A stretch of 64,000 bases of DNA from a virus, in the IMG/VR virus record IMGVR_UViG_3300020455_000892, positions 1-64,000 of that record; one strand, given 5' to 3'. The notes beneath the pieces were generated by a model. The model did not search any database. It worked only from the letters and a program-made list of their open reading frames with translations, and was not told the DNA's origin. Shown piece after piece: positions 1 through 64,000 of the stretch (its first letter is position 1; the number at the start of each line of letters is the position of its first letter). Both the position numbers and the translations under genes were made by a program.

Positions 1-629
1 ATATCAACAGGATCAAGTCCTAGTGCCGCCATTGCTTTAGGTGTATGCGGATTTTGTTTTTGATAGTGACAGTATCTGTTTTGTTTACGTTTAATTTGAT
101 CTACATCTAATGTATTACTAGTGTATTTAGGTAGTTCTTCAAAGTACATGTCTAAATTATCCAATGCCATAGTTACAACTTGGTCCATTTCATCTACTTT
201 TACATTACTTGCGGCTACCATATGTTTACTGAATATAGCTTGAGCCCAAGGAGGAAGTTCACGTTGTTTTTTCCATTCTAAATCTTGCACACAATCTCTA
301 AACAAATGACACATAGAATGTTCCCAATCTACAGTAGGTGAATAGTCATGGAAAGCACCAGTAACTTTGTTTTTACCTGCTATAATATCAAATCCATATA
401 TAGGTGCATCATTATTAAATTTTGGGAACACACATATATGAGTCATATATAAACCTTTTGAGTCTCTAGCATCTACACTGTCTATATGAGCTCGTCTAAA
501 ATGCTCTCCTTCGTACACTTTGTTAAGCCAATCAAACTCTGGATCATCAAAATTTTCTGTACCTAAACTAGCACATTTTCCAATAATCTTTTGTTCGCAA
601 TCAATAAGTTTATCCCATATTTCACTCAT
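1..629 (-). CDS. pcyX: Ferredoxin-dependent bilin reductase, PcyX-like (3' end cut by window)
   Basis: The gene reads off the left edge; 209 residues are visible. FDBRs reduce biliverdin IXa to coloured bilins with electrons from ferredoxin, and the marine-phage PcyX type is known to make phycoerythrobilin. Family signs seen: an R-x-x-H-I-D stretch at 46-50, '[10 protein letters not shown]' at 76-85, the active-site 'AFHDYSP' at 92-98 with the conserved Asp95, and the C-terminal '[11 protein letters not shown]' at 186-196, equivalent to the YCQQQ-x-N-x-K-T block of PcyA. The ATG overlaps the stop of the upstream aminolevulinate synthase gene as ATGA, so the two are probably translationally coupled. 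Assignment to PcyX rather than PcyA or PebS rests on phage context and overall look, not on a tree. Confidence 0.85.
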
Positions 630-1810
630 AATACTTCCTCTAATCGTTCTGCTAAATCACTAATCATAGCGTTACTGTGCATTGGTGTAGGTGCAAATCT
701 CAAACGTTCTGTGCCTTCAGGCACTGTTGGATAGTTAATCGGCTGTACATAAATGTTATGATCATTTAGTAATGTATCACTTATTTGTTTACAACGAACT
801 GGATCTCCTACTATTACAGGCACAATATGTGTGTCGTTTTCAATCATGTTTATGTTTTTGTGTCTTAGTATTTTCTTTAGTCTTGTTGCACGATTTTGAT
901 GTTGTTCACGGAGTTCAACTCCATGCTCACTACGCAAATATTTTATACTGCTCAATGCTCCTGCACATATAACCGGACTCATGCTTGTGGTAAAAATAAA
1001 ACCACTTGCTACACTTCTAATTGCATCTATAGCAACATCATCTCCTGCAACATAACCACCTTGACAGCCAAATGCTTTGCCTAGTGTACCATTTACGAAG
1101 TCTACTTGGTCTTGTAAGCCAAGTAGTTCTAAATAGCCAGCACCAGTAGTGCCATATAATCCAACAGCATGTACTTCATCACAATATGTAATAGCTTGAT
1201 ATTCTTCAGCAAGTGCAACTATTTCTTTTGCTTTGCTTGTAAAACCATCCATGCTGTATACACTTTCAAACACAATACAAGCTGTACCTTGTACTTGTTC
1301 TAGTACTTGTTCTAAACTATCCATGTCGTTGTGTTCGAATACATGTTTAGGTGCACCACTGTGTCTGATTCCTTGTATAAGACTAGCATGGTTTTTACTA
1401 TCACTTACAAACTCAATGTCTTTTACTATCTTACTAAGTGCTATTAGTGTCCATTCGTTGGCAACATAAGCACTGGAGTATAACAAAGACGACGGCTTGT
1501 TGTGTAATTTCGACAGTTCGTATTCTAGTGCAACATGATAATGACTGGTACCACCTATGTTTCTGGTACCTCCACTACCTGCTCCTGTTTGATCTAGTGC
1601 AGTATGCATAGCATCTAATACAACTTTGTGTTGGCCCATGCCCAAATAGTCATTGCTACACCAGTTAACAATGTTTTTTATATTGTAAGGGCCGTAGTAA
1701 ATTGCTTGTGGATACTCTCCACGTTCTCTAAGTATATCGTTGAATACCCTGTAATTACCACTACTCTTTAAGTTGCTTATAATGTCTTGAAACTTGTTTT
1801 TTTCTATCAT
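626..1810 (-). CDS. hemA: 5-aminolevulinate synthase (ALAS, C4 pathway)
   Basis: A PLP enzyme condensing glycine and succinyl-CoA to 5-aminolevulinate, the committed step of tetrapyrrole synthesis in alphaproteobacteria. With the ATG at 1810 the protein has 394 residues, close to the family's usual 400. Visible hallmarks: '[12 protein letters not shown]' near residue 50, '[13 protein letters not shown]' near 76-88, '[11 protein letters not shown]' near 210, the PLP lysine in 'GTLGKAFG' (Lys245), and '[16 protein letters not shown]' near the C-terminus. A longer frame reaches a TTG at 1855 and an ATG at 1840; 1810 was preferred because the family N-terminus aligns there and a weak AAAGA lies upstream. 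Its stop overlaps the bilin reductase start. The close resemblance to alphaproteobacterial ALAS suggests capture from a host. Confidence 0.95.
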
Positions 1811-1946
1811 GATATTCTTTATACATTTCTTTGTCGACATATGTGTAAGATCCAAACCAAGTACCTAACGTAAAATAACCCATTTTGTTCATTTCTTCAG
1901 TAGCGGCTTGGTAATCTTTAATCCATTCTTTAATGTACTTTAACAT
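1761..1946 (-). CDS. Small hypothetical protein upstream of hemA
   Basis: A 61-residue, lysine- and tyrosine-rich, mostly helical-looking protein with no recognised family. It starts 'MLKYIKEW' and contains a central '[14 protein letters not shown]' stretch. Its end overlaps the start of the aminolevulinate synthase gene by about 50 bases in another frame. A TATAAATA late-promoter sequence ends only five bases before its ATG, which would give an almost leaderless transcript, and no Shine-Dalgarno sequence is visible. An open extension continues upstream to 2315, but it lies antisense to the epimerase gene and was rejected. The gene is probably real but its function is unknown. Confidence 0.5.
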
Positions 1947-1951
1947 AATTA

Positions 1952-1959
1952 TATTTATA
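1952..1959 (-). promoter_or_regulatory. Late promoter TATAAATA upstream of the hemA-pcyX operon
   Basis: On the minus strand the octamer is a perfect T4-type late promoter. With the usual T4 spacing, transcription would start at about 1946, the first base of the small ORF. No TTGACA/TATAAT pair was found facing this way, so the operon may be late-expressed; this is inference. Confidence 0.5.
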
Positions 1960-1966
1960 GTTAATC

Positions 1967-1995
1967 TTGACAAGAAAGATTTTTTACTATATACT
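1967..1995 (+). promoter_or_regulatory. Sigma70-type early promoter for the hldD operon
   Basis: TTGACA at 1967-1972, a 17-base spacer, and TATACT at 1990-1995. An AGGAG Shine-Dalgarno at 2006-2010 lies six bases before the ATG at 2017. This is a near-consensus bacterial promoter, so host RNA polymerase could read it early. Confidence 0.85.
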
Positions 1996-2016
1996 GTTAC
2001 AAAATAGGAGTCAACT

Positions 2017-2886
2017 ATGCATATCGTTACGGGTGCGGCTGGATTTGTAGGTAGTAATCTAGTTGCATATTTAAACAAACAAGGACATGATGATGTGTTG
2101 TTAGTGGATAATCTATCTATGGATAAAACAAAAAACATTGCAGGATTAATTTTTGAAGACTTTATTAGTCCCAACGAATTGTTAGATATGCATATAGATA
2201 AAAGTGATACTGTATGGCATATAGGTGCTAACAGTAGCACAAAAGAAACAGATTGGCAAAAAATATACACAAGTAATGTTGTATATACTAGACAATTATT
2301 GGAAAAATGTAACACAATGGTTTTTGCTAGCAGTGCCAGTGTTTATGGTGACAATATAACTACACAAGAGCACCCAGTTAATGAATCTCCTAAAAATTTA
2401 TATGCCAGTAGTAAGTTAATATGTGATAATATTTTTAGAAACACCATTGGCTGTAAAGTACAAAGTTGGAGATTCTTCAATGTGTATGGAAATAGAGAAG
2501 GTCACAAACAAGCTATAGGAATGGGCAGTCCGTATACAAACTTCATAAAGCAAGCAAAAGATACAGGTGTAATTAAGATATTCGAAGGTAGTGATAAAGT
2601 ACAACGTGACTTTATTTGTGTTGATGATGTGGTACATATAATGTATGAAAGTTTAACATACAATGATAGTTTTATTTGTAACTTAGGTACAGGAACAACT
2701 AATACTTTTGAGTATTGGGCAAAACTTATTGCTAGTCATTATAATGCAGTGATCGAATATATTCCTGTGCCTGATGATCTCAAAGGCATTTATCAAATGT
2801 ATACTTGTAGTAACAATGAACAGTTAGAGACACTTATAAATCATAAATTTATAACACCTGATGAATTTGTTGAGGCTAATTTGTGA
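2017..2886 (+). CDS. hldD: ADP-glycero-manno-heptose 6-epimerase-like SDR (HldD family)
   Basis: An extended short-chain dehydrogenase/epimerase of 289 residues. HldD converts ADP-D-glycero-D-manno-heptose to the L-glycero form used in lipopolysaccharide inner core. Seen: the NAD(P)-binding 'TGAAGFVGSN' at 5-14, 'ASSASVYG' at 104-111, the catalytic Tyr129 and Lys133 in 'YASSK', 'RFFNVYGNREGHK' at 152-164, and 'EGSDKVQRDF' further on. All of these match the E. coli HldD pattern rather than a generic UDP-sugar epimerase. The protein is about 20 residues shorter than the bacterial enzyme. It is first in a four-gene operon with overlapping frames, and the next gene encodes the enzyme of the preceding pathway steps. 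Confidence 0.85.
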   Translation: MHIVTGAAGFVGSNLVAYLNKQGHDDVLLVDNLSMDKTKNIAGLIFEDFISPNELLDMHIDKSDTVWHIGANSSTKETDWQKIYTSNVVYTRQLLEKCNTMVFASSASVYGDNITTQEHPVNESPKNLYASSKLICDNIFRNTIGCKVQSWRFFNVYGNREGHKQAIGMGSPYTNFIKQAKDTGVIKIFEGSDKVQRDFICVDDVVHIMYESLTYNDSFICNLGTGTTNTFEYWAKLIASHYNAVIEYIPVPDDLKGIYQMYTCSNNEQLETLINHKFITPDEFVEANL

Positions 2887-4067
2887 TTGTAGTAATTGGT
2901 GATATTATTATAGATGAATATGTTTATGGTACAAGCACACGCCTTAGTCCAGAAGCACCAGTGCCTGTTGTAAAACACCAAAAGACAGAACGTAAATTAG
3001 GTGGAGCAGGAAATGTTTACAATAACATAAAAAGCCTGTTTGAAACTACAAATCTAAGTTATCCAAATGATGTAACACTTATTGGTTATAGAAATGATAC
3101 TACAGATTGGCCCGTAGAACTATTTTGTACACATATGCCACTAAAGCAAAGAATTTATGCTGACAAACACTATATTACTAGAATTGATAGAGAACAAACA
3201 ATAGACAATAGCACATTGTTTGATTATGTAAAAGAACGTGTACATAACTGTACAGTGGTAATAAGCGATTACAACAAAGGTACCATACAAGATCCGCAAC
3301 GTTTAATAAAGATACTCAAAGATAATCACTGTTATGTAATTGTCGACCCTAAACAACATTTAGATTTATATGCAGGTGCTGATGTAATCAAACCCAATAA
3401 AAAAGAATATGAAGAATATAATAATGGTGTTGATACTAATATGGTTGTAACAATGGGTGCAGATGGTTATATGATAAATGATGTACACTATCCAACACAA
3501 CAACAAGATGTATATGATGTTACAGGTGCAGGTGATACATTTTTAGCAGTGATGTCATACTTTTTAGACATGGGTGAAAGTTTAGAGTTTGCCTGTGAGA
3601 TGGCTAACAAAGGTGCTGGTGTAAGTGTACAACACAATGGTGTTTACGTTGTTGCTTGGAAGGATTTGGATCCTCGCCCTACAGTTGTGTTTACAAATGG
3701 ATGTTTTGATTTACTGCACCGAGGACATGTTGAAATGCTAAAAGCAAGTAAAGCACTCGGAGGGCATCTTGTAGTAGGATTAAATACTGATGCTAGCGTT
3801 AAGAGATTAAAAGGCGATACTAGACCAATTAACAACGAAACTGATAGAAAAGTTGTGCTTGAAAGTTTGGATTTTGTTGACGAAGTAATATTATTTGATG
3901 AAGATACTCCACAAAAATTAATAGAAAGAATACGTCCGGATATTATTACAAAAGGTGGAGACTATACTGTAGATACTGTGGTTGGAAATGAGCTTGCAAA
4001 AGTTGTAATAATACCAACAGTAGAAAACCAAAGCACAACAAATACAATCAAAAGGATGGCATTATGA
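2883..4067 (+). CDS. hldE: Bifunctional heptose-7-P kinase / heptose-1-P adenylyltransferase-like (HldE)
   Basis: A two-domain enzyme. The N-terminal PfkB-type sugar kinase (about 1-258) has 'GDIIIDEY' at the start, 'GGAGNV' at 40-45 and the anion-hole/catalytic 'DVTGAGDTF' at 212-220. The C-terminal cytidylyltransferase-fold domain (about 265-394) has 'TNGCFDLLHRGH' with the nucleotide-binding HRGH at 279-282. In HldE these domains phosphorylate heptose-7-phosphate and then adenylylate heptose-1-phosphate. At 394 residues it is clearly shorter than bacterial HldE (about 477), mostly in the kinase half. The start is GTG at 2883, overlapping the hldD stop. Isomerase GmhA and phosphatase GmhB are not in the window, so sedoheptulose-derived substrate would come from the host. 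Confidence 0.85.
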   Translation: MIVVIGDIIIDEYVYGTSTRLSPEAPVPVVKHQKTERKLGGAGNVYNNIKSLFETTNLSYPNDVTLIGYRNDTTDWPVELFCTHMPLKQRIYADKHYITRIDREQTIDNSTLFDYVKERVHNCTVVISDYNKGTIQDPQRLIKILKDNHCYVIVDPKQHLDLYAGADVIKPNKKEYEEYNNGVDTNMVVTMGADGYMINDVHYPTQQQDVYDVTGAGDTFLAVMSYFLDMGESLEFACEMANKGAGVSVQHNGVYVVAWKDLDPRPTVVFTNGCFDLLHRGHVEMLKASKALGGHLVVGLNTDASVKRLKGDTRPINNETDRKVVLESLDFVDEVILFDEDTPQKLIERIRPDIITKGGDYTVDTVVGNELAKVVIIPTVENQSTTNTIKRMAL

Positions 4068-4432
4068 CACGATTAAAAGGTGAACAACAGAAAGGCTGGG
4101 GTAAAGAACTTATATTTGCAACTACCGACAAGTATTGTGGTAAACTAATGTTCTTCGACAAGAAAGGTGCAAAATTTAGTATGCACTTTCATAAAGAAAA
4201 AGATGAAAGTTGGTATGTTTTAAACGGTAGTTTTACCTTACACACACTAGATACAAAAACAGCAGATATGGAAACACATATTCTCACAAAAGGAGAAACT
4301 TGGCGTAATACCCCTTTATTACCTCATCAGCTTATAGCTATGGAAGATAACAGTATTATAATTGAAGTAAGCACACCAGATAGTGTGGAAGACAATTATC
4401 GTATTTTCAAAGGAGATAGTCAAAGTGAGTAA
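4064..4432 (+). CDS. Cupin-fold protein, sugar-isomerase-like
   Basis: A single-domain cupin of 122 residues. The first cupin motif is 'MHFHKEKDESWYVLNG' (about 41-56), which supplies two His and a Glu as likely metal ligands. The second is 'LLPHQLIAME' (about 86-95). Such small cupins occur as phosphomannose isomerase-like or sugar ketoisomerase-like enzymes in nucleotide-sugar clusters. The ATG overlaps the stop of the HldE-like gene as ATGA, so it belongs to the same operon and probably the same pathway. The substrate cannot be told from the sequence. Confidence 0.75.
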   Translation: MTRLKGEQQKGWGKELIFATTDKYCGKLMFFDKKGAKFSMHFHKEKDESWYVLNGSFTLHTLDTKTADMETHILTKGETWRNTPLLPHQLIAMEDNSIIIEVSTPDSVEDNYRIFKGDSQSE

Positions 4433-5180
4433 TCTTTGGGTATTCGGTGATAGTTTTGTAAGTGATAAAAATCATTGGTATTATTACAATGAACGAGGCG
4501 GCGAATGGAAATGTCCTGATTGGCATTGGCCTAGACAACTTTGTACTAAACTAGGCACTGAATATGTAGCAGGTGCTAGTTTGCCAGGAGTAAGTAATGA
4601 GTGGATTGGATACCAAATAAGTCAATATCTAAACAAAAACAAATTTAGAAAAGATGATTACATTGTAGTGGTAAGCACAAGTATTCACAGAAGATGGCTA
4701 CTCAAAGAGCCTAGTTTAGGAAATTTGTATGTAAACAATTTAGATAAGTTATTACCTAAAAGAACTTTCAAAGCAGTAGAATTGTATCAAGAAGAATTTA
4801 CTGAGCAACATGAAAAGTGTAGTGAGATTTACTATGAGTGGTTTCTAACATGGGTTAGAGAAATTTTAAAACCTTACAAATTTTGTTTACTACCTGGATT
4901 TGATAGCACTAGGTTACATCATGTACCCAATGACTGGGGTATGGTGCAAGCTGAAGAAGCAGAATTTAAGAACCGTGCTGATGATAAATGGATGCAAGAA
5001 AAAATATGGAACGGATCAGATAAAAGATTAGGACATTTTAGTAGATGCAATCATGACATATTATCAGATAAAATAACAAAATACTTTAGAACAGGTGAAC
5101 TGGTTAACTTTCAAACAGATTTTAAACAGTCACTTTTTACTTGTGAGCAAGATTTAATAGACTACAAAATAGAATTATAA
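4425..5180 (+). CDS. SGNH/GDSL-type hydrolase-like protein
   Basis: A protein of 251 residues from the GTG at 4425; AGGAG at 4410-4414 supports this start over an upstream ATG at 4383. The N-terminus 'LWVFGDSFVSD' carries the GDS block with the putative nucleophilic Ser. 'GHFSRCNHDILSDKI' near the C-terminus could supply the His of an SGNH triad. Members of this fold act as esterases or acetyltransferase partners on glycans. It is last in the hldD-hldE-cupin operon and overlaps the cupin stop by eight bases. Its end meets the oppositely directed Fe-S gene, overlapping by 19 bases. The fold is moderately supported; the activity is inferred. Confidence 0.6.
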   Translation: MSNLWVFGDSFVSDKNHWYYYNERGGEWKCPDWHWPRQLCTKLGTEYVAGASLPGVSNEWIGYQISQYLNKNKFRKDDYIVVVSTSIHRRWLLKEPSLGNLYVNNLDKLLPKRTFKAVELYQEEFTEQHEKCSEIYYEWFLTWVREILKPYKFCLLPGFDSTRLHHVPNDWGMVQAEEAEFKNRADDKWMQEKIWNGSDKRLGHFSRCNHDILSDKITKYFRTGELVNFQTDFKQSLFTCEQDLIDYKIEL

Positions 5181-6013
5181 GGAAACTTTCCTTCATATTT
5201 GCTACACCTAGGTTGTGCAGTACATTCTCTACAATGTGGTAATCTAATGTTCTCCCCATTCTTTGTTGTATTGTTTCCGTCATATGCATAACCATTTGCG
5301 TCCCATTGCATGTTGTTTACTTTGTGCATATCACCTACAGTGGTAACACTGTCAACAACTTTTTGATCAACTTCAGGATGAACATTTTTGTGCCAATAAC
5401 TAATTACACTTGGTATCTTTTTGCTATCGTATTTGCCTTTTGATGTTGTTCCAAAAAATATAAAATTTTCACAAGCACCTCCATCTAGCCATGCTTTGTC
5501 ATTCTTTTCGTTATAGTGTATTGCTTGAGCTGGGCAAGCGTTAATACAATCATAACAGCCAGTACATTTTTTCCACATGTTGTGTTGAATTTTTTTACTT
5601 TTATTAGGTATGTTAATAATTTCTGTTTTAAATCCTACCATTGCAAAATGACAATCAAAACCAAATTTATAACTGTATACTAATGTATTTCTTGCTCTTA
5701 CTCCTAGTCCACTTAGTATAGCCGCTTCTTTATAATTGGTATACATAGGATACCAACCAAATATTTTACTTTGTTTAATTGTATCGAGTATTTCCTTGTA
5801 AAAACTATAGTCCCAACTTTCTCCAAATTTACACATAACAATTCCGTGTGTTATGTCAGGAAAATGAATACCATTTGTAAAATCTCTACCAAATACATGG
5901 TACTTGGCTTTTACAGGAGACATACTGGCTTGAAAAGTATCTTCGCGTGACAAGTATGCCATATCCCATGTATCATCAAATAAACTTCGAAACTCATCGA
6001 AATCAACTGACAT
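5162..6013 (-). CDS. 4Fe-4S ferredoxin-type reductase, QueG-like
   Basis: A protein of 283 residues. A classical cluster motif 'CTGCYDCINACP' at about 150-161 is followed by a second cysteine group 'CRECTAQPRC' near the C-terminus. This places it with 4Fe-4S proteins such as epoxyqueuosine reductase (QueG) and reductive-dehalogenase-like enzymes. The N-terminal 140 residues look like the alpha/beta domain found in that group. No other queuosine genes are visible, so tRNA or DNA deazaguanine chemistry is not supported by context. It is the last gene of the operon with methyltransferase, carbamoyltransferase and GT9 genes, overlapping the methyltransferase by 11 bases. It may instead reduce a group on the product of that cluster. 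Confidence 0.6.
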   Translation of the reverse strand: MSVDFDEFRSLFDDTWDMAYLSREDTFQASMSPVKAKYHVFGRDFTNGIHFPDITHGIVMCKFGESWDYSFYKEILDTIKQSKIFGWYPMYTNYKEAAILSGLGVRARNTLVYSYKFGFDCHFAMVGFKTEIINIPNKSKKIQHNMWKKCTGCYDCINACPAQAIHYNEKNDKAWLDGGACENFIFFGTTSKGKYDSKKIPSVISYWHKNVHPEVDQKVVDSVTTVGDMHKVNNMQWDANGYAYDGNNTTKNGENIRLPHCRECTAQPRCSKYEGKFPYNSIL

Positions 6014-6668
6014 CTTTAGCTATCTCAATGTAGTAAACAAAGTCTGCATGTGTAACACTTTTACTGACATTTGTAATTTTTAAATTATTTTTATGTATCA
6101 TATCTGAAAATGTTTCTGGTGTACTACCTGTAATGTTTTCCATTAACATTATTTTACCATCTTCTGTCAGATACTCATTTACATTATCAAAAAAGTTTCG
6201 GTGAATGTTCCAATCTAAATCTCTCATCTTTCTTGGTTCGTGTTCTTTTACTGTAAGGTCATCTCTATAGTCCGGAACAGTAAAATTAAAATGAGGAGGA
6301 TTTGCTATGATAAGATCAAATTTTTGTTTTGGAATATTTTTAAAATTATCTGACAGATAAAATTCGCAGTCTAAGTTATTAACTTGTAGGCTGTTTAATA
6401 TTACTGACTGTGCATGTTCACTTATATCACTGAAACTTATTTGTTTTGTAAGTTTAGAATGTAGTGCTGAAAACCCAAAATATCCAGGTCCACAACACCA
6501 TTCTAATGCATTTTCAAATTGTCGACCTTGAGCAAAATGAAGAAAGCAACTAATAGCATCTTTTACAGTTAATGCACCATATCCGTCAGTCTCTTGATTA
6601 GTGATTACAGTATAGTTGCCGACTTTTATACTATTCGATAAAGTTTCCAAAATATAATAACTTTCCAA
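6003..6668 (-). CDS. Class I SAM-dependent methyltransferase (NPPH motif)
   Basis: A Rossmann-fold methyltransferase of 221 residues. The SAM-binding motif I is 'EWCCGPGYFGFSAL' (about 56-69), and motif IV 'IIANPPHFNF' (about 120-129) is of the NPP(Y/H) kind used by enzymes that methylate amide or amino nitrogens, such as PrmC, RsmC-like or N6-adenine enzymes. The start lies 38 bases inside the 3' end of the carbamoyltransferase gene, and its own 3' end overlaps the Fe-S gene, so it is tightly coupled. Its target is unknown; from context a sugar or small-molecule target is as likely as a nucleic acid or protein. Confidence 0.7.
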   Translation of the reverse strand: MESYYILETLSNSIKVGNYTVITNQETDGYGALTVKDAISCFLHFAQGRQFENALEWCCGPGYFGFSALHSKLTKQISFSDISEHAQSVILNSLQVNNLDCEFYLSDNFKNIPKQKFDLIIANPPHFNFTVPDYRDDLTVKEHEPRKMRDLDWNIHRNFFDNVNEYLTEDGKIMLMENITGSTPETFSDMIHKNNLKITNVSKSVTHADFVYYIEIAKDVS

Positions 6669-8466
6669 ATTCAGGTAGATATAGATATTCTATATCACTT
6701 TGTTGCAAAGTATTAAATGCATCTTGTAAGGTTTCTACCAACGGTTCACCTCCTAAATTAAAACTTGTATTAAACACAATAGGAACACCTGTTTGTTTTT
6801 TAAATTCTTTAATAAAGTTATAATAGTTAGGATTTTCTTCCTCAGTAACAGTCTGGATTCTACAAGTCCCATCTACATGAATGATACAAGGTATTTTTTC
6901 AGCAACTCCTTCTTGACAGTTAACTGCATACATCATATGTGGTGTATCTTCCATGCCTCGCAAGTCAAACCATTCGTGTACATCTTCTGCTAGAATAGTG
7001 CCTGCAAAAGGTCTAAAATATTCTCTATTTTTAACTGTGTTAACATGATCCTTTCCTTTTGGATCTCTCGGATCATAAAGTATACTTCTATTACCTAATG
7101 CTCTTGGACCACTTTCACTGCGTCCTTGAAACATAGCTACAATATTTTTTTCAGTAATAAGTTTTACTACATCACTTTGACTTGCATCAGACATTTGACA
7201 ATCAAATTCAGCAACAAGTTCATCTATATCACTCTGTTCGTAACTGTATTCAGGTCCTAGATAAATGTCACGTCCTCTACGCATTTCGTCTCTGCTTGCT
7301 TCATGATATCCCCAAAGGGCCGCTCCAATAGCAGTACCAGCATCACTACTAATTGGCTCAACATAAAGGTTTATTCCTTCTTCTTTAACCTTTTCTAAGA
7401 AGCTATAATTTGCTACACAATTCAAAGCATAACCTCCCGTAAGAACAACATTTTTCTTATCAGCTAGTTTACTTGCAGTAAGAATGTAATCTAATGCTTT
7501 TACTTGTGTTGCTTGTTGTACTGCATAAGCTAAATCTCTTCGACTAGTTTCTTTAGATACGTCATGATCCGGATTCATCCAAGGTACATTTAGTTCTGGA
7601 TACAACTGCATATTTACTTGAGCACTATTAGGATATGTTGGTATGATAACATTTGCATTACTAAGAGAAAAAGGAGTATGTGGATCAATTAAAGGCGGAA
7701 TAGCTGGATTTTCTTTTCCATAAGGAAATAAGCCCATTGTTTTGCCTGCTTCGATAGCTTGAAATCCACAGTATTGTGTTACTGCTTCATAACATTTTAC
7801 TAGACCAGCTCTATTGGAAATTAAACAAGTGTAATTATTATCTAGTTCTCCAAACTCTTCACCGCTTCTATTAAAAACCAATTGAGTAGTTGCTGGATCA
7901 CGTGTGCCAAAATGTTTAAATTTTGAATTAAATTCAGCAGGATATTCACAATCAATTATTGATTCAACTTCCCAAATTGCATGAGGAGTATCTTCTGAGA
8001 AAGTATCATTTTTCCAAGAGGCTGAAAGTACAGAGCCTGCTCCATCAATTACAACTGCAACTGCATTATCAAATCCACTTCTATAAAAAGCACATGCGGC
8101 ATGTACTTTGTGATGTTGTCTGGACAAATCAGTAAACTGTGGATGATCCCACAAGTTTACTTTTCTATCAATTAGTCCCAGCTTCCTACATAGACCCGAA
8201 TATATGTTATCGCCTGTATAGTCAACTATCAAGTCAGGTTCAGATTCTAATGTTCTAGTATGTGATAGATAAACATGATCTACTTTGTCTGTGTATTTTA
8301 ATACTTCAGTAATGCCTGCCATTGGCATTCCGTCATATTTTGTTCTGGTAAGTCTTTCTTCTTCTATATTAAAAACTATCTTTCCGTCTTTAAGTAGACA
8401 TACACTTGAGTTATGTCCTCGGCTTATGCCTAAAATATAGCCAGATTCATATCGTTTTTTATACAT
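6631..8466 (-). CDS. Carbamoyltransferase, NodU/TobZ family
   Basis: A 611-residue member of the NodU/CmcH/TobZ family, which transfers a carbamoyl group from carbamoyl phosphate via carbamoyl-adenylate to a hydroxyl, typically on a sugar. Seen: 'ILGISRGHNSSVCLL' at the start (Kae1-like domain), the metal-binding-type 'HHKVHAACAFYRSGF' (about 117-131), 'VIDGAGS', and C-terminal 'GRSESGPRALGNRSI', 'VKNREYFRPFAGTIL' and 'PIVFNTSFNLGGEP' blocks. Length is typical. A GGAG lies seven bases before the ATG. Directly upstream is a GT9 glycosyltransferase. Phage homologues are known both in glycan-decoration clusters and in cytosine hypermodification; no TET-like or other DNA-modification partner is visible here. 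Confidence 0.9.
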   Translation of the reverse strand: MYKKRYESGYILGISRGHNSSVCLLKDGKIVFNIEEERLTRTKYDGMPMAGITEVLKYTDKVDHVYLSHTRTLESEPDLIVDYTGDNIYSGLCRKLGLIDRKVNLWDHPQFTDLSRQHHKVHAACAFYRSGFDNAVAVVIDGAGSVLSASWKNDTFSEDTPHAIWEVESIIDCEYPAEFNSKFKHFGTRDPATTQLVFNRSGEEFGELDNNYTCLISNRAGLVKCYEAVTQYCGFQAIEAGKTMGLFPYGKENPAIPPLIDPHTPFSLSNANVIIPTYPNSAQVNMQLYPELNVPWMNPDHDVSKETSRRDLAYAVQQATQVKALDYILTASKLADKKNVVLTGGYALNCVANYSFLEKVKEEGINLYVEPISSDAGTAIGAALWGYHEASRDEMRRGRDIYLGPEYSYEQSDIDELVAEFDCQMSDASQSDVVKLITEKNIVAMFQGRSESGPRALGNRSILYDPRDPKGKDHVNTVKNREYFRPFAGTILAEDVHEWFDLRGMEDTPHMMYAVNCQEGVAEKIPCIIHVDGTCRIQTVTEEENPNYYNFIKEFKKQTGVPIVFNTSFNLGGEPLVETLQDAFNTLQQSDIEYLYLPEFGKLLYFGNFIE

Positions 8467-8476
8467 ATTTTCTCCG

Positions 8477-9562
8477 TTATCTTTTACGTCTTTTAGATCT
8501 TTTAGAATCGTTGTTTTGTATATTCAAATAATTTTGAAAATTTTGTGTCAATGGCTTTTGATGTACAACTCCGTGTGTAGGACATACATCACCTTGATTA
8601 GGATTTGCCAATGGTAATTGTTGCGGTGCTTTGTTTTTTGGCTTGCCTAACTTTTTAATTACACTACTGATTATTTCATCAAACACATCATCTTCAAAAA
8701 TCATCAAGTCTTCGTTGTCACGTTCTAATGCCCAATCCATTGTAACTCTAAAAGGCATGTACTGTCTTTTTTCTTTACCTGCATCAATTACTGTAAAATC
8801 TTTATTTCCAGGATATGTAATGTTTTCTGGAAAAGTACTTCCTATAACTACTGTGGCTGGTTTTCCTAGTGCATGAGCATAATGTTGTCCCATACTATCA
8901 CATCCAACAAAGTAATCACATGCATTGATAATACCCATCCACTGCAATAAGTTAGTATCATTTGGAATAACTACACTGGCATTTGGTTTCTCAGGTGGAG
9001 GAAGTTGTATTGTACTCATAATAACTACTGCATAATGTTCTGTCAGTTTATCTATAGTTCTATACACATCTCTTAGCTCAAAACTTCTACCACTACTATC
9101 ATATATAAATCTTCCGTCTTGTTTTGCTCCAGAACCAAAAGGTTGAAACACTACAATTTTTTCTTTGCCTGTTTGCATTTTTATTTTGTCACACATAGAA
9201 TGACCATGTATTTGATCTACCTTGTTTATATCTAAGTTAATAGCTTTGCTTTCAGGCATTTCGGTATGATCATTTACAAGCATATCAAATGCTTGTATCA
9301 TATTACAACGTTGATTAAAGTATGCATTAAGTCTATATGGTTCTGGACTTATAAGCTCTGTGTCTCTAATTTTTTCCCACAAACCTTTTGCACCTAAGGG
9401 CCATACGTTGTGTCTAAGATTTTTGTTAACAAGAAACAATTCGTTCCATGCTTCAGCAATAATAACAACATCTTTATCTACATTTTGTTGATACCATTCA
9501 AGTCCAGGCAATGAGCATAACACTCTGCCAGCCCCGCCGTTAATAAAAAAGGATTTTTTCAT
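8477..9562 (-). CDS. GT9-type glycosyltransferase (ADP-heptose transferase-like)
   Basis: A protein of 361 residues with a GT-B look. The N-terminus 'FFINGGAGRVLCSLPGLEWY' has the glycine-rich loop of GT9 enzymes. Later 'VVFQPFGSGAKQDGR' and the donor-site 'ACDYFVGCDSMGQHYAHALG' resemble the ADP-heptose:LPS heptosyltransferase signature. The last 45 residues are basic and low-complexity (ending in a K/R-rich tail), outside the usual domain. Linkage to HldD/HldE-like genes supports heptose as the donor sugar, but this is inference. First gene of the leftward operon, with its own sigma70-like promoter. Confidence 0.75.
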   Translation of the reverse strand: MKKSFFINGGAGRVLCSLPGLEWYQQNVDKDVVIIAEAWNELFLVNKNLRHNVWPLGAKGLWEKIRDTELISPEPYRLNAYFNQRCNMIQAFDMLVNDHTEMPESKAINLDINKVDQIHGHSMCDKIKMQTGKEKIVVFQPFGSGAKQDGRFIYDSSGRSFELRDVYRTIDKLTEHYAVVIMSTIQLPPPEKPNASVVIPNDTNLLQWMGIINACDYFVGCDSMGQHYAHALGKPATVVIGSTFPENITYPGNKDFTVIDAGKEKRQYMPFRVTMDWALERDNEDLMIFEDDVFDEIISSVIKKLGKPKNKAPQQLPLANPNQGDVCPTHGVVHQKPLTQNFQNYLNIQNNDSKRSKRRKR

Positions 9563-9616
9563 ATGATTCTTTCATCGCGTTTATATAAATGCTCGTACAT
9601 ATAGTACTATATATCT

Positions 9617-9645
9617 ATAATAAACTACGCAGTTTAAAATGTCAA
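9617..9645 (-). promoter_or_regulatory. Sigma70-type early promoter for the GT9-carbamoyltransferase operon
   Basis: On the minus strand TTGACA (9640-9645), a 17-base spacer and TATTAT (9617-9622), 55 bases before the glycosyltransferase ATG. Confidence 0.75.
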
Positions 9646-9663
9646 TGATTTTTTAAGAAAAGA

Positions 9664-10773
9664 TTAGCAACAACACCAGCTTATACAGACCATGCCCATT
9701 CGACCACTGTCTCCGCCACATGCATTACAGCCACCAAAAGTACTTCCTGCCGCTCCGCCTGAACCTGGAATTTGTCTATGGTTACATCCTGTATAGTTAC
9801 ATCCAAAACAACTGCTACCACCCTGCCATGAAAATTTACAAGTACAATCCTCATAACCATAAACTGGTGCTGGACATGTCTCACTGCCATTGTTAAGATC
9901 TGATCCGATTTTCATATAAGGATACATACTTGGAATACCAAAACAACATGCATTTCTGTCGGTTGCTATACAAGTGTAACACCAGGATCTTTGATTTGAA
10001 TATACAAAATCAATTTCTAACATATCACTACCACTATCCCAACAAAAATTCCATCCGCTACACTGATATGCACCGCACAGGTTGTTTGAAGCACCTGATG
10101 GTATTTCAGCTGATTGGTTTGTGTTTCCTACAAATTTATTTCCTGAATGGCTTCTTGTTGACGTCATCCAGTCTGTAAAACATGCTAGTCCACTTAGTGT
10201 ACACAAGAATAATCCTGGTCCACAAATACAAGTATTGCCTCCACAATATCCGTTTGTAGTTTGATATGCATAACAACAATAAGCACAACCAACATCCATA
10301 TAGTAGGATTCACCTGCAGTTACATCCATTTCAATTACAGTATATGCTCCACTAGGTCCAAAAGGTGCACCGCCACAACAACAGTTTGATCCTGTTCCGC
10401 CGCCGGATCCCCAACTTTGAAAAGTTGCTCTTGTCACTCCAGATGGCACTGTCCAAGTACATGTTGTACCACATCTGAAATAACCACTTGTATCACACGC
10501 TTTAAAACCATTAGGTTTTGCGGCTGTTAAATTTCCAAGAACTGCCGCCCATTCTGTTTTTAATCTAGCTGTAGAAGCCGTGCCACCGCCGCCACCTGAT
10601 TCAGGAGCCGCACAACTAATTCCAGTAATTCTATCTGAAGAACTTGTACCTAATGCACCATTTGCGGCTGTATAGACATTTGCGGAACCAGCGGCTCCAT
10701 CTTTAAAATCTCTCCACATATCGCGGAGTCTTTGGTTTTCTTTCATTGCGGCATATAAAAGTACATCACTCAT
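9664..10773 (-). CDS. Cysteine- and glycine-rich adhesin-like protein, copy 1
   Basis: A 369-residue protein with 34 cysteines (about 9%), including CCC at 127-129 and a terminal 'WCCC'. The N-terminus is a short amphipathic segment 'LLYAAMKENQRLRDMW'. A beta motif 'CTWTVPSGVTRATFQSWGSG' near 101-120 matches the entry strand of the glycine-rich adhesin at 21168-22427, and both end with a similar D/H-S/G-R-x-G-M/A-V strand. It therefore looks like a polyglycine-type adhesin in which many positions are Cys. It is paralogous to 11502-12512. Cysteines in a cytoplasmically assembled virion protein could bind metal or form disulfides after lysis; neither is shown. Confidence 0.7.
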   Translation of the reverse strand: MSDVLLYAAMKENQRLRDMWRDFKDGAAGSANVYTAANGALGTSSSDRITGISCAAPESGGGGGTASTARLKTEWAAVLGNLTAAKPNGFKACDTSGYFRCGTTCTWTVPSGVTRATFQSWGSGGGTGSNCCCGGAPFGPSGAYTVIEMDVTAGESYYMDVGCAYCCYAYQTTNGYCGGNTCICGPGLFLCTLSGLACFTDWMTSTRSHSGNKFVGNTNQSAEIPSGASNNLCGAYQCSGWNFCWDSGSDMLEIDFVYSNQRSWCYTCIATDRNACCFGIPSMYPYMKIGSDLNNGSETCPAPVYGYEDCTCKFSWQGGSSCFGCNYTGCNHRQIPGSGGAAGSTFGGCNACGGDSGRMGMVCISWCCC

Positions 10774-10782
10774 TAGCTACTC

Positions 10783-11466
10783 CTATACATCTTCATTTTC
10801 GGATACCTTAGAAGGTAGTGATTCAAATAACGTACCTAACTCTGCTGGTATCTGAGGCATTGAACCTTCTGAGATTGTTATAAATTTCCAAGGGTAACAA
10901 TTGGCATATGATGCAATATATGTATCTATATCACTGATAAATGTGTCAATAGCAGATTGTTGATCTGTAGTAAAAGCATATTGGTTATTGTATCTTTCAA
11001 CATATGCTTTTCTAGCTTTTGCTTTTACTTCAGGAGCAGTGTCTGTTGTCTTGTAAATAGGTGTTAATTTAATTTTTGAGCTATCTGATGGGTCAACAAT
11101 ACAATCCATCCAATCTCTTAATCTAGGATTGGTAATTTTTTTGTATACACTGTCATCAAAAGCGTTTGTTTCATCTTCAAATGTATGTGTAAAGTCATCA
11201 GCAATAGGTTGTGACCACATACCAACTTCTGGTTGTGCATCACAATCAACTTCAATTACACTAATACCTGATTGAGTTAACATTGCAAGTTCATCACTAT
11301 CTGGCTCATCAAATGAAATATAGTTTATTTGTTCTTCGTTGTTTGATCCTAACCATACTTTATCAGGTCCAGTATATGTGTAGGTAGCTGTATTGGAATC
11401 GTCATGCTTATCGATCCACAGCTCGTCTGGAACATCAATTGTAAATTCTTTTGTAATATCTGCCAT
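10783..11466 (-). CDS. Hypothetical acidic structural protein between the Cys-rich pair
   Basis: A protein of 227 residues, very acidic, rich in Asp, Thr and aromatic residues. It starts 'MADITKEFTIDVPDELW', a beta-rich opening, and the C-terminal half looks helical ('KAKARKAYVERYNNQYAF', 'SAIDTFISDIDTYIAS'). It has only three cysteines, in contrast to both neighbours. It sits nine bases downstream-to-upstream between the two cysteine-rich paralogues and has its own GATAAATA late promoter. It may be a partner or assembly factor for one of them. No family was recognised. Confidence 0.6.
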   Translation of the reverse strand: MADITKEFTIDVPDELWIDKHDDSNTATYTYTGPDKVWLGSNNEEQINYISFDEPDSDELAMLTQSGISVIEVDCDAQPEVGMWSQPIADDFTHTFEDETNAFDDSVYKKITNPRLRDWMDCIVDPSDSSKIKLTPIYKTTDTAPEVKAKARKAYVERYNNQYAFTTDQQSAIDTFISDIDTYIASYANCYPWKFITISEGSMPQIPAELGTLFESLPSKVSENEDV

Positions 11467-11485
11467 ATTTTTTTACCTTCGTAAT

Positions 11486-11493
11486 TATTTATC
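11486..11493 (-). promoter_or_regulatory. Late promoter GATAAATA for the 10783-11466 gene
   Basis: Minus-strand GATAAATA, 19 bases before the ATG at 11466, with AAGG between as a possible Shine-Dalgarno. Confidence 0.55.
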
Positions 11494-11501
11494 TTTTCTC
11501 A

Positions 11502-12512
11502 TTAAGCTGTCCACCAAGTTAATCGTACCATTCCCGGTCTACCAGAATCTCCACAATTACTATTTCCACCGCCCATAACGTGTGTTGCTGTACCACCTGC
11601 TCCATATACTTGTCTATACCCAGCGGATGCACTACAACAGCTACCACCACAACATGTACCACTACTATAACTAAAGCAACATTGACATGTGTTTGCCGCT
11701 ACTGTATGATCCACATCAATTACCGGAGCATGAAACTTGTATCCATAATGGTTTGTATCAAAACATGCTTTACCGTACAAGCTAGGAAGTCCGCAAGTAC
11801 AATCACCCATGTTGTAATTTGTAAATGAAATATCAGTATCTTTATGGAAATCAATTTCTCCACAAGTTGCACAACTACTAGTAAAACAATAATCATGTCC
11901 ACCATTACATAGACACGCACCTGAATCTCTATTTCCATCTGGAGATCTATATCTACAATATGTTTCACCATGCAACATTTCAGCAGATCTACCCATGCCA
12001 CTACATGCACCCATAGCTATTAAACATTGTGTTCCATTTGTGTTAGTTACATAACTCTGACACATAGTAGCAGGACCAGTACCTCTACTTGACCAACAAC
12101 AATATGTACATGCCGCACACATAAGCCAACTTTCACCTGCTGTAACTGGAAGAATACTTACTGCATATGCACCAGTTGGTCCATAATGACTTCCTCCACA
12201 ACAACAACCTGTGGCTGTGTACGCACCTGCACCCCATACTTGAAACATAGCTCTATTAACACCAGCTGGTACTGTCCAAGTACAAGTCGCTCCGCAACTA
12301 TTTTGTGTATTTGAACCCCATGCCGCACAAGTATAAATTTCTCTAGTAGCATCATAATTGCTATTATCATAAGGAAGTAAATTCCAGTTAGTTGGATCCC
12401 AGGGCGTATTGGTTAATTTTGCTTCTATTTTTTTAAACTCTTCTTCATCGATAAGGAGCCTGAGAGTTTCATTCTCTCTCATAAGTGCGTTATATAATAG
12501 TGCGTTTGCCAT
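11502..12512 (-). CDS. Cysteine- and glycine-rich adhesin-like protein, copy 2
   Basis: A 336-residue paralogue of the protein at 9664-10773, with 30 cysteines (about 9%). Shared landmarks: N-terminal 'LLYNALMRENETLRLL', the strand 'CTWTVPAGVNRAMFQVWG', a following C-C-C-G-G, 'TAGESW' before a Cys cluster, and the closing 'CGDSGRPGMVRLTW'. Between them lie many CC and CxC pairs. The two copies differ strongly in the middle, as expected of receptor-binding surfaces. It is expressed from a CATAAATA late promoter that overlaps the end of the upstream 1552-residue gene. Role as host-recognition adhesin is inferred from the shared strand with polyglycine adhesins. Confidence 0.7.
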   Translation of the reverse strand: MANALLYNALMRENETLRLLIDEEEFKKIEAKLTNTPWDPTNWNLLPYDNSNYDATREIYTCAAWGSNTQNSCGATCTWTVPAGVNRAMFQVWGAGAYTATGCCCGGSHYGPTGAYAVSILPVTAGESWLMCAACTYCCWSSRGTGPATMCQSYVTNTNGTQCLIAMGACSGMGRSAEMLHGETYCRYRSPDGNRDSGACLCNGGHDYCFTSSCATCGEIDFHKDTDISFTNYNMGDCTCGLPSLYGKACFDTNHYGYKFHAPVIDVDHTVAANTCQCCFSYSSGTCCGGSCCSASAGYRQVYGAGGTATHVMGGGNSNCGDSGRPGMVRLTWWTA

Positions 12513-12534
12513 TTTTGTTCCTGTTTCTTAGTTA

Positions 12535-12542
12535 TATTTATG
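12535..12542 (-). promoter_or_regulatory. Late promoter CATAAATA for Cys-rich copy 2
   Basis: Minus-strand CATAAATA overlapping the stop of the upstream gene, 22 bases before the ATG at 12512; AGGA follows before the start codon. Confidence 0.6.
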
Positions 12543-15500
12543 TCACTGTTATAGTGTCAACTTCACCATTTGTTTTATATGTAAGAGCTACAGTTTCTGT
12601 AGTAGCACCTACTGCTTGTGTAAAACTAGTTATTCTTTTGTATCTACCAAAGTCTATGTCGTCTATTGGAGCTCTACCTTGATACTCATATGTTACTGAA
12701 CTTACTGCAACACCAGTACTAGTTGCCGCTGTTACAAAACCGTCACTATCTTCAGTAGTTCCTGAGCTAGCATAAGGTGTAGCCGCTCCGCCACCAGATG
12801 AATCTCCCCATTCGACTGCATTTGCACTAGCATTAACTACTAGAACCTGTCCAGCATTTCCAATAGCCAATCTCTGTGGGCCTGTAGCATCTCTGTATAA
12901 CACATCACCTGCCGTAGACAGTAGTGAATTAGGTATAGCATTGTTATCAACATAACCTTTAACAGCCTGTTCTGTTGGAACAGCCGTGTTACTGTTTCCA
13001 CTTAGTGTGTTATCTGCACTAAATTCGTTAATACTTTCACCTAACTGAGCACCAATACTACCCAATCTCAAACTTGTCAAACCACTTAGGTCAAATGCAC
13101 TAGCATCCAATGTAGCTCTACCAGTTGACTGATCAACTCTAAAGTAGTTACCAACTCTAAAGTTACCATCTTGGTCTGTACTTACATAGTAAACACGACC
13201 TGGGTATGTCTCTGTAACTTCATTACCTTGTGAAGACGCTTGTGTTGGTTCACCTGGGTAGTTTGTAGATGCTCTACCACCAGTACCAATACTTAAGAAG
13301 TCATGTCCAGTAAGTCTAACTTGACTGTACTTGTATCTCAATCTAAACATTTGTCCATAATATGTATCGCTAGTATCAGGTTTTTCTGTTGCCAATGTTA
13401 CTGTACATGTTCCAAGTATAGTTGGATCACTGCTTGCAGTGTATCCTGAAACTGTAGTTACAATGTAACTAACTGTGTCTAAACCTGTGTTAGGTGTCCT
13501 AGTAATATCTACATTGTCTGTAGGATTGTATACTGGTCCTGTTACGAATTCAATACTTGCACCTGGTCTAGGTTCTTCACTCAATCCGGCTAGTACCATA
13601 CTAAATCCATGCTGTCCTTTGGCACTGTCAGCGGCTATAGTTGTAGCAGTTTGACCATCTTGTGCAGTAATTGTCGAAGCATCAGCTATGCTATCTGTTC
13701 TGTAAATTCCTGTAAATCTTTCCCAATGTGTATCTGCTGTACTGTGTTGTGTTGTTGTATTGTAAATAATAGTCGGTTTATCACTTGAACTTGTTTGAAT
13801 ATTATTACTAATTGGTGTACTCACATAATTATGTGTGGTTGTATTACTACTGATTCCAACATTAACTGTTATTGTAGTTGCTGTTGTGTCTATAACTTTT
13901 ACAAATACGCTTGTTTTTGCAGGATCACTACTTCTTGGGTAATCATGATTTGAACCATCTCCGTCTTGGGCACAAGTAAATCTAATACTGTCTTGCAATA
14001 TTTCTACATTGTCGCCAGGCTGAAGACTGTGCGTTCCGATATCCATTAGCAAAATACCAGTTGTTGGTGTGTATGTTGCGTTTGTAGATGTATAGCCAGT
14101 TCCGCCACCCATTCCAGAATGATTTACACAAACAGAGTATAGTTTTGCGGCTGTAGCACCTACTACCCAAACTTCTCTGCTAGTTGCGGCGTTAAATCCT
14201 GAATTATATGCGGCTAAGTCTGCCTGTTTAATTCCATCTAAGTAATATTCTACAGCATTACCTGTAAGCCCTGTTACAGCATCTTTAGCAGGATTATATT
14301 CTGTTCCACCATTATGTGTTCCGTCTTGTGTTTCGCTGAAATACAAAGGATGTCCATTATTGCTTAAATCATTTTGTTCAAAGATATACATTCTATGTTT
14401 TGTATCCATTTTGTGAGAACCTAGTTCTTCACCGTCGAATACATATCTGTTGCCTGATCCACTGTCTCTTACAGCCACTTTAATTGTTTTGCCTGTATAA
14501 CCTTTTATAGTACCATTTACAACCAATCTGTGATTAGCCGCTGGCTGAATATTGGTTTGAATATTAGCAACTGTTGATTTCATTTCTTTGTAATTAATTA
14601 TATCGCCACTAGTAAATGCTGTACCTGTTAATACTCTTTCAGCATTACCGCCACTTACATATGCACTAAAAGCCGTTCCGTCTAGTGTCGTTGTTAAGCC
14701 TGCATCTGTGTAAAGTTCGACTGTATTGGCTGTAATATTGTTTGCATAATAACTTTGACCATTCAATTGAGTCATACCAACAATACCAGAAATGTTCTGT
14801 ACTACACTACCATTGGAATATCCATGTCCTGTTATTGTTACAACAACTGGATTGGCTCTTGTAGCATCTGAGATTGTTTCATTTACTACACCCCAGCCGT
14901 TTATGCTTCGTGTGTCAAAGTAATTTGATAAATCTGGATTTGTACATATTCTAAATTGTGTTGCACTTACTACATCAGCATACCAAGTTCTATTGTACAT
15001 AGTAGCAGTACCATGACTTCCAAATGTCTTAGCCCAATCATTAGGAACAGTATCTTTGAACGCAACCATATCGCCTTCTGCAAGTCCATGTGGGTTAGCT
15101 GTTGTGATTGTACATTGTTGTTCGTTGGACACTGCGGTAATTGCAACATTGTTTGTGGTCGTACCACCATATGTTAGTGTATCGCCAACTGTAAATCCTT
15201 CTGATGTACCAAGTGTACTTGCTTGATAGGTAATTGTGTCACCGTAGACATATCCATCTGCGGCAACTTCGTTTGTATCAAAGCCAGCACTTAACGCACC
15301 GTAAGTACCATAACTGTTGTTTCCGTTCAATGCACGAATCTTACCACCGCCAGTTGATACATATCCATAATCATTATAGTAAGTAAAGCATGAAACAATT
15401 TCACTCAATCCATTGTTGCTTACCCAAAAGCCAATGCCGCCGTCATGTACTTGGGTGTATGTGTGAAACACCATACTGCCCGCTGTGCCTGCGGCAACTA

Positions 15501-17196
15501 CTGATCCATCAACAATAGCACCAACGCCTCCTGTTGAAAACGCACTTGATTCTTTGATGTAAGGTGATTTAAGTATTGTTGCTCCTGGTTTTAATCTTAA
15601 GTAACAACCTTTTACTGTACTAGTTGTTGGATCTCCAGGAGTACCCATTACAAATCCTGTTAGACCTTTCATTAAAATACCTTCAATCATTACACCACTA
15701 TCTAAGAAGAACATGGTTTCCTCATTGTTTGGTATTCCGTTATCCCCATTTCCAGCCGCTGGTTGAATAATACAGTTACGCTGTCCGTCACCAACAATAG
15801 TAACATCTGCTGGTACTGTGATTGGTAAAACCTCGCTGTATGTTCCGTCTTTGATAAAGATTGTAGCTGGTGTTCTGTTAGCTGTATCTGCCGCAATATA
15901 TTGACACGCATATTTTACACTTGCAAAAGCATAGTCAATTGCCGAACCGTGATTCACATCATCAGCACTACTAGTTGCATCTTCTGCTACATAGAAAATT
16001 TTGTCATTTGCACCTGCAAATTGCCAACTATATGTTGCTCCGTCTGGTGTTTGTAGATACTTACCAGCATTACCTGCTGTATTTGGAAGCACATAACTAG
16101 CACCTGCAACAAACTCTTCCCAATAATTATTTGTGTTCAAATCTATAAAAAAGTCTGCGCCAGCTGTATGATCTATTAAACAAATATATGTACTAACACT
16201 ACTCTTAACAATATCATCTTTAAGATAATTTGTAGCTGTGGTCCAATTACCCATGTAACGTATACCACTATTAAATTTCTGCCATTTTCCTGAAGATAAA
16301 TCTGTAGCAAATACACCTGATGTATGTCCTTCTAATACAATATATGTATTACCACCGTAGGTCACAACATCATTGATAGCATATGAAGTTGCACTTGCCC
16401 AATTTCCTCTACTATTAACTCCAGTTGAGAACGCTTCCCATTCAGTTCCATTTGTGTCTGGTTGTTTGTTTACGTTATCAATTTTTGCTCTATAAACATT
16501 ACCGCCGTATCGTACAGTTTCACCGATGTAGTAGCTTGTACTGTTTGACCAACTACCTTTAAAGCTATTACCATTAATAAAGTTTTCAAAGTATGCGGGA
16601 TCTGTTGGAAGATTTGCTGAACTGTTTTGTGTACAACGATATAAATTAGCACCATAAGCTACAATATCTCCTGGTGTGTATTGTGTCGCGGAATTGTAAA
16701 CACCTTGTGGGCTAACACCTTCTACAAACTTATCCCAATAACCTATATCAGTTGGAAGATTTCCTGTACTATCTTGTTTTGCAATATAAACCTGCGACCC
16801 GTATTTTACAAGGTCATTTTTTTGATATCCAGTGGAACCGACATAGTCGCCTTCCCATTGAATACCATCTGCGAATTGACTCCAGTATATTGCATTTGGA
16901 GGGTTATTGCCTTGTGTGTCAAGTATACATATGTAAACTTTACCACCATAAGTAACACCATCTCCTACTCTATACTGTGTTGCACTGTCATACACTTGTC
17001 TAAACTTAAAGCCTTCGACCATCAAAGTCCAATAAGTTTGATTGCTTGGTAGATTTCCTGTTGTTTTTGTTACATTTGCATATACATAAACATTACCACC
17101 GTACTTGACGATGTCATTTAATTCATATTCAGTGGCGGCGTCATATTCGCCTGCAAAATGAAATCTAAGTTTTCCGAGGTCTATAATTGTTGCCAT
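12538..17196 (-). CDS. Giant virion protein with carbohydrate-binding-like repeats and beta-helix
   Basis: A 1552-residue protein. Residues about 10-363 form seven tandem units of about 45-55 residues with the pattern W/Y-x-x-x-T-x-Y-x-x-x-D-x-V-x-Y-G-G-x-x-Y, then N-x-P and W-x-x-F-x-x-G, as in chitin-binding type (CBM5/12) modules. A right-handed beta-helix or pectate-lyase-like region follows from about residue 390, with 'TIFIKDGTYSEVLPITVPADVT'-like turns (quoted in part) and 'GVMIEGILMKG'. Later regions are beta-rich, ending in a fibre-like stretch. It resembles large cyanophage structural proteins. Likely a baseplate-attached fibre or side protein that binds surface polysaccharide; no catalytic residues were identified. 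Confidence 0.8.
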   Translation of the reverse strand: MATIIDLGKLRFHFAGEYDAATEYELNDIVKYGGNVYVYANVTKTTGNLPSNQTYWTLMVEGFKFRQVYDSATQYRVGDGVTYGGKVYICILDTQGNNPPNAIYWSQFADGIQWEGDYVGSTGYQKNDLVKYGSQVYIAKQDSTGNLPTDIGYWDKFVEGVSPQGVYNSATQYTPGDIVAYGANLYRCTQNSSANLPTDPAYFENFINGNSFKGSWSNSTSYYIGETVRYGGNVYRAKIDNVNKQPDTNGTEWEAFSTGVNSRGNWASATSYAINDVVTYGGNTYIVLEGHTSGVFATDLSSGKWQKFNSGIRYMGNWTTATNYLKDDIVKSSVSTYICLIDHTAGADFFIDLNTNNYWEEFVAGASYVLPNTAGNAGKYLQTPDGATYSWQFAGANDKIFYVAEDATSSADDVNHGSAIDYAFASVKYACQYIAADTANRTPATIFIKDGTYSEVLPITVPADVTIVGDGQRNCIIQPAAGNGDNGIPNNEETMFFLDSGVMIEGILMKGLTGFVMGTPGDPTTSTVKGCYLRLKPGATILKSPYIKESSAFSTGGVGAIVDGSVVAAGTAGSMVFHTYTQVHDGGIGFWVSNNGLSEIVSCFTYYNDYGYVSTGGGKIRALNGNNSYGTYGALSAGFDTNEVAADGYVYGDTITYQASTLGTSEGFTVGDTLTYGGTTTNNVAITAVSNEQQCTITTANPHGLAEGDMVAFKDTVPNDWAKTFGSHGTATMYNRTWYADVVSATQFRICTNPDLSNYFDTRSINGWGVVNETISDATRANPVVVTITGHGYSNGSVVQNISGIVGMTQLNGQSYYANNITANTVELYTDAGLTTTLDGTAFSAYVSGGNAERVLTGTAFTSGDIINYKEMKSTVANIQTNIQPAANHRLVVNGTIKGYTGKTIKVAVRDSGSGNRYVFDGEELGSHKMDTKHRMYIFEQNDLSNNGHPLYFSETQDGTHNGGTEYNPAKDAVTGLTGNAVEYYLDGIKQADLAAYNSGFNAATSREVWVVGATAAKLYSVCVNHSGMGGGTGYTSTNATYTPTTGILLMDIGTHSLQPGDNVEILQDSIRFTCAQDGDGSNHDYPRSSDPAKTSVFVKVIDTTATTITVNVGISSNTTTHNYVSTPISNNIQTSSSDKPTIIYNTTTQHSTADTHWERFTGIYRTDSIADASTITAQDGQTATTIAADSAKGQHGFSMVLAGLSEEPRPGASIEFVTGPVYNPTDNVDITRTPNTGLDTVSYIVTTVSGYTASSDPTILGTCTVTLATEKPDTSDTYYGQMFRLRYKYSQVRLTGHDFLSIGTGGRASTNYPGEPTQASSQGNEVTETYPGRVYYVSTDQDGNFRVGNYFRVDQSTGRATLDASAFDLSGLTSLRLGSIGAQLGESINEFSADNTLSGNSNTAVPTEQAVKGYVDNNAIPNSLLSTAGDVLYRDATGPQRLAIGNAGQVLVVNASANAVEWGDSSGGGAATPYASSGTTEDSDGFVTAATSTGVAVSSVTYEYQGRAPIDDIDFGRYKRITSFTQAVGATTETVALTYKTNGEVDTITVT
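16105..17166 (-). repeat. Seven tandem carbohydrate-binding-like modules
   Basis: Coding repeats at the N-terminus of the 1552-residue protein. Each unit has a leading aromatic (Tyr or Trp), a Y-G-G or Y-G-x turn and a closing W/F-x-x-F. The fifth to seventh units start G-S/N-W, and the seventh has lost the Y-G-G turn. Units are diverged at base level, so expansion is not recent. Confidence 0.75.
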
Positions 17197-17228
17197 TTAT
17201 TGCGTCCTGTCTTTTAAAATACTATTGA

Positions 17229-17236
17229 TATTTATG
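17229..17236 (-). promoter_or_regulatory. Late promoter CATAAATA for the 1552-residue gene
   Basis: Minus-strand CATAAATA, 32 bases before the ATG at 17196. The leader just before the start (GGACGCAATAA) is identical to that of the fibre gene at 18797-21133. Confidence 0.6.
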
Positions 17237-17249
17237 CCAATGCGTCTCA

Positions 17250-17531
17250 CTAGCTCAAAAATTTCATTTGAAGATGACCATTGCTGTCAATAGCAAATTC
17301 TATTGTATCAATACTAAAAAAGTGAGCTTTGTAATCATTGCTACCGCCAACAATCTCAGAATAAATTGTATCTGGTAACGCTATAGGGTCTGTGTCGTTA
17401 GCATCTATTACAGTGACCGTACAATCTCCAGTTGTATGTTCCATTTTAAATCCATAAAATGTTTTATCTCCATACGCTGTTCCGGTATAAATTCCGCCTG
17501 TGCTATCTGTTCTTGAATTGTTTACTGTCAT
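17250..17531 (-). CDS. Small virion-type protein, hypothetical
   Basis: A 93-residue beta-rich protein beginning 'MTVNNSRTDSTGGIYTG'. It contains 'FYGFKMEHTTGDCTVTVID' and ends 'HLQMKFLS'. It lies one base from the next small structural gene upstream and within the fibre block, so it is probably co-transcribed and part of the virion. Its C-terminus ('NDYKAHFFSIDTIEFAIDSN') resembles the end of the glycine-rich adhesin at 21168-22427 ('NDYKSWFFDVDAQG'), suggesting a shared tip or docking module. No named family. Confidence 0.6.
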   Translation of the reverse strand: MTVNNSRTDSTGGIYTGTAYGDKTFYGFKMEHTTGDCTVTVIDANDTDPIALPDTIYSEIVGGSNDYKAHFFSIDTIEFAIDSNGHLQMKFLS

Positions 17532-17532
17532 T

Positions 17533-17859
17533 TTATATTGCCTGATCCAATAAGCTCACTGATACAGTGAAAGCACTTCCTCTGTCTGCTTTTACTTTTA
17601 ATGCATCTCCAGTCAAGAGATATATTTTGTTTTGAGAAACCAAATCCACTGTTTCATTGGGAAAAACTTTCAACTTGTGAGCTACATGAGTCACCGTTGT
17701 ATCAGCATGTACTATTTCTAATGTAATAGGTAATGCACTGCCTTCAACATTTGTAACATATGCACTATGTAGGAAATGTTGTCCAGTACCACAAGTAACT
17801 AAAGTTGTACCTGTAGTAGTGTTAATAGTTGCTGTTTTATATGTTGTAAATGAAGCCAT
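17533..17859 (-). CDS. Small beta-sandwich structural protein, copy A
   Basis: A protein of 108 residues that looks all-beta. It starts 'MASFTTYKTATINTTTG' and has 'LKVFPNETVDLVSQNKIYLLTGDALKVKAD'-type strands (partly quoted). The layout (T-T tract, a strand with N-x-x-G/A, P-x-G/E turn, D-x-I/L-x-V near the end) matches the 102-residue protein at 34196-34504, so they are likely paralogues. Such small proteins accompany fibres in marine T4-like phages. Expressed behind an AATAAATA late promoter. Role unknown. Confidence 0.6.
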   Translation of the reverse strand: MASFTTYKTATINTTTGTTLVTCGTGQHFLHSAYVTNVEGSALPITLEIVHADTTVTHVAHKLKVFPNETVDLVSQNKIYLLTGDALKVKADRGSAFTVSVSLLDQAI

Positions 17860-17880
17860 GTTCTTCCTTGTCTATATACT

Positions 17881-17888
17881 TATTTATT
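17881..17888 (-). promoter_or_regulatory. Late promoter AATAAATA for 17533-17859
   Basis: Minus-strand AATAAATA, 21 bases before the ATG, overlapping the 3' end of the upstream gene; AAGGA lies between. Confidence 0.5.
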
Positions 17889-18540
17889 AAAAGTCTAACA
17901 AGGAAAACAACCCACCTCCGCCACCACCACCGCTTACGGTACCTGGTTCGAATCTACTGTTTGCCAAGCTATAAACCAGAACTTGACCATCTGTCACGCC
18001 TGTTGTATCAACATCATTTAAGTCACCAATATTTGCGGCGGCTGTACCAGGTTCAAATTTTCCACTAGTACTATTCCAAACAATAGTTTGCCCATTTGTG
18101 GGAGGTGTTGTATTAGTATCAACATCAGTTAAATCATTAATGCTCATACCTTCAATGGTTGCAAACAAAGACTTGTTCATTGTCCAACGATCATTGGTAG
18201 CATCGTATGTAAATGTTGCATTAGCTCCATCTACAGTTAGTCCAGCTCCATCTGCCGCGGCGGCATTTGCCGATCCTTTGGCTACAGTGATATTAAGATC
18301 ATCTACGTCAAGTGTTGTACTGTTTATAGTAGTTGTTGTACCATCAACTTGTAGATTACCTTTGATTTGTAATAAGCCAGTTGCATCACCTACAGCCGCA
18401 GGATCAATAATAAATGTACTTGGACCTCTTAGTTCACCTGTAAGTGTGATATTGTTGGAAATTTCTGTATCACCAGTACTTGGATCATGATCCACATTAT
18501 TTGCAAAACTACCTAATTCAAAGTTCTTACTTGTTGGCAT
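17887..18540 (-). CDS. Short tail-fibre-like protein
   Basis: A 217-residue, Thr/Asp/Gly-rich fibre protein. It carries a module 'GTTTTINSTTLDVDDLNITVAKG' (quoted in part) and 'DGAGLTVDGANATFTYD' that recurs in the proteins at 24392-25918 and 34508-35641. 'SINDLTDVDT' and 'IGDLNDVDTTGVTDGQVLVY' repeats follow, which are typical beta-stem elements of T4-like marine fibres. It ends with a run of seven glycines and 'LFSLLDF'. It lacks a recognisable receptor-binding tip, so it may be a truncated or hinge fibre. Confidence 0.7.
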   Translation of the reverse strand: MPTSKNFELGSFANNVDHDPSTGDTEISNNITLTGELRGPSTFIIDPAAVGDATGLLQIKGNLQVDGTTTTINSTTLDVDDLNITVAKGSANAAAADGAGLTVDGANATFTYDATNDRWTMNKSLFATIEGMSINDLTDVDTNTTPPTNGQTIVWNSTSGKFEPGTAAANIGDLNDVDTTGVTDGQVLVYSLANSRFEPGTVSGGGGGGGLFSLLDF

Positions 18541-18551
18541 CTTTTATTCCT

Positions 18552-18794
18552 TTATGATTTCCAATATGTACGACCAGTTGCTATTACTTCATTGATTCTT
18601 GTCAAACTTTTACCTGCTGTGGTATATTTGTCGTCCAGTATCTCTGCTTCTAATTGCATTACTATACCTCCCACAGAGCTTTTTTTATCTGTGTCAGGTG
18701 CATCAGCCATTTTCATACCAGCGATAATATTTTCTATTATATCACAACTGTGTAACATTCTCTGATAATCTCTGTCAAGTTCGTTAACTGCCAT
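18552..18794 (-). CDS. Small helical protein paired with the S74 fibre
   Basis: An 80-residue, probably helical protein ('DRDYQRMLHSCDIIENIIAGM') directly downstream of the S74 fibre gene, with a gap of only two bases. It has no named family. By position it is the fibre's small partner, as in the other fibre cassettes of this block, but its sequence differs from those partners. Confidence 0.6.
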   Translation of the reverse strand: MAVNELDRDYQRMLHSCDIIENIIAGMKMADAPDTDKKSSVGGIVMQLEAEILDDKYTTAGKSLTRINEVIATGRTYWKS

Positions 18795-18796
18795 TT

Positions 18797-21133
18797 TTAA
18801 CCTCCATTTTTCAATGTATTTACTTCAGCTTGTAAGCTGTCAACTTTAGCTGATAATTCTTGTATTGCTTTAATTAGTATTGGATATGATTGCATAGGTG
18901 CCGCAAGTAATTTGCTAGGATCCTCATCATTGACCATGTGAGTTCTATTTTTTGTGTTGAAATCCATTTCAACTTCTTGCAGTTCTTGTGCTATAAATCC
19001 TACTTCTTTTCTAGTACCTAGTGTACCATCTCTGCGATTCCAAGTGAATTGTACTGGTCTCATTGCTTTGATAAAATCCAGTCCAAGTGTCAAATCTTGT
19101 ATATCTGTTTTGTCTCTTTCGTCTGATAATGCACTGATAGATTGTACATTACATGTAAAACTTGTAATATTAGCATCTCCTAGTACAATAGTATTGGACA
19201 TACTATCACTTGTACTTTGTGCGAGAGCACCAATAATTGTATTGTTAGATCCACTGATTAAATCATTTGAACTAGTTTGTGCCGCGGCATATCCAACGAA
19301 TGTATTATTACTTCCAGTGGTAAGATCAAATCCTGCATTATTGCCTACGAATGTATTATTATTACCGCTTTCTACGTTGCGACCAGCTCCTCTGCCACAG
19401 GCGGCATTATGTGCTCCGTTGGTTAGATCTCTAAGAGAATCCACACCAATTGCGGTGTTATAGCTACCACTACCTCCTGCATAACCTGAGGCATATCCTA
19501 TGAAAGTACATTGATCTCCGCCATCCATGTCATAGCCAGCATATCCTCCAACCAATGTAGTATAGTCACTTTGATTATACATACTAGAACCAGCATATGA
19601 TCCTAAACTTGTACCATTTGTATGACCGTGTTTAGTATTATAACCTAAACTAACTCCATAACTACTGTTATTGTAGTAGCTTCTAGCATAACTGCCTATT
19701 TGTGTGTTATAATCGCCAGTTGCAGTGTATTGACCTGCTCCAACGCCAATAAAAGTGTTGTATTGTAGACTGGCGGCAGAACCATGTGTGCCTACGTTTA
19801 TACTACCTATTGCTGTATTGTAATTATGACCGGTTCCAACTCCCAGAACACTTTCGCCTATAGCAATGTTGCCACTGCCGGTTGTTTCTGAGTCTATGCA
19901 ATTCTTACCTATCGCAAAATTCCTATCACCTGTTGTCAGAGCAGTTAAATTTTGATTACCAATAACTATATTTTTGATTGCACCAGCTTCGATGCTAGCC
20001 ATTGGTTGTCCTGTGGCTCCATGAGAAATAATTAAATTTCCATTATCATTAGCAGGATCACCGCCTAGGTTTTCGTTTGTTAAAACTGTGTTGATATCAA
20101 GTACGTTTGCATCAAACATATTGTATGCAATTACATCTACAAGATCATTTTGGTAGAGATTGCTAGCAAACACAACACTGTTTCCTGTGGTTGCTTGATA
20201 ATCTTTGCCTGTACCTTCTTGTTGTTTAACACCATTAACAAATACTTCAACTACATTGTTTCCAGCAGTATAACTTAGTGTGTTGCCATTTACGTCAGCA
20301 CCACTTACGCTGGTCACTGTACTAGATATTTCATATATGTATTTTGCATAAGCAGTTGAGGGTCCACCGATACCTAAATCTGCTGGAGTAATTTTTTTCA
20401 ACACACCGCCGTCGCTGATTAAAATATGATCTGCGTCACTGCTACTAGTTGAAGTTGCTCCAACATCTGCATTTCCGGTAGTGACCACAGTACCACTAGC
20501 ATCAGGTAGTGTGATTGTTTTGTCTGAAACAGTAGGGTCTTCAACAGTTAAGGTTGTTTCATAAGCATCACCTGTACTTCCTTCAAATCTTAAAGTTTTT
20601 CCAGTAGTTAAATAAAGACCACTAGAAGTAATACTTGCAACATTACCATTACCATTATTAAAAAATATAGAATAACCAGCTTTTGCATTTATATAAGTTG
20701 AACCACTAGCATTTGCTAATAGTGCATAATCATTTATTGAAGTACGATCTACATGGCTAAAAGTAGCATTATCTGAAGTTGGTGAATGTATTAATGCTCT
20801 GCCTAATGAAGCTGTTGCGTCTGTATCTGCATCTACTGATAGAGTTCCAGTAATAGTTTGACTATTCAAGTCTAATTGACCACCCAGTTGTGGCGTAGTA
20901 TCATCTACTAAATCTGACATGCTACCGCCACCACCACCAGCGCCTGGTTCCCATTGACTGTTAGCATTTACCCAAATCAGTGTTTGACCATCTATTGCTC
21001 CACTTTGATGCAGTTTGGCGGCAGTTATTTCACCGTCATTGATATCTGCTAATGTAATAGATCCTGTAGCCAACAAGTCGGCTGTAATAGCATCTATTTC
21101 AATTGATGTTGTTTTTAATTTATTTAAAGGCAT
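18797..21133 (-). CDS. Tail fibre with YadA-like repeats and S74 self-cleaving chaperone
   Basis: A protein of 778 residues. The N-terminal region has fibre-stem modules ('DDTTPQLGGQLDLNS'). Residues about 400-650 hold left-handed beta-roll repeats of the YadA-head kind, with N-T-A-I-G, N-T-F-V-G and N-I-A-I-G motifs spaced 14-22 residues apart. The C-terminus from about residue 665 is an intramolecular chaperone (peptidase S74) domain: 'LSDERDKTDIQDL' with the cleavage-site Ser, then 'FTWNRRDG' and 'VGFIAQELQEVE', ending in a coiled coil. In this family the chaperone trimerises the fibre and cuts itself off. Preceded by a GCTAAATA element. Confidence 0.9.
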   Translation of the reverse strand: MPLNKLKTTSIEIDAITADLLATGSITLADINDGEITAAKLHQSGAIDGQTLIWVNANSQWEPGAGGGGGSMSDLVDDTTPQLGGQLDLNSQTITGTLSVDADTDATASLGRALIHSPTSDNATFSHVDRTSINDYALLANASGSTYINAKAGYSIFFNNGNGNVASITSSGLYLTTGKTLRFEGSTGDAYETTLTVEDPTVSDKTITLPDASGTVVTTGNADVGATSTSSSDADHILISDGGVLKKITPADLGIGGPSTAYAKYIYEISSTVTSVSGADVNGNTLSYTAGNNVVEVFVNGVKQQEGTGKDYQATTGNSVVFASNLYQNDLVDVIAYNMFDANVLDINTVLTNENLGGDPANDNGNLIISHGATGQPMASIEAGAIKNIVIGNQNLTALTTGDRNFAIGKNCIDSETTGSGNIAIGESVLGVGTGHNYNTAIGSINVGTHGSAASLQYNTFIGVGAGQYTATGDYNTQIGSYARSYYNNSSYGVSLGYNTKHGHTNGTSLGSYAGSSMYNQSDYTTLVGGYAGYDMDGGDQCTFIGYASGYAGGSGSYNTAIGVDSLRDLTNGAHNAACGRGAGRNVESGNNNTFVGNNAGFDLTTGSNNTFVGYAAAQTSSNDLISGSNNTIIGALAQSTSDSMSNTIVLGDANITSFTCNVQSISALSDERDKTDIQDLTLGLDFIKAMRPVQFTWNRRDGTLGTRKEVGFIAQELQEVEMDFNTKNRTHMVNDEDPSKLLAAPMQSYPILIKAIQELSAKVDSLQAEVNTLKNGG

Positions 21134-21156
21134 TTATTGCGTCCATCTGCTATACA

Positions 21157-21164
21157 TATTTAGC
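21157..21164 (-). promoter_or_regulatory. Late-promoter-like GCTAAATA for the S74 fibre
   Basis: Minus-strand GCTAAATA followed by TGTATAGCA, matching the flanks of the CATAAATA promoters at 25943 and 30169 except for one base of the core. Confidence 0.4.
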
Positions 21165-21167
21165 GGA

Positions 21168-22427
21168 TTATCCCGCAACTGTGAACTCGTAGAAATAAGT
21201 ATCACTTGTTAGCCCTTGTGCATCAACATCGAAGAACCAGCTTTTGTAATCATTATTTCCAAAATATCCAATTTGACTGCTTACGCCGCCTGAAATAGTA
21301 AATGTTTTACTAGGACTAAACGGAGCTCCTACTGTAATAGTATCGCCCGCTGTCTTATCATCTAATGCATTTCGAAGATTTACTGCTAGTGTAGATTGTG
21401 ATTGTCCACCTATTATTTGTTGTCTAATCCATATCTGTGTATTACTTGTTGTACTAGTTGATGCAGTTCTCCATTGTCCATGTGTTATAGAAGATGCAGA
21501 ATAATATTCACCTCCTGTATAATTTTGATATGAATGATTAAAAGGATTGGTTACTCCCCATACTATTCTAACTGCTCCGTGTGCTCCGTTACGCATACCT
21601 TCGTTGTGGTATCCACCTGCGGCTCCACCTCCGTAAAGTCCACCAGTGCCTGCGGGCCATGCCGCGGCATCACCGCCTCCAGCACCACCTGTAGCCGGAG
21701 GATATGGATAAGTGCCGTATTCACCACCTTGTCCATCATTTGCATTATATCCAGTAGGACCGTCGAGACCAACACCTCCGCCACCTCCAGCATAAGAGCC
21801 ACCAGTAGGTCCACCAGCACCTCCGCCACCTCCGTATCCTATAGATCCTCCAGATGTTGTCCATGCTATCTGTCCTGTATCACCACCAGGTCCGCCTGCT
21901 CCAGTGTAGCCTCCTGCTCCACCTCCGCCTCCTGGACTATGATATTGACCTCCTGTACTATCTCCACCATCGCCGCCGTTACCACCGCCTAGTCCGTTAA
22001 ACTCACCGCCAGTCCCTCCTGCTTTTAATCCGCTTTCATTTAAAGCTCTACTTGCTCCATTTCCTCCACCATATCCGGCAACAGTTTGTTCATTGATGAA
22101 AGAACTGTCGGCGCCACTAGCACCACCAGATCCACTGCCAACTACTACTGTATAGCTTTGTCCAGGAGTTACTGCTATATTATTTCTATAAGCAAGACCG
22201 CCTCCGCCTCCGCCTCCAGCGTAACCATATGTTATACTACCCGGTGCAGATCCTCCTCGTCCGCCGGCTCCAACAGCCACAACGTGTACTGTGGTTACAC
22301 CAGCTGGTGCTGTCCATGAATCTATTCCAGGAGTTGTAAATATTTCGTCACTTCCACCAGCGGCTCCAGATGATCCACCTATACCGCCGAAAGCTCTAAC
22401 ACTTGTTGCTGAACAAATTATAGGCAT
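21168..22427 (-). CDS. Polyglycine adhesin-like protein
   Basis: A protein of 419 residues. After a short leader, an entry strand 'SWTAPAGVTTVHVVAVGAGG' (about 36-55) opens a region of about 230 residues made of G-rich tracts (GGGGGGG, GGGGGAGG, GGAGGGD), reminiscent of the polyglycine type II helix sandwiches of phage S16-type gp38 adhesins. It closes with 'HGAVRIVWGV'. The C-terminal 115 residues are a separate beta domain ending 'YFYEFTVAG'. Such proteins are distal receptor-binding tips of long tail fibres. The upstream and downstream genes are fibres that could carry it. Confidence 0.75.
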   Translation of the reverse strand: MPIICSATSVRAFGGIGGSSGAAGGSDEIFTTPGIDSWTAPAGVTTVHVVAVGAGGRGGSAPGSITYGYAGGGGGGGLAYRNNIAVTPGQSYTVVVGSGSGGASGADSSFINEQTVAGYGGGNGASRALNESGLKAGGTGGEFNGLGGGNGGDGGDSTGGQYHSPGGGGGAGGYTGAGGPGGDTGQIAWTTSGGSIGYGGGGGAGGPTGGSYAGGGGGVGLDGPTGYNANDGQGGEYGTYPYPPATGGAGGGDAAAWPAGTGGLYGGGAAGGYHNEGMRNGAHGAVRIVWGVTNPFNHSYQNYTGGEYYSASSITHGQWRTASTSTTSNTQIWIRQQIIGGQSQSTLAVNLRNALDDKTAGDTITVGAPFSPSKTFTISGGVSSQIGYFGNNDYKSWFFDVDAQGLTSDTYFYEFTVAG

Positions 22428-22436
22428 TTTATCTCC

Positions 22437-24395
22437 TTATGCAAATTGTGTAAATGTACCATAAACTTCAAACTGTGAGGCGCCTGTTTTTACTATACTG
22501 AAAGTATACCAATCATCACTACTAGCATTGCCACCACTTGGTGCAGTACCACCTGACCATTTAGGTGTAACTGAGCTACCATCAATTTGTACAGCGTTTA
22601 TGTAATAAGGAGTTGTACCATTTTGAAATGATACTGCTATTGTTCTAACTTCATTAGTAGCCATACTATTATTAAATGTAGTGCCACTGTCGCCACTTAT
22701 ACTCAATGTTCTATTGTTATTTTGATCTACATTCAGTCTTAAAATTTGATAATCGTTAGCAAAGAAAGTAATAGTACCAGCATTGGTATTTGAAGTAGTT
22801 GACTGTTCTATTAGACTTCCTACAGTTCCATACTCAGAGGAAGTTGTTACAATGTTTTTCCAAGCACCATTTTCTGAAACGTAGGTTTTATTCAAAGTAC
22901 TATCATAAACCAAGTCTCCGTCTGCTAGTGTAATTAAATTTCTGTTTGTTGTTGATACATTGTACAATCTTAAAGGACTTTGACTAACATGTACTCTACT
23001 GCTAGTATCAGCTTCTAGTGTAATACTACTGGCACTTGTTAATACAGGAGCACCTGCTTGACTACTAGTGAGTGTACCTGTTACTGTTAAATTATCATCA
23101 ACTGTAACTGTAGTTCCACTACTGGTTATTGTACTACCGCTAAAACTTATATCGCCTGTTGTTGCACTTGGGCCTAGTATTTTTATAGTTCCATTCATAC
23201 TACTGTGTGCATTACAATAGTAATACAATTCACTAGGAGCATCCATTGGAGGTATAAAGGTTACTGTACCACTACCATTATTATTACTAACACCTGCGTT
23301 GTATAAGGAACCGCCCGCAGTGTTTTGGCTTTGTATTCTAAATGGGTGACTGCTACTAATATTAGTAAATTTGTATTTTACGCCTCTCGACAAGTAAAGC
23401 GTAGGATTGTTTGTAGCACCACTAAAAAAGTGATTACCTCCAGCAAATATATAGTTAGGCGATGAACTGCCTGATAAACTAAAACTGTATTCAATAGCAT
23501 TTCCGTTGACATCTAAATCACCACCAAGTTGAGGTGTCACGTCATCAACTACATCTCCTCCAGAACCAATGTCACTGTAGGTTGCGCCGTCATTTGTAAA
23601 CTCCCATTTATCAGTGGTTTCGTTCCATCTAATATCAACATTTGAACTTGTGCCTCTTTCAACAGCAATACCTGCATTTTGACTTGGTGTGCCTGTTTCG
23701 TCATTGTTGAGTGTGATAATATTGTCGCTTACTGTTAGTTCAGTTGTGTTAATCGTAGTTGTAGTTCCATTAACTGTAAAGTCACCACTTACTGTAAGAT
23801 TGCCTGTTACTTCTATACCTGTTGATATTGTTTTAAATTTTTCAATTCCATAATGATATAATATTGCTTCGCCAGTTGATCCATCTGCCTTAAAGTAATT
23901 TGCGATACTACCGACGCCATCATCTGAAACTATTGTAACATCTGCATCGTCAGCATAAGTTCTAATAACAATATCGCCAGTATTCACATTAACAACAAAT
24001 CTTGTACCAGTATGTTTGATATTTGCATCATCATTACTTCCAAACACAACTTCATCACTGTCAGCCATTTTAATGTTACTGCCGTTTGATAGTAGATTAC
24101 CACCTAGCTGTGGAGTCGTATCATCAAGCACATCATTCATTGTTCCGCCGCCACCGCCACTTACTTGTGACCAAGCAAAGCTGGTAGTTGCATGATCGTA
24201 TTTTAAATAATACCCATCGTTACTGGCACTTACTGCGGCTACATCTGCTATGTCTTGTAAATGTATATTGGAAATTGTACCATTTGCATCCAAATCAGTT
24301 GTTTGGATCATATTTGCAATATATTTGACTCCGGCACCGTGTGTGTAATCTTCACCTGCAAATTGAAAATCTGCTTTATCTCTTACTCTACTCAT
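22437..24395 (-). CDS. Tail fibre protein with cupredoxin-like domain
   Basis: A 652-residue fibre. The N-terminal part has 'DDTTPQLGGNL' and 'NGTTTTINTTELTVSDN' stem modules. Residues about 310-415 look like a small cupredoxin: 'SSHPFRI' at about 349-355 and 'LYYYCNAHSSMNGTI' at about 388-402, giving H...C-x2-H-x2-M, the type 1 copper ligand order. The remainder is beta-rich. The same arrangement is found inside the protease at 39885-42293. Whether copper is bound is unknown. The ATG overlaps the stop of the upstream fibre by four bases. Tip sequences ('TPYYINAVQIDGSSVTPKW') have no named family. Confidence 0.75.
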   Translation of the reverse strand: MSRVRDKADFQFAGEDYTHGAGVKYIANMIQTTDLDANGTISNIHLQDIADVAAVSASNDGYYLKYDHATTSFAWSQVSGGGGGTMNDVLDDTTPQLGGNLLSNGSNIKMADSDEVVFGSNDDANIKHTGTRFVVNVNTGDIVIRTYADDADVTIVSDDGVGSIANYFKADGSTGEAILYHYGIEKFKTISTGIEVTGNLTVSGDFTVNGTTTTINTTELTVSDNIITLNNDETGTPSQNAGIAVERGTSSNVDIRWNETTDKWEFTNDGATYSDIGSGGDVVDDVTPQLGGDLDVNGNAIEYSFSLSGSSSPNYIFAGGNHFFSGATNNPTLYLSRGVKYKFTNISSSHPFRIQSQNTAGGSLYNAGVSNNNGSGTVTFIPPMDAPSELYYYCNAHSSMNGTIKILGPSATTGDISFSGSTITSSGTTVTVDDNLTVTGTLTSSQAGAPVLTSASSITLEADTSSRVHVSQSPLRLYNVSTTNRNLITLADGDLVYDSTLNKTYVSENGAWKNIVTTSSEYGTVGSLIEQSTTSNTNAGTITFFANDYQILRLNVDQNNNRTLSISGDSGTTFNNSMATNEVRTIAVSFQNGTTPYYINAVQIDGSSVTPKWSGGTAPSGGNASSDDWYTFSIVKTGASQFEVYGTFTQFA

Positions 24396-25918
24396 ACTGG
24401 CATATACCTTAGATCTATTTGTTGTCCGTTAAGCGGAGCACTACCAAATGTAAGTGTTGTTCCGCTTACACTATAATCAGCTGGAGGAAGTATAAGTCCA
24501 TCTAATATTACAAGAATGTCAGCTGAAGTATGTCCTGCTTCTATAGTAAAATCAGTTAGTGTTCCGTTACCTGTGTACTGATTACTTGTATATGTTAAGT
24601 TCAGTTTTACATTTGTAACAGTGCCATCGCTAGGTGCACCAATATTATTAAGTATTCCATATCCTCTGGCTTCAACTATTTGTCCGTTACTTGGTGTTCC
24701 ACCAAGTGTTAAACTTGTGCCACTTAATGTAATGTTGCTGTTAAGCTGTGGAACTCCATCTACAAATATCAATAAATTTGTTTTTGATCCTGGATCTTGA
24801 CTAAGTGTAAAACTTGCTGATCCGCCATTTGCTGTAAACTCGTCTACAAAACTGTTTGTGGTATTAATATTAGATGGAGAAATTAAACCTGGTTGATATT
24901 CACCAGCACTTTGGTTGTAAATTAAAACTCTATTGTCTGCCAATCCAGTATTGACAACATCACTTAAATCATGTATACTTTTTGTTGCAAAGTCAGTATT
25001 GAAGTTACCAGTTGCATATCCATCTCCTGCAACAAATTTACTGCTCGAACTATTGTATACAAGTATTTGACCATTTGTGATACCTGTAGTATCAATTTTT
25101 GCGGCAAAATCAGTGTTAAAATTTCCTGTATCATATGGAACAGCTGGCACAAATTTATTGACATCCCATACAAGCATATTGCCTTGTGAAGGTGCGTTGG
25201 TAGTTATATCAACATCACTTAATTCACCAATACTATTTGTGCTTAAACTTGTTACACTACCAGAACTACCACTTGTATTTCCTGTAACATTACCTATTAC
25301 ATCTCCAGTAAGATTACCATGTACTCTAGAAACTGTAAGTTCTCTATTTAGGTTCCATCTATTATTACTAGCTGAATATGTAAATGTAGCTCCAGAACCA
25401 TCAACTGTGAGTCCTGCGCCATCAGCGTCTAGTGCAGTAGCCGCACCACTAGCTATAGTAATATTAACGTCATCTACGTCTAATTGGGTACTATTTATAG
25501 TGGTGGTAGTTCCATTCACGGTCAAGTTACCATCAATGACTGCATTACCCGCCATATGCAAGTCTTTCCACTTTTTAGCTGTACTACCTATGTCTCTTAA
25601 ATTATTTTGATCTGGTATCAAATCTGATGTAAGATTAGATGTATCAACAACTGCATTTAAGGTAAGTTGATTATTAGCATCATCATAGTTTACTGTAATA
25701 TTGTTACCAGCTTGTATTAATGATCCGACTCTATCGTCAATACTTTCGTTGGTTGCATACAAGTTTGTTGTACCTTGTGCAACATCATCACTATCAAATG
25801 CAGTGTTAACACGGATCAACGCTTCCCAACTGCCAGAAGTTGAATTGTATTGCCAACCTCTGCCTAGTGCTACGAATGTTTGTCCATTAGTTGGATTTGT
25901 AGGAAAATTTATTGCCAT
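24392..25918 (-). CDS. Tail fibre protein
   Basis: A protein of 508 residues. The N-terminus 'MAINFPTNPTNGQTFVALGRGWQYN' is a common virion-anchoring start of marine phage fibres. The DGAGLTVDG module follows at about 150-175, then repeats of 'TGNFNTDFA' and 'ITNGQILVYN'. The C-terminal 130 residues contain two copies of a beta unit of the type 'LLIFVDGVPQ'/'DILVILDGLI' with 'SGTTLTFGSAPLNGQQI', as in fibre neck domains. Drives from a CATAAATA promoter and is followed by an overlapping fibre gene. Confidence 0.75.
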   Translation of the reverse strand: MAINFPTNPTNGQTFVALGRGWQYNSTSGSWEALIRVNTAFDSDDVAQGTTNLYATNESIDDRVGSLIQAGNNITVNYDDANNQLTLNAVVDTSNLTSDLIPDQNNLRDIGSTAKKWKDLHMAGNAVIDGNLTVNGTTTTINSTQLDVDDVNITIASGAATALDADGAGLTVDGSGATFTYSASNNRWNLNRELTVSRVHGNLTGDVIGNVTGNTSGSSGSVTSLSTNSIGELSDVDITTNAPSQGNMLVWDVNKFVPAVPYDTGNFNTDFAAKIDTTGITNGQILVYNSSSSKFVAGDGYATGNFNTDFATKSIHDLSDVVNTGLADNRVLIYNQSAGEYQPGLISPSNINTTNSFVDEFTANGGSASFTLSQDPGSKTNLLIFVDGVPQLNSNITLSGTSLTLGGTPSNGQIVEARGYGILNNIGAPSDGTVTNVKLNLTYTSNQYTGNGTLTDFTIEAGHTSADILVILDGLILPPADYSVSGTTLTFGSAPLNGQQIDLRYMPV

Positions 25919-25942
25919 ATGTATATCCTAGTCTGTTATACA

Positions 25943-25950
25943 TATTTATG
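25943..25950 (-). promoter_or_regulatory. Late promoter CATAAATA for 24392-25918
   Basis: Minus-strand CATAAATA followed by TGTATAAC. The 17-base core with flanks is nearly the same as at 30169. Confidence 0.6.
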
Positions 25951-25956
25951 TTTAAG

Positions 25957-26250
25957 TTAGATGTCTTCTACTTTTTCTCTAGCTTCTTGTCTTTTGGTCA
26001 AAACATCATCAGGTATAGCTTTGCCAGTTTCTGCTTTTCTAGTCACATACCAATCTGTTTCTGTTAGGTATTTCCTAGCTTCATAATTTTCCATTGCTAC
26101 TAAATTATTGGCAATTTCTTCTGCTGTAGGTTCTTGTCTTTCTAACTCAGGCATGTCTTCTACAGTATCACCTTCCTCTACAATGCTGTCTAAGAATGCT
26201 TCTACCACATAAGTTACTGTACCATCTGCTTTTGTAACTTTTTTTGTCAT
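25957..26250 (-). CDS. Small fibre-partner protein with TDWYxxR-ETG-IP motif
   Basis: A 97-residue acidic protein. The C-terminal half, 'ARKYLTETDWYVTRKAETG' followed by 'AIPDDVLTKRQEARE', is a widespread phage motif in small proteins encoded right after tail fibres, often annotated as tail-fibre assembly chaperones. It overlaps the upstream fibre stop by one base. A chaperone or capping role for that fibre is inferred. Confidence 0.65.
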   Translation of the reverse strand: MTKKVTKADGTVTYVVEAFLDSIVEEGDTVEDMPELERQEPTAEEIANNLVAMENYEARKYLTETDWYVTRKAETGKAIPDDVLTKRQEAREKVEDI

Positions 26251-27821
26251 TAGTATTGCCTTCCTGTACTACCGTTCCATGTATATTGAGTGAGTGTAAG
26301 TGGACTATTTCCAGTAATTGTATCAGTGCCTCCAAAAAACAAATAGCTACCCCATCTATTACCAGTACCACCTGCACCTGTATCAATTACTAGTTCAACT
26401 CTATTTTGAATATTTTGGTATACTGCTACACAATGCCCACTAACTGCACTAGAATACAAACCTGCCTGACCAGCGGTGTTATAGATGTATCCACCGGCGC
26501 CTCCACTCCTGTATCTTCCGCCATAATCATAACCTAAGAAATGAATGTGTAACATATCTCCACCTTGTGCTTGAAACTGTACATGCATGTATTGACCACC
26601 ACTGCCATTATTACTAACACTACAAATTGGAAATGTCATATCTCCTTGTTGACCTACTTCAGGATAAAATACTACACCATTATTTCTAAATTCAATATTT
26701 TTTCTTCCGCCACCTAATAAGTTAATAGTGTTGGTGCTTCCTGTTGCACCACCAATGTTAATATTATCGGGTGAATAAAACCAAACTTCTCCAGCATTAG
26801 CGCCATGAGCACCATAACTGGAACCTAGTACTGCTATATCAAGTGTAGCACTACCATCACTGTTATCAACATATATGCCAGATGCTGTAGCACTGGCTCC
26901 TCCAACATTCAAACCTGTGTTGGTTCTAGCATTTGAATTTATTCTCACTGAAGTAGTTGTATTAGTTGCAAGATCTAAATTACCATTTGTATAAAATATT
27001 GCTTCGTCATTACCTACACCATTGTAATTAAATCTCAAAGTATCATCATTGTAAGTGTATACATACCATTGATTTGTTTGGTCATCTATAGTTCTTAACC
27101 GTAGATGTTGATCTGCTACTATGTCTCCATTAAACTCACTAACACCACCATGAGTAACAATAATAGCACTTCCTGCTAGATCTAAATTACCACCATCATA
27201 GTTAATATGTAGCGTTTGACTAACATCACTGGAGTCATAAAAGTTAAGCTCGTTAGTATCTTTTAAAGACAAATAGTTTGTGGTTACTCCATTAACAGGA
27301 TGAATTTTTCCACTAAAACCAGCTGATGTAGTAATGCCAGTAATATTAACATTACCGCTACTGTCTGCTGTGAGTAATGTGCCATCAGCATCTGGAAAGT
27401 TTATAGCTCTACCCGCAGTTAAATCATTTACACCTACAAATAGATCATTTGTCGTTCCTTTGTGGTCAACCCATCCTAATTTAGGATTATAACCTTGGAA
27501 ATATATATCACCCCAACTGTTCATAAACATAGTTTCTTGCAAGGTGCCTTGCCTCATACTCATAAATTGAAGTCTTCCGTTTTCAGTACCATCTGCTACA
27601 TCTTCAATTTGAGAATTTATCCGAAAATACTCTATACTTTCATCTGCATCGTTTCTTCCTGTGAATACTATCGTACCAGTTTTATCCCAATTGGCAGGGC
27701 TTGCTGAATTTCTGTCAAGAGTTATAATTGGGCCTACATCAGAACCAGCATCAGTTGATCCTAAGGTAAGTGTATCAAATGATAAATCTGCTTGATTTGC
27801 TAAATCTCTTGCCCTAGTCAT
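26250..27821 (-). CDS. Tail fibre protein
   Basis: A 523-residue fibre starting 'MTRARDLANQADLSFDTL'. Its stem has many short beta repeats ('GNLDLATNTTTSVRINSN', 'STNTINLLGGGRKNIEF'). The C-terminal region from about residue 390 ('FPICSVSNNGSGGQYMHVQF' to 'LTLTQYTWNGSTG') is a different beta domain, probably the receptor-binding tip. Forms a cassette with the 97-residue partner downstream and follows another small-partner gene by five bases, so it is transcribed through from 30169. Confidence 0.75.
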   Translation of the reverse strand: MTRARDLANQADLSFDTLTLGSTDAGSDVGPIITLDRNSASPANWDKTGTIVFTGRNDADESIEYFRINSQIEDVADGTENGRLQFMSMRQGTLQETMFMNSWGDIYFQGYNPKLGWVDHKGTTNDLFVGVNDLTAGRAINFPDADGTLLTADSSGNVNITGITTSAGFSGKIHPVNGVTTNYLSLKDTNELNFYDSSDVSQTLHINYDGGNLDLAGSAIIVTHGGVSEFNGDIVADQHLRLRTIDDQTNQWYVYTYNDDTLRFNYNGVGNDEAIFYTNGNLDLATNTTTSVRINSNARTNTGLNVGGASATASGIYVDNSDGSATLDIAVLGSSYGAHGANAGEVWFYSPDNINIGGATGSTNTINLLGGGRKNIEFRNNGVVFYPEVGQQGDMTFPICSVSNNGSGGQYMHVQFQAQGGDMLHIHFLGYDYGGRYRSGGAGGYIYNTAGQAGLYSSAVSGHCVAVYQNIQNRVELVIDTGAGGTGNRWGSYLFFGGTDTITGNSPLTLTQYTWNGSTGRQY

Positions 27822-27826
27822 AATTG

Positions 27827-28108
27827 TTATCCTTTAGCGTCTAATTCATCATCAAATTCAGCGTTGCGTTGTGCAACTGTTTTGGTCCAACCTCTATCAA
27901 AAGCGTCCAATACTATTTCATCTTTAGAACCAGGCACTGTAATTCCTTCTTCTAAATATCTGTCAACAGTAGTACTATATATTTCATTATATGCTTCTCT
28001 GCATCTTAACTCTATTGCACTTTTTGCCCATTCAGCAGGATCTAATGCCGCTGATTCTAATGCTTTGTACATTGCATCGCTTATTTCAGTTGTAATTGTT
28101 TTTGTCAT
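27827..28108 (-). CDS. Small fibre-partner protein
   Basis: A 93-residue acidic protein, helical, starting 'MTKTITTEISDAMYKALES'. It resembles the 92-residue protein at 32349-32627 in layout: a short beta start, 'W-A-x-x-A/I-I' in the middle and an E-rich C-terminal helix ending in 'KT'-'R/D' turns. It follows a C1q-tipped fibre by six bases. Probably an assembly partner; no named family. Confidence 0.6.
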   Translation of the reverse strand: MTKTITTEISDAMYKALESAALDPAEWAKSAIELRCREAYNEIYSTTVDRYLEEGITVPGSKDEIVLDAFDRGWTKTVAQRNAEFDDELDAKG

Positions 28109-28114
28109 TTTTCC

Positions 28115-30145
28115 TTATCCTAAAAAGTATATTGCACAGGCAGTTTCAACGCCACCTTTTACTGTGTGTCCGCCGCCTGATCCAGTCATTTTCCATTCTA
28201 TATAATCACCACTGCTACACTTTAAAATACAACTGTGAGTATGATGATAGTATGTAGCATTTGGTGAATCTTGAGGTACAAAGTCTGCAAAGTTCATACC
28301 ATTACTTGCATTAGTTGCTCCGTTTATACATGGAAAAAAGTATCGCCATACTGATCCACCGTTGTTTTCCATTTGTACACTTGTTGTACACAAATATAGT
28401 CCAGTTTCTGGACAGGTATATCTTCCATTGCCACTATCCCAAGCACTGGTGTTTCCCTTTTGATAAACCACAGTAGTTAAATTTACTTTTACCCAATTAT
28501 TACCACTTGCCCAGGTCTGACTGCTGGGTAATGTAAGACAAATACCACTTTGTCTCGGACGCAGATTGTTGCCGTTGGATTTAAGTTCAAGTGCTGGATC
28601 GTCTGTAATTTGATGTGCAAGTTTTGTTGCCGCCGGTGTAGCAGGTATTTTGAATTGCATACTACCATAACTACTCCAAAGAGTCATACGTTCATTGCCT
28701 TTGTGATCGTATTGTATTCCGCCTCTGGTATTGTTGTCATAACCAAATGCCATACCCCATACAGTGTGATCGCCGCTAGTATCTCTGTTGTTGTTATCAT
28801 GGAAAAAGTTCATGTAATGTCTTCCAAGATAAGTTGTTTCAGTAGTATACAGTTGAGCTATATCTTCTTGATATCCAGTTGAATGTCCAGTGGCAGGTTT
28901 GTTTACTGTAAATTTTGCTGATAAATTTCCACTAGCACCAACACCAACAACACCACCATACGGATTTATTAAAAAGTCATTTGCAGTATTATCGCTTGTA
29001 TCAAATGTTTGTAGACCACTTTGATTTCCTTGACCCATTGAACCCATTGAAAAGCCTTTTGTTCTTGCTTCTCTATGAGGTGATACAACTAAAGCCATAT
29101 TTGCATTGCTCGCTTCTGCAACACTAACAGCGGTCCATGCCGCCGCACTATTATCTATTGTTAAACCTCTACCGCCAGTTTTTACAACTCCATCGCCATC
29201 TATTTGCAGACTCACTCTGCTGTCTGTAACATCATAAAACTGCAATGCACCATTTATAGTCTCTCCGTCTACTATTCTCCAAGACTGTGTAGTTGATCCT
29301 GTTTTTTTAATTTCTAATCCAACAGTACTGTTTGCGTTGACTTCTGCTTTGTATAAAGTTGTACCTGCACCAGTATAGAGATGCATTTTTTGATCAGGAC
29401 TAGCAGTGCCAATACCAACATTACCAGTTGACATTAAAGTCATTACCACACTGTCATTGTCATCTTCCCAAAACTGGTATTTTCCTGCTACTCTTTCTCC
29501 AATTTCCCAATTTGTACCAGATGTAGTTGCGTCTTGTCTGATGATACTGTCCATAGATGCAGTACCCCCAAGATGAAGTTTTTGGCTTGGACTCGTTGTA
29601 CCAATGCCAATTCTGTTATTAGAACTATCCACATGTAACGTATTTGTATCCACTGTCAATCCGTTACTGACTATTGTTCCTGTAGTAGTAATGTTAAATG
29701 CTTGTCCATCTAAATTACCACCTAGCTGTGGAGTAATGTCGAGTACTAAATCTGTTGATATGCCACTAAGATTGCTTCCGTCTCCACTATAACTGGTAGC
29801 TGTTACTGTACCTGTTACACTTACATTACCACCAAATGCACCACCTGATGCTTTGCTTACTGCATCGCCTACTTCAAATACTGCGAAACTTTTAACACTC
29901 ATGACATCGCCAGTTGTTGCTCCTATTGCAAGCACAACACTGGTACCGTTTGTTGCTGTAAAGTCTGCTTCTTCTAAGCGTACACCATTCAAAAATACTT
30001 CCATATTACCAGGATTGTATTCCAGCGTTTTGCCGTCAGAATCTACACCAGTAAATGTAGTTTGATTACTGGTTGCAGTAAAATTAAATTCGTCAAAAGT
30101 ATTTTCACTTACTATTGTGCTTGGAGCTTGTCCAATATATGCCAT
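28115..30145 (-). CDS. Tail fibre protein with C1q-like tip
   Basis: A 676-residue fibre. 'MAYIGQAPSTIVSEN' and 'MEVFLNGVRLEEADFTATNG' form the virion-anchoring N-terminus shared with 30445-32349. Stem modules include 'DITPQLGGNLDGQAF' and several N/R-I-G-I-G-T-x-S-P repeats. The last 150 residues ('WVKVNLTTVVYQKGNTSAWD', 'YTCPETGLYLCTTSV', ending 'AIYFLG') look like a C1q/TNF-type jelly roll, a common trimeric receptor-binding tip. It has its own late promoter. Confidence 0.8.
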   Translation of the reverse strand: MAYIGQAPSTIVSENTFDEFNFTATSNQTTFTGVDSDGKTLEYNPGNMEVFLNGVRLEEADFTATNGTSVVLAIGATTGDVMSVKSFAVFEVGDAVSKASGGAFGGNVSVTGTVTATSYSGDGSNLSGISTDLVLDITPQLGGNLDGQAFNITTTGTIVSNGLTVDTNTLHVDSSNNRIGIGTTSPSQKLHLGGTASMDSIIRQDATTSGTNWEIGERVAGKYQFWEDDNDSVVMTLMSTGNVGIGTASPDQKMHLYTGAGTTLYKAEVNANSTVGLEIKKTGSTTQSWRIVDGETINGALQFYDVTDSRVSLQIDGDGVVKTGGRGLTIDNSAAAWTAVSVAEASNANMALVVSPHREARTKGFSMGSMGQGNQSGLQTFDTSDNTANDFLINPYGGVVGVGASGNLSAKFTVNKPATGHSTGYQEDIAQLYTTETTYLGRHYMNFFHDNNNRDTSGDHTVWGMAFGYDNNTRGGIQYDHKGNERMTLWSSYGSMQFKIPATPAATKLAHQITDDPALELKSNGNNLRPRQSGICLTLPSSQTWASGNNWVKVNLTTVVYQKGNTSAWDSGNGRYTCPETGLYLCTTSVQMENNGGSVWRYFFPCINGATNASNGMNFADFVPQDSPNATYYHHTHSCILKCSSGDYIEWKMTGSGGGHTVKGGVETACAIYFLG

Positions 30146-30168
30146 ATGTACACCTTATTTGCTATACA

Positions 30169-30176
30169 TATTTATG
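30169..30176 (-). promoter_or_regulatory. Late promoter CATAAATA for 28115-30145
   Basis: Minus-strand CATAAATA with the TGTATAGCA flank, 24 bases before the ATG; AAGG lies between. Confidence 0.6.
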
Positions 30177-30177
30177 T

Positions 30178-30435
30178 TTAACTTGGTGCTGGAGGATCTT
30201 CTACGTCAAATGCCGCTTCTATCAATTCATCACTAAAAATTGTTTTACAATGAGCTAAAAGTTCAGCATCAGTCATTGTTGCGATGCCTAGTTCATCAGC
30301 TTCGCCTATAACTTCTTGTGCTGATATTTTTTTGGTTACGCCATCTTTTACAAGTGTTACTCTATGTGCAATACCCAACAGATCTCCAAAGTCATCTGTT
30401 CTTTTGTTGTATGCGTATGTTTTTGTTATTGCCAT
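30178..30435 (-). CDS. Small fibre-partner protein
   Basis: An 85-residue acidic protein starting 'MAITKTYAYNKRTDDFGDLLG' with a helical C-terminal half ('DAELLAHCKTIFSDELIEAAF') and a proline-rich end. Lies nine bases after the fibre at 30445-32349. By position it is that fibre's partner; sequence similarity to the other partners is weak. Confidence 0.55.
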   Translation of the reverse strand: MAITKTYAYNKRTDDFGDLLGIAHRVTLVKDGVTKKISAQEVIGEADELGIATMTDAELLAHCKTIFSDELIEAAFDVEDPPAPS

Positions 30436-30444
30436 TTTATATCC

Positions 30445-32349
30445 TTATGAATGCGACTGTATACAATTTACTTTAGTAGTTAATGAACCCGAACTGTATC
30501 TTAAGTATAATGCATACCCACTTCCTGTATAAATTCTGCTAGGTGGTGATCCAGCAATAGTCTGTTGTGCTATTATTGTAGGACTAGCATTGTATCCAAA
30601 GTAAACTAGATCACAAAACTGCCCGTTGCCATATCCAGCTACAAATACCAATGCTCCAAAAGCACTGTTTACGACCTGTATATTTGACGTTCCTATACTT
30701 GTTCCTGAGCCACCTGTATACTGTGAAGTTTTGATCGACAGTTGATTCCCTCCATTGCCCCAAAAATTAAATGAACCACTGCCACTTGGAGTAAAATCCA
30801 TACCGCCTGTTGACATTACTGCCATTTCATTATAGGTTCCTGCACCTTGAGGATCAACTGATTTCTGAAAACTAATTTCGCCGCCAGTATAGATATCAGT
30901 TGAATTACTTGAAATTCCCAAACCACTTACCCAGCTACCGTCATTTTGTAGCACAATCTTATTCGGTCCTCGTTGAGTATCTGAATAGTCAGTATCAAAG
31001 CCAATTCTTCCATCCATAGAGGTAAAAGCTGTTGAACTGTTTGTTCCAATAGAACTATTTAAAGTAAGTGTCTGATCTGGAGCATTTGTACCAATACCAA
31101 CATTGCCACCTGATAGTATAGTTAGTTTATCACCTACTCCGTTTTCATGTATTTTAAAACTGCTAGCACTTGCCACAATCCACCATTCAGAAGTTCCATT
31201 TTTTTGAAATTCTAACTGATAATCTGTATTAGTACTATCAAGTGATAATGGATAAGCAGATGAACTGCCAACTATTCTCATTTTTCTTGCACCTGGATTA
31301 TCAGTACCAATACCAACATTACCATTATTTTTAGCAACTAAAATATTATCAAAAGTTCCATGTGTGGCATTATTAGCGGCAATTCTTAGTACATTACCTG
31401 TACCAGACACCGCATTTGTGCCTTCTGTTTTAACTACTAATCCTTGATCTACATTATTATTACCACCTCCGCCAGATTGAGTAATATACATAACAGCTTC
31501 ATTGCTTGCCGAAGCTATAGTTGCCATTACTTGACCAGTTGCTCTGGCTTCAAAACCTGTCGTAGCACCATCAGAAATATTTTTAGCTACTAATAAATTA
31601 CCAGACGTATCAATAACTAACCTATTTGCACCTGCATCAAAATCTACAACAGAAAAATATGAACCTGCTCTGTCTGCTCTAATTCCAAAAGTTTTATTAT
31701 CATTTATTAGTTTAATATCTGTGTCTGTAGTTTGAGCACTTATTCCTACGTTTATTCCAGCTGTGGTTGTTTCAAATTTAGTAATATTATTATGTCGTAA
31801 CTGCACTTGTGCATCTGCGTAAAATATAGCATAATATTCAGCGGCATTTTTCTTAGTTAATGCTAGATTTCCGTCTGTTTGAATCCAAGTATTATGACCA
31901 TTGGTGGCTCTTATAATGTTATTATTCCCGTCATGATGTATTGTAAAATCACCGTTATCACCCAGGCTAATTTTATCAGCATCACCCATTGCCAGTGTTT
32001 GTGCAGTTGAAGTATCAACTGTTATAGTTGTGCCTTGTACAGTTAGGTTACCTGTCACTGTAACGTCACCTGTAAAGGTTCCGCCAGTACTAGCACTTAC
32101 TACATCTGCTAAACTAAACAAATGTTGTGAAATAATTGTAATTTCATCATTGACAGCGGCGCCAACAGCTAGTACAACTGTGGTTCCATTGGTTGCAGTA
32201 TAATCACTAGGTGCTAGCAAAATACCATTTTGATAAACGTCTACATAACCTTGTGTGTATGAAGCACTAAAAGTTGTCTGGCTGGCTGTAGCAGTAAATG
32301 TATTGAGCTGTCGTCTACCTTGTTGTAAACCTTGTCCAATATATGGCAT
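30445..32349 (-). CDS. Tail fibre protein
   Basis: A 634-residue fibre. 'MPYIGQGLQQGRRQLNTF' and 'VDVYQNGILLAPSDYTATNG' are the same anchoring module as in 28115-30145. The stem has 'GNVGIGTDNPGARKM' and 'NVGIGTNAPDQTL' repeats. The C-terminal region from about residue 530 ('MDFTPSGSGSFNFWG') is distinct and aromatic, probably the tip. Its ATG overlaps the stop of the upstream small partner by one base. Confidence 0.75.
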   Translation of the reverse strand: MPYIGQGLQQGRRQLNTFTATASQTTFSASYTQGYVDVYQNGILLAPSDYTATNGTTVVLAVGAAVNDEITIISQHLFSLADVVSASTGGTFTGDVTVTGNLTVQGTTITVDTSTAQTLAMGDADKISLGDNGDFTIHHDGNNNIIRATNGHNTWIQTDGNLALTKKNAAEYYAIFYADAQVQLRHNNITKFETTTAGINVGISAQTTDTDIKLINDNKTFGIRADRAGSYFSVVDFDAGANRLVIDTSGNLLVAKNISDGATTGFEARATGQVMATIASASNEAVMYITQSGGGGNNNVDQGLVVKTEGTNAVSGTGNVLRIAANNATHGTFDNILVAKNNGNVGIGTDNPGARKMRIVGSSSAYPLSLDSTNTDYQLEFQKNGTSEWWIVASASSFKIHENGVGDKLTILSGGNVGIGTNAPDQTLTLNSSIGTNSSTAFTSMDGRIGFDTDYSDTQRGPNKIVLQNDGSWVSGLGISSNSTDIYTGGEISFQKSVDPQGAGTYNEMAVMSTGGMDFTPSGSGSFNFWGNGGNQLSIKTSQYTGGSGTSIGTSNIQVVNSAFGALVFVAGYGNGQFCDLVYFGYNASPTIIAQQTIAGSPPSRIYTGSGYALYLRYSSGSLTTKVNCIQSHS

Positions 32350-32627
32350 TAACTCTCACCTGGCGCATCTGGCACATCATTTAATCTATCTTTTGCAGTT
32401 TTTACTACACCCAAATCATATGCTTGTGTAATTTGTGCATCTTCTCCGGTTGCAATAGCTATATCATTTGCGTTGCAATGTGCAACCAACGCTGATATAA
32501 TTTGTGATTTCAGAACATTGGCTTTGTTTTTAATAATAGCATCTGCCCACACGTCCAAATCATCTGCAATATCATATTGCAAACATTTTTCTTCTGTGTC
32601 TGAGATAGTAACTGTTATATCTGGCAT
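32349..32627 (-). CDS. Small fibre-partner protein
   Basis: A 92-residue acidic protein starting 'MPDITVTISDTEEKCLQ', with a central helix 'VWADAIIKNKANVLKSQIIS'. It follows the C1q-tipped fibre at 32649-34196 by 21 bases and overlaps the next fibre. Layout resembles the partner at 27827-28108, which also follows a C1q-tipped fibre, so partner type and tip type may go together. Confidence 0.6.
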   Translation of the reverse strand: MPDITVTISDTEEKCLQYDIADDLDVWADAIIKNKANVLKSQIISALVAHCNANDIAIATGEDAQITQAYDLGVVKTAKDRLNDVPDAPGES

Positions 32628-32648
32628 GTTTTCTCCTATTTGTATTAT

Positions 32649-34196
32649 TTAACCTAAAAAGTATACCCAATAACCACAGTATGGCGAATATACTTGGAAT
32701 GAACCAGTCCCAGCGACATATACGCCTATTTGTACATAATCAGTATCAGTCATATAGACTATAACACTATGGCTGTTCATTTTGTCATTTGTATCTCCAC
32801 CATAGTTAATAATATGTCCACCAAACTGATTACTGCCATTTTTATATACATTTGCATATCCATAAGGACTGCTGTTTGAACCTGTGGTAGCATAAATTTC
32901 TGGGTTAACCAAATACCAACCTGCTACGGGGGCGTAAAATCTACCAGCGTCATCTATTGTATTAGCACCAGAGTTTTGTTGCCATGCCGCCGGAGTGTAC
33001 CAACTGCTAAAAATATTATGATTGTTACCATTTAAAGTAATCCAAGTGTTAGAAGCAGAAACATTTCTTCTATATCCAACTGGTTGATTAGGTGTTGAAA
33101 TATGACCATCTTCAGTTATTTGCATTTGCTTGGTGTAAGCACCTGTAGCACTATCTGTGTAGAACTCCATTTGACCACCATGACTTGTATCAACTTGCCT
33201 AAATCTTATACCAGAGGCATAACTAGAGTCTGCTGACGAGTACTGCCATTTTAAATCACTATACGTTCCTGCTGAGTTATTGTTATTTGTTAATAGTATG
33301 CCACCACCTGTTGCTGATGCTTCTTGTATATGCAGTTTTGTTCCAGGATTAGCTGTACCAATACCAACATTACCACCCTCAGCCTGTAATGCAATTTGAT
33401 AAGCCGCATTGGAACTGATTGTTTTACCTTGTATGTTTAGTAAAGCACCAGTTGTAGTCCCTAGCAGTAATTGTAAATTGTCTGCTGTGTTTCTAATAGA
33501 ACTGGCATATTGTGCAGTCGTTCCATGATCTACTTGTAATTTGTACCCAGAACCAGTTGTACCAATACCAACATTTCCAACACTATCAATTTTCATATGT
33601 GAAGTCATAGTAGTCAAATTATTATCTGTAGCACCAAGGTCATCGGTAGTTTGAAAAACTATTTCTCCAGATTGTTGATAAATCCTACTAGCTTTACCTG
33701 AGCCTAAATACTTAAAAGCTGAACCGTTCCAATAAAAATTATGTCCTATTTGAGTACTCGTATCATTTCCAAGAAGCACACCTTGTTCTCCTAGTGAAAT
33801 ATTACCAGGAAAAGTAGAAGCACTTATATTACTATTAGGAGTTACACCAATACCTATTCTACCACCGTCATCAATTCTCAAGCGTTCATTTGTGCCAGTG
33901 GCAAATCTCAAAGTTGATGCTCGCATACCCATACTACGCAAGCCGTCATTTGCATCATTTGTTGCTTGAAATCCTGGTACACTACCTATTTCACCTATAT
34001 TACCAGAGAATCTAATCTTTTTATTAGTACCCATGTCTATAGCAGGATCAGTAATAGGTAACTTTGTTGCTAGACTATTTGTTACTGTGGTTGCAAAGTT
34101 TGCGTCATCACCTAATGCCGCGGCAAGTTCATCCAGTGTGTCTAGTGCCGCCGGAGCATCTGTCAACATTGTTGCTATTTGTTTTGACTTACCCAT
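32649..34196 (-). CDS. Tail fibre protein with C1q-like tip
   Basis: A 515-residue fibre. The N-terminal 'APAALDTLDELAAALGDDANF' element (quoted to 20 residues or fewer in part) is a familiar connector of phage fibres. Stem repeats of G-I-G-T/V-x-x-N-P type follow. The last 140 residues ('NTWITLNGNNHNIFSSW', 'GRFYAPVAGWYLVNPE', ending 'GYWVYFLG') resemble a C1q-type jelly roll, similar to the fibre at 28115-30145. The start overlaps the stop of the small beta protein upstream by one base. Confidence 0.75.
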   Translation of the reverse strand: MGKSKQIATMLTDAPAALDTLDELAAALGDDANFATTVTNSLATKLPITDPAIDMGTNKKIRFSGNIGEIGSVPGFQATNDANDGLRSMGMRASTLRFATGTNERLRIDDGGRIGIGVTPNSNISASTFPGNISLGEQGVLLGNDTSTQIGHNFYWNGSAFKYLGSGKASRIYQQSGEIVFQTTDDLGATDNNLTTMTSHMKIDSVGNVGIGTTGSGYKLQVDHGTTAQYASSIRNTADNLQLLLGTTTGALLNIQGKTISSNAAYQIALQAEGGNVGIGTANPGTKLHIQEASATGGGILLTNNNNSAGTYSDLKWQYSSADSSYASGIRFRQVDTSHGGQMEFYTDSATGAYTKQMQITEDGHISTPNQPVGYRRNVSASNTWITLNGNNHNIFSSWYTPAAWQQNSGANTIDDAGRFYAPVAGWYLVNPEIYATTGSNSSPYGYANVYKNGSNQFGGHIINYGGDTNDKMNSHSVIVYMTDTDYVQIGVYVAGTGSFQVYSPYCGYWVYFLG

Positions 34197-34504
34197 TACG
34201 TCTGCTCTAGTACACTTATTATAGCATCACAGCTACTAGCAGTGTCACTGGTTACTACAATAGTATCAGCGGCTTCTGCAATAATTTTTCCTTCTAGTAC
34301 ACTTAATGCACCACCACTCGGTATAGGTGCATCTTTAACAATGTATGTCGTTCCTAGTTGAGCACTAACTGTAATTTGTGATGCTGTTGTATTTGCTAAG
34401 TTAACTCCTATTAGTATAGAAGTTGTTGCACTTGCTACTGTGTAAACAGTTGTTGGTGATGTTCCTATGCTAGCTGATGTATAATTTTTAAATGTTTGTG
34501 CCAT
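34196..34504 (-). CDS. Small beta-sandwich structural protein, copy B
   Basis: A 102-residue, Thr/Ala/Ser-rich all-beta protein starting 'MAQTFKNYTSASIGTSPTT'. It contains 'IGVNLANTTASQITVSAQLG' and 'PIPSGGALSVLEGKII'. Layout matches the 108-residue protein at 17533-17859. It lies between two fibre genes, overlapping one by a base and four bases from the other. Probably a minor virion component. Confidence 0.6.
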   Translation of the reverse strand: MAQTFKNYTSASIGTSPTTVYTVASATTSILIGVNLANTTASQITVSAQLGTTYIVKDAPIPSGGALSVLEGKIIAEAADTIVVTSDTASSCDAIISVLEQT

Positions 34505-34507
34505 ATT

Positions 34508-35641
34508 CTATCCTAACGCTATTGCCAATGCAGTTGCTTCAGCAATAATATCTGTAAATTCCTTGTCGTCTAATTTGTCAGCGTTCAAGTTGCTGACCAT
34601 TGTTGTACTTGTTACTGTTAATGGTGCAGTACCTGTTGCTATTGTACTTATTAGTGTTTCACTTGTTGTACTTCCTGTGACTGCTACACCAGTACTAGTT
34701 GTTGCAATTTTCTTAGAACCATAATGATATAATTCAGTTGCACCAGTTGAACCGTCTGCTATAATGTAGTTTGCTATACCACCACTGCCGTCATCTGAAC
34801 TGATTGCAATAACTTCGTCATTGTCATAAGTTCTAATATCAATGCCACCAGTAGTACTGAAAAGTAGTAACTTGCCACTAGCACCAGTGTGTTCTAACTT
34901 GCCTCTTTCACCTGTGCCTAATGCAATTTTATTATTGTCGGCCATTTCTATATTAAAGCCGTTTGATTCTAAATCGCCACCTAGCTGTGGACTTGTATCA
35001 TCTACTACATCAGCAATACCACTTGATTGTGCCACCCATGCATAATCTGAACCATTCCAACTTAATACATATCCTGATGTTGGATTGCTTTGATTTAAAT
35101 GTGTGTCAACTCTTGCATCTGTGTAATATAAATTAGTACCTTCTGATAAATCTGATGTTGACTTTGCACTTAATCTTGTGTCAAATCTTGCATCTGTATA
35201 ATATAGATTTGTTGTTCCTTCGCTCAATGAGTCTGTGTCGTGATTGCTTATATCACTTACTGTGCCTGTAATATTTCCTGTAACATTTCCTACTATATTA
35301 CCAGAAAGATCCTTGTTGATTGCCCAACGATCATTTGTACTATCATATGTAAGTGTTGCTCCAGCTCCGTCTACCGTAAGTCCAGCTCCGTCGGCGGCTC
35401 CTGCATTTGCCGCTCCTTTGGCTACTGTAATGTTGAGATCTGCTACATCAAGTGTTGCACTGTTGACAGTAGTTGTTGTGCCGTTTACTTGTAGGCTACC
35501 TTTTATTTCAACAGTACCGGTATCATCACCAACACCTGCTGGATCAATTACCAAGTTACTTGGACCTGCTAAGTATCCGCCTACAGTAATATGCCCTGCC
35601 ATTTGGGCATTGCTTTTAATCATAAAATCTTTTAATGCCAT
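34508..35641 (-). CDS. Tail fibre protein
   Basis: A 377-residue fibre starting 'MALKDFMIKSNAQMAGHITVG'-like (19 of these residues are diagnostic of nothing further). It holds the 'GTTTTVNSATLDVADLNITV' and 'DGAGLTVDGAGATLTYD' modules shared with 17887-18540 and 24392-25918, then two copies of 'SEGTTNLYYTDARFDTRL'/'SEGTNLYYTDARVDTHL', and 'DDTSPQLGGDLESNGFNIEM'. The end 'LDDKEFTDIIAEATALAIALG' is helical. It is one base from the end of the large fibre upstream, so both share a transcript. Confidence 0.7.
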   Translation of the reverse strand: MALKDFMIKSNAQMAGHITVGGYLAGPSNLVIDPAGVGDDTGTVEIKGSLQVNGTTTTVNSATLDVADLNITVAKGAANAGAADGAGLTVDGAGATLTYDSTNDRWAINKDLSGNIVGNVTGNITGTVSDISNHDTDSLSEGTTNLYYTDARFDTRLSAKSTSDLSEGTNLYYTDARVDTHLNQSNPTSGYVLSWNGSDYAWVAQSSGIADVVDDTSPQLGGDLESNGFNIEMADNNKIALGTGERGKLEHTGASGKLLLFSTTGGIDIRTYDNDEVIAISSDDGSGGIANYIIADGSTGATELYHYGSKKIATTSTGVAVTGSTTSETLISTIATGTAPLTVTSTTMVSNLNADKLDDKEFTDIIAEATALAIALG

Positions 35642-35642
35642 A

Positions 35643-38600
35643 TTACACCAACATACTTTGTCTAATTACTTTATATTGTGTGCTATTAGTACTAGCACCG
35701 GTTGCTAATAATCTAGCATTGCCACTGTTTGTATCTGCATCTAGTGTAAACAATTCTGCACTACCTGTCATTACAATACCATAAACACTGACATATGCAG
35801 TGGAGCCATCATGTACCAGTAATGCTTCTGTTATTTGATATTCGCTACTGACTGTATCAGTAGCTTGGATTACATATTTGCAACTTCTAAATTTTGTAAG
35901 TGCAAAAGTGTCTATTGCCGTCTGAGTTGTTGTTGCGAGAGTGGTTGCGGCTGTTTCGAGTGTGCTTACACCATTAATACGGATGGCTCCATCTACATGT
36001 AGTTTTTCCAACGGATTTGTCTGACCGATGCCAACATTACCTGTAGTGTCTGGCATGATCTCAATGTCTCTGCCACTACTGCTTACAATTTGATGTGTTA
36101 TTACATCTAAGTTGCCACCTAGTTCTGGACTAGTGTCTTCGTTAACATTTTGCATGCCACTGCCACTTAGGTTTTGTACACTGGTAAACACCAGTTGTCC
36201 ACTACCGTTAGTTGCTAGTACTTGGTCTATATTTCCATCTGCTGTTGGATAATTAATACCACTGATTTGTACTTTACCAGTACCATCAGGTTGAATAACA
36301 ATATTACCACTATTAGTACTAGTAATTGTTTTATTGTTAACTACTAAGTTACCACCTAATTGAGGAGTTGTATCGTTTACAAGATCAGCTCTAGCTTGTG
36401 TAAAGTATAAGTTTGTGCTACCTTCTGGTAAATCATCTGTGCTAACTTGATTTGTACCTGTACCGAAATCAATGTGTGTATCATTTATACTGTTTGCTGT
36501 TGGACTAAAAGTTGGAGTAACTGTGCTTACTCCAGTAACATGTCCTTCTGCATCAACAGTTACTATTGGTATAAGTGTAGCTGATCCATAAGCGCCTGCA
36601 CTAACACCACTATTTCCACTATGTACATTAGCACCATTTATTTGTGTTGCGCCGGTTGTGTAATCTATTGTAAACTTGTTTAAGCTAGCTCCAAAAGCAA
36701 AATTACCAGTTGCGCCAATTTGCATACGCTGTGTGCCAGCAGTAAAGAAATCCATTTCATCATTGTCACTGGTACCTGTTTCAAATTCAATTTTTGTATC
36801 ACCGTCGCCGTCTTGTGTTGCACCAGCACCTTCAACTGCTAGTTTTTTCCATACAGTATTAGTACCATCATAGTACTCCATTTTTTGGTCATCTGTATTG
36901 TACCTAAAAATACCTTGCACAGGAGTTGGTCGTTGTGCAGTTGTTCCAGTTGGCCCTTGTATACCTCCTGTACCTACTGCACCGAATACATTACCTGTCC
37001 AGTATAATGCGTTTGATCCAATTAATTCACCGCTTATAGCTGTGTAAGGAATCTGTGTAGAACTTAAATTTTGTGCTTTTAAACTAGTTGCTTCTAAGTT
37101 ACCTGCATTATCAATACTAATTAATGTGTGGTTTGACAACCCTAATTGTGGAAGTGTAATAGCAACTATCTCACCAGTAACAATAATATCAATCTGATCA
37201 CCATTCTGAGGAGTTGATAAAAATGTGATTACACCACTTGACTCAGTATAGTCATTTGTTTTTTGCATCAACACACCGTTTAAAAACACCATGCTTACAG
37301 TACCATCACCTGCAACAGGATCAAATACTGTAGTTGATCCATTAGCTGTAAAGTTTACTGGAATAAAACCTGTGTCAGCACCACTAACAACAGATACCCA
37401 TTCGCCGCCTGTATATACATAAAGTTCAGCTGTAGTACCTGTATCAAACCAAAGGTCACCAGCATTAACACCTACAGTAGGTGCATTGTTTTGATAGTAT
37501 GCTGTTCCGCTTCCGCTAGCAATAGTTTGGAATGTTGCAACTCCATTTGCATCTAATACCGGTACTTGTCCTGTTGTTCCTCGTACAGTTGGTAATTTAT
37601 AGAATGTTGAACTGCTGGAATCACCAATAATAAAATCACCATTGGCATCTATCATTGCTCTTTCTGTGCCAGCTGTAGTGAATCTTATTTTGTCTTCATC
37701 AGCTGAAGCTTCTACTTTAATATGTGTGTCTGCATCTTGGTCTGTGATTGCATCACCAGAACCTCCACCACCACCGCCTGTGATAGTTATAGTTTTGGTT
37801 GCGCCTGTACCTGTTGCTGTAACACCAGGCCCTACAAAATTAAGTGTAGTAGCGGCTGTGGTTAAATTTGTACCTTCGTCTTGTACTGTAATTTGACCAC
37901 CAACAGTTCCCCAACTGTAATCTGCACCATCATAAATTAATGCTTGACCAGTTGTTGCTGTGCTTAGATTTAAGTGTGCGTCAACATCACTATCGCCATA
38001 TTGAGCTACACCTGTAATTGTAATTTCATCTGTAGTAGCATCTGTGGTAATTGTAATACCTGTTCCTGCTACTAGTGTTAGTGTGTCAGTACTGCTATCT
38101 GCTTCTACTGTAGTTTGTCCACTTACTGCAATCTTATCAAATACATTTTGTGAACCACCAGAAACAGAAAATATAACTCTGTCGTTGATGTCATCAGTTG
38201 TAAGAGTCATACCAGGACCAGCAACAAATGTTAATGTGTCTGCTACGTTATCAGCATGGATAGTATTTTGTCCACTTATAGCAATTTTATCAAACAAGTT
38301 CTGTGCAGATCCACCTCCACCTCCTACAGTTTGAATAGTAATTTCATCTGTATTAGGATTAGTTGTAATCGAAATACCAGTGCCACCTACAAGTGTTAGT
38401 GTATCAGTACTGCTATCTGCAACAACATCTGATTGTCCACTTACTGAAATAGTTTTGAATGTTTCAGTAACTTGTGAATTTTCTATTGTTATTTCATCTG
38501 TAGTTGCATCTGTACTAATTGTAATACCTGTGCCAGCTACAAGCGTGAGTATATCTTCTGCTTGATCTGCTACTATGCTGTCTTGTCCAGTTACTGAAAT

Positions 38601-39293
38601 AGTTTTAAATGCTTCATTAACTGGAGGTGTTGTGCCAACTTCTACCCAAGCTGTACCATTGTAAACTTCTGCTTTGTTATTAGTTGTACTAAAACGTAAC
38701 ATACCAGTTTGAGCAGTACCTGGTCTTTCTGCATCTGTACCTTGAGGAAGGATAAATGACTCTGTGCTAGCACTAGCATCTATAGTGCCTCCTATAAAAA
38801 TATTTTTCCATTTTTTAAGAGAACTACCTAAATTGTATGTACTATCTAAATTAGGAAGTAAACTGTTATTAAAGTCTGAATTAACGTTGATGCCATCTGT
38901 GTCTGCATCACCTATTGTAATATCTCCTCCAATAGTAACATTACCTTTTAATTCTGTATTGCCTTCAACTGTAAATTTACCAGTGTTATCAATGCTTACA
39001 CGTTCTGTGCCAGCAGTAAAGAATTTTATAGTATCATTATCTAGAGGATTATCAACTTCAATATATGTATCTTGGTCGGCATCGATTACGCCACCAATAT
39101 TTTTCCATGCTACACCATTGTAGCCTTCAAACCTGTTAAGTTGTGAATTAAATCTTATTTGACCTGTAGCCGCTGTACTAGGTCGTTGAGCTGTATTACC
39201 AACAGGAATTCTGATACTCCCGTTGGTGTTAATGTTAAGTGTACCACTTTGAGTGGTAATTCTATCCTTCTGATGATCTAAATTTAATGCCAT
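35643..39293 (-). CDS. Large tail fibre protein (1216 residues)
   Basis: The largest plain fibre here. It is built of repeats: three or more copies of 'F-K-T-I-S-V-S/T-G-Q-x-x-x-x-A-D' with 'TLTLVAGTGITI(S/T)TDATTDEITI', repeated D-T-x-I/K-F-x-T-A-G-T-E/Q-R 'error' modules, and two 'SPELGGNL/TPQLGGNL' elements. The N-terminus ('MALNLDHQKDRITTQSGTLN') and 'PVGNTAQRPSTAATGQIRFN' match anchoring modules of cyanophage fibres. The C-terminal 110 residues ('LAVTTQTAIDTFALTKFRSCKY'-like) form the common T4-like marine fibre end domain. Late expressed. Confidence 0.75.
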   Translation of the reverse strand: MALNLDHQKDRITTQSGTLNINTNGSIRIPVGNTAQRPSTAATGQIRFNSQLNRFEGYNGVAWKNIGGVIDADQDTYIEVDNPLDNDTIKFFTAGTERVSIDNTGKFTVEGNTELKGNVTIGGDITIGDADTDGINVNSDFNNSLLPNLDSTYNLGSSLKKWKNIFIGGTIDASASTESFILPQGTDAERPGTAQTGMLRFSTTNNKAEVYNGTAWVEVGTTPPVNEAFKTISVTGQDSIVADQAEDILTLVAGTGITISTDATTDEITIENSQVTETFKTISVSGQSDVVADSSTDTLTLVGGTGISITTNPNTDEITIQTVGGGGGSAQNLFDKIAISGQNTIHADNVADTLTFVAGPGMTLTTDDINDRVIFSVSGGSQNVFDKIAVSGQTTVEADSSTDTLTLVAGTGITITTDATTDEITITGVAQYGDSDVDAHLNLSTATTGQALIYDGADYSWGTVGGQITVQDEGTNLTTAATTLNFVGPGVTATGTGATKTITITGGGGGGSGDAITDQDADTHIKVEASADEDKIRFTTAGTERAMIDANGDFIIGDSSSSTFYKLPTVRGTTGQVPVLDANGVATFQTIASGSGTAYYQNNAPTVGVNAGDLWFDTGTTAELYVYTGGEWVSVVSGADTGFIPVNFTANGSTTVFDPVAGDGTVSMVFLNGVLMQKTNDYTESSGVITFLSTPQNGDQIDIIVTGEIVAITLPQLGLSNHTLISIDNAGNLEATSLKAQNLSSTQIPYTAISGELIGSNALYWTGNVFGAVGTGGIQGPTGTTAQRPTPVQGIFRYNTDDQKMEYYDGTNTVWKKLAVEGAGATQDGDGDTKIEFETGTSDNDEMDFFTAGTQRMQIGATGNFAFGASLNKFTIDYTTGATQINGANVHSGNSGVSAGAYGSATLIPIVTVDAEGHVTGVSTVTPTFSPTANSINDTHIDFGTGTNQVSTDDLPEGSTNLYFTQARADLVNDTTPQLGGNLVVNNKTITSTNSGNIVIQPDGTGKVQISGINYPTADGNIDQVLATNGSGQLVFTSVQNLSGSGMQNVNEDTSPELGGNLDVITHQIVSSSGRDIEIMPDTTGNVGIGQTNPLEKLHVDGAIRINGVSTLETAATTLATTTQTAIDTFALTKFRSCKYVIQATDTVSSEYQITEALLVHDGSTAYVSVYGIVMTGSAELFTLDADTNSGNARLLATGASTNSTQYKVIRQSMLV

Positions 39294-39318
39294 GCATGTC
39301 TCTCACAACTGTTTTATA

Positions 39319-39326
39319 TATTTAGT
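39319..39326 (-). promoter_or_regulatory. Late-promoter-like ACTAAATA for the 1216-residue fibre
   Basis: Minus-strand ACTAAATA followed by TATAAAA, overlapping the heme oxygenase stop, 25 bases before the fibre ATG. One or two bases off the best copies. Confidence 0.35.
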
Positions 39327-39855
39327 TGTTTGAGACCGCCATTTGTTTAAAAAGCTCTGTGGCAAAGTCGAAACATATTTTTGCTTCATCTGCCATACTA
39401 TCATCTAGTTTTGTACGAATTTTGTCTTTGAGTACATCTACTTCTTCATCAAATTGGTACATAGTTCCTGCACCAGGAGTGCGTTTAGCAATCATTTGTC
39501 CACCACTAAGGTCACCCATATGACGTACATATATGTGTGCCATAAGTTTGTTAGGGTCGTCTTTGATTGTTAACAAATGATTTGCATACTTTTCAACTAC
39601 AGGATATATTGTTGGTTTATAATCTGTAAGTTGTTGTTCTAATTCTAGTATATCGGCATGTATCTTCGGAGCAATAATTACATCAGTGAGGTTATGCAAT
39701 CTTGCAAAATTTTCTAATATATTATATTGAGGGTGTTGGTTGTGTAAAAAATCACAGTAACGCTCGGCACTAATACCGCCCATTAGTTCTTTCACAAAAT
39801 CTTGCCGTTCAGCATTTTTGTGATGTTCCCAAGTTAGTTCTTTAAGATTACTCAT
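39322..39855 (-). CDS. ho1: Heme oxygenase
   Basis: A 177-residue heme oxygenase, somewhat shorter than cyanobacterial HO (about 240). It would cleave heme to biliverdin, CO and iron with reductant from ferredoxin. Seen: the proximal heme ligand in 'EHHKNAE' (His12, possibly His11) and the distal-helix signature 'RHMGDLSGGQ' at 111-120, including Asp115, equivalent to catalytic Asp140 of HO-1. It lies alone between a protease gene and the largest fibre gene, with its own sigma70-like promoter, so it behaves like a 'moron' in the late region. The likely acceptor of its product is the PcyX-like reductase at 1-629, about 38 kb away. Confidence 0.95.
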   Translation of the reverse strand: MSNLKELTWEHHKNAERQDFVKELMGGISAERYCDFLHNQHPQYNILENFARLHNLTDVIIAPKIHADILELEQQLTDYKPTIYPVVEKYANHLLTIKDDPNKLMAHIYVRHMGDLSGGQMIAKRTPGAGTMYQFDEEVDVLKDKIRTKLDDSMADEAKICFDFATELFKQMAVSNN

Positions 39856-39860
39856 ACTTT

Positions 39861-39888
39861 AATGTAGCACACTTCTTAGATTTGTCAA
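39861..39888 (-). promoter_or_regulatory. Sigma70-type promoter for heme oxygenase
   Basis: Minus-strand TTGACA (39883-39888), a 16-base spacer and TACATT (39861-39866). The -10 is only five bases from the ATG, implying a leaderless or nearly leaderless mRNA. The -10 has 4 of 6 consensus bases, so support is moderate. Confidence 0.55.
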
Positions 39889-42293
39889 TCTCTTTGAATA
39901 TTCCAAGTACCACTAACAGTTAACCCACTTCCGATGGTAAGATCTTTAGCTGTTGTTTCTTTAGTAGTATGACTGTATGTACCACCTTGATATATTACTC
40001 TAGCAGTTGCACCTTGAAGTTTATTATAATCACCATGTCCTGCATCTGTAGCACCAGTATCTTCTACACCATCATAAAAATCATTTGTAGTGTCTTGATT
40101 CTGTAGTGTTGCAAGCCAAGTTTTTATATCAGCTGTTGACCAACTACGATTGAATTCAACTACTGTTGCAATTAATCCTGCCGCTATAGGACATGCCGCA
40201 CTAGTGCCACTGAATCTTACATCTCTGCTAGTACTAGCTGATCCAGTTTGTCCATCACTCCAGGTTGTATTGCCACTTTTACTCACATATGAATTATCAT
40301 ATCTAGGAATGTCAGTACCATAAGTTCCTACAGTTGCGGCTAAACTTCCATCTCCTGGTGAAAACAAATCAATCATATTTCCCATATCACTGTAATTTAC
40401 TTTGCGTTCTTTTGTGCCAGTGGCAAATTGATCATCTAAACAACCAACATTAATTGCTGGGTTTGTTCTATTTCCTGGCTGTACAATAATACTACCTTGC
40501 ATTGCACCGTGGTATTCGCAATTATAATAAAACTGTTCACCACCTGTGCTTGATGCTGTACGCTGGTTAGGTGACCAGATTACTGTACCACTTTGTGCTC
40601 CGTTACCTGATGCTGTAGGGTAATCCACAGCATTTGCTGTGCCTGTACCAGCTGTATGATTGATATAAAAAGGATGCCCGTTAGCACTTACACTAAATTG
40701 AACAGTATCTCCTCTGTTAATAGTAACAGTAGGATTGCTTCCGCTTACACTTCCGTTTCTATCTGTACCACTTAATGTATAAGCACTTGATCCACTTGCG
40801 GTTACTGTAATATTAAATGTCTGAGGATCTCCCCAAGTCGCTCCTGCATGTTGTGGGAACCCTGGTCTATTAGTTGTGGGCATAACTTGATATCCAAATT
40901 GATAAATGCCTACACCATCTCCAAAGTGTCCTGTATTACTAGTATGCCAGTAGTTGTCATAGTCTGGATGATCCCATCGTGTTTGTTTTTGATTACTGTT
41001 TCCAGATGCACATACAAAAAGAACACCAGCGTCAACCATTTCTTTTGCACTTGTTACTATACTTGAATCTAAGAATTCACTTTTCATTCTACCGCCATCA
41101 CCTGTATCGCCTACATAACGCATAAACTGTGGTTTGTTGGAATCTTGAGTGTAAGATATTGCACTACCGGTTCTATGAAATGCATAAGCACTACTGTTAG
41201 GGGTTGCTCTATATCCCCAACTGTTTGAACTTATTGTTGGATCTTGTGTTCCGTAGTTTGGATTAACAGGTTTAGCTTGATGAAATATTTTTTGTACGTC
41301 CCATACTCTGGTGAGTCCTAATCCATATCCACTATATCCATCAATTACCCATTTGTTGGCATTGTATGCCCATCCGTGTGTTCTTCCATATATTTGACTA
41401 CCACACTGTGTACCATGTGTACCGTCATATGTATTTGTGTTAAAATCACCGTTTGCTCTTAGTCTTGTATAACCTGATGGTACTGCTACTGTACCATAAC
41501 TAGAAAAAGCGGCACTTCTATTACTTGTGCTTCCCCACCAACTTCTAGCTTCTGATTCAGTAGGCACTGTAGTTCCATCCCATCTAGTTTCTAGTCTACT
41601 GCCAGGAGCGGCATCAAACCATGCAGGGTCTATATAATAAGGACCGTCCAAAACTAAATCTAAACAATCGCATATACCATCACCTGGTAATACATTTCCA
41701 CCAATGTAATCTTGTGGTGATTCACTAGCTGGTCGGTTGTTAATAAATTCTATATGTCCAATCCAAGTACCATTGTCCATGCACACAACATCTACATCTT
41801 TACCTGTGCCATACTTTTTAATATTAGCATTTACTGTAAGTGCATCACTTGACCAAATATCTCTTTTTGCTTTTGGACCATTTTCTCTTGTTGTTCTTAA
41901 TAACTGATATCCACATCTTTTTAAGTCAGTGATGTCCGGAACAGAAGGATAATCACTAGCACTTGCATATCGATTCCTATGCTTGACTGGTGCGTTATAT
42001 CTATAAGTTTCTGTAATCATACAGTGTAATTCATCAGCAGGTGGTTGAGGATAGTCATCAGGGTTTCTGTCTGGATCTTTATGTAAAAAAGCAATCTGCG
42101 GATCTTTTTCTAGTTCTGCCGCTTCCTCTTCGCTTAACCAAAACACACCTCTTGTAGGACTATGTAATATATCATCAGTTTGCTCTACTTCTCTAGCAAT
42201 ATATGTTGGATCATCAGGATCACGTAAACTAGAGTCTAGTGCGTCATATTGTTCTTTGGTATGTGTACCTAAATGATAATGAAAACTTGCCAT
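39885..42293 (-). CDS. Subtilisin-like serine protease with cupredoxin-like insert
   Basis: An 802-residue S8-family protease. The triad is visible: Asp173 in 'VVCMDNGTWIGH', His293 in 'DGTHGTQCGS' and Ser698 in 'FSGTSAACPIAAGL'; Asn432 in 'ASGNSN' fits the oxyanion hole. Between Asn432 and Ser698 an insert of about 115 residues (490-606) has cupredoxin character: 'GDTVQFSVSANGHPFYI' with His540, then 'FYYNCEYHGAMQGSI' with Cys592, His595 and Met598. No signal peptide is seen. It is expressed with structural genes, so it is probably a virion protein acting on host surface or on virion proteins. The last 40 residues form a small beta stem that could dock it. Confidence 0.9.
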   Translation of the reverse strand: MASFHYHLGTHTKEQYDALDSSLRDPDDPTYIAREVEQTDDILHSPTRGVFWLSEEEAAELEKDPQIAFLHKDPDRNPDDYPQPPADELHCMITETYRYNAPVKHRNRYASASDYPSVPDITDLKRCGYQLLRTTRENGPKAKRDIWSSDALTVNANIKKYGTGKDVDVVCMDNGTWIGHIEFINNRPASESPQDYIGGNVLPGDGICDCLDLVLDGPYYIDPAWFDAAPGSRLETRWDGTTVPTESEARSWWGSTSNRSAAFSSYGTVAVPSGYTRLRANGDFNTNTYDGTHGTQCGSQIYGRTHGWAYNANKWVIDGYSGYGLGLTRVWDVQKIFHQAKPVNPNYGTQDPTISSNSWGYRATPNSSAYAFHRTGSAISYTQDSNKPQFMRYVGDTGDGGRMKSEFLDSSIVTSAKEMVDAGVLFVCASGNSNQKQTRWDHPDYDNYWHTSNTGHFGDGVGIYQFGYQVMPTTNRPGFPQHAGATWGDPQTFNITVTASGSSAYTLSGTDRNGSVSGSNPTVTINRGDTVQFSVSANGHPFYINHTAGTGTANAVDYPTASGNGAQSGTVIWSPNQRTASSTGGEQFYYNCEYHGAMQGSIIVQPGNRTNPAINVGCLDDQFATGTKERKVNYSDMGNMIDLFSPGDGSLAATVGTYGTDIPRYDNSYVSKSGNTTWSDGQTGSASTSRDVRFSGTSAACPIAAGLIATVVEFNRSWSTADIKTWLATLQNQDTTNDFYDGVEDTGATDAGHGDYNKLQGATARVIYQGGTYSHTTKETTAKDLTIGSGLTVSGTWNIQRD

Positions 42294-42303
42294 TTATATC
42301 TCC

Positions 42304-42543
42304 TTATGGGGCAAAAGGTCGCCCGTTTTTTAATCCACCTGTGTTTGGGTTATCTATCATGCTAGAATGAGTGTTGTCATTTGGTCTATATCTAGTTGGT
42401 AATTCTGTTGCATCTGCTGTGGTTACTGCATAGCGTCCTGGTGTTACAGTATTTGCATTTGTTCTATCCGTGCTAGCTAGTGCTAGTTTTTGATCTTGCC
42501 TATCTCTTTTATAGGTTAGTGTGGATATTCCGTTCTGTGCCAT
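42304..42543 (-). CDS. Small structural-block protein, hypothetical
   Basis: A 79-residue protein starting 'MAQNGISTLTYKRDRQDQKL' and ending 'GLKNGRPFAP'. Polar, basic at the N-terminus, likely little regular structure. Lies nine bases from the fibre gene upstream and ten from the protease downstream, so it is part of that transcript. Similar small proteins sit near structural genes in marine T4-like phages. Function unknown. Confidence 0.6.
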   Translation of the reverse strand: MAQNGISTLTYKRDRQDQKLALASTDRTNANTVTPGRYAVTTADATELPTRYRPNDNTHSSMIDNPNTGGLKNGRPFAP

Positions 42544-42552
42544 TGTTATTCC

Positions 42553-43230
42553 TTAATGTAAATCTACCCAACTACCATTTGCGTAGCCTTGAAATTTGTT
42601 TGTTGTACTATTATAAATCATATCGCCGTCTGCACTAGTAAGTGCATCTCTTTGGGTTGTAGTAAAACTATGTAACTTTAGAGGAGTATCTGCAACGATA
42701 GTTCTTGTTGTTGCTTGTAAGGTAAGTGTTGTAGCACTAGTTAAAACTGGTGCACCTGCTTGACTACTAGTAAGTGTGCCTGTTACAGTTACATTATCGT
42801 CTAGTGTAATTGTTGTTCCACTACTGCTCATTGTACTTCCGCTTACAGATAAATCTCCTAATGCGCCACCACCTGATGTTGCATCATCTGCTATTTCCCA
42901 ATTACCTGAAGTACTATTATATTTTAAAATTTTGTCATTTGCTACTCCAGTTGTATCTACATCTGTTAGTCCGCCTATTGTACTTGACCCGCCTGCGATT
43001 GTAACAGTTTTAGTAGCACCAGTACCACTAGCTGTAACACCTGCACCAACAAAGTTAATTGTTGTAGCCGCAGTAGCTAATGCACTACCTTCATCTTGAA
43101 TATTCAGTGGATTTCCGCCACCGCCTCCACCGCCTGGTAAATTTGTTAAAGCACTTCCATCACCAACAAATGCTGTTGCTGTTGCTGTACCTGTAACATT
43201 TATATTTTGTTCAAAGTTTGTTGCCATCAT
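42553..43230 (-). CDS. Short tail-fibre-like protein
   Basis: A 225-residue fibre. 'NVTGTATATAFVGDGSALTNL' and a run of seven glycines are followed by 'GGLTDVDTTGVANDKILKYN' and the end module 'GTLTSSQAGAPVLTSATTLTL...NGSWVDLH'. That end module is shared with 22437-24395 ('GTLTSSQAGAPVLTSASSI'). It lacks a distinct tip. First gene after the capsid terminator, with its own late promoter. Confidence 0.7.
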   Translation of the reverse strand: MMATNFEQNINVTGTATATAFVGDGSALTNLPGGGGGGGNPLNIQDEGSALATAATTINFVGAGVTASGTGATKTVTIAGGSSTIGGLTDVDTTGVANDKILKYNSTSGNWEIADDATSGGGALGDLSVSGSTMSSSGTTITLDDNVTVTGTLTSSQAGAPVLTSATTLTLQATTRTIVADTPLKLHSFTTTQRDALTSADGDMIYNSTTNKFQGYANGSWVDLH

Positions 43231-43246
43231 ACACTCCTATTAAACA

Positions 43247-43254
43247 TATTTATT
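43247..43254 (-). promoter_or_regulatory. Late promoter AATAAATA for 42553-43230
   Basis: Minus-strand AATAAATA, 16 bases before the start; AGGAG follows, giving a well-spaced start. Confidence 0.6.
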
Positions 43255-43270
43255 AGAAATCCACAAACAA

Positions 43271-43294
43271 AAACAGGGCCCGTAGGCCCTGTTT
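43271..43294 (-). terminator. Rho-independent terminator after the major capsid gene
   Basis: A perfect 10-base-pair stem (AAACAGGGCC/GGCCCTGTTT) with a CGTA tetraloop, followed on the minus strand by a T-rich TTTTTGTTTGT tract. It lies 20 bases after the capsid stop and before the promoter of the next fibre gene. The T-rich side on the plus strand is weaker. Confidence 0.9.
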
Positions 43295-43314
43295 CGTTTC
43301 TTTGAAAATACCTA

Positions 43315-44475
43315 TTAGGTAAATGCAAGTTGACCAGTTGTAACTGCGATTTTGCTGAGGTAATCAGCCGCGTTACCAAGTGAGCTAGCCTGGTTTGAAA
43401 GCTCTACATAACCATATCTGGTCATAAAGCTAACTACTGGCTCAAATGTTTGTGGGTCAAGTACTGTACCGCTTGACATCAACGGAATGTATGGGCAATA
43501 GAACGCCGCGGCGTCTGTCTCTGTTGCACCTTTGTAACCAACTAGTACGTCATCATCTGCCGCATACTGGTTTACATAAATTCTCATTGTGCCGTTCAAA
43601 GTACCTACAAATTTAGTATTTGTTGGTGCTTCAAAAGCGCCTTCAGTTGATCTTGCGAACGCTGAAGTTGTAGCACTTTGTAGTACTGTTAGTACTGTTG
43701 GGCTTACAACTGCCCAGTTACCAGCGCCACGTCTTGTTCTTGCGGCGATAGTGTTTGCGTTCTTGTTGATAAGAACTGCAAGAGCGGCATGCTCGTCACC
43801 TACGAATGTTGCAGTACCTGATACGCTACCTTGAGCATATGTATCAGCCGCCGCACCAGCAAGTGATGTTAAGCTAGCAATGATCTCTTGATCGATTTCA
43901 GCAGTAATCTCTTGGGCTAGTGCCTGCATGATTTCTGCTTCTACGTCCAAGCCATGCATTGATTGTGCATCTTGAGCCGCTTCAAAAGTCCAGCGAGCTG
44001 ATAGCTTTCTGGTTTTTGCTTCGACTGTTTGCTTCAATACTTGGATTGAAAGCTTCTTACCACCAAGACCCTCTAGGGCTGAAGTAGCATCTGCTTTGTT
44101 AGTACCTGCATTACCTGAATATCCAGTTGCGATTTGGAATGGGCTCAATGCCTCATCACCAGCTACAGCTGAATCAAAAGTTTCTGCATAACGCACTCTA
44201 AGAGTGTGAATTTGTCCAACAGGGCCTGTCATAGGCTGTACACCAACGATCTCGTTGGCGATAACTGTTGGCATGACACGTCTAATCACTGGAAGAATAA
44301 CCTTGTTAAGTGTCGCAATGTTGCCTGCTTGAGTAGCACCACCGGAAGCCGCCTCTGAGAGGTACTTCTTAGTGTTTTCAAGCGTAGTTTCCATTACTTG
44401 CTTTTTGGTTCCAGTTAGACCGTCAGTTAGAGCTATTTTAGTTTCGCTCCAATTTTCCATTAAATTGTCTGCCAT
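43315..44475 (-). CDS. 23: Major capsid protein gp23
   Basis: A 386-residue T4-type major head protein (HK97 fold). The start 'MADNLMENWSETK', 'NIATLNKVILPVIRRVMPTV', 'ANEIVGVQPMTGPVGQIHTL' and 'LRVRYAE' are hallmark gp23 stretches. A prohead-protease site of the (I/L)-x-E|A/G type is visible as L39-S40-E41|A42, matching the T4 removal of an N-terminal propeptide. Shorter than T4 gp23 (521), as in other marine T4-like phages. Strong AGGAG 11 bases before the ATG; directly follows the scaffold gene and is followed by a strong terminator. Confidence 0.97.
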   Translation of the reverse strand: MADNLMENWSETKIALTDGLTGTKKQVMETTLENTKKYLSEAASGGATQAGNIATLNKVILPVIRRVMPTVIANEIVGVQPMTGPVGQIHTLRVRYAETFDSAVAGDEALSPFQIATGYSGNAGTNKADATSALEGLGGKKLSIQVLKQTVEAKTRKLSARWTFEAAQDAQSMHGLDVEAEIMQALAQEITAEIDQEIIASLTSLAGAAADTYAQGSVSGTATFVGDEHAALAVLINKNANTIAARTRRGAGNWAVVSPTVLTVLQSATTSAFARSTEGAFEAPTNTKFVGTLNGTMRIYVNQYAADDDVLVGYKGATETDAAAFYCPYIPLMSSGTVLDPQTFEPVVSFMTRYGYVELSNQASSLGNAADYLSKIAVTTGQLAFT

Positions 44476-44486
44476 TTTCGGTCTCC

Positions 44487-45584
44487 TTAACTTATACCGG
44501 CTAATTTTTGAAGGTAAACAATATCAGCTGTCTTGCCGTCAGCTGATGCTGATGCTTCTGCTTTGTTTCCAGTGATTTCTGTAGTAGATTCACTTAATAC
44601 CTTCTTTTCTGGTTGTTTAGCGTCTTCCTTCAAAACTGAAGGGAGATACTTGTTGAATGCATTTTGTAACTTGTCTGTTTTAACACTTTCAAGTAACGCA
44701 CCCATAATTTCTTTGTGATCTTTGCTGAGGGGTTGCATCATTTCTTGCATAATTGCTTTTCTTTCTGCTGTGTCTTTAGCAATCCGTACAGTTTTTGCAC
44801 TTTCTGCTATCATCACTTCCTTATCAGCAATGGCTTTATCTTTGTTTTTAATCTCGCCTTGCAGATCTTCTACTACCTTATTCAACTTAGCAACTTCCGT
44901 TCCTTCGTTGAGGTAGCTTGACATAAATTCAGCGGCAAATGTTTCAAATATCTTACGTCCAAAGGTATTTTCTTTGGCTGATTTGATATCTTCACGCAAT
45001 GTATTAAGTTCTGACTTAATGGTGTTTTCCATTATGCCTTCAACTTTCTTTGCGGCTGTGTTTACAAAGTTCTGTTTAGTTTGATTAATAACCTCTTTGC
45101 CTTCTTTGATCATTTTGACTTTTGCTTCAACTAGTGAGCGTTTGTCTTCATGAAACTCATTGAGCTCTTTAGTTAACTGCTCTAGTACAAATCCTTCCAA
45201 CTTGGACATATTTGCATCTTGAGCAGAACGGTCATTACGAAGTTCGTCAATTTCCTTCGCAAGTGTCTCCATCACAAACTTATCAAGAACTTTTGCATGT
45301 TCTTTCATGTGCTTGCGATATGCAACACGGTCTTCGCTGACTTTTGCTTTATCTTCTTTGAACTCTTCGAGTTCTTTTCCGATAACATCGCCAATCATTT
45401 TATCCATAGCTTCTACCATTTGCTCTTTGTCATTTTCATAACGCTGTGCAAACTCTTCTCTAAGTTCTGCTGTGATTGTCTCACGAGCTTCCGTTAGTTG
45501 GGTATCCCAAGCTTCAGATATCGAAGATCTAACCTCTTCGGAGAGCGTATTTGAGTTTAATAGTTCATCCATTGCATGAGCCAT
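44487..45584 (-). CDS. 22: Prohead scaffold protein gp22
   Basis: A 365-residue, highly charged, almost wholly helical protein with long coiled coils ('NDKEQMVEAMDKMIGDVIGK', 'LEEFKEDKAKVSEDRVAYRK'). It occupies the gp22 position between protease and capsid genes. The scaffold forms the prohead core and is degraded by gp21. 'VLSESTTEITGN' near the C-terminus includes S-E and T-E steps that could be cleavage sites. Family match is by order and composition plus the conserved C-terminal 'VYLQKLAGI'. Confidence 0.9.
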   Translation of the reverse strand: MAHAMDELLNSNTLSEEVRSSISEAWDTQLTEARETITAELREEFAQRYENDKEQMVEAMDKMIGDVIGKELEEFKEDKAKVSEDRVAYRKHMKEHAKVLDKFVMETLAKEIDELRNDRSAQDANMSKLEGFVLEQLTKELNEFHEDKRSLVEAKVKMIKEGKEVINQTKQNFVNTAAKKVEGIMENTIKSELNTLREDIKSAKENTFGRKIFETFAAEFMSSYLNEGTEVAKLNKVVEDLQGEIKNKDKAIADKEVMIAESAKTVRIAKDTAERKAIMQEMMQPLSKDHKEIMGALLESVKTDKLQNAFNKYLPSVLKEDAKQPEKKVLSESTTEITGNKAEASASADGKTADIVYLQKLAGIS

Positions 45585-45585
45585 A

Positions 45586-46224
45586 TTAATCTCTCCTGTA
45601 TCTTAGGTTTTTAATAAAGTTAGTCACCTCTTCCTGGAGATAACGTTGTGCGCCACGGTCGTGTCTAGTTGCATCAGCGACATCCATCAACACATTACCC
45701 CGTCTATGATTCATTATTCTTTCATAGATTGGATCAGGGTAGGCATCTGGAGCACTTGGATTTGCAACGATATCGACAGTAATGATTTCAAAATCCTTTA
45801 CTATGCCGCTTTCGTTAACATTGCCACTGCCTCGGCTTGACACGCCTAATTTTACACCACTCTCCAATAAGGTTTTACAAATATTTCCCATTGGAGTTGG
45901 TAAGATTTTTAGCTTGCCGATCCCATTTGCGCCATCAGTATCCATTTCAGTGATCATGTGACTTACACGATCTAAATTGATATTCAGGTCATCTGGGTGA
46001 TCAGCTTCGCCTAATACACTATATCCACCTTTGATTTTTTCATTGATTGCTTTAACTGCACTATGAATTTCTTCTTTGGTGTATATCCTGTTGTTCTGGT
46101 TTCGAACATCGCCTTCAATAAAAATACCTTTCATATACAAGTTCTTACCGTTACCTTCTTCTAATGTTTCAGTAACAATATTCGCTTGATTATATGTTAA
46201 GTGTTCTTTTAGCGAGGTCATCAT
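45586..46224 (-). CDS. 21: Prohead core protease gp21
   Basis: A 212-residue T4-type prohead protease (herpesvirus-assemblin-like serine protease). 'GKNLYMKGIFIEGDVRNQNN' (partly), 'GYSVLGEADHPDDLNINLDRVSH' with the catalytic His in 'EADHPDD', and 'LGVSSRGSGNV' with the nucleophilic Ser are present. It cuts gp22, gp23 and other prohead proteins after (I/L)-x-E. It starts one base after the acidic core protein gene's stop and lies one base before gp22. Confidence 0.95.
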   Translation of the reverse strand: MMTSLKEHLTYNQANIVTETLEEGNGKNLYMKGIFIEGDVRNQNNRIYTKEEIHSAVKAINEKIKGGYSVLGEADHPDDLNINLDRVSHMITEMDTDGANGIGKLKILPTPMGNICKTLLESGVKLGVSSRGSGNVNESGIVKDFEIITVDIVANPSAPDAYPDPIYERIMNHRRGNVLMDVADATRHDRGAQRYLQEEVTNFIKNLRYRRD

Positions 46225-46225
46225 A

Positions 46226-47050
46226 TTACTTTACGCCTTTAATTGGACTATCGGACTTGGTGTCTTCGTCTTTTGCTTTAGGCGCCGCACTTGGTGAACC
46301 AGCTTCTTGTGGACCATCAACACCCATATCCTTAGCCGCTGGAGCAGGTCTACCCTTCTCTTCACCGCCTGGGGCTGAGTGTGCTTTAGCATCGTTAGGT
46401 GCTTTAGCTTGTGATGCTACAGGTGAGCCTTTGTCAGATGTGTCACTGTGTGATACACTAACTGCACTCATTGAAGCGCCTTCTTCAACGGCTTCCACTT
46501 CTTCAGTTGCTACTGATTCCATTTCGTCGTCCATTTCTGGCTCTTCATCACCTGGCTCTTCACCTTGCATTTCTGCAAAAGCGGCTCTAAGTTCGGCAAT
46601 AGCATCTTCTACGTTGTCCATAGCTTCTTCAGCGTCTGGGGCTTCTTCGTCGCCCATTTCTTCTGCGTCTGCTTCTGGTTCCATGTCCATAGCTAAATCC
46701 ATTTCAGCTTCTGGCTCTTCCATGTCGTCGTCGTCCATGATTTCTTCTTGGTCAATCTCTTCTTCAGCTGTTTCAATGTCGTCTAAGAAATCTTCTTCAG
46801 CATCGGAAGCGTCAATCGCTTCTTCTACTTCATCCTCAGAATCATCGTCAGCTTCGTCAAGATCGATAGTTTCGTCTAGGTCTTCATCGGCAATCTCGTC
46901 TTCTACAATTTCATCATTCTCTTGTAGTGATGCCCAATGATTTTTAGCTTTTTCTACAAACACGTTGTGAAGTAGATCAGCCGCTTTATCTTGCTCATCA
47001 TTAACGATATATTCGAGGACCTTTACTAAAGATTCCTTGTGTTCGCTCAT
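46226..47050 (-). CDS. Highly acidic prohead core protein (gp67/gp68-like position)
   Basis: A 274-residue protein in which residues about 45-190 are dominated by Asp and Glu, followed by a Ser/Ala/Pro/Lys-rich tail ending 'SPIKGVK'. The N-terminal 40 residues ('ESLVKVLEYIVNDEQDKAAD') form a helix. It lies between portal and prohead protease, where T4 has the acidic internal peptide precursor gp67 and the core protein gp68, so an internal scaffold role is likely. Several M/L-x-E steps could be gp21 sites, giving internal peptides. A serine-rich frame on the opposite strand is only its complement. Confidence 0.75.
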   Translation of the reverse strand: MSEHKESLVKVLEYIVNDEQDKAADLLHNVFVEKAKNHWASLQENDEIVEDEIADEDLDETIDLDEADDDSEDEVEEAIDASDAEEDFLDDIETAEEEIDQEEIMDDDDMEEPEAEMDLAMDMEPEADAEEMGDEEAPDAEEAMDNVEDAIAELRAAFAEMQGEEPGDEEPEMDDEMESVATEEVEAVEEGASMSAVSVSHSDTSDKGSPVASQAKAPNDAKAHSAPGGEEKGRPAPAAKDMGVDGPQEAGSPSAAPKAKDEDTKSDSPIKGVK

Positions 47051-47194
47051 ATCATTCTCCTTAAAAAATTACAGGCTTACCAAGATGGTTTACATCTATA
47101 TTTACACAACCAAGACGTTTTGCTTGGAAAACACCCTAAAAAATGGGTATTTTATGATTATCTCTCTGAGATAAGTAAATTTTACGTTAAAAAA

Positions 47195-47398
47195 TTACTG
47201 TGCAGGGGGTTTTGCATAGATCTTTTTAATCTTTTCAATACGAGTAGCATGTTCAATATTATGCACTTCTCTTTGCTTTCTAAGACGATTAATATGCTTT
47301 AAAGTTAGTCTCTGCTTACGAACATCGTCTATCTTTCTGTTACTATAATTGTCTTTTTCTGCATCATAATACTCGTTTAAAATATCTGTACTACGCAT
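47195..47398 (-). CDS. Small basic helical protein after the portal
   Basis: A 67-residue, Arg/Lys-rich helical protein from the ATG at 47398 (AGGAG six bases before). The frame stays open to 47446. It contains 'DILNEYYDAEKDNYSNRK' and 'KHINRLRKQREVHNIEHATR'. The start overlaps the portal stop by eight bases. By position it matches the small prohead core genes after gene 20 in T4, but charge is opposite to gp67. It may pair with the acidic core protein encoded next. No named family. Confidence 0.6.
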   Translation of the reverse strand: MRSTDILNEYYDAEKDNYSNRKIDDVRKQRLTLKHINRLRKQREVHNIEHATRIEKIKKIYAKPPAQ

Positions 47399-49070
47399 TC
47401 TCATCTCCTGCTGGTGCCGCTTCTGCTCCACTAATTGGGCTTGCACCTTCCTCTGTACCTTCTGCTCCGTCTACATCTGGGATATCCATATCTGCACCGC
47501 CATCTGGTACATCAAATCCTCTTACACCAACATTGCCTAATCCTGGTAATGCATCTCCTTCAGGAGCAACGCCACTTGAGTTCTCTTCTTCCCACATACG
47601 TTCATTTTTAATGATTTCTTCTTCAGATAGACCCAAGTATTTTTCCATTAAGAAACGTCTACTCATGTAAGGTACACCTTCTAATCCACTGAATACATTG
47701 GCTCTAGCCGCATGTACTTCAATTTCTTTATATTGACTAAAGCTCTGTGGTTCAACAAATTGTAAATCAAACAATCCAGCATCAATATTAATACCTTTGT
47801 TTTTCATAAACAATTTAAATTCTTTATCCATTACAGGTGCAACTGCATTTTGTAATCTCATACAGTATTGATTAAATCTGTATTCTTGTATAAATGCTGT
47901 ACCAACTCTTCCATCTACATAGCTTGCTGTTCCATCATCTGGTCCTGTTGGCAAGTAACTGCTAGGCACACGCAATGCTCTAAGCATTTTGTTTGTAAAG
48001 TATCTCAGATCATCAATCTGACCTAAGTTCTCACCACCCGGAAGAACTTCAACTTTACTACCTCTGCCTTCACTAGTCTGTGCAAAAAAGTAGTCTTCCA
48101 TAATTGATAGCGGATTATAAGCCGCATCCATAATAGTAGTACCGCCACCTGTTTTGTTTGGAATACGTTTTTGATGTATTTCATTTTTAACACGTTCAAC
48201 AAAACCCATTGCTTTGTTAGGTGGCATGTTACCTACGTCTACATAAAACACACGTCTTTCAGGTGCTCTTTGTACTCTGTAGATAATAATACTATCTTCT
48301 AATAATTCTTTTTGTTTGTATGTTTTAAAGATTGGATCAAGTATACTGCTTCCAAAAGGCCAATTCATGTCCATGCCTTCGGTCATACCCATATGAACTA
48401 TGTGTTGTGCATCTACTGTGTACTCTTGTATGTTACCCATGTTTCCGCCATAATCTCCTGGCGCACCACCATAGTTACTTCGATCCATAGTTTGACCACG
48501 CATCATACTGTTAACTGTACCGTATGTTTGTGCATGTTGCACAGGTTTACTTACAGTTTTTTCCTGCATGTTCATATCTATATTTTTTACAATATACTGC
48601 TCAGGCTTTTTGCCTTTTGCTTCATTGACAACTGCTTTGGTTACATCAACTGGATTGACATAATACAGTTCCCAAGTTTCAGGATCTCTGATAAAAAATT
48701 GATCTCCATATTTAATAGTGTTTCTAAACATACGGAAAATACGTTTATCCCAATCTTGCAACGCACACCATTGACTTAGTGTTTGCTCAAGTATTTTTGT
48801 TTCACTTTCTGTTGCTTGTTCTTTGAATTCTATTTTAAACGGAAGACCATTTGTCTCATCGACTTGTGTACTAAACTCACTAATAATGTCAAGAGCCGCG
48901 TTGATTTCGCTGTCCATATCCATTTGATCGTATTGTGTATATCTTTCAACACGATTAGGTTGTCCACTATAGACTTCAGGTAGCCAGCTTTGAAAACGGC
49001 TAGCACTACTAGGCTTCATGCTATCTGAGCCTTGTGCTCCGTATGCGGTAAAATGTTTTTTCCAACTCAT
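47391..49070 (-). CDS. 20: Portal protein gp20
   Basis: A 559-residue T4-type portal vertex protein. Hallmarks are 'SRFQSWLPEVYSGQPNR', 'DMDSEINAALDIISEFST', 'DQFFIRDPETWELYYVNPVD', 'EDSIIIYRVQRAPERRVFYV', 'IPNKTGGGTTIMDAAYNPLS' and 'VEVLPGGENLGQIDDLRYF'. The dodecameric portal nucleates the head and holds the packaging motor. The C-terminal 70 residues are a Gly/Pro/Asp-rich tail. Expressed from a composite promoter carrying both sigma70 and late elements. Confidence 0.97.
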   Translation of the reverse strand: MSWKKHFTAYGAQGSDSMKPSSASRFQSWLPEVYSGQPNRVERYTQYDQMDMDSEINAALDIISEFSTQVDETNGLPFKIEFKEQATESETKILEQTLSQWCALQDWDKRIFRMFRNTIKYGDQFFIRDPETWELYYVNPVDVTKAVVNEAKGKKPEQYIVKNIDMNMQEKTVSKPVQHAQTYGTVNSMMRGQTMDRSNYGGAPGDYGGNMGNIQEYTVDAQHIVHMGMTEGMDMNWPFGSSILDPIFKTYKQKELLEDSIIIYRVQRAPERRVFYVDVGNMPPNKAMGFVERVKNEIHQKRIPNKTGGGTTIMDAAYNPLSIMEDYFFAQTSEGRGSKVEVLPGGENLGQIDDLRYFTNKMLRALRVPSSYLPTGPDDGTASYVDGRVGTAFIQEYRFNQYCMRLQNAVAPVMDKEFKLFMKNKGINIDAGLFDLQFVEPQSFSQYKEIEVHAARANVFSGLEGVPYMSRRFLMEKYLGLSEEEIIKNERMWEEENSSGVAPEGDALPGLGNVGVRGFDVPDGGADMDIPDVDGAEGTEEGASPISGAEAAPAGDENA

Positions 49071-49091
49071 TGAGTACTCGATTCCTGTTTT

Positions 49092-49119
49092 ATTATAATG
49101 TATTTATAGGATTTGTCAA
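49092..49119 (-). promoter_or_regulatory. Composite early/late promoter for gp20
   Basis: Minus-strand TTGACA (49114-49119), 16-base spacer and TATAAT (49092-49097). The spacer itself contains TATAAATA (49101-49108), a perfect late promoter. The two would start transcripts about ten bases apart. Lies just after the stop of the upstream gene. Confidence 0.7.
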
Positions 49120-49125
49120 CCATTA

Positions 49126-51003
49126 TTAATCCGTAGGATTAATATCAGTGTTTTGGTTTGGTGTAGTTTTAAATGCGTTTGCTAGCTTCTCTATTGATGA
49201 CTGTGCAATCGCAACTGTCGAAGATCCCATGTGTTCTACAATTTTGTTATAATCTAAATCTGGTTTACCGTCTCCATCAGCATCTTGACCTGTTAGAAAG
49301 TTTGGGTCATTGCCGTACTGAGCTCGAAGGAATGCGTCACCTCCAGCCAGCAAAGCTCTACCTCGTTGAGGCGTCTGCATTAGATTTGCTAAATCCTCAG
49401 GTATAACACCTGCCGCATTTCCAAATAAACCTGCTAAGAACATCGCTTCAAGTCCATCTACATCACCATTAAATGCATTTAAGAAAGGTTGCACAGTTAC
49501 CATACCGATTGAAGTACCAAATGCTTCAAACAACCCTTTTGTAAATTCGCTTGACATCATTTCAGTTGATCTATCAATAAAGCCTTTCATACTAGTTACT
49601 AAGTCAGCATCTGATCCACCACCTAGTTTCATTATAGCACTAAGAGCAAGATTTGCCGCTTCAGCATCTCTTTTGTTAAGTCCAAGTGTAAAAGATCTCA
49701 TAATTTCTAATTCTTTTTGTCTTTCAGTTATGAATTGTTTTTCAACTTCGTTACGTTCTTTTGCAAGATCAATTCCTGTTTCATTGATATTAACTGCCAT
49801 TTGCATTAGTTTCATAGCATCTTCGTTACCACCAAATGCTTGAACTTGAAACAGTTTAGTATCAGCATTTTGTTTAAAATTTTGTAATAATTGTGCTATA
49901 GCAACATTTGTATCAGTACCACTGTCTCCTGATCGAATTCTAGCAATGCCTTCTGTTATAATAGCCATAAGATTTCCGGTTGTATCTAACTGTGCCATTC
50001 TACCACCAGCAGTTGCCATTTCACTACCTTCTACAGCAACACCTTGAATAATAGCATTCATTATTTCTTTTCCAGCTGGTCCCAAGTTGTCTGTTAAATT
50101 GCCAGTTACATCTTTAATTGCTTGAATTTGATCTTTTGTCATACCTTGCATAGCAACTTGTAGTCTTACATCTTCTTGTGCCGCCATTTGAGCTCGTATT
50201 CTTTCACGAGTATTTTGACCAGTGACCCTAGCCATTTTTTCTTGTTCTCTATAATTGGCAACCATAGCATCAGTAAGATCATTTTGTACATAAAGTCTAA
50301 GCTGTTCAGCATCCATACTTTTTCTTCGTATGTCAATTTCTTCAGCTAAAAACTGTGCTTGTTCATCTGCCGCCAGTCCGAAGTTTCCAAACTGTTCTGA
50401 ACTTTTTTGTAGATTTTCTAAAATACCTATAAAATTCTGACTTCCTTCTTCAACACTGCCTCCAAGTTCTCTCATAGCACCTGTGTTTTGTGCAATAATA
50501 TTTCCAAACATATCAAGTTGTAAACCTGTTTTAGCAAGTCTTCTCTGAGTAAGCATTACATCTTCGCCAAATGTAACACCAACATCTCCTGCAAAAGCAA
50601 ATGTACTGCCAAGCTCTTTAGCTAGTCCAGATACCATACCAAATGCAGTAGCCATTGTGCCTAAGCCAAGTGCTTTCATAAAACTTGTAACCATACCAGG
50701 TTTAGCTACACTTTGCATCACACCCATAGAACTTGCTTTGCCAACTTCTTTAGCAAACTTAGTATTTTGTACTCTGCTTTTTGTTTCGTTCCAAACTTTT
50801 TGATAACCTTTAAGATCATCAACAGCAGATTTAATACTCATTTCACCTGCACTTGTGCCTTTGTTACTTGTTTGTAAACCTGTTAGATTTGTGGCTAAAT
50901 CGGATAAAACCGCTTTGATATCTGACTGTGTTGACTCCATTGCAAAGTCTGGAACGTCAACAGTCATTGGTCTTCCGCCCATATTAATTTGGATAACTGC
51001 CAT
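49126..51003 (-). CDS. Tape-measure-like structural protein
   Basis: A 625-residue, mostly helical protein. Residues about 95-130 are a hydrophobic, glycine-rich stretch ('FMKALGLGTMATAFGMVSGL'). Long amphipathic helices follow ('EEIDIRRKSMDAEQLRLYVQ', 'RERIRAQMAAQEDVRLQVAM'). The size is close to T4 tape measure gp29 (590), and the mix of helices with a membrane-like segment fits tail tape measures, but no diagnostic motif was recognised. It could instead be another large virion protein. Lies between the portal and the gp26-like gene, divergent from the latter. Confidence 0.5.
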   Translation of the reverse strand: MAVIQINMGGRPMTVDVPDFAMESTQSDIKAVLSDLATNLTGLQTSNKGTSAGEMSIKSAVDDLKGYQKVWNETKSRVQNTKFAKEVGKASSMGVMQSVAKPGMVTSFMKALGLGTMATAFGMVSGLAKELGSTFAFAGDVGVTFGEDVMLTQRRLAKTGLQLDMFGNIIAQNTGAMRELGGSVEEGSQNFIGILENLQKSSEQFGNFGLAADEQAQFLAEEIDIRRKSMDAEQLRLYVQNDLTDAMVANYREQEKMARVTGQNTRERIRAQMAAQEDVRLQVAMQGMTKDQIQAIKDVTGNLTDNLGPAGKEIMNAIIQGVAVEGSEMATAGGRMAQLDTTGNLMAIITEGIARIRSGDSGTDTNVAIAQLLQNFKQNADTKLFQVQAFGGNEDAMKLMQMAVNINETGIDLAKERNEVEKQFITERQKELEIMRSFTLGLNKRDAEAANLALSAIMKLGGGSDADLVTSMKGFIDRSTEMMSSEFTKGLFEAFGTSIGMVTVQPFLNAFNGDVDGLEAMFLAGLFGNAAGVIPEDLANLMQTPQRGRALLAGGDAFLRAQYGNDPNFLTGQDADGDGKPDLDYNKIVEHMGSSTVAIAQSSIEKLANAFKTTPNQNTDINPTD

Positions 51004-51022
51004 TAACTACTCACTTAACTAT

Positions 51023-51030
51023 GATAAATA
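51023..51030 (+). promoter_or_regulatory. Late promoter GATAAATA for the gp26-like gene
   Basis: Plus-strand GATAAATA, 35 bases before the ATG at 51066. An ATG overlapping it at 51021 was rejected as a start because it would precede the transcript. Confidence 0.6.
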
Positions 51031-51046
51031 ACTTTAACATATATTG

Positions 51047-51054
51047 TATTTATA
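51047..51054 (-). promoter_or_regulatory. Late promoter TATAAATA for the tape-measure-like gene
   Basis: Minus-strand perfect TATAAATA, 43 bases before the ATG at 51003. It overlaps the leader of the plus-strand gp26-like gene, so the two transcripts diverge and cross. Confidence 0.65.
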
Positions 51055-51065
51055 GGCAAAAACTA

Positions 51066-51929
51066 ATGGAAAATCCACTACAGAATTATTATCGACATAA
51101 AGATATCTATGTTAGACTTCCAACTGGAGGTAAATGGATGAGAGAACAACCAAATCTTACCGCTGATGGTGAAATTGGTGTTAGAGCTATGACTGTAAGA
51201 GATGAACTTTTGCTTAACATACCAGATGCATTATACAATGGGCAAGCCATTTACGAGCTTATAGAAAGCATTTGTCCTGACATTGGTGATGCTAGCGATA
51301 TGAGTTTGCCTGATGTAGATGTAATTATGCTAGCCAGCAGGGCTACCAGTTACGAAAAAACTTTTCCTGTTGAGGCAACATGTTCACATTGTGAAACTGC
51401 TCAAATGTTTGAAGTAGATTTACAAAAAGTTTTAGGTAATGTGAAAAGTGTATGGGAGCAAACAGAATTAGAAGTTGATGGTCTAGTTGTAGAAATGAGA
51501 CCAAACACTGTATCTGCCATACATGCAAGCAATATCAAAGTAAGTGAGACCAGCAGAGTGCTATCTTCAATGAAAGAGACTGAAACAGTAGATGAGCAAT
51601 TAAAAGTACAGTACAGCGAAAACATTCAGCAGATTGCGGCGGCAAATGTAGTTTTACTAGCAGATTCTATTGTTAAAGTTACAATGCCAGACGGAAAGAC
51701 AGTCGATGAACCACAACACATTATTGATTGGTTAACAAATTCAAATAGAAAAGTAAATGACATACTCACCAAACAACGCTTGAGAATGAATCTAAATGGA
51801 ATAGATAAAACTTTTAAGTTTACTTGTGCTCAAGAAGATTGTGCAAAAACATTTAGTGCAGATATAGAATTTAACCCAAGTTTTTTTTTCACCAGCAACT
51901 CCGACTTCAAAAGAACTCTGAACAAGTAA
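51066..51929 (+). CDS. 26: Baseplate hub assembly protein gp26-like (0-frame product)
   Basis: A 287-residue protein from the ATG at 51066, of the T4 gp26 baseplate family. 'YRHKDIYVRLPTGGKWM', 'VRAMTVRDELLLNIPDALYNG' (in part), 'ISICPDI'-like 'LIESICPDIGD', and 'VDVIMLASRATSYEK' are typical. A first zinc-ribbon half 'CSHCETAQMFEVDL' and a second 'CAQEDCAKTFSADIEFNPSFFF' (in part) give four cysteines. Near the 3' end a run of nine Ts allows a -1 shift into a longer frame. The 0-frame ends 13 codons after the run. Confidence 0.85.
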   Translation: MENPLQNYYRHKDIYVRLPTGGKWMREQPNLTADGEIGVRAMTVRDELLLNIPDALYNGQAIYELIESICPDIGDASDMSLPDVDVIMLASRATSYEKTFPVEATCSHCETAQMFEVDLQKVLGNVKSVWEQTELEVDGLVVEMRPNTVSAIHASNIKVSETSRVLSSMKETETVDEQLKVQYSENIQQIAAANVVLLADSIVKVTMPDGKTVDEPQHIIDWLTNSNRKVNDILTKQRLRMNLNGIDKTFKFTCAQEDCAKTFSADIEFNPSFFFTSNSDFKRTLNK

Positions 51930-52144
51930 ACAAACTTATTTCATACCACGAAAACAATAGTCAACGCATAAGAGAAAGTCTATTAGAAATAGTTCTATAT
52001 ACTGAAGGTGCATTTAATTACACAGACCTTGAACAATATCCTTTGAGATTAATACAAGATATCAACAAAGCAATCAAGAACAAGAATGACAAGATGTCTG
52101 AAGCTATGGATAAAGCAAAAGGTACTAATCGTAGAAGATTTTAA
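51066..52144 (+). CDS. gp26-like -1 frameshift product (predicted)
   Basis: Nine Ts at 51881-51889 sit where the 0-frame reads T-TTT-TTT-TTC. A -1 slip there enters a frame open for 84 more codons, from CAC at 51890 to TAA at 52142-52144. The added segment ('LQKNSEQVNKLISYHENNSQ', 'RESLLEIVLYTEGAFNYTDL', ending 'KGTNRRRF') is charged and helical with phage-like codon use, and no start codon or Shine-Dalgarno places it as a separate gene. The layout (short product plus longer -1 product ahead of the tape measure) is that of tail assembly chaperones such as lambda gpG/gpGT. A sequencing or assembly error in the T run is the main alternative. Confidence 0.6.
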
Positions 52145-52173
52145 ACATTCTTTCGAAGAGCTAAAGCTCATCG

Positions 52174-52207
52174 TCATACTCATTTCATTTCGTATGATAA
52201 TTTTTTT
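52174..52207 (+). terminator. Weak terminator after the gp26-like gene
   Basis: A 6-base-pair stem (TCATAC 52174-52179 with GTATGA 52192-52197), 12-base loop, then TAATTTTTTT. AT-rich and modest, but it is the only plus-strand candidate before the convergent region. Confidence 0.35.
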
Positions 52208-52249
52208 AAACATTTTTTTATATGATACGTTATTACCTTGTTTTCAGTC

Positions 52250-52275
52250 GCACTTAGCTTGTTACAGCCAAGTGC
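52250..52275. other. Ten-base-pair hairpin next to an A10/T10 run
   Basis: GCACTT-AGCT/GGCT-AAGTGC forms a 10-pair stem with a 6-base loop, including one G-U pair in minus-strand RNA. On the minus strand a T10 run (52276-52285) precedes it, so it is not itself a standard terminator in that direction; the T10 could end the structured RNA at 52300-52535. Confidence 0.45.
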
Positions 52276-52538
52276 AAAAAAAAAACGAAACGGTCATTAC
52301 CCCTCTCCAGCTCGCATCGTTATAGTATAACCTATTGCTAGGCAGAGGCGGTTTTGCTATACCCCTTTACATACTGCTTAAAACGCAGAAACACTCTAAG
52401 CCATAACGACGACTTTTGAGTTATCCGTGGGTTACAATGGCACAGTAGAGCCCACTCTTTTGGTTCGTTTCCCTCAGGCAAGTTCCGACGGCCCGCATTG
52501 CTACGAACAATCTCAATGCTTTTAACAAAGAGGGTATG
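52276..52538 (-). ncRNA. Structured non-coding RNA candidate
   Basis: The gene-free stretch 52145-52538 includes about 240 bases that are clearly GC-richer (about 48%) than the genes around them. Pairings on the minus strand: a closing stem CCCTCT (52529-52534) with AGAGGG (52301-52306); hairpin 52495-52500/52514-52519 (GCATTG/CAATGC); its loop bases 52503-52508 can pair with 52463-52468 (GTTCGT/ACGAAC), making a pseudoknot; stem 52427-52431/52451-52455 (GTGGG/CCCAC); and a TATAG...CTATA/AACC...GGTT stem at about 52321-52362. A T10 run follows the closing stem on the minus strand. It begins at the stop of the GIY-YIG gene. It does not match tRNA, tmRNA, RNase P RNA or a group I core that I could recognise. 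Strand is inferred. Confidence 0.55.
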
Positions 52539-52967
52539 TTACGACTGTTGTCTGTTAAGTGATTCTATAAGTGCCTTGGAACTGCCAACTCTTACGTTTA
52601 TAATGCCGTTATAGTATTCATCAGTTTTAAGAACTTCACGGTCAAACTGTTCTTTGGCTTCTAAATAGCTTAGTTCGCCTCTGCTGGTGCAGTAGTACAG
52701 TATTTCTCTTGTAAAGTTTTCAGGGCCTAATTGTTCAACATCTTCATTTAAATGGTCACTGCTTCCCCAATAAGTTCGCCAGTCACTTTCTTTAGTTGAA
52801 CGTCTTTTGTTTTTCTTGCCTTTGAGAGGTTTTTTAGTTACTTTAAATTTTGCCAGTTTTTTGCCAATGTACTTTTTGCCGTTTGTGAGGTTGGTAATAA
52901 GATATACAAATCCTATGTATTCCTCACTGATCTCTTCTACTATTTTGCCTTGATAAGTCCATTGCAT
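52539..52967 (-). CDS. GIY-YIG endonuclease-like protein
   Basis: A 142-residue protein with an N-terminal GIY-YIG-type domain: 'GFVYLITNLTNGKKYIGKK' at about 16-34, a K/R-rich segment, and 'WRTYWGSS' at about 63-70, then a helical end. It resembles the small Seg-like nucleases of T4-like marine phages. Such enzymes can be homing endonucleases or DNA-processing factors. It has its own sigma70-type promoter and directly abuts the structured RNA candidate. No interrupted host gene is seen, so a classical intron home is not supported. Confidence 0.75.
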   Translation of the reverse strand: MQWTYQGKIVEEISEEYIGFVYLITNLTNGKKYIGKKLAKFKVTKKPLKGKKNKRRSTKESDWRTYWGSSDHLNEDVEQLGPENFTREILYYCTSRGELSYLEAKEQFDREVLKTDEYYNGIINVRVGSSKALIESLNRQQS

Positions 52968-52984
52968 TGTTATTCATTACAACA

Positions 52985-53014
52985 ATTATATATATCTTCT
53001 TTGCCGTTTGTCAA
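52985..53014 (-). promoter_or_regulatory. Sigma70-type early promoter for the GIY-YIG gene
   Basis: Minus-strand TTGACA (53009-53014), an 18-base spacer and TATAAT (52985-52990), both hexamers perfect. TATAAT lies 17 bases before the ATG. Confidence 0.8.
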
Positions 53015-53019
53015 CCGGT

Positions 53020-53712
53020 TTAGTGCATGTTTTTTAAGATTTCCCAAGTTTGTTTATATCCTTGATCAATCTGATGAAAATGTGTACTTGCTTGTGCGGC
53101 TGTAAAATCATTACCGCCTGGGTTGCAATGGTCACCAAAATAAATTGTTGTACCTTCTTGTTCTCTTATAGCTTGACTCTTGTCACAGCTTTTCTTAAAA
53201 ATATCTATGCTGGTCTGACCAGCTACTTGTGCAATGCTATCATCGAATTCTTGATTGTAATACATTGCTACTGTATCTCTACCTTTGTTAGTCTTTTCCC
53301 AATTGGCGTATCTAGCACGTTGATCCCAGTTAGCATTACGTCCAACTATGCTAAAGTTTGCAGTACCTGTACGGTGTTCGATATGATTACCAGTCATTTC
53401 AGGATAATCAAAAGTGTGTAAGATAGTTTGTAAAAAAGTTTGTTGAGCTTCTGATAATGTCCAATCGCTTTTGTATACTTCTTTATTACCAACAAACACA
53501 TGGTTACCACTGCAATGATATACTCGTGCAAAACTATTGGTCAAGTCTTCTCCAATTTGTTCAATTGTTTTAGGTCTATCACTTCCTGTTACAATCATAC
53601 ATGTATTGTTTGCAACAAAATCAAACATAAACTCTTCGAAATCTGGCTCTATTGCACGTCTTGGGTCAGTAAGTGTGCCATCAACATCAAACATAAAAAT
53701 TTTATTCGTCAT
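53020..53712 (-). CDS. Phosphomannomutase-like HAD enzyme (eukaryotic PMM type)
   Basis: A 230-residue HAD-superfamily protein. Motif I is 'FMFDVDGTLTDPR' with nucleophile Asp9 and Asp11. 'IVTGSDRPKTIEQIG' is motif II. The cap region has 'EHRTGTANFSIVGRNAN', the block that binds hexose phosphate in alpha-phosphomannomutases (E-F-R-N-G-M-L-N-V-S-P-I-G-R in PMM2), and 'GQTSIDIFKKSCDKSQA' and 'IYFGDHCNPGGND' follow. The order and spacing match PMM rather than bacterial phosphomannomutase. Activity would be mannose-6-P to mannose-1-P, possibly a related sugar. It ends an operon with gp47 and gp46, not the sugar island. Confidence 0.75.
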   Translation of the reverse strand: MTNKIFMFDVDGTLTDPRRAIEPDFEEFMFDFVANNTCMIVTGSDRPKTIEQIGEDLTNSFARVYHCSGNHVFVGNKEVYKSDWTLSEAQQTFLQTILHTFDYPEMTGNHIEHRTGTANFSIVGRNANWDQRARYANWEKTNKGRDTVAMYYNQEFDDSIAQVAGQTSIDIFKKSCDKSQAIREQEGTTIYFGDHCNPGGNDFTAAQASTHFHQIDQGYKQTWEILKNMH

Positions 53713-54049
53713 CTATTTCTTTCATTTGTTCAGGATACCATTTGTGTAGTAAATCGATTGGCAACTTTTTTTGTTTTGTTGGTGCAAAATGTGGCATGTC
53801 TTTTATAGTAAACGTTGGCGACAGTCCTGTGATAGTACTACCGCCGCCTAGCATAGTGCTTGTGCATGTAGCATGTTGTGACAAATCAACTGTATATGCC
53901 ATTGAGCCTTCTGCAAGTGTTCCAATAGTTGCGTCTTCAGGTACAAATGGTGCTTCATTTGCCATCCATGTTTCAAAGTCGTCATCACCTTTGTTACCTT
54001 TATTATTAAAGCTATCTATGTGTATTGTGTATTCGTCATCATCATTCAT
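53702..54049 (-). CDS. Hypothetical acidic protein in the recombination operon
   Basis: A 115-residue protein from the ATG at 54049; the frame extends to a TTG at 54082, which is less likely. Acidic N-terminus ('MNDDDEYTIHIDSFNNKG'), a middle 'STMLGGGSTITGLSPTFTIK' and a C-terminal 'LPIDLLHKWYPEQMKEIDDE'. Overlaps both neighbours by about ten bases, so it is co-transcribed and probably co-translated. No family recognised. Confidence 0.55.
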   Translation of the reverse strand: MNDDDEYTIHIDSFNNKGNKGDDDFETWMANEAPFVPEDATIGTLAEGSMAYTVDLSQHATCTSTMLGGGSTITGLSPTFTIKDMPHFAPTKQKKLPIDLLHKWYPEQMKEIDDE

Positions 54050-54359
54050 TGCTTTGTCCAAATAGTTTATAGTATACGTCAATAGGTAATATCTTGCTTG
54101 TTAGTAATTCTTGTGGATAATATCCGAATAGTTTTTCACCTGTAGTTTTGTACATCTTCTTCTGAAAAGGAGTTTGCTTCCTATTTCCTGTTGCTTCAGT
54201 TTCTCCACACCAATCACATTCTGTACCTTTTGGAAATCCCATAACATCTTGTTGGGATTCACAATAGTGTTCCCAAAATGTATCCTGCTTCCATGCACTT
54301 TGATCATGTCTTGGATCCATCATTTGTTTAATATGTTCTTTAGAGTAATTACTTGGCAT
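54042..54359 (-). CDS. Hypothetical protein with C-x2-C
   Basis: A 105-residue protein starting 'MPSNYSKEHIKQMMDPRHD'. A single C-x2-C ('CDWCGETEATG') could be half of a zinc site. The C-terminus 'YYPQELLTSKILPIDVYYKL' is helical. Its start overlaps gp46 by 11 bases and its end overlaps the next gene. Probably an early protein related to DNA metabolism by context only. Confidence 0.6.
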   Translation of the reverse strand: MPSNYSKEHIKQMMDPRHDQSAWKQDTFWEHYCESQQDVMGFPKGTECDWCGETEATGNRKQTPFQKKMYKTTGEKLFGYYPQELLTSKILPIDVYYKLFGQSNE

Positions 54360-56118
54360 CTACAAACTCCGTATCAGTACTGAATGTAGTAAAGCCACCT
54401 TCTTTGATAACTTGTAGTATTGTGTTTACACGACCTACAAGTTCGTCTCTGTGTGAGATTAAGAAGATGTTTTTACTACGTTCACGTTCTATCTTTTTAA
54501 GTACACCCAATGCACCATCAACACCATTAGTGTCCATACCACTATCAATAAGCTCGTCAATAGCTAAAAAGTTTATTGGTGTGTTCATACTTTCAAAAAC
54601 ATCTCTGAAACTCCAACTAAGTCCTAGTATAAGTCTATTACGTTCTCCTCTGCTAAGATTGTCAAAGTCTAAATCTCTGCCTAACTCTGTTATTTCAACT
54701 GTTAGGTCTGGCTGGAACGCAACCTCATGTGGCAAGCCTAGCTTTGTCAAATAGTAAGCTAATCTACTGTTCAAGTATTGCAAGTTCTGTTCAATAATGC
54801 GTTTTCTAATAAAACTATCTTTGTTTGTTAACAGTTTATACAAAAAGTCCTGATGATCTTTTACTGTATTCAATTGATTCATAGTATCCCAGGTTATCTC
54901 TTGTACGCCAGTTTCTCTTAAACTTTCTATCTGTTCCTGATAAGTGTCAACTTCGCTAGACTTTGTAGTAGCTTGACTACGCAAGTTTTCTAGTTCCATA
55001 TTGTGTTTGTGTGCTTCTGTTTCTGTATTGTAGTGTGTAGCAGGAATCTGTCCAAGTTCTCCAAGTTGTGTAATAGCATCAAACCACTCTTTTTCTTGTT
55101 CATGATTTGTTTTAACTTGCTGTTGAGCATCACTAAGTTGTTCTTGTTTGCTACCTAAAATACTTTCTTGTTTTTCGTCGTGTAAATCTTGTCCGCAAGA
55201 GTGGCACTTGTGGTCTTTCAATAAATTGATTTCTTTGTTAAGTTTATCAATCAGCTTTTGCTGTTTAGTATTATCAGTTTGAATATTAGATAACCAACGT
55301 TCTGCTTCGTCTTTCAGCTTTTTCTTTTCTAGGTAATCACTTAACAGTGTATGATTGCTAAGTTCAGTTTGGATATCTATTTTTTCCAGTGTGTTTATTT
55401 GTTTCTGGATACCTTGGACAGTAGTTTCTTGTTGATCCCGCCAAATTTTCTGCCTGCGTTCCAAATCACTGATACTTTTCTCAATCCTGGAATTTGCTTC
55501 TTCAACTGCATTAATTCGATACTCTTCTTCTTTAATTGCATCTCTCGTTAACCTTTGTTGTTCTTTGAGAACCTCTGCTTTTTCACTAAGCATTGTTATG
55601 CCTAGTAACTGCTCAATAATTGCTCGCTGATCGTTTGCCCGCATACTGAGAAAAGGTTCTGTGTATGTGTTGAGTGCAACAATGTGTTTAAACATGTCAT
55701 GGCTCATACCAAACAGTTTTTCTATTTGTGTCTGAGTTTGACGATTTTCACCTTGTGCTTCGTCTTCTTCAACATTCTCTTCGTTGACATAGTATTTAAG
55801 CACATTAGGCTTTCTACCCCGCTCAATGCGGTATTGAGTACCATCTATTACAAAATCCAGTGTAACCATCATGCTTTTGCCGTTGGTTTTGTTTACTAGA
55901 TTGTCTTTTCTAATATTAGTAAGTGCATTTCCAAATATTGCATAACTGAGTGCATTTATAATAGTAGTCTTGCCAGTACCATTTCTACTACCATCTCCAC
56001 CCAAGTCTACATTGTTTCCAAGTACAAGTGTTAGTCCATTATTAGTAAAACGTACAGCTTGTGTAACGTTGCCAACACTCATAAAGTTTTTTACAGTTAA
56101 ATCTTTGATTACTATCAT
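54349..56118 (-). CDS. 46: Recombination endonuclease subunit gp46 (Rad50/SbcC-like)
   Basis: A 589-residue SMC-like ATPase. The Walker A 'GSRNGTGKTT' lies at 43-52. A long coiled coil follows with a zinc hook 'KCHSCGQ' at about residue 304. The ABC signature 'LSRGERNRLILGLS' and Walker B 'INFLAIDELIDSGMD' are near the C-terminus, and 'LISHRDEL' is the D/H-loop region. With gp47 it forms the nuclease that resects DNA ends for recombination-dependent replication and host DNA breakdown. ATGA-type overlap with gp47. Confidence 0.97.
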   Translation of the reverse strand: MIVIKDLTVKNFMSVGNVTQAVRFTNNGLTLVLGNNVDLGGDGSRNGTGKTTIINALSYAIFGNALTNIRKDNLVNKTNGKSMMVTLDFVIDGTQYRIERGRKPNVLKYYVNEENVEEDEAQGENRQTQTQIEKLFGMSHDMFKHIVALNTYTEPFLSMRANDQRAIIEQLLGITMLSEKAEVLKEQQRLTRDAIKEEEYRINAVEEANSRIEKSISDLERRQKIWRDQQETTVQGIQKQINTLEKIDIQTELSNHTLLSDYLEKKKLKDEAERWLSNIQTDNTKQQKLIDKLNKEINLLKDHKCHSCGQDLHDEKQESILGSKQEQLSDAQQQVKTNHEQEKEWFDAITQLGELGQIPATHYNTETEAHKHNMELENLRSQATTKSSEVDTYQEQIESLRETGVQEITWDTMNQLNTVKDHQDFLYKLLTNKDSFIRKRIIEQNLQYLNSRLAYYLTKLGLPHEVAFQPDLTVEITELGRDLDFDNLSRGERNRLILGLSWSFRDVFESMNTPINFLAIDELIDSGMDTNGVDGALGVLKKIERERSKNIFLISHRDELVGRVNTILQVIKEGGFTTFSTDTEFVDAK

Positions 56119-57131
56119 AGGTTGTTATATATGTCCACTAGCAGTTTCTTATCTATTAGATCGCTGTCCACAGCATTTAAACTATTATACACTATTTGGT
56201 CTACATTTTCAACTTCAATATCTTCTACTACTCGCCAATCTTGTGCATGTTCTTCTTTCTTAGTAGGCATAAGTGTTATCTCTCTTACGCCATACTGTTG
56301 ACTAAATGTTTCTTTAATAAATGTTGCTTCTTCATAACTTATTGCAATATCCAGTGTAGCTCTACAATAAGTTTTGTTGTTGAGTATTACATCTGGTTCA
56401 TCAATCAGTCTGCTCAAACTTACTGTTCTATAACGTGGACCTGCAAAGTCTATGTACTCAGGTTTACCTCCCCACTCTAATACCATCATACCACGCTCGT
56501 CGTCCCAAGCATCAGCATAGTTGTGTGGAAAAGGTGATCCCAAGTAATGTACATTGCCTTTGTTTTGCCGTTTGTGAAAATGTCCAGTAAACACATACTC
56601 TGGACCTTGCAAGTGTTCTGCATTCAGTTGTCCGTGGTCTGGCATTTCTACCATAGCATTCATTTTAAAGTAAGGAAGTTCGAAGTGTCCAAACATATAT
56701 CTACATTTTGTTTTGCTTATGTGTGTCCACTCATCTCCAACTAACCACGGAACAAGTGCAACATCATCTTGTACAAGTGTTTGCTCGTTTATAAGATGAA
56801 CATTCTCAAACAGTTCTGCATAAGGTAAACTGTTATAGTCACGTTTTTCTCTGTAATATAAATCATGATTGCCAGTAATCATGTATACTTGCTTAAATGC
56901 ACGACTGAGCTTTGCTACGTTTTCCACACTATAGTTAAGTGTACTCACGTTTACACTAGCACGATGATGGTGCCAATCTCCTAAGAATATACAAGTTTCA
57001 CAGTTTTGCTCTTTGGCTTGTTCAACAAACCAATCAACAAATTCTACACAATCGCGATTGTGTTGTTTGCTATTATTCTTGTTTCCGAAATGTATGTCCG
57101 TGAAACAAGCCGCACGGTTAAAGAATGTCAT
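56115..57131 (-). CDS. 47: Recombination endonuclease subunit gp47 (Mre11/SbcD-like)
   Basis: A 338-residue calcineurin-like phosphoesterase. Metal-binding motifs are in order: 'FTDIHFG' (Asp12, His14), 'FLGDWHHHR' (Asp52), 'ITGNHDLYY' (Asn88-His89-Asp90) and 'YVFTGHFHKRQ'. Nuclease partner of gp46, and first gene of the early operon gp47-gp46-54359-54049-PMM. It has a near-consensus sigma70 promoter. Confidence 0.97.
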   Translation of the reverse strand: MTFFNRAACFTDIHFGNKNNSKQHNRDCVEFVDWFVEQAKEQNCETCIFLGDWHHHRASVNVSTLNYSVENVAKLSRAFKQVYMITGNHDLYYREKRDYNSLPYAELFENVHLINEQTLVQDDVALVPWLVGDEWTHISKTKCRYMFGHFELPYFKMNAMVEMPDHGQLNAEHLQGPEYVFTGHFHKRQNKGNVHYLGSPFPHNYADAWDDERGMMVLEWGGKPEYIDFAGPRYRTVSLSRLIDEPDVILNNKTYCRATLDIAISYEEATFIKETFSQQYGVREITLMPTKKEEHAQDWRVVEDIEVENVDQIVYNSLNAVDSDLIDKKLLVDIYNNL

Positions 57132-57164
57132 GGATTTCCGTTCACTCAGTTTAAACTTTCACTT

Positions 57165-57193
57165 AGTATAGCTTCATAACTATACATTGTCAA
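57165..57193 (-). promoter_or_regulatory. Sigma70-type early promoter for gp47/gp46
   Basis: Minus-strand TTGACA (57188-57193), 17-base spacer and TATACT (57165-57170), the same hexamers as the hldD promoter. It lies 34 bases before the gp47 ATG. Confidence 0.85.
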
Positions 57194-57196
57194 TAC

Positions 57197-58075
57197 CTAA
57201 ACGTTGTATCCGTGTTCTTTACGTTCTTTGTCAGCTTTTTCGTCCCATTTGGCTCTTTCTGCCATCTCATGTTCAATTTGGCGTGTCCAACTAGGCATTT
57301 GACCTGCTTCTTGCAATAGGTCATCTCTTATGTTTTGATTACGTTTCTCTAGGTTAAGCACCCTAGTAAAACTGTTAGTAACTGCCGCTGTATAGTATGC
57401 AAATGGATTTTCACTTTTCAGTTCGTTAAACTGCAATCCAATCTGCGATAGTTGCAATAATGCATGACTACGCATCTCATCTACATATGTATATCCACGC
57501 CAGTTGCTACGCATACTGTAACGTTCGCAAAGTTTAATATACATCTTTGCTAAATTATTTGTAATTTTACCATGTTGTGTATTAAATTTACCGTTATCTA
57601 ATCCACCTTCCCAATGACTACGCAAACATTCTTTTATGTCATCATTGATATAAGCATAATGTTTAAAAGGTGGAAAGTTGCATTTACTATGATGATCAGC
57701 AGTTGTTTTAGGTTTATTTTTTCTACCAGGTTCCAATGGTATATGATCATAAGTCATCAATCTAAAAACTAATGATTTCTCTTCAATTGTGTTTGGATCG
57801 ATTTTAAAATTAATCTGTTTTGGTTTTTGACTTTGTTTTCTACTACTGTTGTCATACCATTCTAAATATGCTGTTTCATATGCTTGAGTACTTAATTGCC
57901 TAGCTCTATTTTCTTTAGCAGTTTGTATTACTTCTGGAAGTTTAATATCATCTATTGATTCTACTATTGTATCAAACCTACTATATTCATCGTCTAAGAC
58001 ATAACAATAGCTTAATTTGCTTTTGTGTATTTCTTTAAGCATATCTTTGTTGTTTAAATAATTTTGTTTCCTCAT
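57197..58075 (-). CDS. 55: Late-transcription sigma factor gp55
   Basis: A 292-residue T4 gp55-type sigma factor. The core is 'NLAKMYIKLCERYSMRSNWR' then 'GYTYVDEMRSHALLQLSQIG' and 'ENPFAYYTAAVTNSFTRVLN', equivalent to sigma region 2, which recognises the TATAAATA late promoter. A long, charged N-terminal part (about 1-150) precedes it and is larger than in T4 (185 residues in all). Its presence fits the many NATAAATA elements in the window. Transcribed from a perfect sigma70-type promoter. Confidence 0.9.
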   Translation of the reverse strand: MRKQNYLNNKDMLKEIHKSKLSYCYVLDDEYSRFDTIVESIDDIKLPEVIQTAKENRARQLSTQAYETAYLEWYDNSSRKQSQKPKQINFKIDPNTIEEKSLVFRLMTYDHIPLEPGRKNKPKTTADHHSKCNFPPFKHYAYINDDIKECLRSHWEGGLDNGKFNTQHGKITNNLAKMYIKLCERYSMRSNWRGYTYVDEMRSHALLQLSQIGLQFNELKSENPFAYYTAAVTNSFTRVLNLEKRNQNIRDDLLQEAGQMPSWTRQIEHEMAERAKWDEKADKERKEHGYNV

Positions 58076-58097
58076 CGTAATTCCTTATTCTGATTTC

Positions 58098-58126
58098 ATT
58101 ATACACAATTTAATTCGAGTTGTCAA
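58098..58126 (-). promoter_or_regulatory. Perfect sigma70 consensus promoter for gp55
   Basis: Minus-strand TTGACA (58121-58126), 17-base spacer and TATAAT (58098-58103). Both hexamers and the spacing are ideal. 22 bases separate the -10 from the ATG. Confidence 0.9.
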
Positions 58127-58147
58127 TAACTACACATATAATTATTC

Positions 58148-58155
58148 TATAAATA
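58148..58155 (+). promoter_or_regulatory. Late promoter TATAAATA for the rightward baseplate operon
   Basis: Perfect plus-strand TATAAATA, 18 bases before the ATG at 58174, with AGGAG (58163-58167) well spaced for translation. Confidence 0.85.
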
Positions 58156-58173
58156 CAACTATAGGAGACACCA

Positions 58174-58767
58174 ATGAGAATATCGCATTTGAAAGAAGAT
58201 ATTGCAAAAGATGTTGCTGTATTTTACGGTGGCAGATTCCAGCCTATGCACAAAGGTCATAACAAAGTGTATATGGGTTTGGTAGAGCAATTTGGTTCCT
58301 CTAACGTATTTATCGCTACTACAGTTAGCAAGACAGCAACACCGGAACGTGATCCATTTTCGTTTGAGGAAAAGAGAAAAATAATGAATGAGATGTTTAA
58401 CATTCCTACTAGCAATGTTATTCAAACACAACCTTACAGACCAGATGTAAGTTTAACCGGAAAAGACCCTAACAACACTGCGGTAATATTAGTTTTTAGT
58501 GCTAAAGATGCTGGCAGACTCAAGCGTGGAGGTTTCCTCAGAGATTATGTACCAGGTGCTGAAATGGTGCCTAGTGACCAAGGTGCATACATATTAGAAG
58601 TACCAATCCAAGAAGGTGGCATGAGTGCTACAGACTTTCGAAATGGTATGAAAAATGACAGTCTAAATGACAATCAAAAAGTTATGCTGTTTAGAGAATT
58701 TTTTGGTTCTATTGAGCCAAAAACATACGAATTTGTAAGGGATAAACTAAATGCCGGTACTAGCTGA
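58174..58767 (+). CDS. Cytidylyltransferase-fold nucleotidyltransferase
   Basis: A 197-residue protein. 'AVFYGGRFQPMHKGHNKVY' (about 15-33) holds the H-x-G-H nucleotide-binding motif, and 'GGMSATDFRNGM' (about 149-160) resembles the I-S-S-T-x-x-R block of NMN/pantetheine adenylyltransferases. It differs from NadM in the middle. Similar proteins are found beside structural genes in marine T4-like phages, without known function. It is the first gene of a late operon of baseplate genes, and its last 17 bases overlap the next gene. Confidence 0.8.
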   Translation: MRISHLKEDIAKDVAVFYGGRFQPMHKGHNKVYMGLVEQFGSSNVFIATTVSKTATPERDPFSFEEKRKIMNEMFNIPTSNVIQTQPYRPDVSLTGKDPNNTAVILVFSAKDAGRLKRGGFLRDYVPGAEMVPSDQGAYILEVPIQEGGMSATDFRNGMKNDSLNDNQKVMLFREFFGSIEPKTYEFVRDKLNAGTS

Positions 58768-59368
58768 AAATAGAGCAAGACTAATGTTAAAACCTGGTGC
58801 AAGAAGCATTTACTTCAATGGTAATAGTATATTGTCTCCTCTAGTACCACATCATGGTATTATGTTTCCAATACAACCTGACATCACATATTCACAAAGT
58901 GTATCATATACTCCATATGACCTTACACATACCAACTATACATTCCAAGCATATAGAAATACACCTAGTCCTGATATACAGTTGACTTGTCAATTTGCTA
59001 GTGTTACAGATGAAGAAGCTAGATATACATATGCAGTGATACATTTTTTAAGAAGTGTTTCCAAAATGTGGTTTGGAGCAAATGAAGGCGCAAGCGGTGT
59101 TGCACCTGGTACACCTCCTCCTGTTTTATTGTTTAGTGCATTTGGTCAACAACAATTTTCAAATATTCCGGTAGTAGTTACACAGTTTAGTACGACTTAT
59201 GATAGTAATGTAGACTTAAAATTAATCGATGGTAATTTACAAATTCCAGCAATGATGAATATGTTTATTGGAATTGCAGTTCAACAAAATCCAGATAGAC
59301 AAAAGAACGTGTATAGTACTACTGATTTCATATCAGGTAGATTATATGGCGAGCAAGGATTTATTTAA
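58751..59368 (+). CDS. Baseplate/tail-tube cap protein (gp48/gp54-like)
   Basis: A 205-residue beta-rich protein. 'ITYSQSVSYTPYDLTHTNYT' and 'FSNIPVVVTQFSTTYDSNVD' resemble tail-tube-type or tube-initiator folds of baseplate cap proteins. T4 gp48 and gp54 are larger (about 320-365), so this is a reduced relative or an analogue. It sits directly before gp53 and the hub, which supports a baseplate role. The exact T4 counterpart is uncertain. Confidence 0.5.
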   Translation: MPVLAENRARLMLKPGARSIYFNGNSILSPLVPHHGIMFPIQPDITYSQSVSYTPYDLTHTNYTFQAYRNTPSPDIQLTCQFASVTDEEARYTYAVIHFLRSVSKMWFGANEGASGVAPGTPPPVLLFSAFGQQQFSNIPVVVTQFSTTYDSNVDLKLIDGNLQIPAMMNMFIGIAVQQNPDRQKNVYSTTDFISGRLYGEQGFI

Positions 59369-59670
59369 TGGCTACAAGATATAATGAAAGAAGTAATTAC
59401 GCAGGTACAAGTCAAAACAAAAAGTATCTAGAATTATACGACCCACCGCTAACTACTGAAACACTTTCTGAACAGACAGTAACATTTGTAATAGAAGCAA
59501 AATACAATAGACGTCCTGATTTACTTGCATTTGATATGTATGGAAGTCCAAAAATCTGGTGGGTGTTTGCACACTACAACAGAGATCAATTAAAAGACCC
59601 TGTGATGGATTTTACGTCAGGTCTTAAAATAAAAGCACCAAAGACGTTTAGAGTATTAGGGGCTACCTAA
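59368..59670 (+). CDS. 53: Baseplate wedge protein gp53-like
   Basis: A 100-residue protein with the gp53 signature: 'AKYNRRPDLLAFDMYGSPKI', 'WWVFAHYNRDQLKDPVMDF' and a closing 'GLKIKAPKTF'. T4 gp53 (196 residues) has an extra LysM-like domain that is absent here. It overlaps both neighbours by one base (TAATG), so it is translationally coupled with them. Part of the wedge that joins the hub. Confidence 0.85.
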   Translation: MATRYNERSNYAGTSQNKKYLELYDPPLTTETLSEQTVTFVIEAKYNRRPDLLAFDMYGSPKIWWVFAHYNRDQLKDPVMDFTSGLKIKAPKTFRVLGAT

Positions 59671-62390
59671 TGGCTATACAGCAAATCTTCGAAGATAACG
59701 TACTCAACAAGTACGATAACGTTACTTATAAATGGACCATGTATATGATGCGTCCAGAAGATGTCAATCAATATGATGCAATTCTAAATACAAATCCTCC
59801 TGCATATAGAATTATTGCTGAATCCGGAGTTGAGAGTGAAATCAACATCGAAAGTGTTGAACATGATATGAAACTTACGTTTAACAAGCGTATGACTGAC
59901 AGAGAAGCAGTTGCAAATATGTTTAGTATACAACTTGTTGAACCACAAGGTGCAACATTGTACACAAGAATATTTGTTGCGGCTCAAGAATTAAAAATTA
60001 TAAATCATCTTAAAGCATGTTATCTATTAGAATTAAAATTCTTAGGTTATCATGAAGATGGCTCACCAGCAAATAATATCACTTCTCCTTATTACTATGC
60101 TTGTACAATGACTGGTTTAGATTTTCAATACAACGAAGGTGCTACACGATACAGAGCTGATCTAATCGAAACTACACAAGATGCATTTAAAAGACTTACA
60201 CTACACCTCAAAGAAGATCTTACAATACAAGCAAGTACATTTGGAACGTTCTTACAAAATTTAGAAGTTAAAGTAAATGAACAAGAAGCAAGGCAAGTCC
60301 TTAATAGTATTTCTAAACAATGGCCTCATGTTTACAGGTTTGCAACTGGAGGTAATGGAGCTGAAAGTTGGGGTAGCTGGGCTTTTGATACTGGTGCAGG
60401 CATAAGTGGTGAAACACCAGATCTTAGCAGTGTGAGTATTACAGGTAGTGGTAATTTAACTTTTGTAATCAAACAAGGTACAAGTATCAGTGATATTATT
60501 ATTATAGCTTTGATGCAGACAAAAAACTTTAGAAAATTGCCTACAGATGACGGAGGATTTCACAAAGACAATCCAAATGATCAGGTAGCTAAACCACCTA
60601 CATTTAGAGAACTAAGCAAATGGTTTGCTTTTGATTGTAAAACTGTGTACATGATATACGACACAGTTGCAAAAGATTTTGCAAAAGAGTTTACACTCAG
60701 TATAGCAGGTTATACTGTACCTGAATTATCGCATGATGCTAAAACATTCGAAGAAGTAGTTACTAACAAGTCAATACAAGTTGCAAGACTTAGAAATCTA
60801 GTAAGCAAAGAACTATTGAAAAAACGTTTTGATTATCATTATACTGGTCTTAACACAGAAGTTTTAGGTTTAGATATCTATTTAAACAACACTTACTATC
60901 AAATTCAAGCCCTAAACCAAGGTGAAGGTAGATTTGAAGGACAAAGTCAAGCTGGAGAAGGAAAACCAGATAATGAATTTAACCGTAACTCAACAGAGAT
61001 CGATGCCTTAAAGAAAAAACTAAGGATCTTAGAAGATGAACTTGTAACACTCAGAGGACAGAAGGATAGTTTTTTCAGTGATCAAAACAGACTGAGAACA
61101 ATGAATCCACCAGAACTAGCCGCCAAAGAGGCAGAGTTCAAAAATCAAATAGATGCAAAAGAAGCAGAAATAAAACAGACTAAAGAAGCAACAGAACAAA
61201 TTGTAGAAAAAACTATACCGTTATTACAAGAAGCGGCGGCGGAAGAAAGACTAAGACAAGGCGCCGGAGTTAACTTAGTAAGTGGTGATAGATATCTTAC
61301 GCAAAGTGAATTGTTTGGAAGAAGCAAACTTGATGATAATAAAAGTCACCCTGTAAGTTTTGATATTACAAACATTAATAGTAAAGCAACCAATGGTCCT
61401 GATGAAAATGACACAAGTGGTGCTGTTTTTCTAGGAGCTGTTGAACTTAATCTAAACAGTATGGGTGATTTAGTACAACAGCAAATTAATATTAGAGGAG
61501 ATCCTTATTGGCTTGGCAGACCTAAAAGTAGAAAATCTACTTTGTTTGGTGCAAACTACGAAAAAGGTGGCGTAAGTTACTTTTTAAATGTTAACTTTCC
61601 TACATATCCAAATCAAGATTCAGGTTTGATGCAAATACCAGAAGCAAACTTTGGTATAGTAGGCGCTTATCGTGTGCATACTGTAGTTGCTAGATACCAA
61701 GATGGTCAATTTACTATGACGTTGCAATCCTACAGAGACATACAAACTAATGTTGGATTGTTATACGACCTATTGCAAAAAGGCACAATAGAAGCAGACG
61801 AAACTGACCAATTAGATCCAAATAAAATAGAAGAGCAAGGTGAAGGTGACAGTGAAGGCGAAACAACAGAAGAAAACCAAGGACCACAAATAATTGAACC
61901 TCCAGTAGATGGTGATGCAACTGGTGTAGTTACACAAAGTCAACTTGGTTCAAGTAAAATTAGAAATCAAGCGGTTGCAAGTGATTTAACTAGCATTCTA
62001 CAACAAGCAGGTGCGGCGGCTGGAGTTAATGTTAATGTTACTAGTGGCGGACAACCTGCAAAAGGTAGTGGTGGTAGAAGAACAGGAAGTACAAGACATG
62101 ATAATGGACATGCGGCTGATGTGCAACTATCATTAGCTAACGGAAGAGTGCTTAGTTTGAATAATCCTGGTGATGTGCCTATTATTCAAAACTTTATCAG
62201 AGAAACAAAAAGATTTGGAGCTACTGGTGTTGGTGCAGGAAACGGATACATGGGAGATAATACTTTCCATATTGACAATGCTAGTTTATATGGACAAGGC
62301 AGTGCAGGTTATTGGGGTGGACATTTCGACAATGGCACATACAGAGCAAGAAATGCTCCGCGGTGGTTAAGAGATATATTTACAGCATAG
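59670..62390 (+). CDS. Baseplate hub protein with C-terminal M15-like peptidase
   Basis: A 906-residue protein. The N-terminal 400 residues are beta-rich and hub-like (gp27/late-control-like by position), containing 'NKYDNVTYKWTMYMM' and 'TRYRADLIETTQDAFKRLTL'. A coiled coil spans about 440-530 ('EIDALKKKLRILEDELVTLR'). Residues about 640-720 are another beta domain. The C-terminal 120 residues have 'STRHDNGHAADV' at about 806-817 (H-x-x-x-x-x-A-x-D type) and 'NTFHID' at about 864-869, the zinc-ligand pattern of M15 D-Ala-type peptidases. It would cut peptidoglycan during infection. The hub assignment rests on gene order. Confidence 0.65.
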   Translation: MAIQQIFEDNVLNKYDNVTYKWTMYMMRPEDVNQYDAILNTNPPAYRIIAESGVESEINIESVEHDMKLTFNKRMTDREAVANMFSIQLVEPQGATLYTRIFVAAQELKIINHLKACYLLELKFLGYHEDGSPANNITSPYYYACTMTGLDFQYNEGATRYRADLIETTQDAFKRLTLHLKEDLTIQASTFGTFLQNLEVKVNEQEARQVLNSISKQWPHVYRFATGGNGAESWGSWAFDTGAGISGETPDLSSVSITGSGNLTFVIKQGTSISDIIIIALMQTKNFRKLPTDDGGFHKDNPNDQVAKPPTFRELSKWFAFDCKTVYMIYDTVAKDFAKEFTLSIAGYTVPELSHDAKTFEEVVTNKSIQVARLRNLVSKELLKKRFDYHYTGLNTEVLGLDIYLNNTYYQIQALNQGEGRFEGQSQAGEGKPDNEFNRNSTEIDALKKKLRILEDELVTLRGQKDSFFSDQNRLRTMNPPELAAKEAEFKNQIDAKEAEIKQTKEATEQIVEKTIPLLQEAAAEERLRQGAGVNLVSGDRYLTQSELFGRSKLDDNKSHPVSFDITNINSKATNGPDENDTSGAVFLGAVELNLNSMGDLVQQQINIRGDPYWLGRPKSRKSTLFGANYEKGGVSYFLNVNFPTYPNQDSGLMQIPEANFGIVGAYRVHTVVARYQDGQFTMTLQSYRDIQTNVGLLYDLLQKGTIEADETDQLDPNKIEEQGEGDSEGETTEENQGPQIIEPPVDGDATGVVTQSQLGSSKIRNQAVASDLTSILQQAGAAAGVNVNVTSGGQPAKGSGGRRTGSTRHDNGHAADVQLSLANGRVLSLNNPGDVPIIQNFIRETKRFGATGVGAGNGYMGDNTFHIDNASLYGQGSAGYWGGHFDNGTYRARNAPRWLRDIFTA

Positions 62391-62399
62391 GAAAAAACA

Positions 62400-63821
62400 A
62401 TGAGATACAACGCAAGTAATACACCAAGTCAAGGAGTACCAAGAACTACTTTTAACAAAAACGCAAGCGTCGGCGGTGTAGTTAAAAATGCTGGTTTGTT
62501 TGTAGGAAAAGTTATCGAGACAGTTGATGATCGCTATGAAGGTTATTTGCATGTAGAAATTTTTGGACAAGGCTATGTTGGCGAAACTGATAGCAAGGCA
62601 GAACGTGCAAATTATGTAAGAGTAAGACGAGGTAGTCCTTACGGAGGCAGTTATCAATTTGCAAATGCAACAAATAGCTACGGAATGAGTAGTCACCCAC
62701 CAGCACCGGGTACATCAGTATTGGTTGCTTTTCCTGCTAATAGTAATACAGGAATAATGGTATGTGTACTACCTGATATTACAAGAAACGCAAGTGTTCC
62801 GACAGATCCTACAGCTTTTGTAGATAGTGAAAACAATGCTATTGGACCTACATTAGATCCAAGTGTAAAAAAACAAACAGGCAAGAATAAAAAACCAAGA
62901 GCTACTCCTGAAACAATTCAAAGCGAAGCAACAGATCAAAAAGACAAAATAAATGACAGTGAAATTACAAGTCAAGGTATTGGTTTAGACAGTATTAGAG
63001 GATTAAGCAGTAGTAGCCAAAGAAGAGAATCTCCTACACAAGTTTTTGGTTTTAACACACCGGGTGGACATCAGTTTGTTATGGATGATGGTACACTGCC
63101 TAACAGTGACACATGCTTAACTCCTGACAAAGAAAGAGAAGGTGGATTAAGCAAACTTACACGTTTTAGAAGTGCCGGCGGTGCTCAAATATTATTCCAT
63201 GATGGTGTAGGGATTGTTTACATTATTAATCAAAACGGAAGCAGTTGGATTCAAATGGGAAGTGATGGCAAAATTGATGTCTATTCTGAGAGTGATATTA
63301 GTATGCACACAGAAACTGATTTTAATTTTCACTGTGGTGGAGATTTTAACATAGATGCTGATAGTATTAATATGAAAGCCAGAGGAACTGATGGTGCTAC
63401 TATTGAAACTGCAACTGGAGAATTTAATTTACATGCAAACAAAGATATAAAATTAACATCTGATCTAAATGGACACATAAAATGTAGTGGATTTATTAGA
63501 GAAACAGCAAGTTTAATTGATATGAATGGTCCCGAAGCCACAGCCGCTACAAAAACCACTGCTAACAATCTCACAGTTAATAGAACAGTAAAAGAAAGTA
63601 TTACAGGTAGAGTACCCGAAGCAGAGCCTTGGGGCGGACATGATGAGGAACAAGAAAACGTTCCACAAGCCGCTAGTCCTGATACTAACTTTGCCGCAAC
63701 TGATATTGACATGGCAAGTATTATGAATAATCAGCAACCTGCTCCTGAACAAACTACACAGCAAAAATCAAATACAAGAGTTGCCAATCCAAGAGCATTT
63801 GCAAAGGATGTGCCAAGATGA
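62400..63821 (+). CDS. 5: Tail spike protein gp5-like (OB fold plus beta-helix, no lysozyme)
   Basis: A 473-residue protein. An OB-fold region (about 30-135) contains 'GKVIETVDDRYEGYLHVEIF' and 'GTSVLVAFPANSNTGIMVCV'. A linker and 'GHQFVMDDG'/'GGAQILFHDG' strands follow. Residues about 285-375 hold the triple-stranded beta-helix pattern of gp5/VgrG ('SDGKIDVYSESDISMHTETD', 'FNIDADSINMKARG'). T4 gp5 has a lysozyme domain between OB fold and helix; none is visible here, and peptidoglycan cutting may be done by the peptidase in the hub gene just upstream. Confidence 0.85.
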   Translation: MRYNASNTPSQGVPRTTFNKNASVGGVVKNAGLFVGKVIETVDDRYEGYLHVEIFGQGYVGETDSKAERANYVRVRRGSPYGGSYQFANATNSYGMSSHPPAPGTSVLVAFPANSNTGIMVCVLPDITRNASVPTDPTAFVDSENNAIGPTLDPSVKKQTGKNKKPRATPETIQSEATDQKDKINDSEITSQGIGLDSIRGLSSSSQRRESPTQVFGFNTPGGHQFVMDDGTLPNSDTCLTPDKEREGGLSKLTRFRSAGGAQILFHDGVGIVYIINQNGSSWIQMGSDGKIDVYSESDISMHTETDFNFHCGGDFNIDADSINMKARGTDGATIETATGEFNLHANKDIKLTSDLNGHIKCSGFIRETASLIDMNGPEATAATKTTANNLTVNRTVKESITGRVPEAEPWGGHDEEQENVPQAASPDTNFAATDIDMASIMNNQQPAPEQTTQQKSNTRVANPRAFAKDVPR

Positions 63822-64000
63822 CAACTACAGTTGAAGAAAGATTTACAAGAAATTGGAATGACTACACAGTAAAGGATCATACTGCATATCACACTGTTCT
63901 CAATATAGCAAATGTAACATCTAGTCAAAAAGCTATAGATTGTGCATTAGGCTTTTTCTCAAATTACAGTGGATTTGATCAAACTGCATACGGAGAAGGA
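63818..64000 (+). CDS. Partial gene running off the right edge
   Basis: 61 codons are visible from the ATG at 63818, which overlaps the gp5-like stop as ATGA. It begins 'MTTTVEERFTRNWNDYTVKD' and continues with 'ALGFFSNYSGFDQTAYGEG'. Co-transcribed with the baseplate genes, so probably another baseplate or tail protein. Not enough remains to recognise a family. Confidence 0.6.
   Translation, partial: MTTTVEERFTRNWNDYTVKDHTAYHTVLNIANVTSSQKAIDCALGFFSNYSGFDQTAYGEG

What the first reader, a model, noticed from the sequence alone, without database searches (positions are those of the whole stretch)
9664..12512. Pair of extremely cysteine-rich adhesin-like paralogues (about 9% Cys)
Two proteins have 34 and 30 cysteines with CCC and many CxC pairs, yet share entry and exit strands with the polyglycine adhesin at 21168-22427. 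This suggests an adhesin scaffold in which glycines were replaced by cysteines. Such content is rare in virions. Options are metal loading (iron, copper, zinc; note the heme oxygenase and cupredoxin-like domains nearby), dense disulfides, or thiol attachment to host envelope proteins. The acidic gene between them may be a partner.
Basis: partly seen in the sequence, partly recalled or inferred. Interest (0 to 1): 0.7.

Follow-up and report, generated by a model that had tools for sequence, protein, structure and literature searches.

The report
Sugar-coating system for phage tail fibres
Two cysteine-packed proteins of a marine cyanobacterial virus belong to a widespread gene cassette in which a heptosyltransferase-like enzyme sits beside cysteine-studded tail fibres of many unrelated designs, which suggests that viruses attach sugars to cysteines on the tips they use to grip their hosts.

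Summary
In detail: 34 and 30 Cys (9.2%, 8.9%) in homologous proteins flanking an acidic gene. The pair is a Kyanoviridae-type cassette (P-SSM2 PSSM2_304-306, S-SSM7, S-CAM1, S-CAM3, IMG/VR contigs): tail fibre, Cys proteins, tail-assembly-chaperone-like gene, GT9 heptosyltransferase-like gene (window 8477-9562; phrog_8954, unknown function), usually a NodU-type carbamoyltransferase, often ADP-heptose genes. Following the GT9 gene gave the key result: 121 of 132 viral loci with it have a Cys-rich protein within 6 kb (75 of 79 non-redundant; 24 BLAST clusters, several architectures), against 1 of 41 fibre loci without it. Within one repeat-fibre family chosen without regard to Cys, all 19 GT9 loci carry Cys, 98% of it at six variable (inferred exposed) positions; 29 of 30 comparable loci without GT9 do not. 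These Cys are scattered and paired less than expected, unlike disulfides or metal sites. Best explanation: the GT9 enzyme S-glycosylates fibre cysteines, probably with heptose. The association is shown; the chemistry, sugar and benefit are inferred. I found no description of such a system. Eleven GT9 loci lack a Cys-rich neighbour.

The parts
9664..10773 (-). Cys-rich protein 1 (369 aa, 34 Cys): N-terminal helix, linker, TNF/glycine-rich-fold tip domain; proposed acceptor
   Evidence: phrog_35878 E 3e-43; AF2 pLDDT 77.8, pTM 0.79; Foldseek: Bxb1 tail tip, Pam3 fibre, ALK glycine-rich domain
11502..12512 (-). Cys-rich protein 2 (336 aa, 30 Cys), paralogue of protein 1; proposed acceptor
   Evidence: (phrog_35878 E 3e-41)
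10783..11466 (-). middle acidic gene, conserved; probably a fibre assembly chaperone
   Evidence: present in nearly all complete cassettes; Phage_tail_APC (PF16778) in 2 of 18 family members, best E 5e-11, window member itself not matched
8477..9562 (-). GT9 (heptosyltransferase-like) glycosyltransferase, phrog_8954; proposed S-glycosyltransferase
   Evidence: AF2 pLDDT 90.6; Foldseek top hits WaaC, WaaF, GT9 3TOV, TibC; E about 1e-8
6631..8466 (-). NodU/Nol-type carbamoyltransferase; proposed to carbamoylate the sugar
   Evidence: PF16861 E 1e-60, PF02543 E 2e-24; phrog_1601 E 5e-165; present in 72 of 79 non-redundant GT9 loci
12538..17196 (-). long tail fibre with CBM5/12 domains, upstream member of the cassette (0.8% Cys)
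   Evidence: (phrog_9851 E 2e-223)
2017..2886 (+). HldD-like ADP-glyceromanno-heptose 6-epimerase
   Evidence: TIGR02197 E 1e-65, below the curated cut-off
2883..4067 (+). HldE-like bifunctional heptose-7-P kinase / heptose-1-P adenylyltransferase
   Evidence: NF008454 E 3e-93; TIGR02199 E 5e-51; both below cut-off
4064..4432 (+). WbuC-like cupin of the sugar cluster
   Evidence: TIGR04366 E 4e-7, below cut-off; Cupin_2 at the gathering score

Best explanation
The two proteins are tail-fibre tip adhesins whose many exposed cysteines are acceptors for the phage's own glycosyltransferase. The GT9-fold enzyme encoded next door takes an activated sugar, most likely ADP-heptose made by the phage-encoded HldE/HldD-like enzymes, and links it to cysteine thiols (S-glycosylation); the NodU-type carbamoyltransferase then probably decorates the sugar; the middle gene assists folding of the adhesin. 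Shown here: the conserved cassette, the GT9 fold, the near-strict co-occurrence of this GT9 family with Cys-rich fibres of several unrelated designs, the placement of Cys on variable polar positions, and the lack of pairing in the repeat fibres. Inferred: that Cys is the acceptor, that the sugar is a heptose, that the carbamoyl group goes on the sugar, that the proteins are in the virion, and what the coat is for (most likely tuning host adsorption or protecting the fibre).
For: (1) Cassette fibre - Cys1 - middle - Cys2 - GT9 - carbamoyltransferase in P-SSM2 and in nearly every IMG/VR locus long enough to show it; S-SSM7, S-CAM1, S-CAM3 and Sf-FS3 have three Cys-rich copies in the same place. 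(2) Of the phage records with this GT9 at E<1e-4 (55 records, about ten distinct phages), an example of each type was inspected (AG-345-O18, AG-345-P14, Vibrio D505 and SBP1, Aeromonas HJ05, the cyanophages): each has a Cys-rich or Cys-enriched tail protein beside it, even when not homologous to the window pair. (3) 121 of 132 GT9 loci have a protein with at least 6% Cys in 150 aa within 6 kb, 75 of 79 after 80% clustering (24 BLAST clusters); GT9-minus fibre loci 1 of 41, and that contig ends at the fibre (Fisher p 6e-28, not corrected for relatedness). (4) Repeat-fibre family gathered without regard to Cys or GT: 19 of 19 GT9+ loci have at least 1.5% Cys in the 17-residue repeats, 320 of 325 Cys at six variable positions; GT9-minus loci with at least 2.5 kb downstream: 1 of 30 (also 87). 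(5) In 51 Cys-bearing repeat fibres (1434 units) Cys pairs within a unit are 152 against 208 expected, in neighbouring units 390 against 437 (sd 18). (6) Non-Cys residues at Cys columns of the window's family are K/R/Q/N/Y/S, not G/V/L. (7) The GT9 model matches ADP-heptose transferases including the protein heptosyltransferase TibC. (8) HldE-type adenylyltransferase found in 7 of 7 cyanophage-type records and 0 of 5 Vibrio, Aeromonas and Pelagibacter phages with the GT; cyanobacterial LPS lacks heptose (PMC4515613 abstract), so these phages would need to bring the pathway.
Against: No biochemical or virion data. Eleven GT9 loci (L073, L187, L188, L191, L196, L198, L200, L201, L202, L205, L215) have no Cys-rich neighbour within 6 kb; L073 has one further away. 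One Cys-bearing fibre locus (L243) shows no GT9, though its contig starts inside the fibre. About 11 Cys are nearly invariant in the window's family, so some may be structural. The GT9 sequence match is marginal for the window protein (20.4 bits against 22) although relatives pass, and fold TM-scores are moderate (0.4-0.55). No GmhA was found. Phylogenetically independent pairs are few: 2 agree, 0 disagree on well-supported branches of the repeat-fibre tree.
Confidence: 0.74

Rival explanations
1. Disulfide armour: the cysteines cross-link the adhesins within or between subunits after release into oxidising seawater, as in the disulfide network of phage Milano; the GT9 does something else.
For: About 11 nearly invariant Cys including CC and CAYCC clusters in the window's family; Milano precedent with 2.1% Cys in structural proteins (PMC10811340).
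Against: Does not explain why unrelated fibre designs carry Cys mainly beside a GT9 gene; Cys pairs are avoided in repeat fibres; 31% of Cys in the window's family lie in columns where under 20% of members have Cys.
Confidence: 0.1
2. The GT9 glycosylates Ser/Thr/Asn of the fibres (like TibC on Ser) and the Cys have a separate, linked role.
For: The closest protein-modifying fold relative, TibC, modifies Ser, not Thr (PMC4358343); some GT9 loci have Gly/Ser/Thr-rich fibres without Cys (L187).
Against: Cys is what covaries with the GT and occupies the variable positions.
Confidence: 0.08
3. Metal loading (Fe, Cu, Zn) of the tail, a 'Ferrojan horse' type function.
For: High Cys density only.
Against: No CxC or CxxC excess; Cys scattered singly on repeats; sugar genes rather than metal genes are the constant neighbours.
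Confidence: 0.03
4. The carbamoyltransferase, a relative of HypF, modifies the Cys directly (S-carbamoylation) and the GT9 is secondary.
For: HypF carbamoylates a Cys (own knowledge); the carbamoyltransferase is in 72 of 79 loci.
Against: Vibrio, Aeromonas and Pelagibacter phages and L204/L214/L217 have the GT9 and Cys-enriched fibres with no carbamoyltransferase in the locus.
Confidence: 0.03

Closest known systems
Bacterial autotransporter heptosyltransferases (TibC, AAH) acting on TibA/AIDA-I adhesins
   Same: Dedicated ADP-heptose transferase of GT9-like fold paired with the repetitive adhesin it hyperglycosylates (PMC4358343; Foldseek hits 4RAP/4RB4)
   Different: Acceptor there is Ser; TibC has a four-Cys iron finger, N-terminal beta-barrel and dodecamer. 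No conserved Cys appears in the phage GT9 alignments. Phage fibres, not autotransporters.
GT9 LPS heptosyltransferases (WaaC, WaaF)
   Same: Fold and the C-terminal GT9 signature (PF01075 above gathering in L220 and L058)
   Different: Adjacent to tail-fibre genes in phages and tracking Cys-rich fibres; acceptor unknown.
Glycocins with S-glycosyltransferases
   Same: Enzymatic sugar on Cys thiols (PMC12457901, PMC12139839 abstracts)
   Different: Small peptides with few S-sugars and a different enzyme family (own knowledge); here tens of Cys on large fibres.
Cyanophage Pam3 fibre gp24 with chaperone gp25; S16 gp38-type adhesins; ALK/LTK glycine-rich domain
   Same: N-terminal helix, TNF-like and glycine-rich tip, chaperone partner (PMC9608196; Foldseek E about 1e-4)
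   Different: No mention of Cys in the Pam3 fibre paper; the window proteins carry 9% Cys at variable polar positions.
Agrobacterium phage Milano disulfide network
   Same: Unusual Cys content in a phage tail
   Different: 2.1% Cys in structural proteins, forming mapped S-S bonds in sheath and baseplate (PMC10811340); here 9% in fibre tips, without pairing in repeat fibres.

Membership tests
GT9 (PF01075) glycosyltransferases | Score above the Pfam gathering cut-off | tested here: inconclusive
   Window protein 20.4 bits against 22; relatives L220 26.2 and L058 24.5 pass
GT9 (PF01075) glycosyltransferases | GT-B heptosyltransferase fold | tested here: met
   AF2 pLDDT 90.6; Foldseek top hits WaaC, WaaF, 3TOV, TibC, E about 1e-8, TM 0.4-0.55
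Bacterial autotransporter heptosyltransferases (BAHT) | Four-Cys iron finger | tested here: not met
   No Cys among invariant or nearly invariant columns of 14 and 90 members
Bacterial autotransporter heptosyltransferases (BAHT) | Heptosylation of Ser in a partner adhesin | not testable with these tools
   Needs biochemistry
Glycine-rich fibre tip (Gly_rich_2 / Pam3 gp24 / ALK GRD fold) | Match to Gly_rich_2 (PF21722) or structural similarity | tested here: met
   L109 Cys-rich homologue matches PF21722 at 34.3 bits (cut-off 24.3); window model hits Pam3 fibre and ALK GRD; window proteins themselves have no Pfam match
Phage tail assembly chaperone (middle gene) | Match to Phage_tail_APC (PF16778) | tested here: inconclusive
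   2 of 18 family members match, best E 5e-11; the window member does not
ADP-heptose pathway (HldE/HldD) | Score above the curated NCBIfam cut-offs for HldE and HldD | tested here: inconclusive
   HldE (NF008454 E 3e-93) and HldD (TIGR02197 E 1e-65) are the best matches, but all scores are below the curated cut-offs
ADP-heptose pathway (HldE/HldD) | GmhA isomerase present | tested here: not met
   No TIGR00441 match in the 82-kb record or in 7 other phages; the host may supply it
Disulfide-stabilised tail proteins (Milano type) | Cys occur in compatible pairs | tested here: inconclusive

The most novel reading that the evidence does not exclude
Dense, dedicated cysteine S-heptosylation of virion adhesins: a phage-borne system in which one GT9 enzyme family has driven convergent evolution of cysteine-studded surfaces on many unrelated tail-fibre folds, with cyanophages importing the ADP-heptose and carbamoylation genes because their hosts lack heptose.
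Probability: 0.5. Interest if true: 0.95.

Novelty: new variant of a known kind. Interest (0 to 1): 0.86.

Why it matters
If true, a rare modification (sugar on cysteine) would be common on phage receptor-binding proteins in natural waters, giving a function to an uncharacterised GT9 family (phrog_8954), to the carbamoyltransferase and probably to part of the 'LPS clusters' of large cyanophages, which were called possible stuffer DNA (PMC3037559). It offers a source of S-glycosyltransferases, and a simple genomic rule (GT9 gene beside a Cys-rich fibre) that one mass-spectrometry experiment on an existing isolate can test.

Tried and rejected
Pfam on the Cys proteins and the middle protein of the window: nothing. 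PDB sequence searches with the Cys and GT9 profiles: nothing useful. Literature on Cys-rich cyanophage virion proteins, S-glycosylated phage fibres and P-SSM2 virion proteomics: none found; the cyanophage virion proteomes discussed there are of S-SM1, S-PM2 and Syn9 (PMC3037559), none of which appeared among the carriers here. Single-sequence scans for the first Cys protein and for the window S74 fibre found no or one locus. Vibrio/Aeromonas-type GT9 patterns found one viral and one bacterial locus. CxC/CxxC metal-motif enrichment: absent. 'Gly replaced by Cys': rejected. GenBank 'phosphoheptose isomerase' and 'cysteine dioxygenase' of P-SSM2 re-read as HAD phosphatase and cupin, so a cysteine-dioxygenase link was dropped. 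A first period guess (14) for the fibre repeats failed and was corrected to 17.
Full report
OBSERVATION. The window is 64 kb of an 82-kb IMG/VR virus record whose genes match T4-like cyanomyoviruses. The two ORFs are as described: 369 aa with 34 Cys and 336 aa with 30 Cys, homologous to each other, with an acidic 227-aa gene between them. Apart from a ferredoxin-like protein that just reaches the 6% mark, no other minus-strand ORF of the window of at least 150 aa approaches this Cys density. Neighbouring fibre proteins have 0.2-0.8% Cys.

FAMILY AND CASSETTE. tblastn and IMG/VR scans found relatives in P-SSM2/P-SSM5 (PSSM2_304 and 306, 36 Cys each), single-cell marine viruses and 43 loci. Nearly all loci carry the pair with a middle gene of about 220 aa. 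Synechococcus phages S-SSM7, S-CAM1, S-CAM3 and Sf-FS3 have three such proteins (8-12% Cys) in the same place. The order is fibre - small genes - Cys1 - middle - Cys2 - GT9 - NodU-type carbamoyltransferase - often HldE halves, HAD phosphatase, cupin, epimerase. PHROGs lists the Cys proteins (35878, 4205) and the GT9 (8954) as unknown function.

FOLD. AlphaFold2 with 90 homologues gave pLDDT 77.8 for the first Cys protein: an N-terminal helix, a low-confidence linker and a beta-rich domain. Its best PDB matches are the Bxb1 tail tip, the cyanophage Pam3 fibre and the ALK/LTK glycine-rich domains (E about 1e-4, TM 0.2-0.34, so a distant match). A homologue (L109) matches Pfam Gly_rich_2 above its cut-off. 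Pam3 gp24 has an N-terminal helix, TNF-like and glycine-rich receptor-binding parts, and a chaperone gp25 (PMC9608196); the middle gene is plausibly the equivalent, since two of 18 members match Phage_tail_APC. The GT9 protein folds confidently (pLDDT 90.6) and matches WaaC, WaaF, GT9 3TOV and TibC.

FROM CYS TO GT9. Searching phage records with the GT9 protein returned the Cys-cassette phages plus AG-345-O18, AG-345-P14, Vibrio phages and Aeromonas HJ05. Each representative inspected has a Cys-rich or Cys-enriched tail protein next to the GT9, although these proteins are not homologous to the window pair by the tests run: 73 and 31 Cys (L056), 26 in 282 aa (L057), 41 in 925 aa (L059), 41 in 1756 aa (L058), 23 in 559 aa (L060). 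In the Vibrio protein Cys is scattered in Ala-rich, probably helical, repeats. Two GT9 scans of IMG/VR gave 160 loci. Proteins with up to 148 Cys in 1397 aa lie beside the GT9. Of 132 loci with enough flank, 121 have a protein with at least 6% Cys in some 150-aa stretch within 6 kb. After clustering the GT9 at 80% identity it is 75 of 79, and the Cys proteins fall in 24 BLAST clusters, the largest being the window's family with 38 (clusters are not proven to be distinct folds). GT9-minus tail-fibre loci: 1 of 41, and that contig ends at the fibre. Fisher p is 6e-28, but relatedness is not removed.

A CLEANER TEST. Some Cys-rich fibres consist of 17-residue repeats of the type NTAIGxxALxxNTTGxx. 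In GT9-linked ones (371 units) Cys occurs at positions 5, 6, 9, 10, 15 and 16 (9-23% each), at most 2.4% at positions 12-13, and never at the other nine; controls without GT9 have 0.24%. Pelagibacter phages HTVC111P and HTVC112P, picked as controls, turned out to have a GT9-like gene straight after the fibre and 2.35% Cys at the same positions. An independent set of 80 IMG/VR loci was then collected with a fibre query (HTVC111P fibre first), not with Cys or GT. All 19 loci with the GT have at least 1.5% Cys in the repeats (320 of 325 Cys at the six positions); of loci without GT and with at least 2.5 kb after the fibre only 1 of 30 does (L243, contig starting inside the fibre). The other 12 Cys-bearing loci without a visible GT end within 100 bases of the fibre. 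On a tree of the C-terminal chaperone domain the GT label changes at least 4 times on well-supported branches and 10 on the best tree, Cys 8 times, with 72 of 74 rows agreeing; resolved independent pairs are too few for significance. That the six positions are exposed is inferred from their variability, not from a solved structure.

WHAT THE CYS ARE NOT. In 51 Cys-bearing repeat fibres, Cys pairs within a unit (152 against 208 expected) and between neighbouring units (390 against 437, sd 18) are fewer than shuffles predict; one combination (position 10 with position 5 of the next unit, z 3.9) goes the other way. This speaks against disulfides and metal clusters there. In the window's family, non-Cys residues at Cys columns are K, R, Q, N, Y and S, with Gly depleted; spacing motifs are not enriched; but some 11 Cys are nearly invariant, and a structural role for part of them remains open.

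MECHANISM. The GT9 family is the shared enzyme; the carbamoyltransferase is missing from the Vibrio, Aeromonas and Pelagibacter loci and from L204/L214/L217. I therefore propose that GT9 S-glycosylates fibre cysteines. ADP-heptose is the likely donor: the nearest folds use it, HldE/HldD-like genes accompany the cyanophage cassettes, and HldE-type adenylyltransferase occurs in 7 of 7 cyanophage-type and 0 of 5 other GT9 phages, as expected if cyanobacteria lack heptose (PMC4515613). GmhA was not found. The benefit (adsorption, protection from proteases or aggregation) is speculation.

NOVELTY. Protein heptosylation of adhesins on Ser (TibC; PMC4358343) and S-glycosylation of small peptides are known; the full-text searches found no report of Cys-directed glycosylation of phage fibres or of these proteins, within an open-access library only. 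The enzyme is not a BAHT, as conserved iron-finger Cys are absent.

LIMITS. No proteomics or chemistry; IMG/VR loci are fragments; ORFs, not curated genes; no trimer model and no coordinates for solvent exposure. Eleven GT9 loci lack a Cys-rich neighbour within 6 kb.

Noticed in passing
L001:20007-20351 (PSSM2_311) and L001:20332-20688 (PSSM2_312): GenBank names 'phosphoheptose isomerase' and 'cysteine dioxygenase' look wrong: the models suggest a HAD capsule-type phosphatase (TIGR01689 E 1e-8) and a WbuC-like cupin.
   Followed up: partly
L187, L188, L191, L200, L201, L205, L215: GT9 loci (most with the carbamoyltransferase) whose nearby fibres are Gly/Ser/Thr-rich or ordinary and have almost no Cys; the enzyme may use another acceptor there, or the fibre lies elsewhere.
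   Followed up: partly
L224:5545-8858, L227:5509-8657 (HTVC111P, HTVC112P): Pelagibacter phages with a minimal version: a Cys-bearing repeat fibre followed directly by a GT9-like gene, no carbamoyltransferase annotated beside it and no HldE match.
   Followed up: partly
window 5162-6013 (-): Ferredoxin-like protein with a CTGCYDCINACP motif close to the carbamoyltransferase; role unknown.
   Followed up: no
L052:6640-7299, L055:6585-7217: A gene annotated as prolyl 4-hydroxylase / 2OG-Fe(II) oxygenase in Sf-FS3 (minor coat protein in S-SSM7) sits between the middle gene and GT9; a further fibre modification is possible.
   Followed up: no
L135:1592-7408: Long CBM5/12 fibre with a Cys-sprinkled glycine-rich tip fused at its C-terminus, next to GT9, in place of a separate Cys-rich protein.
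   Followed up: partly
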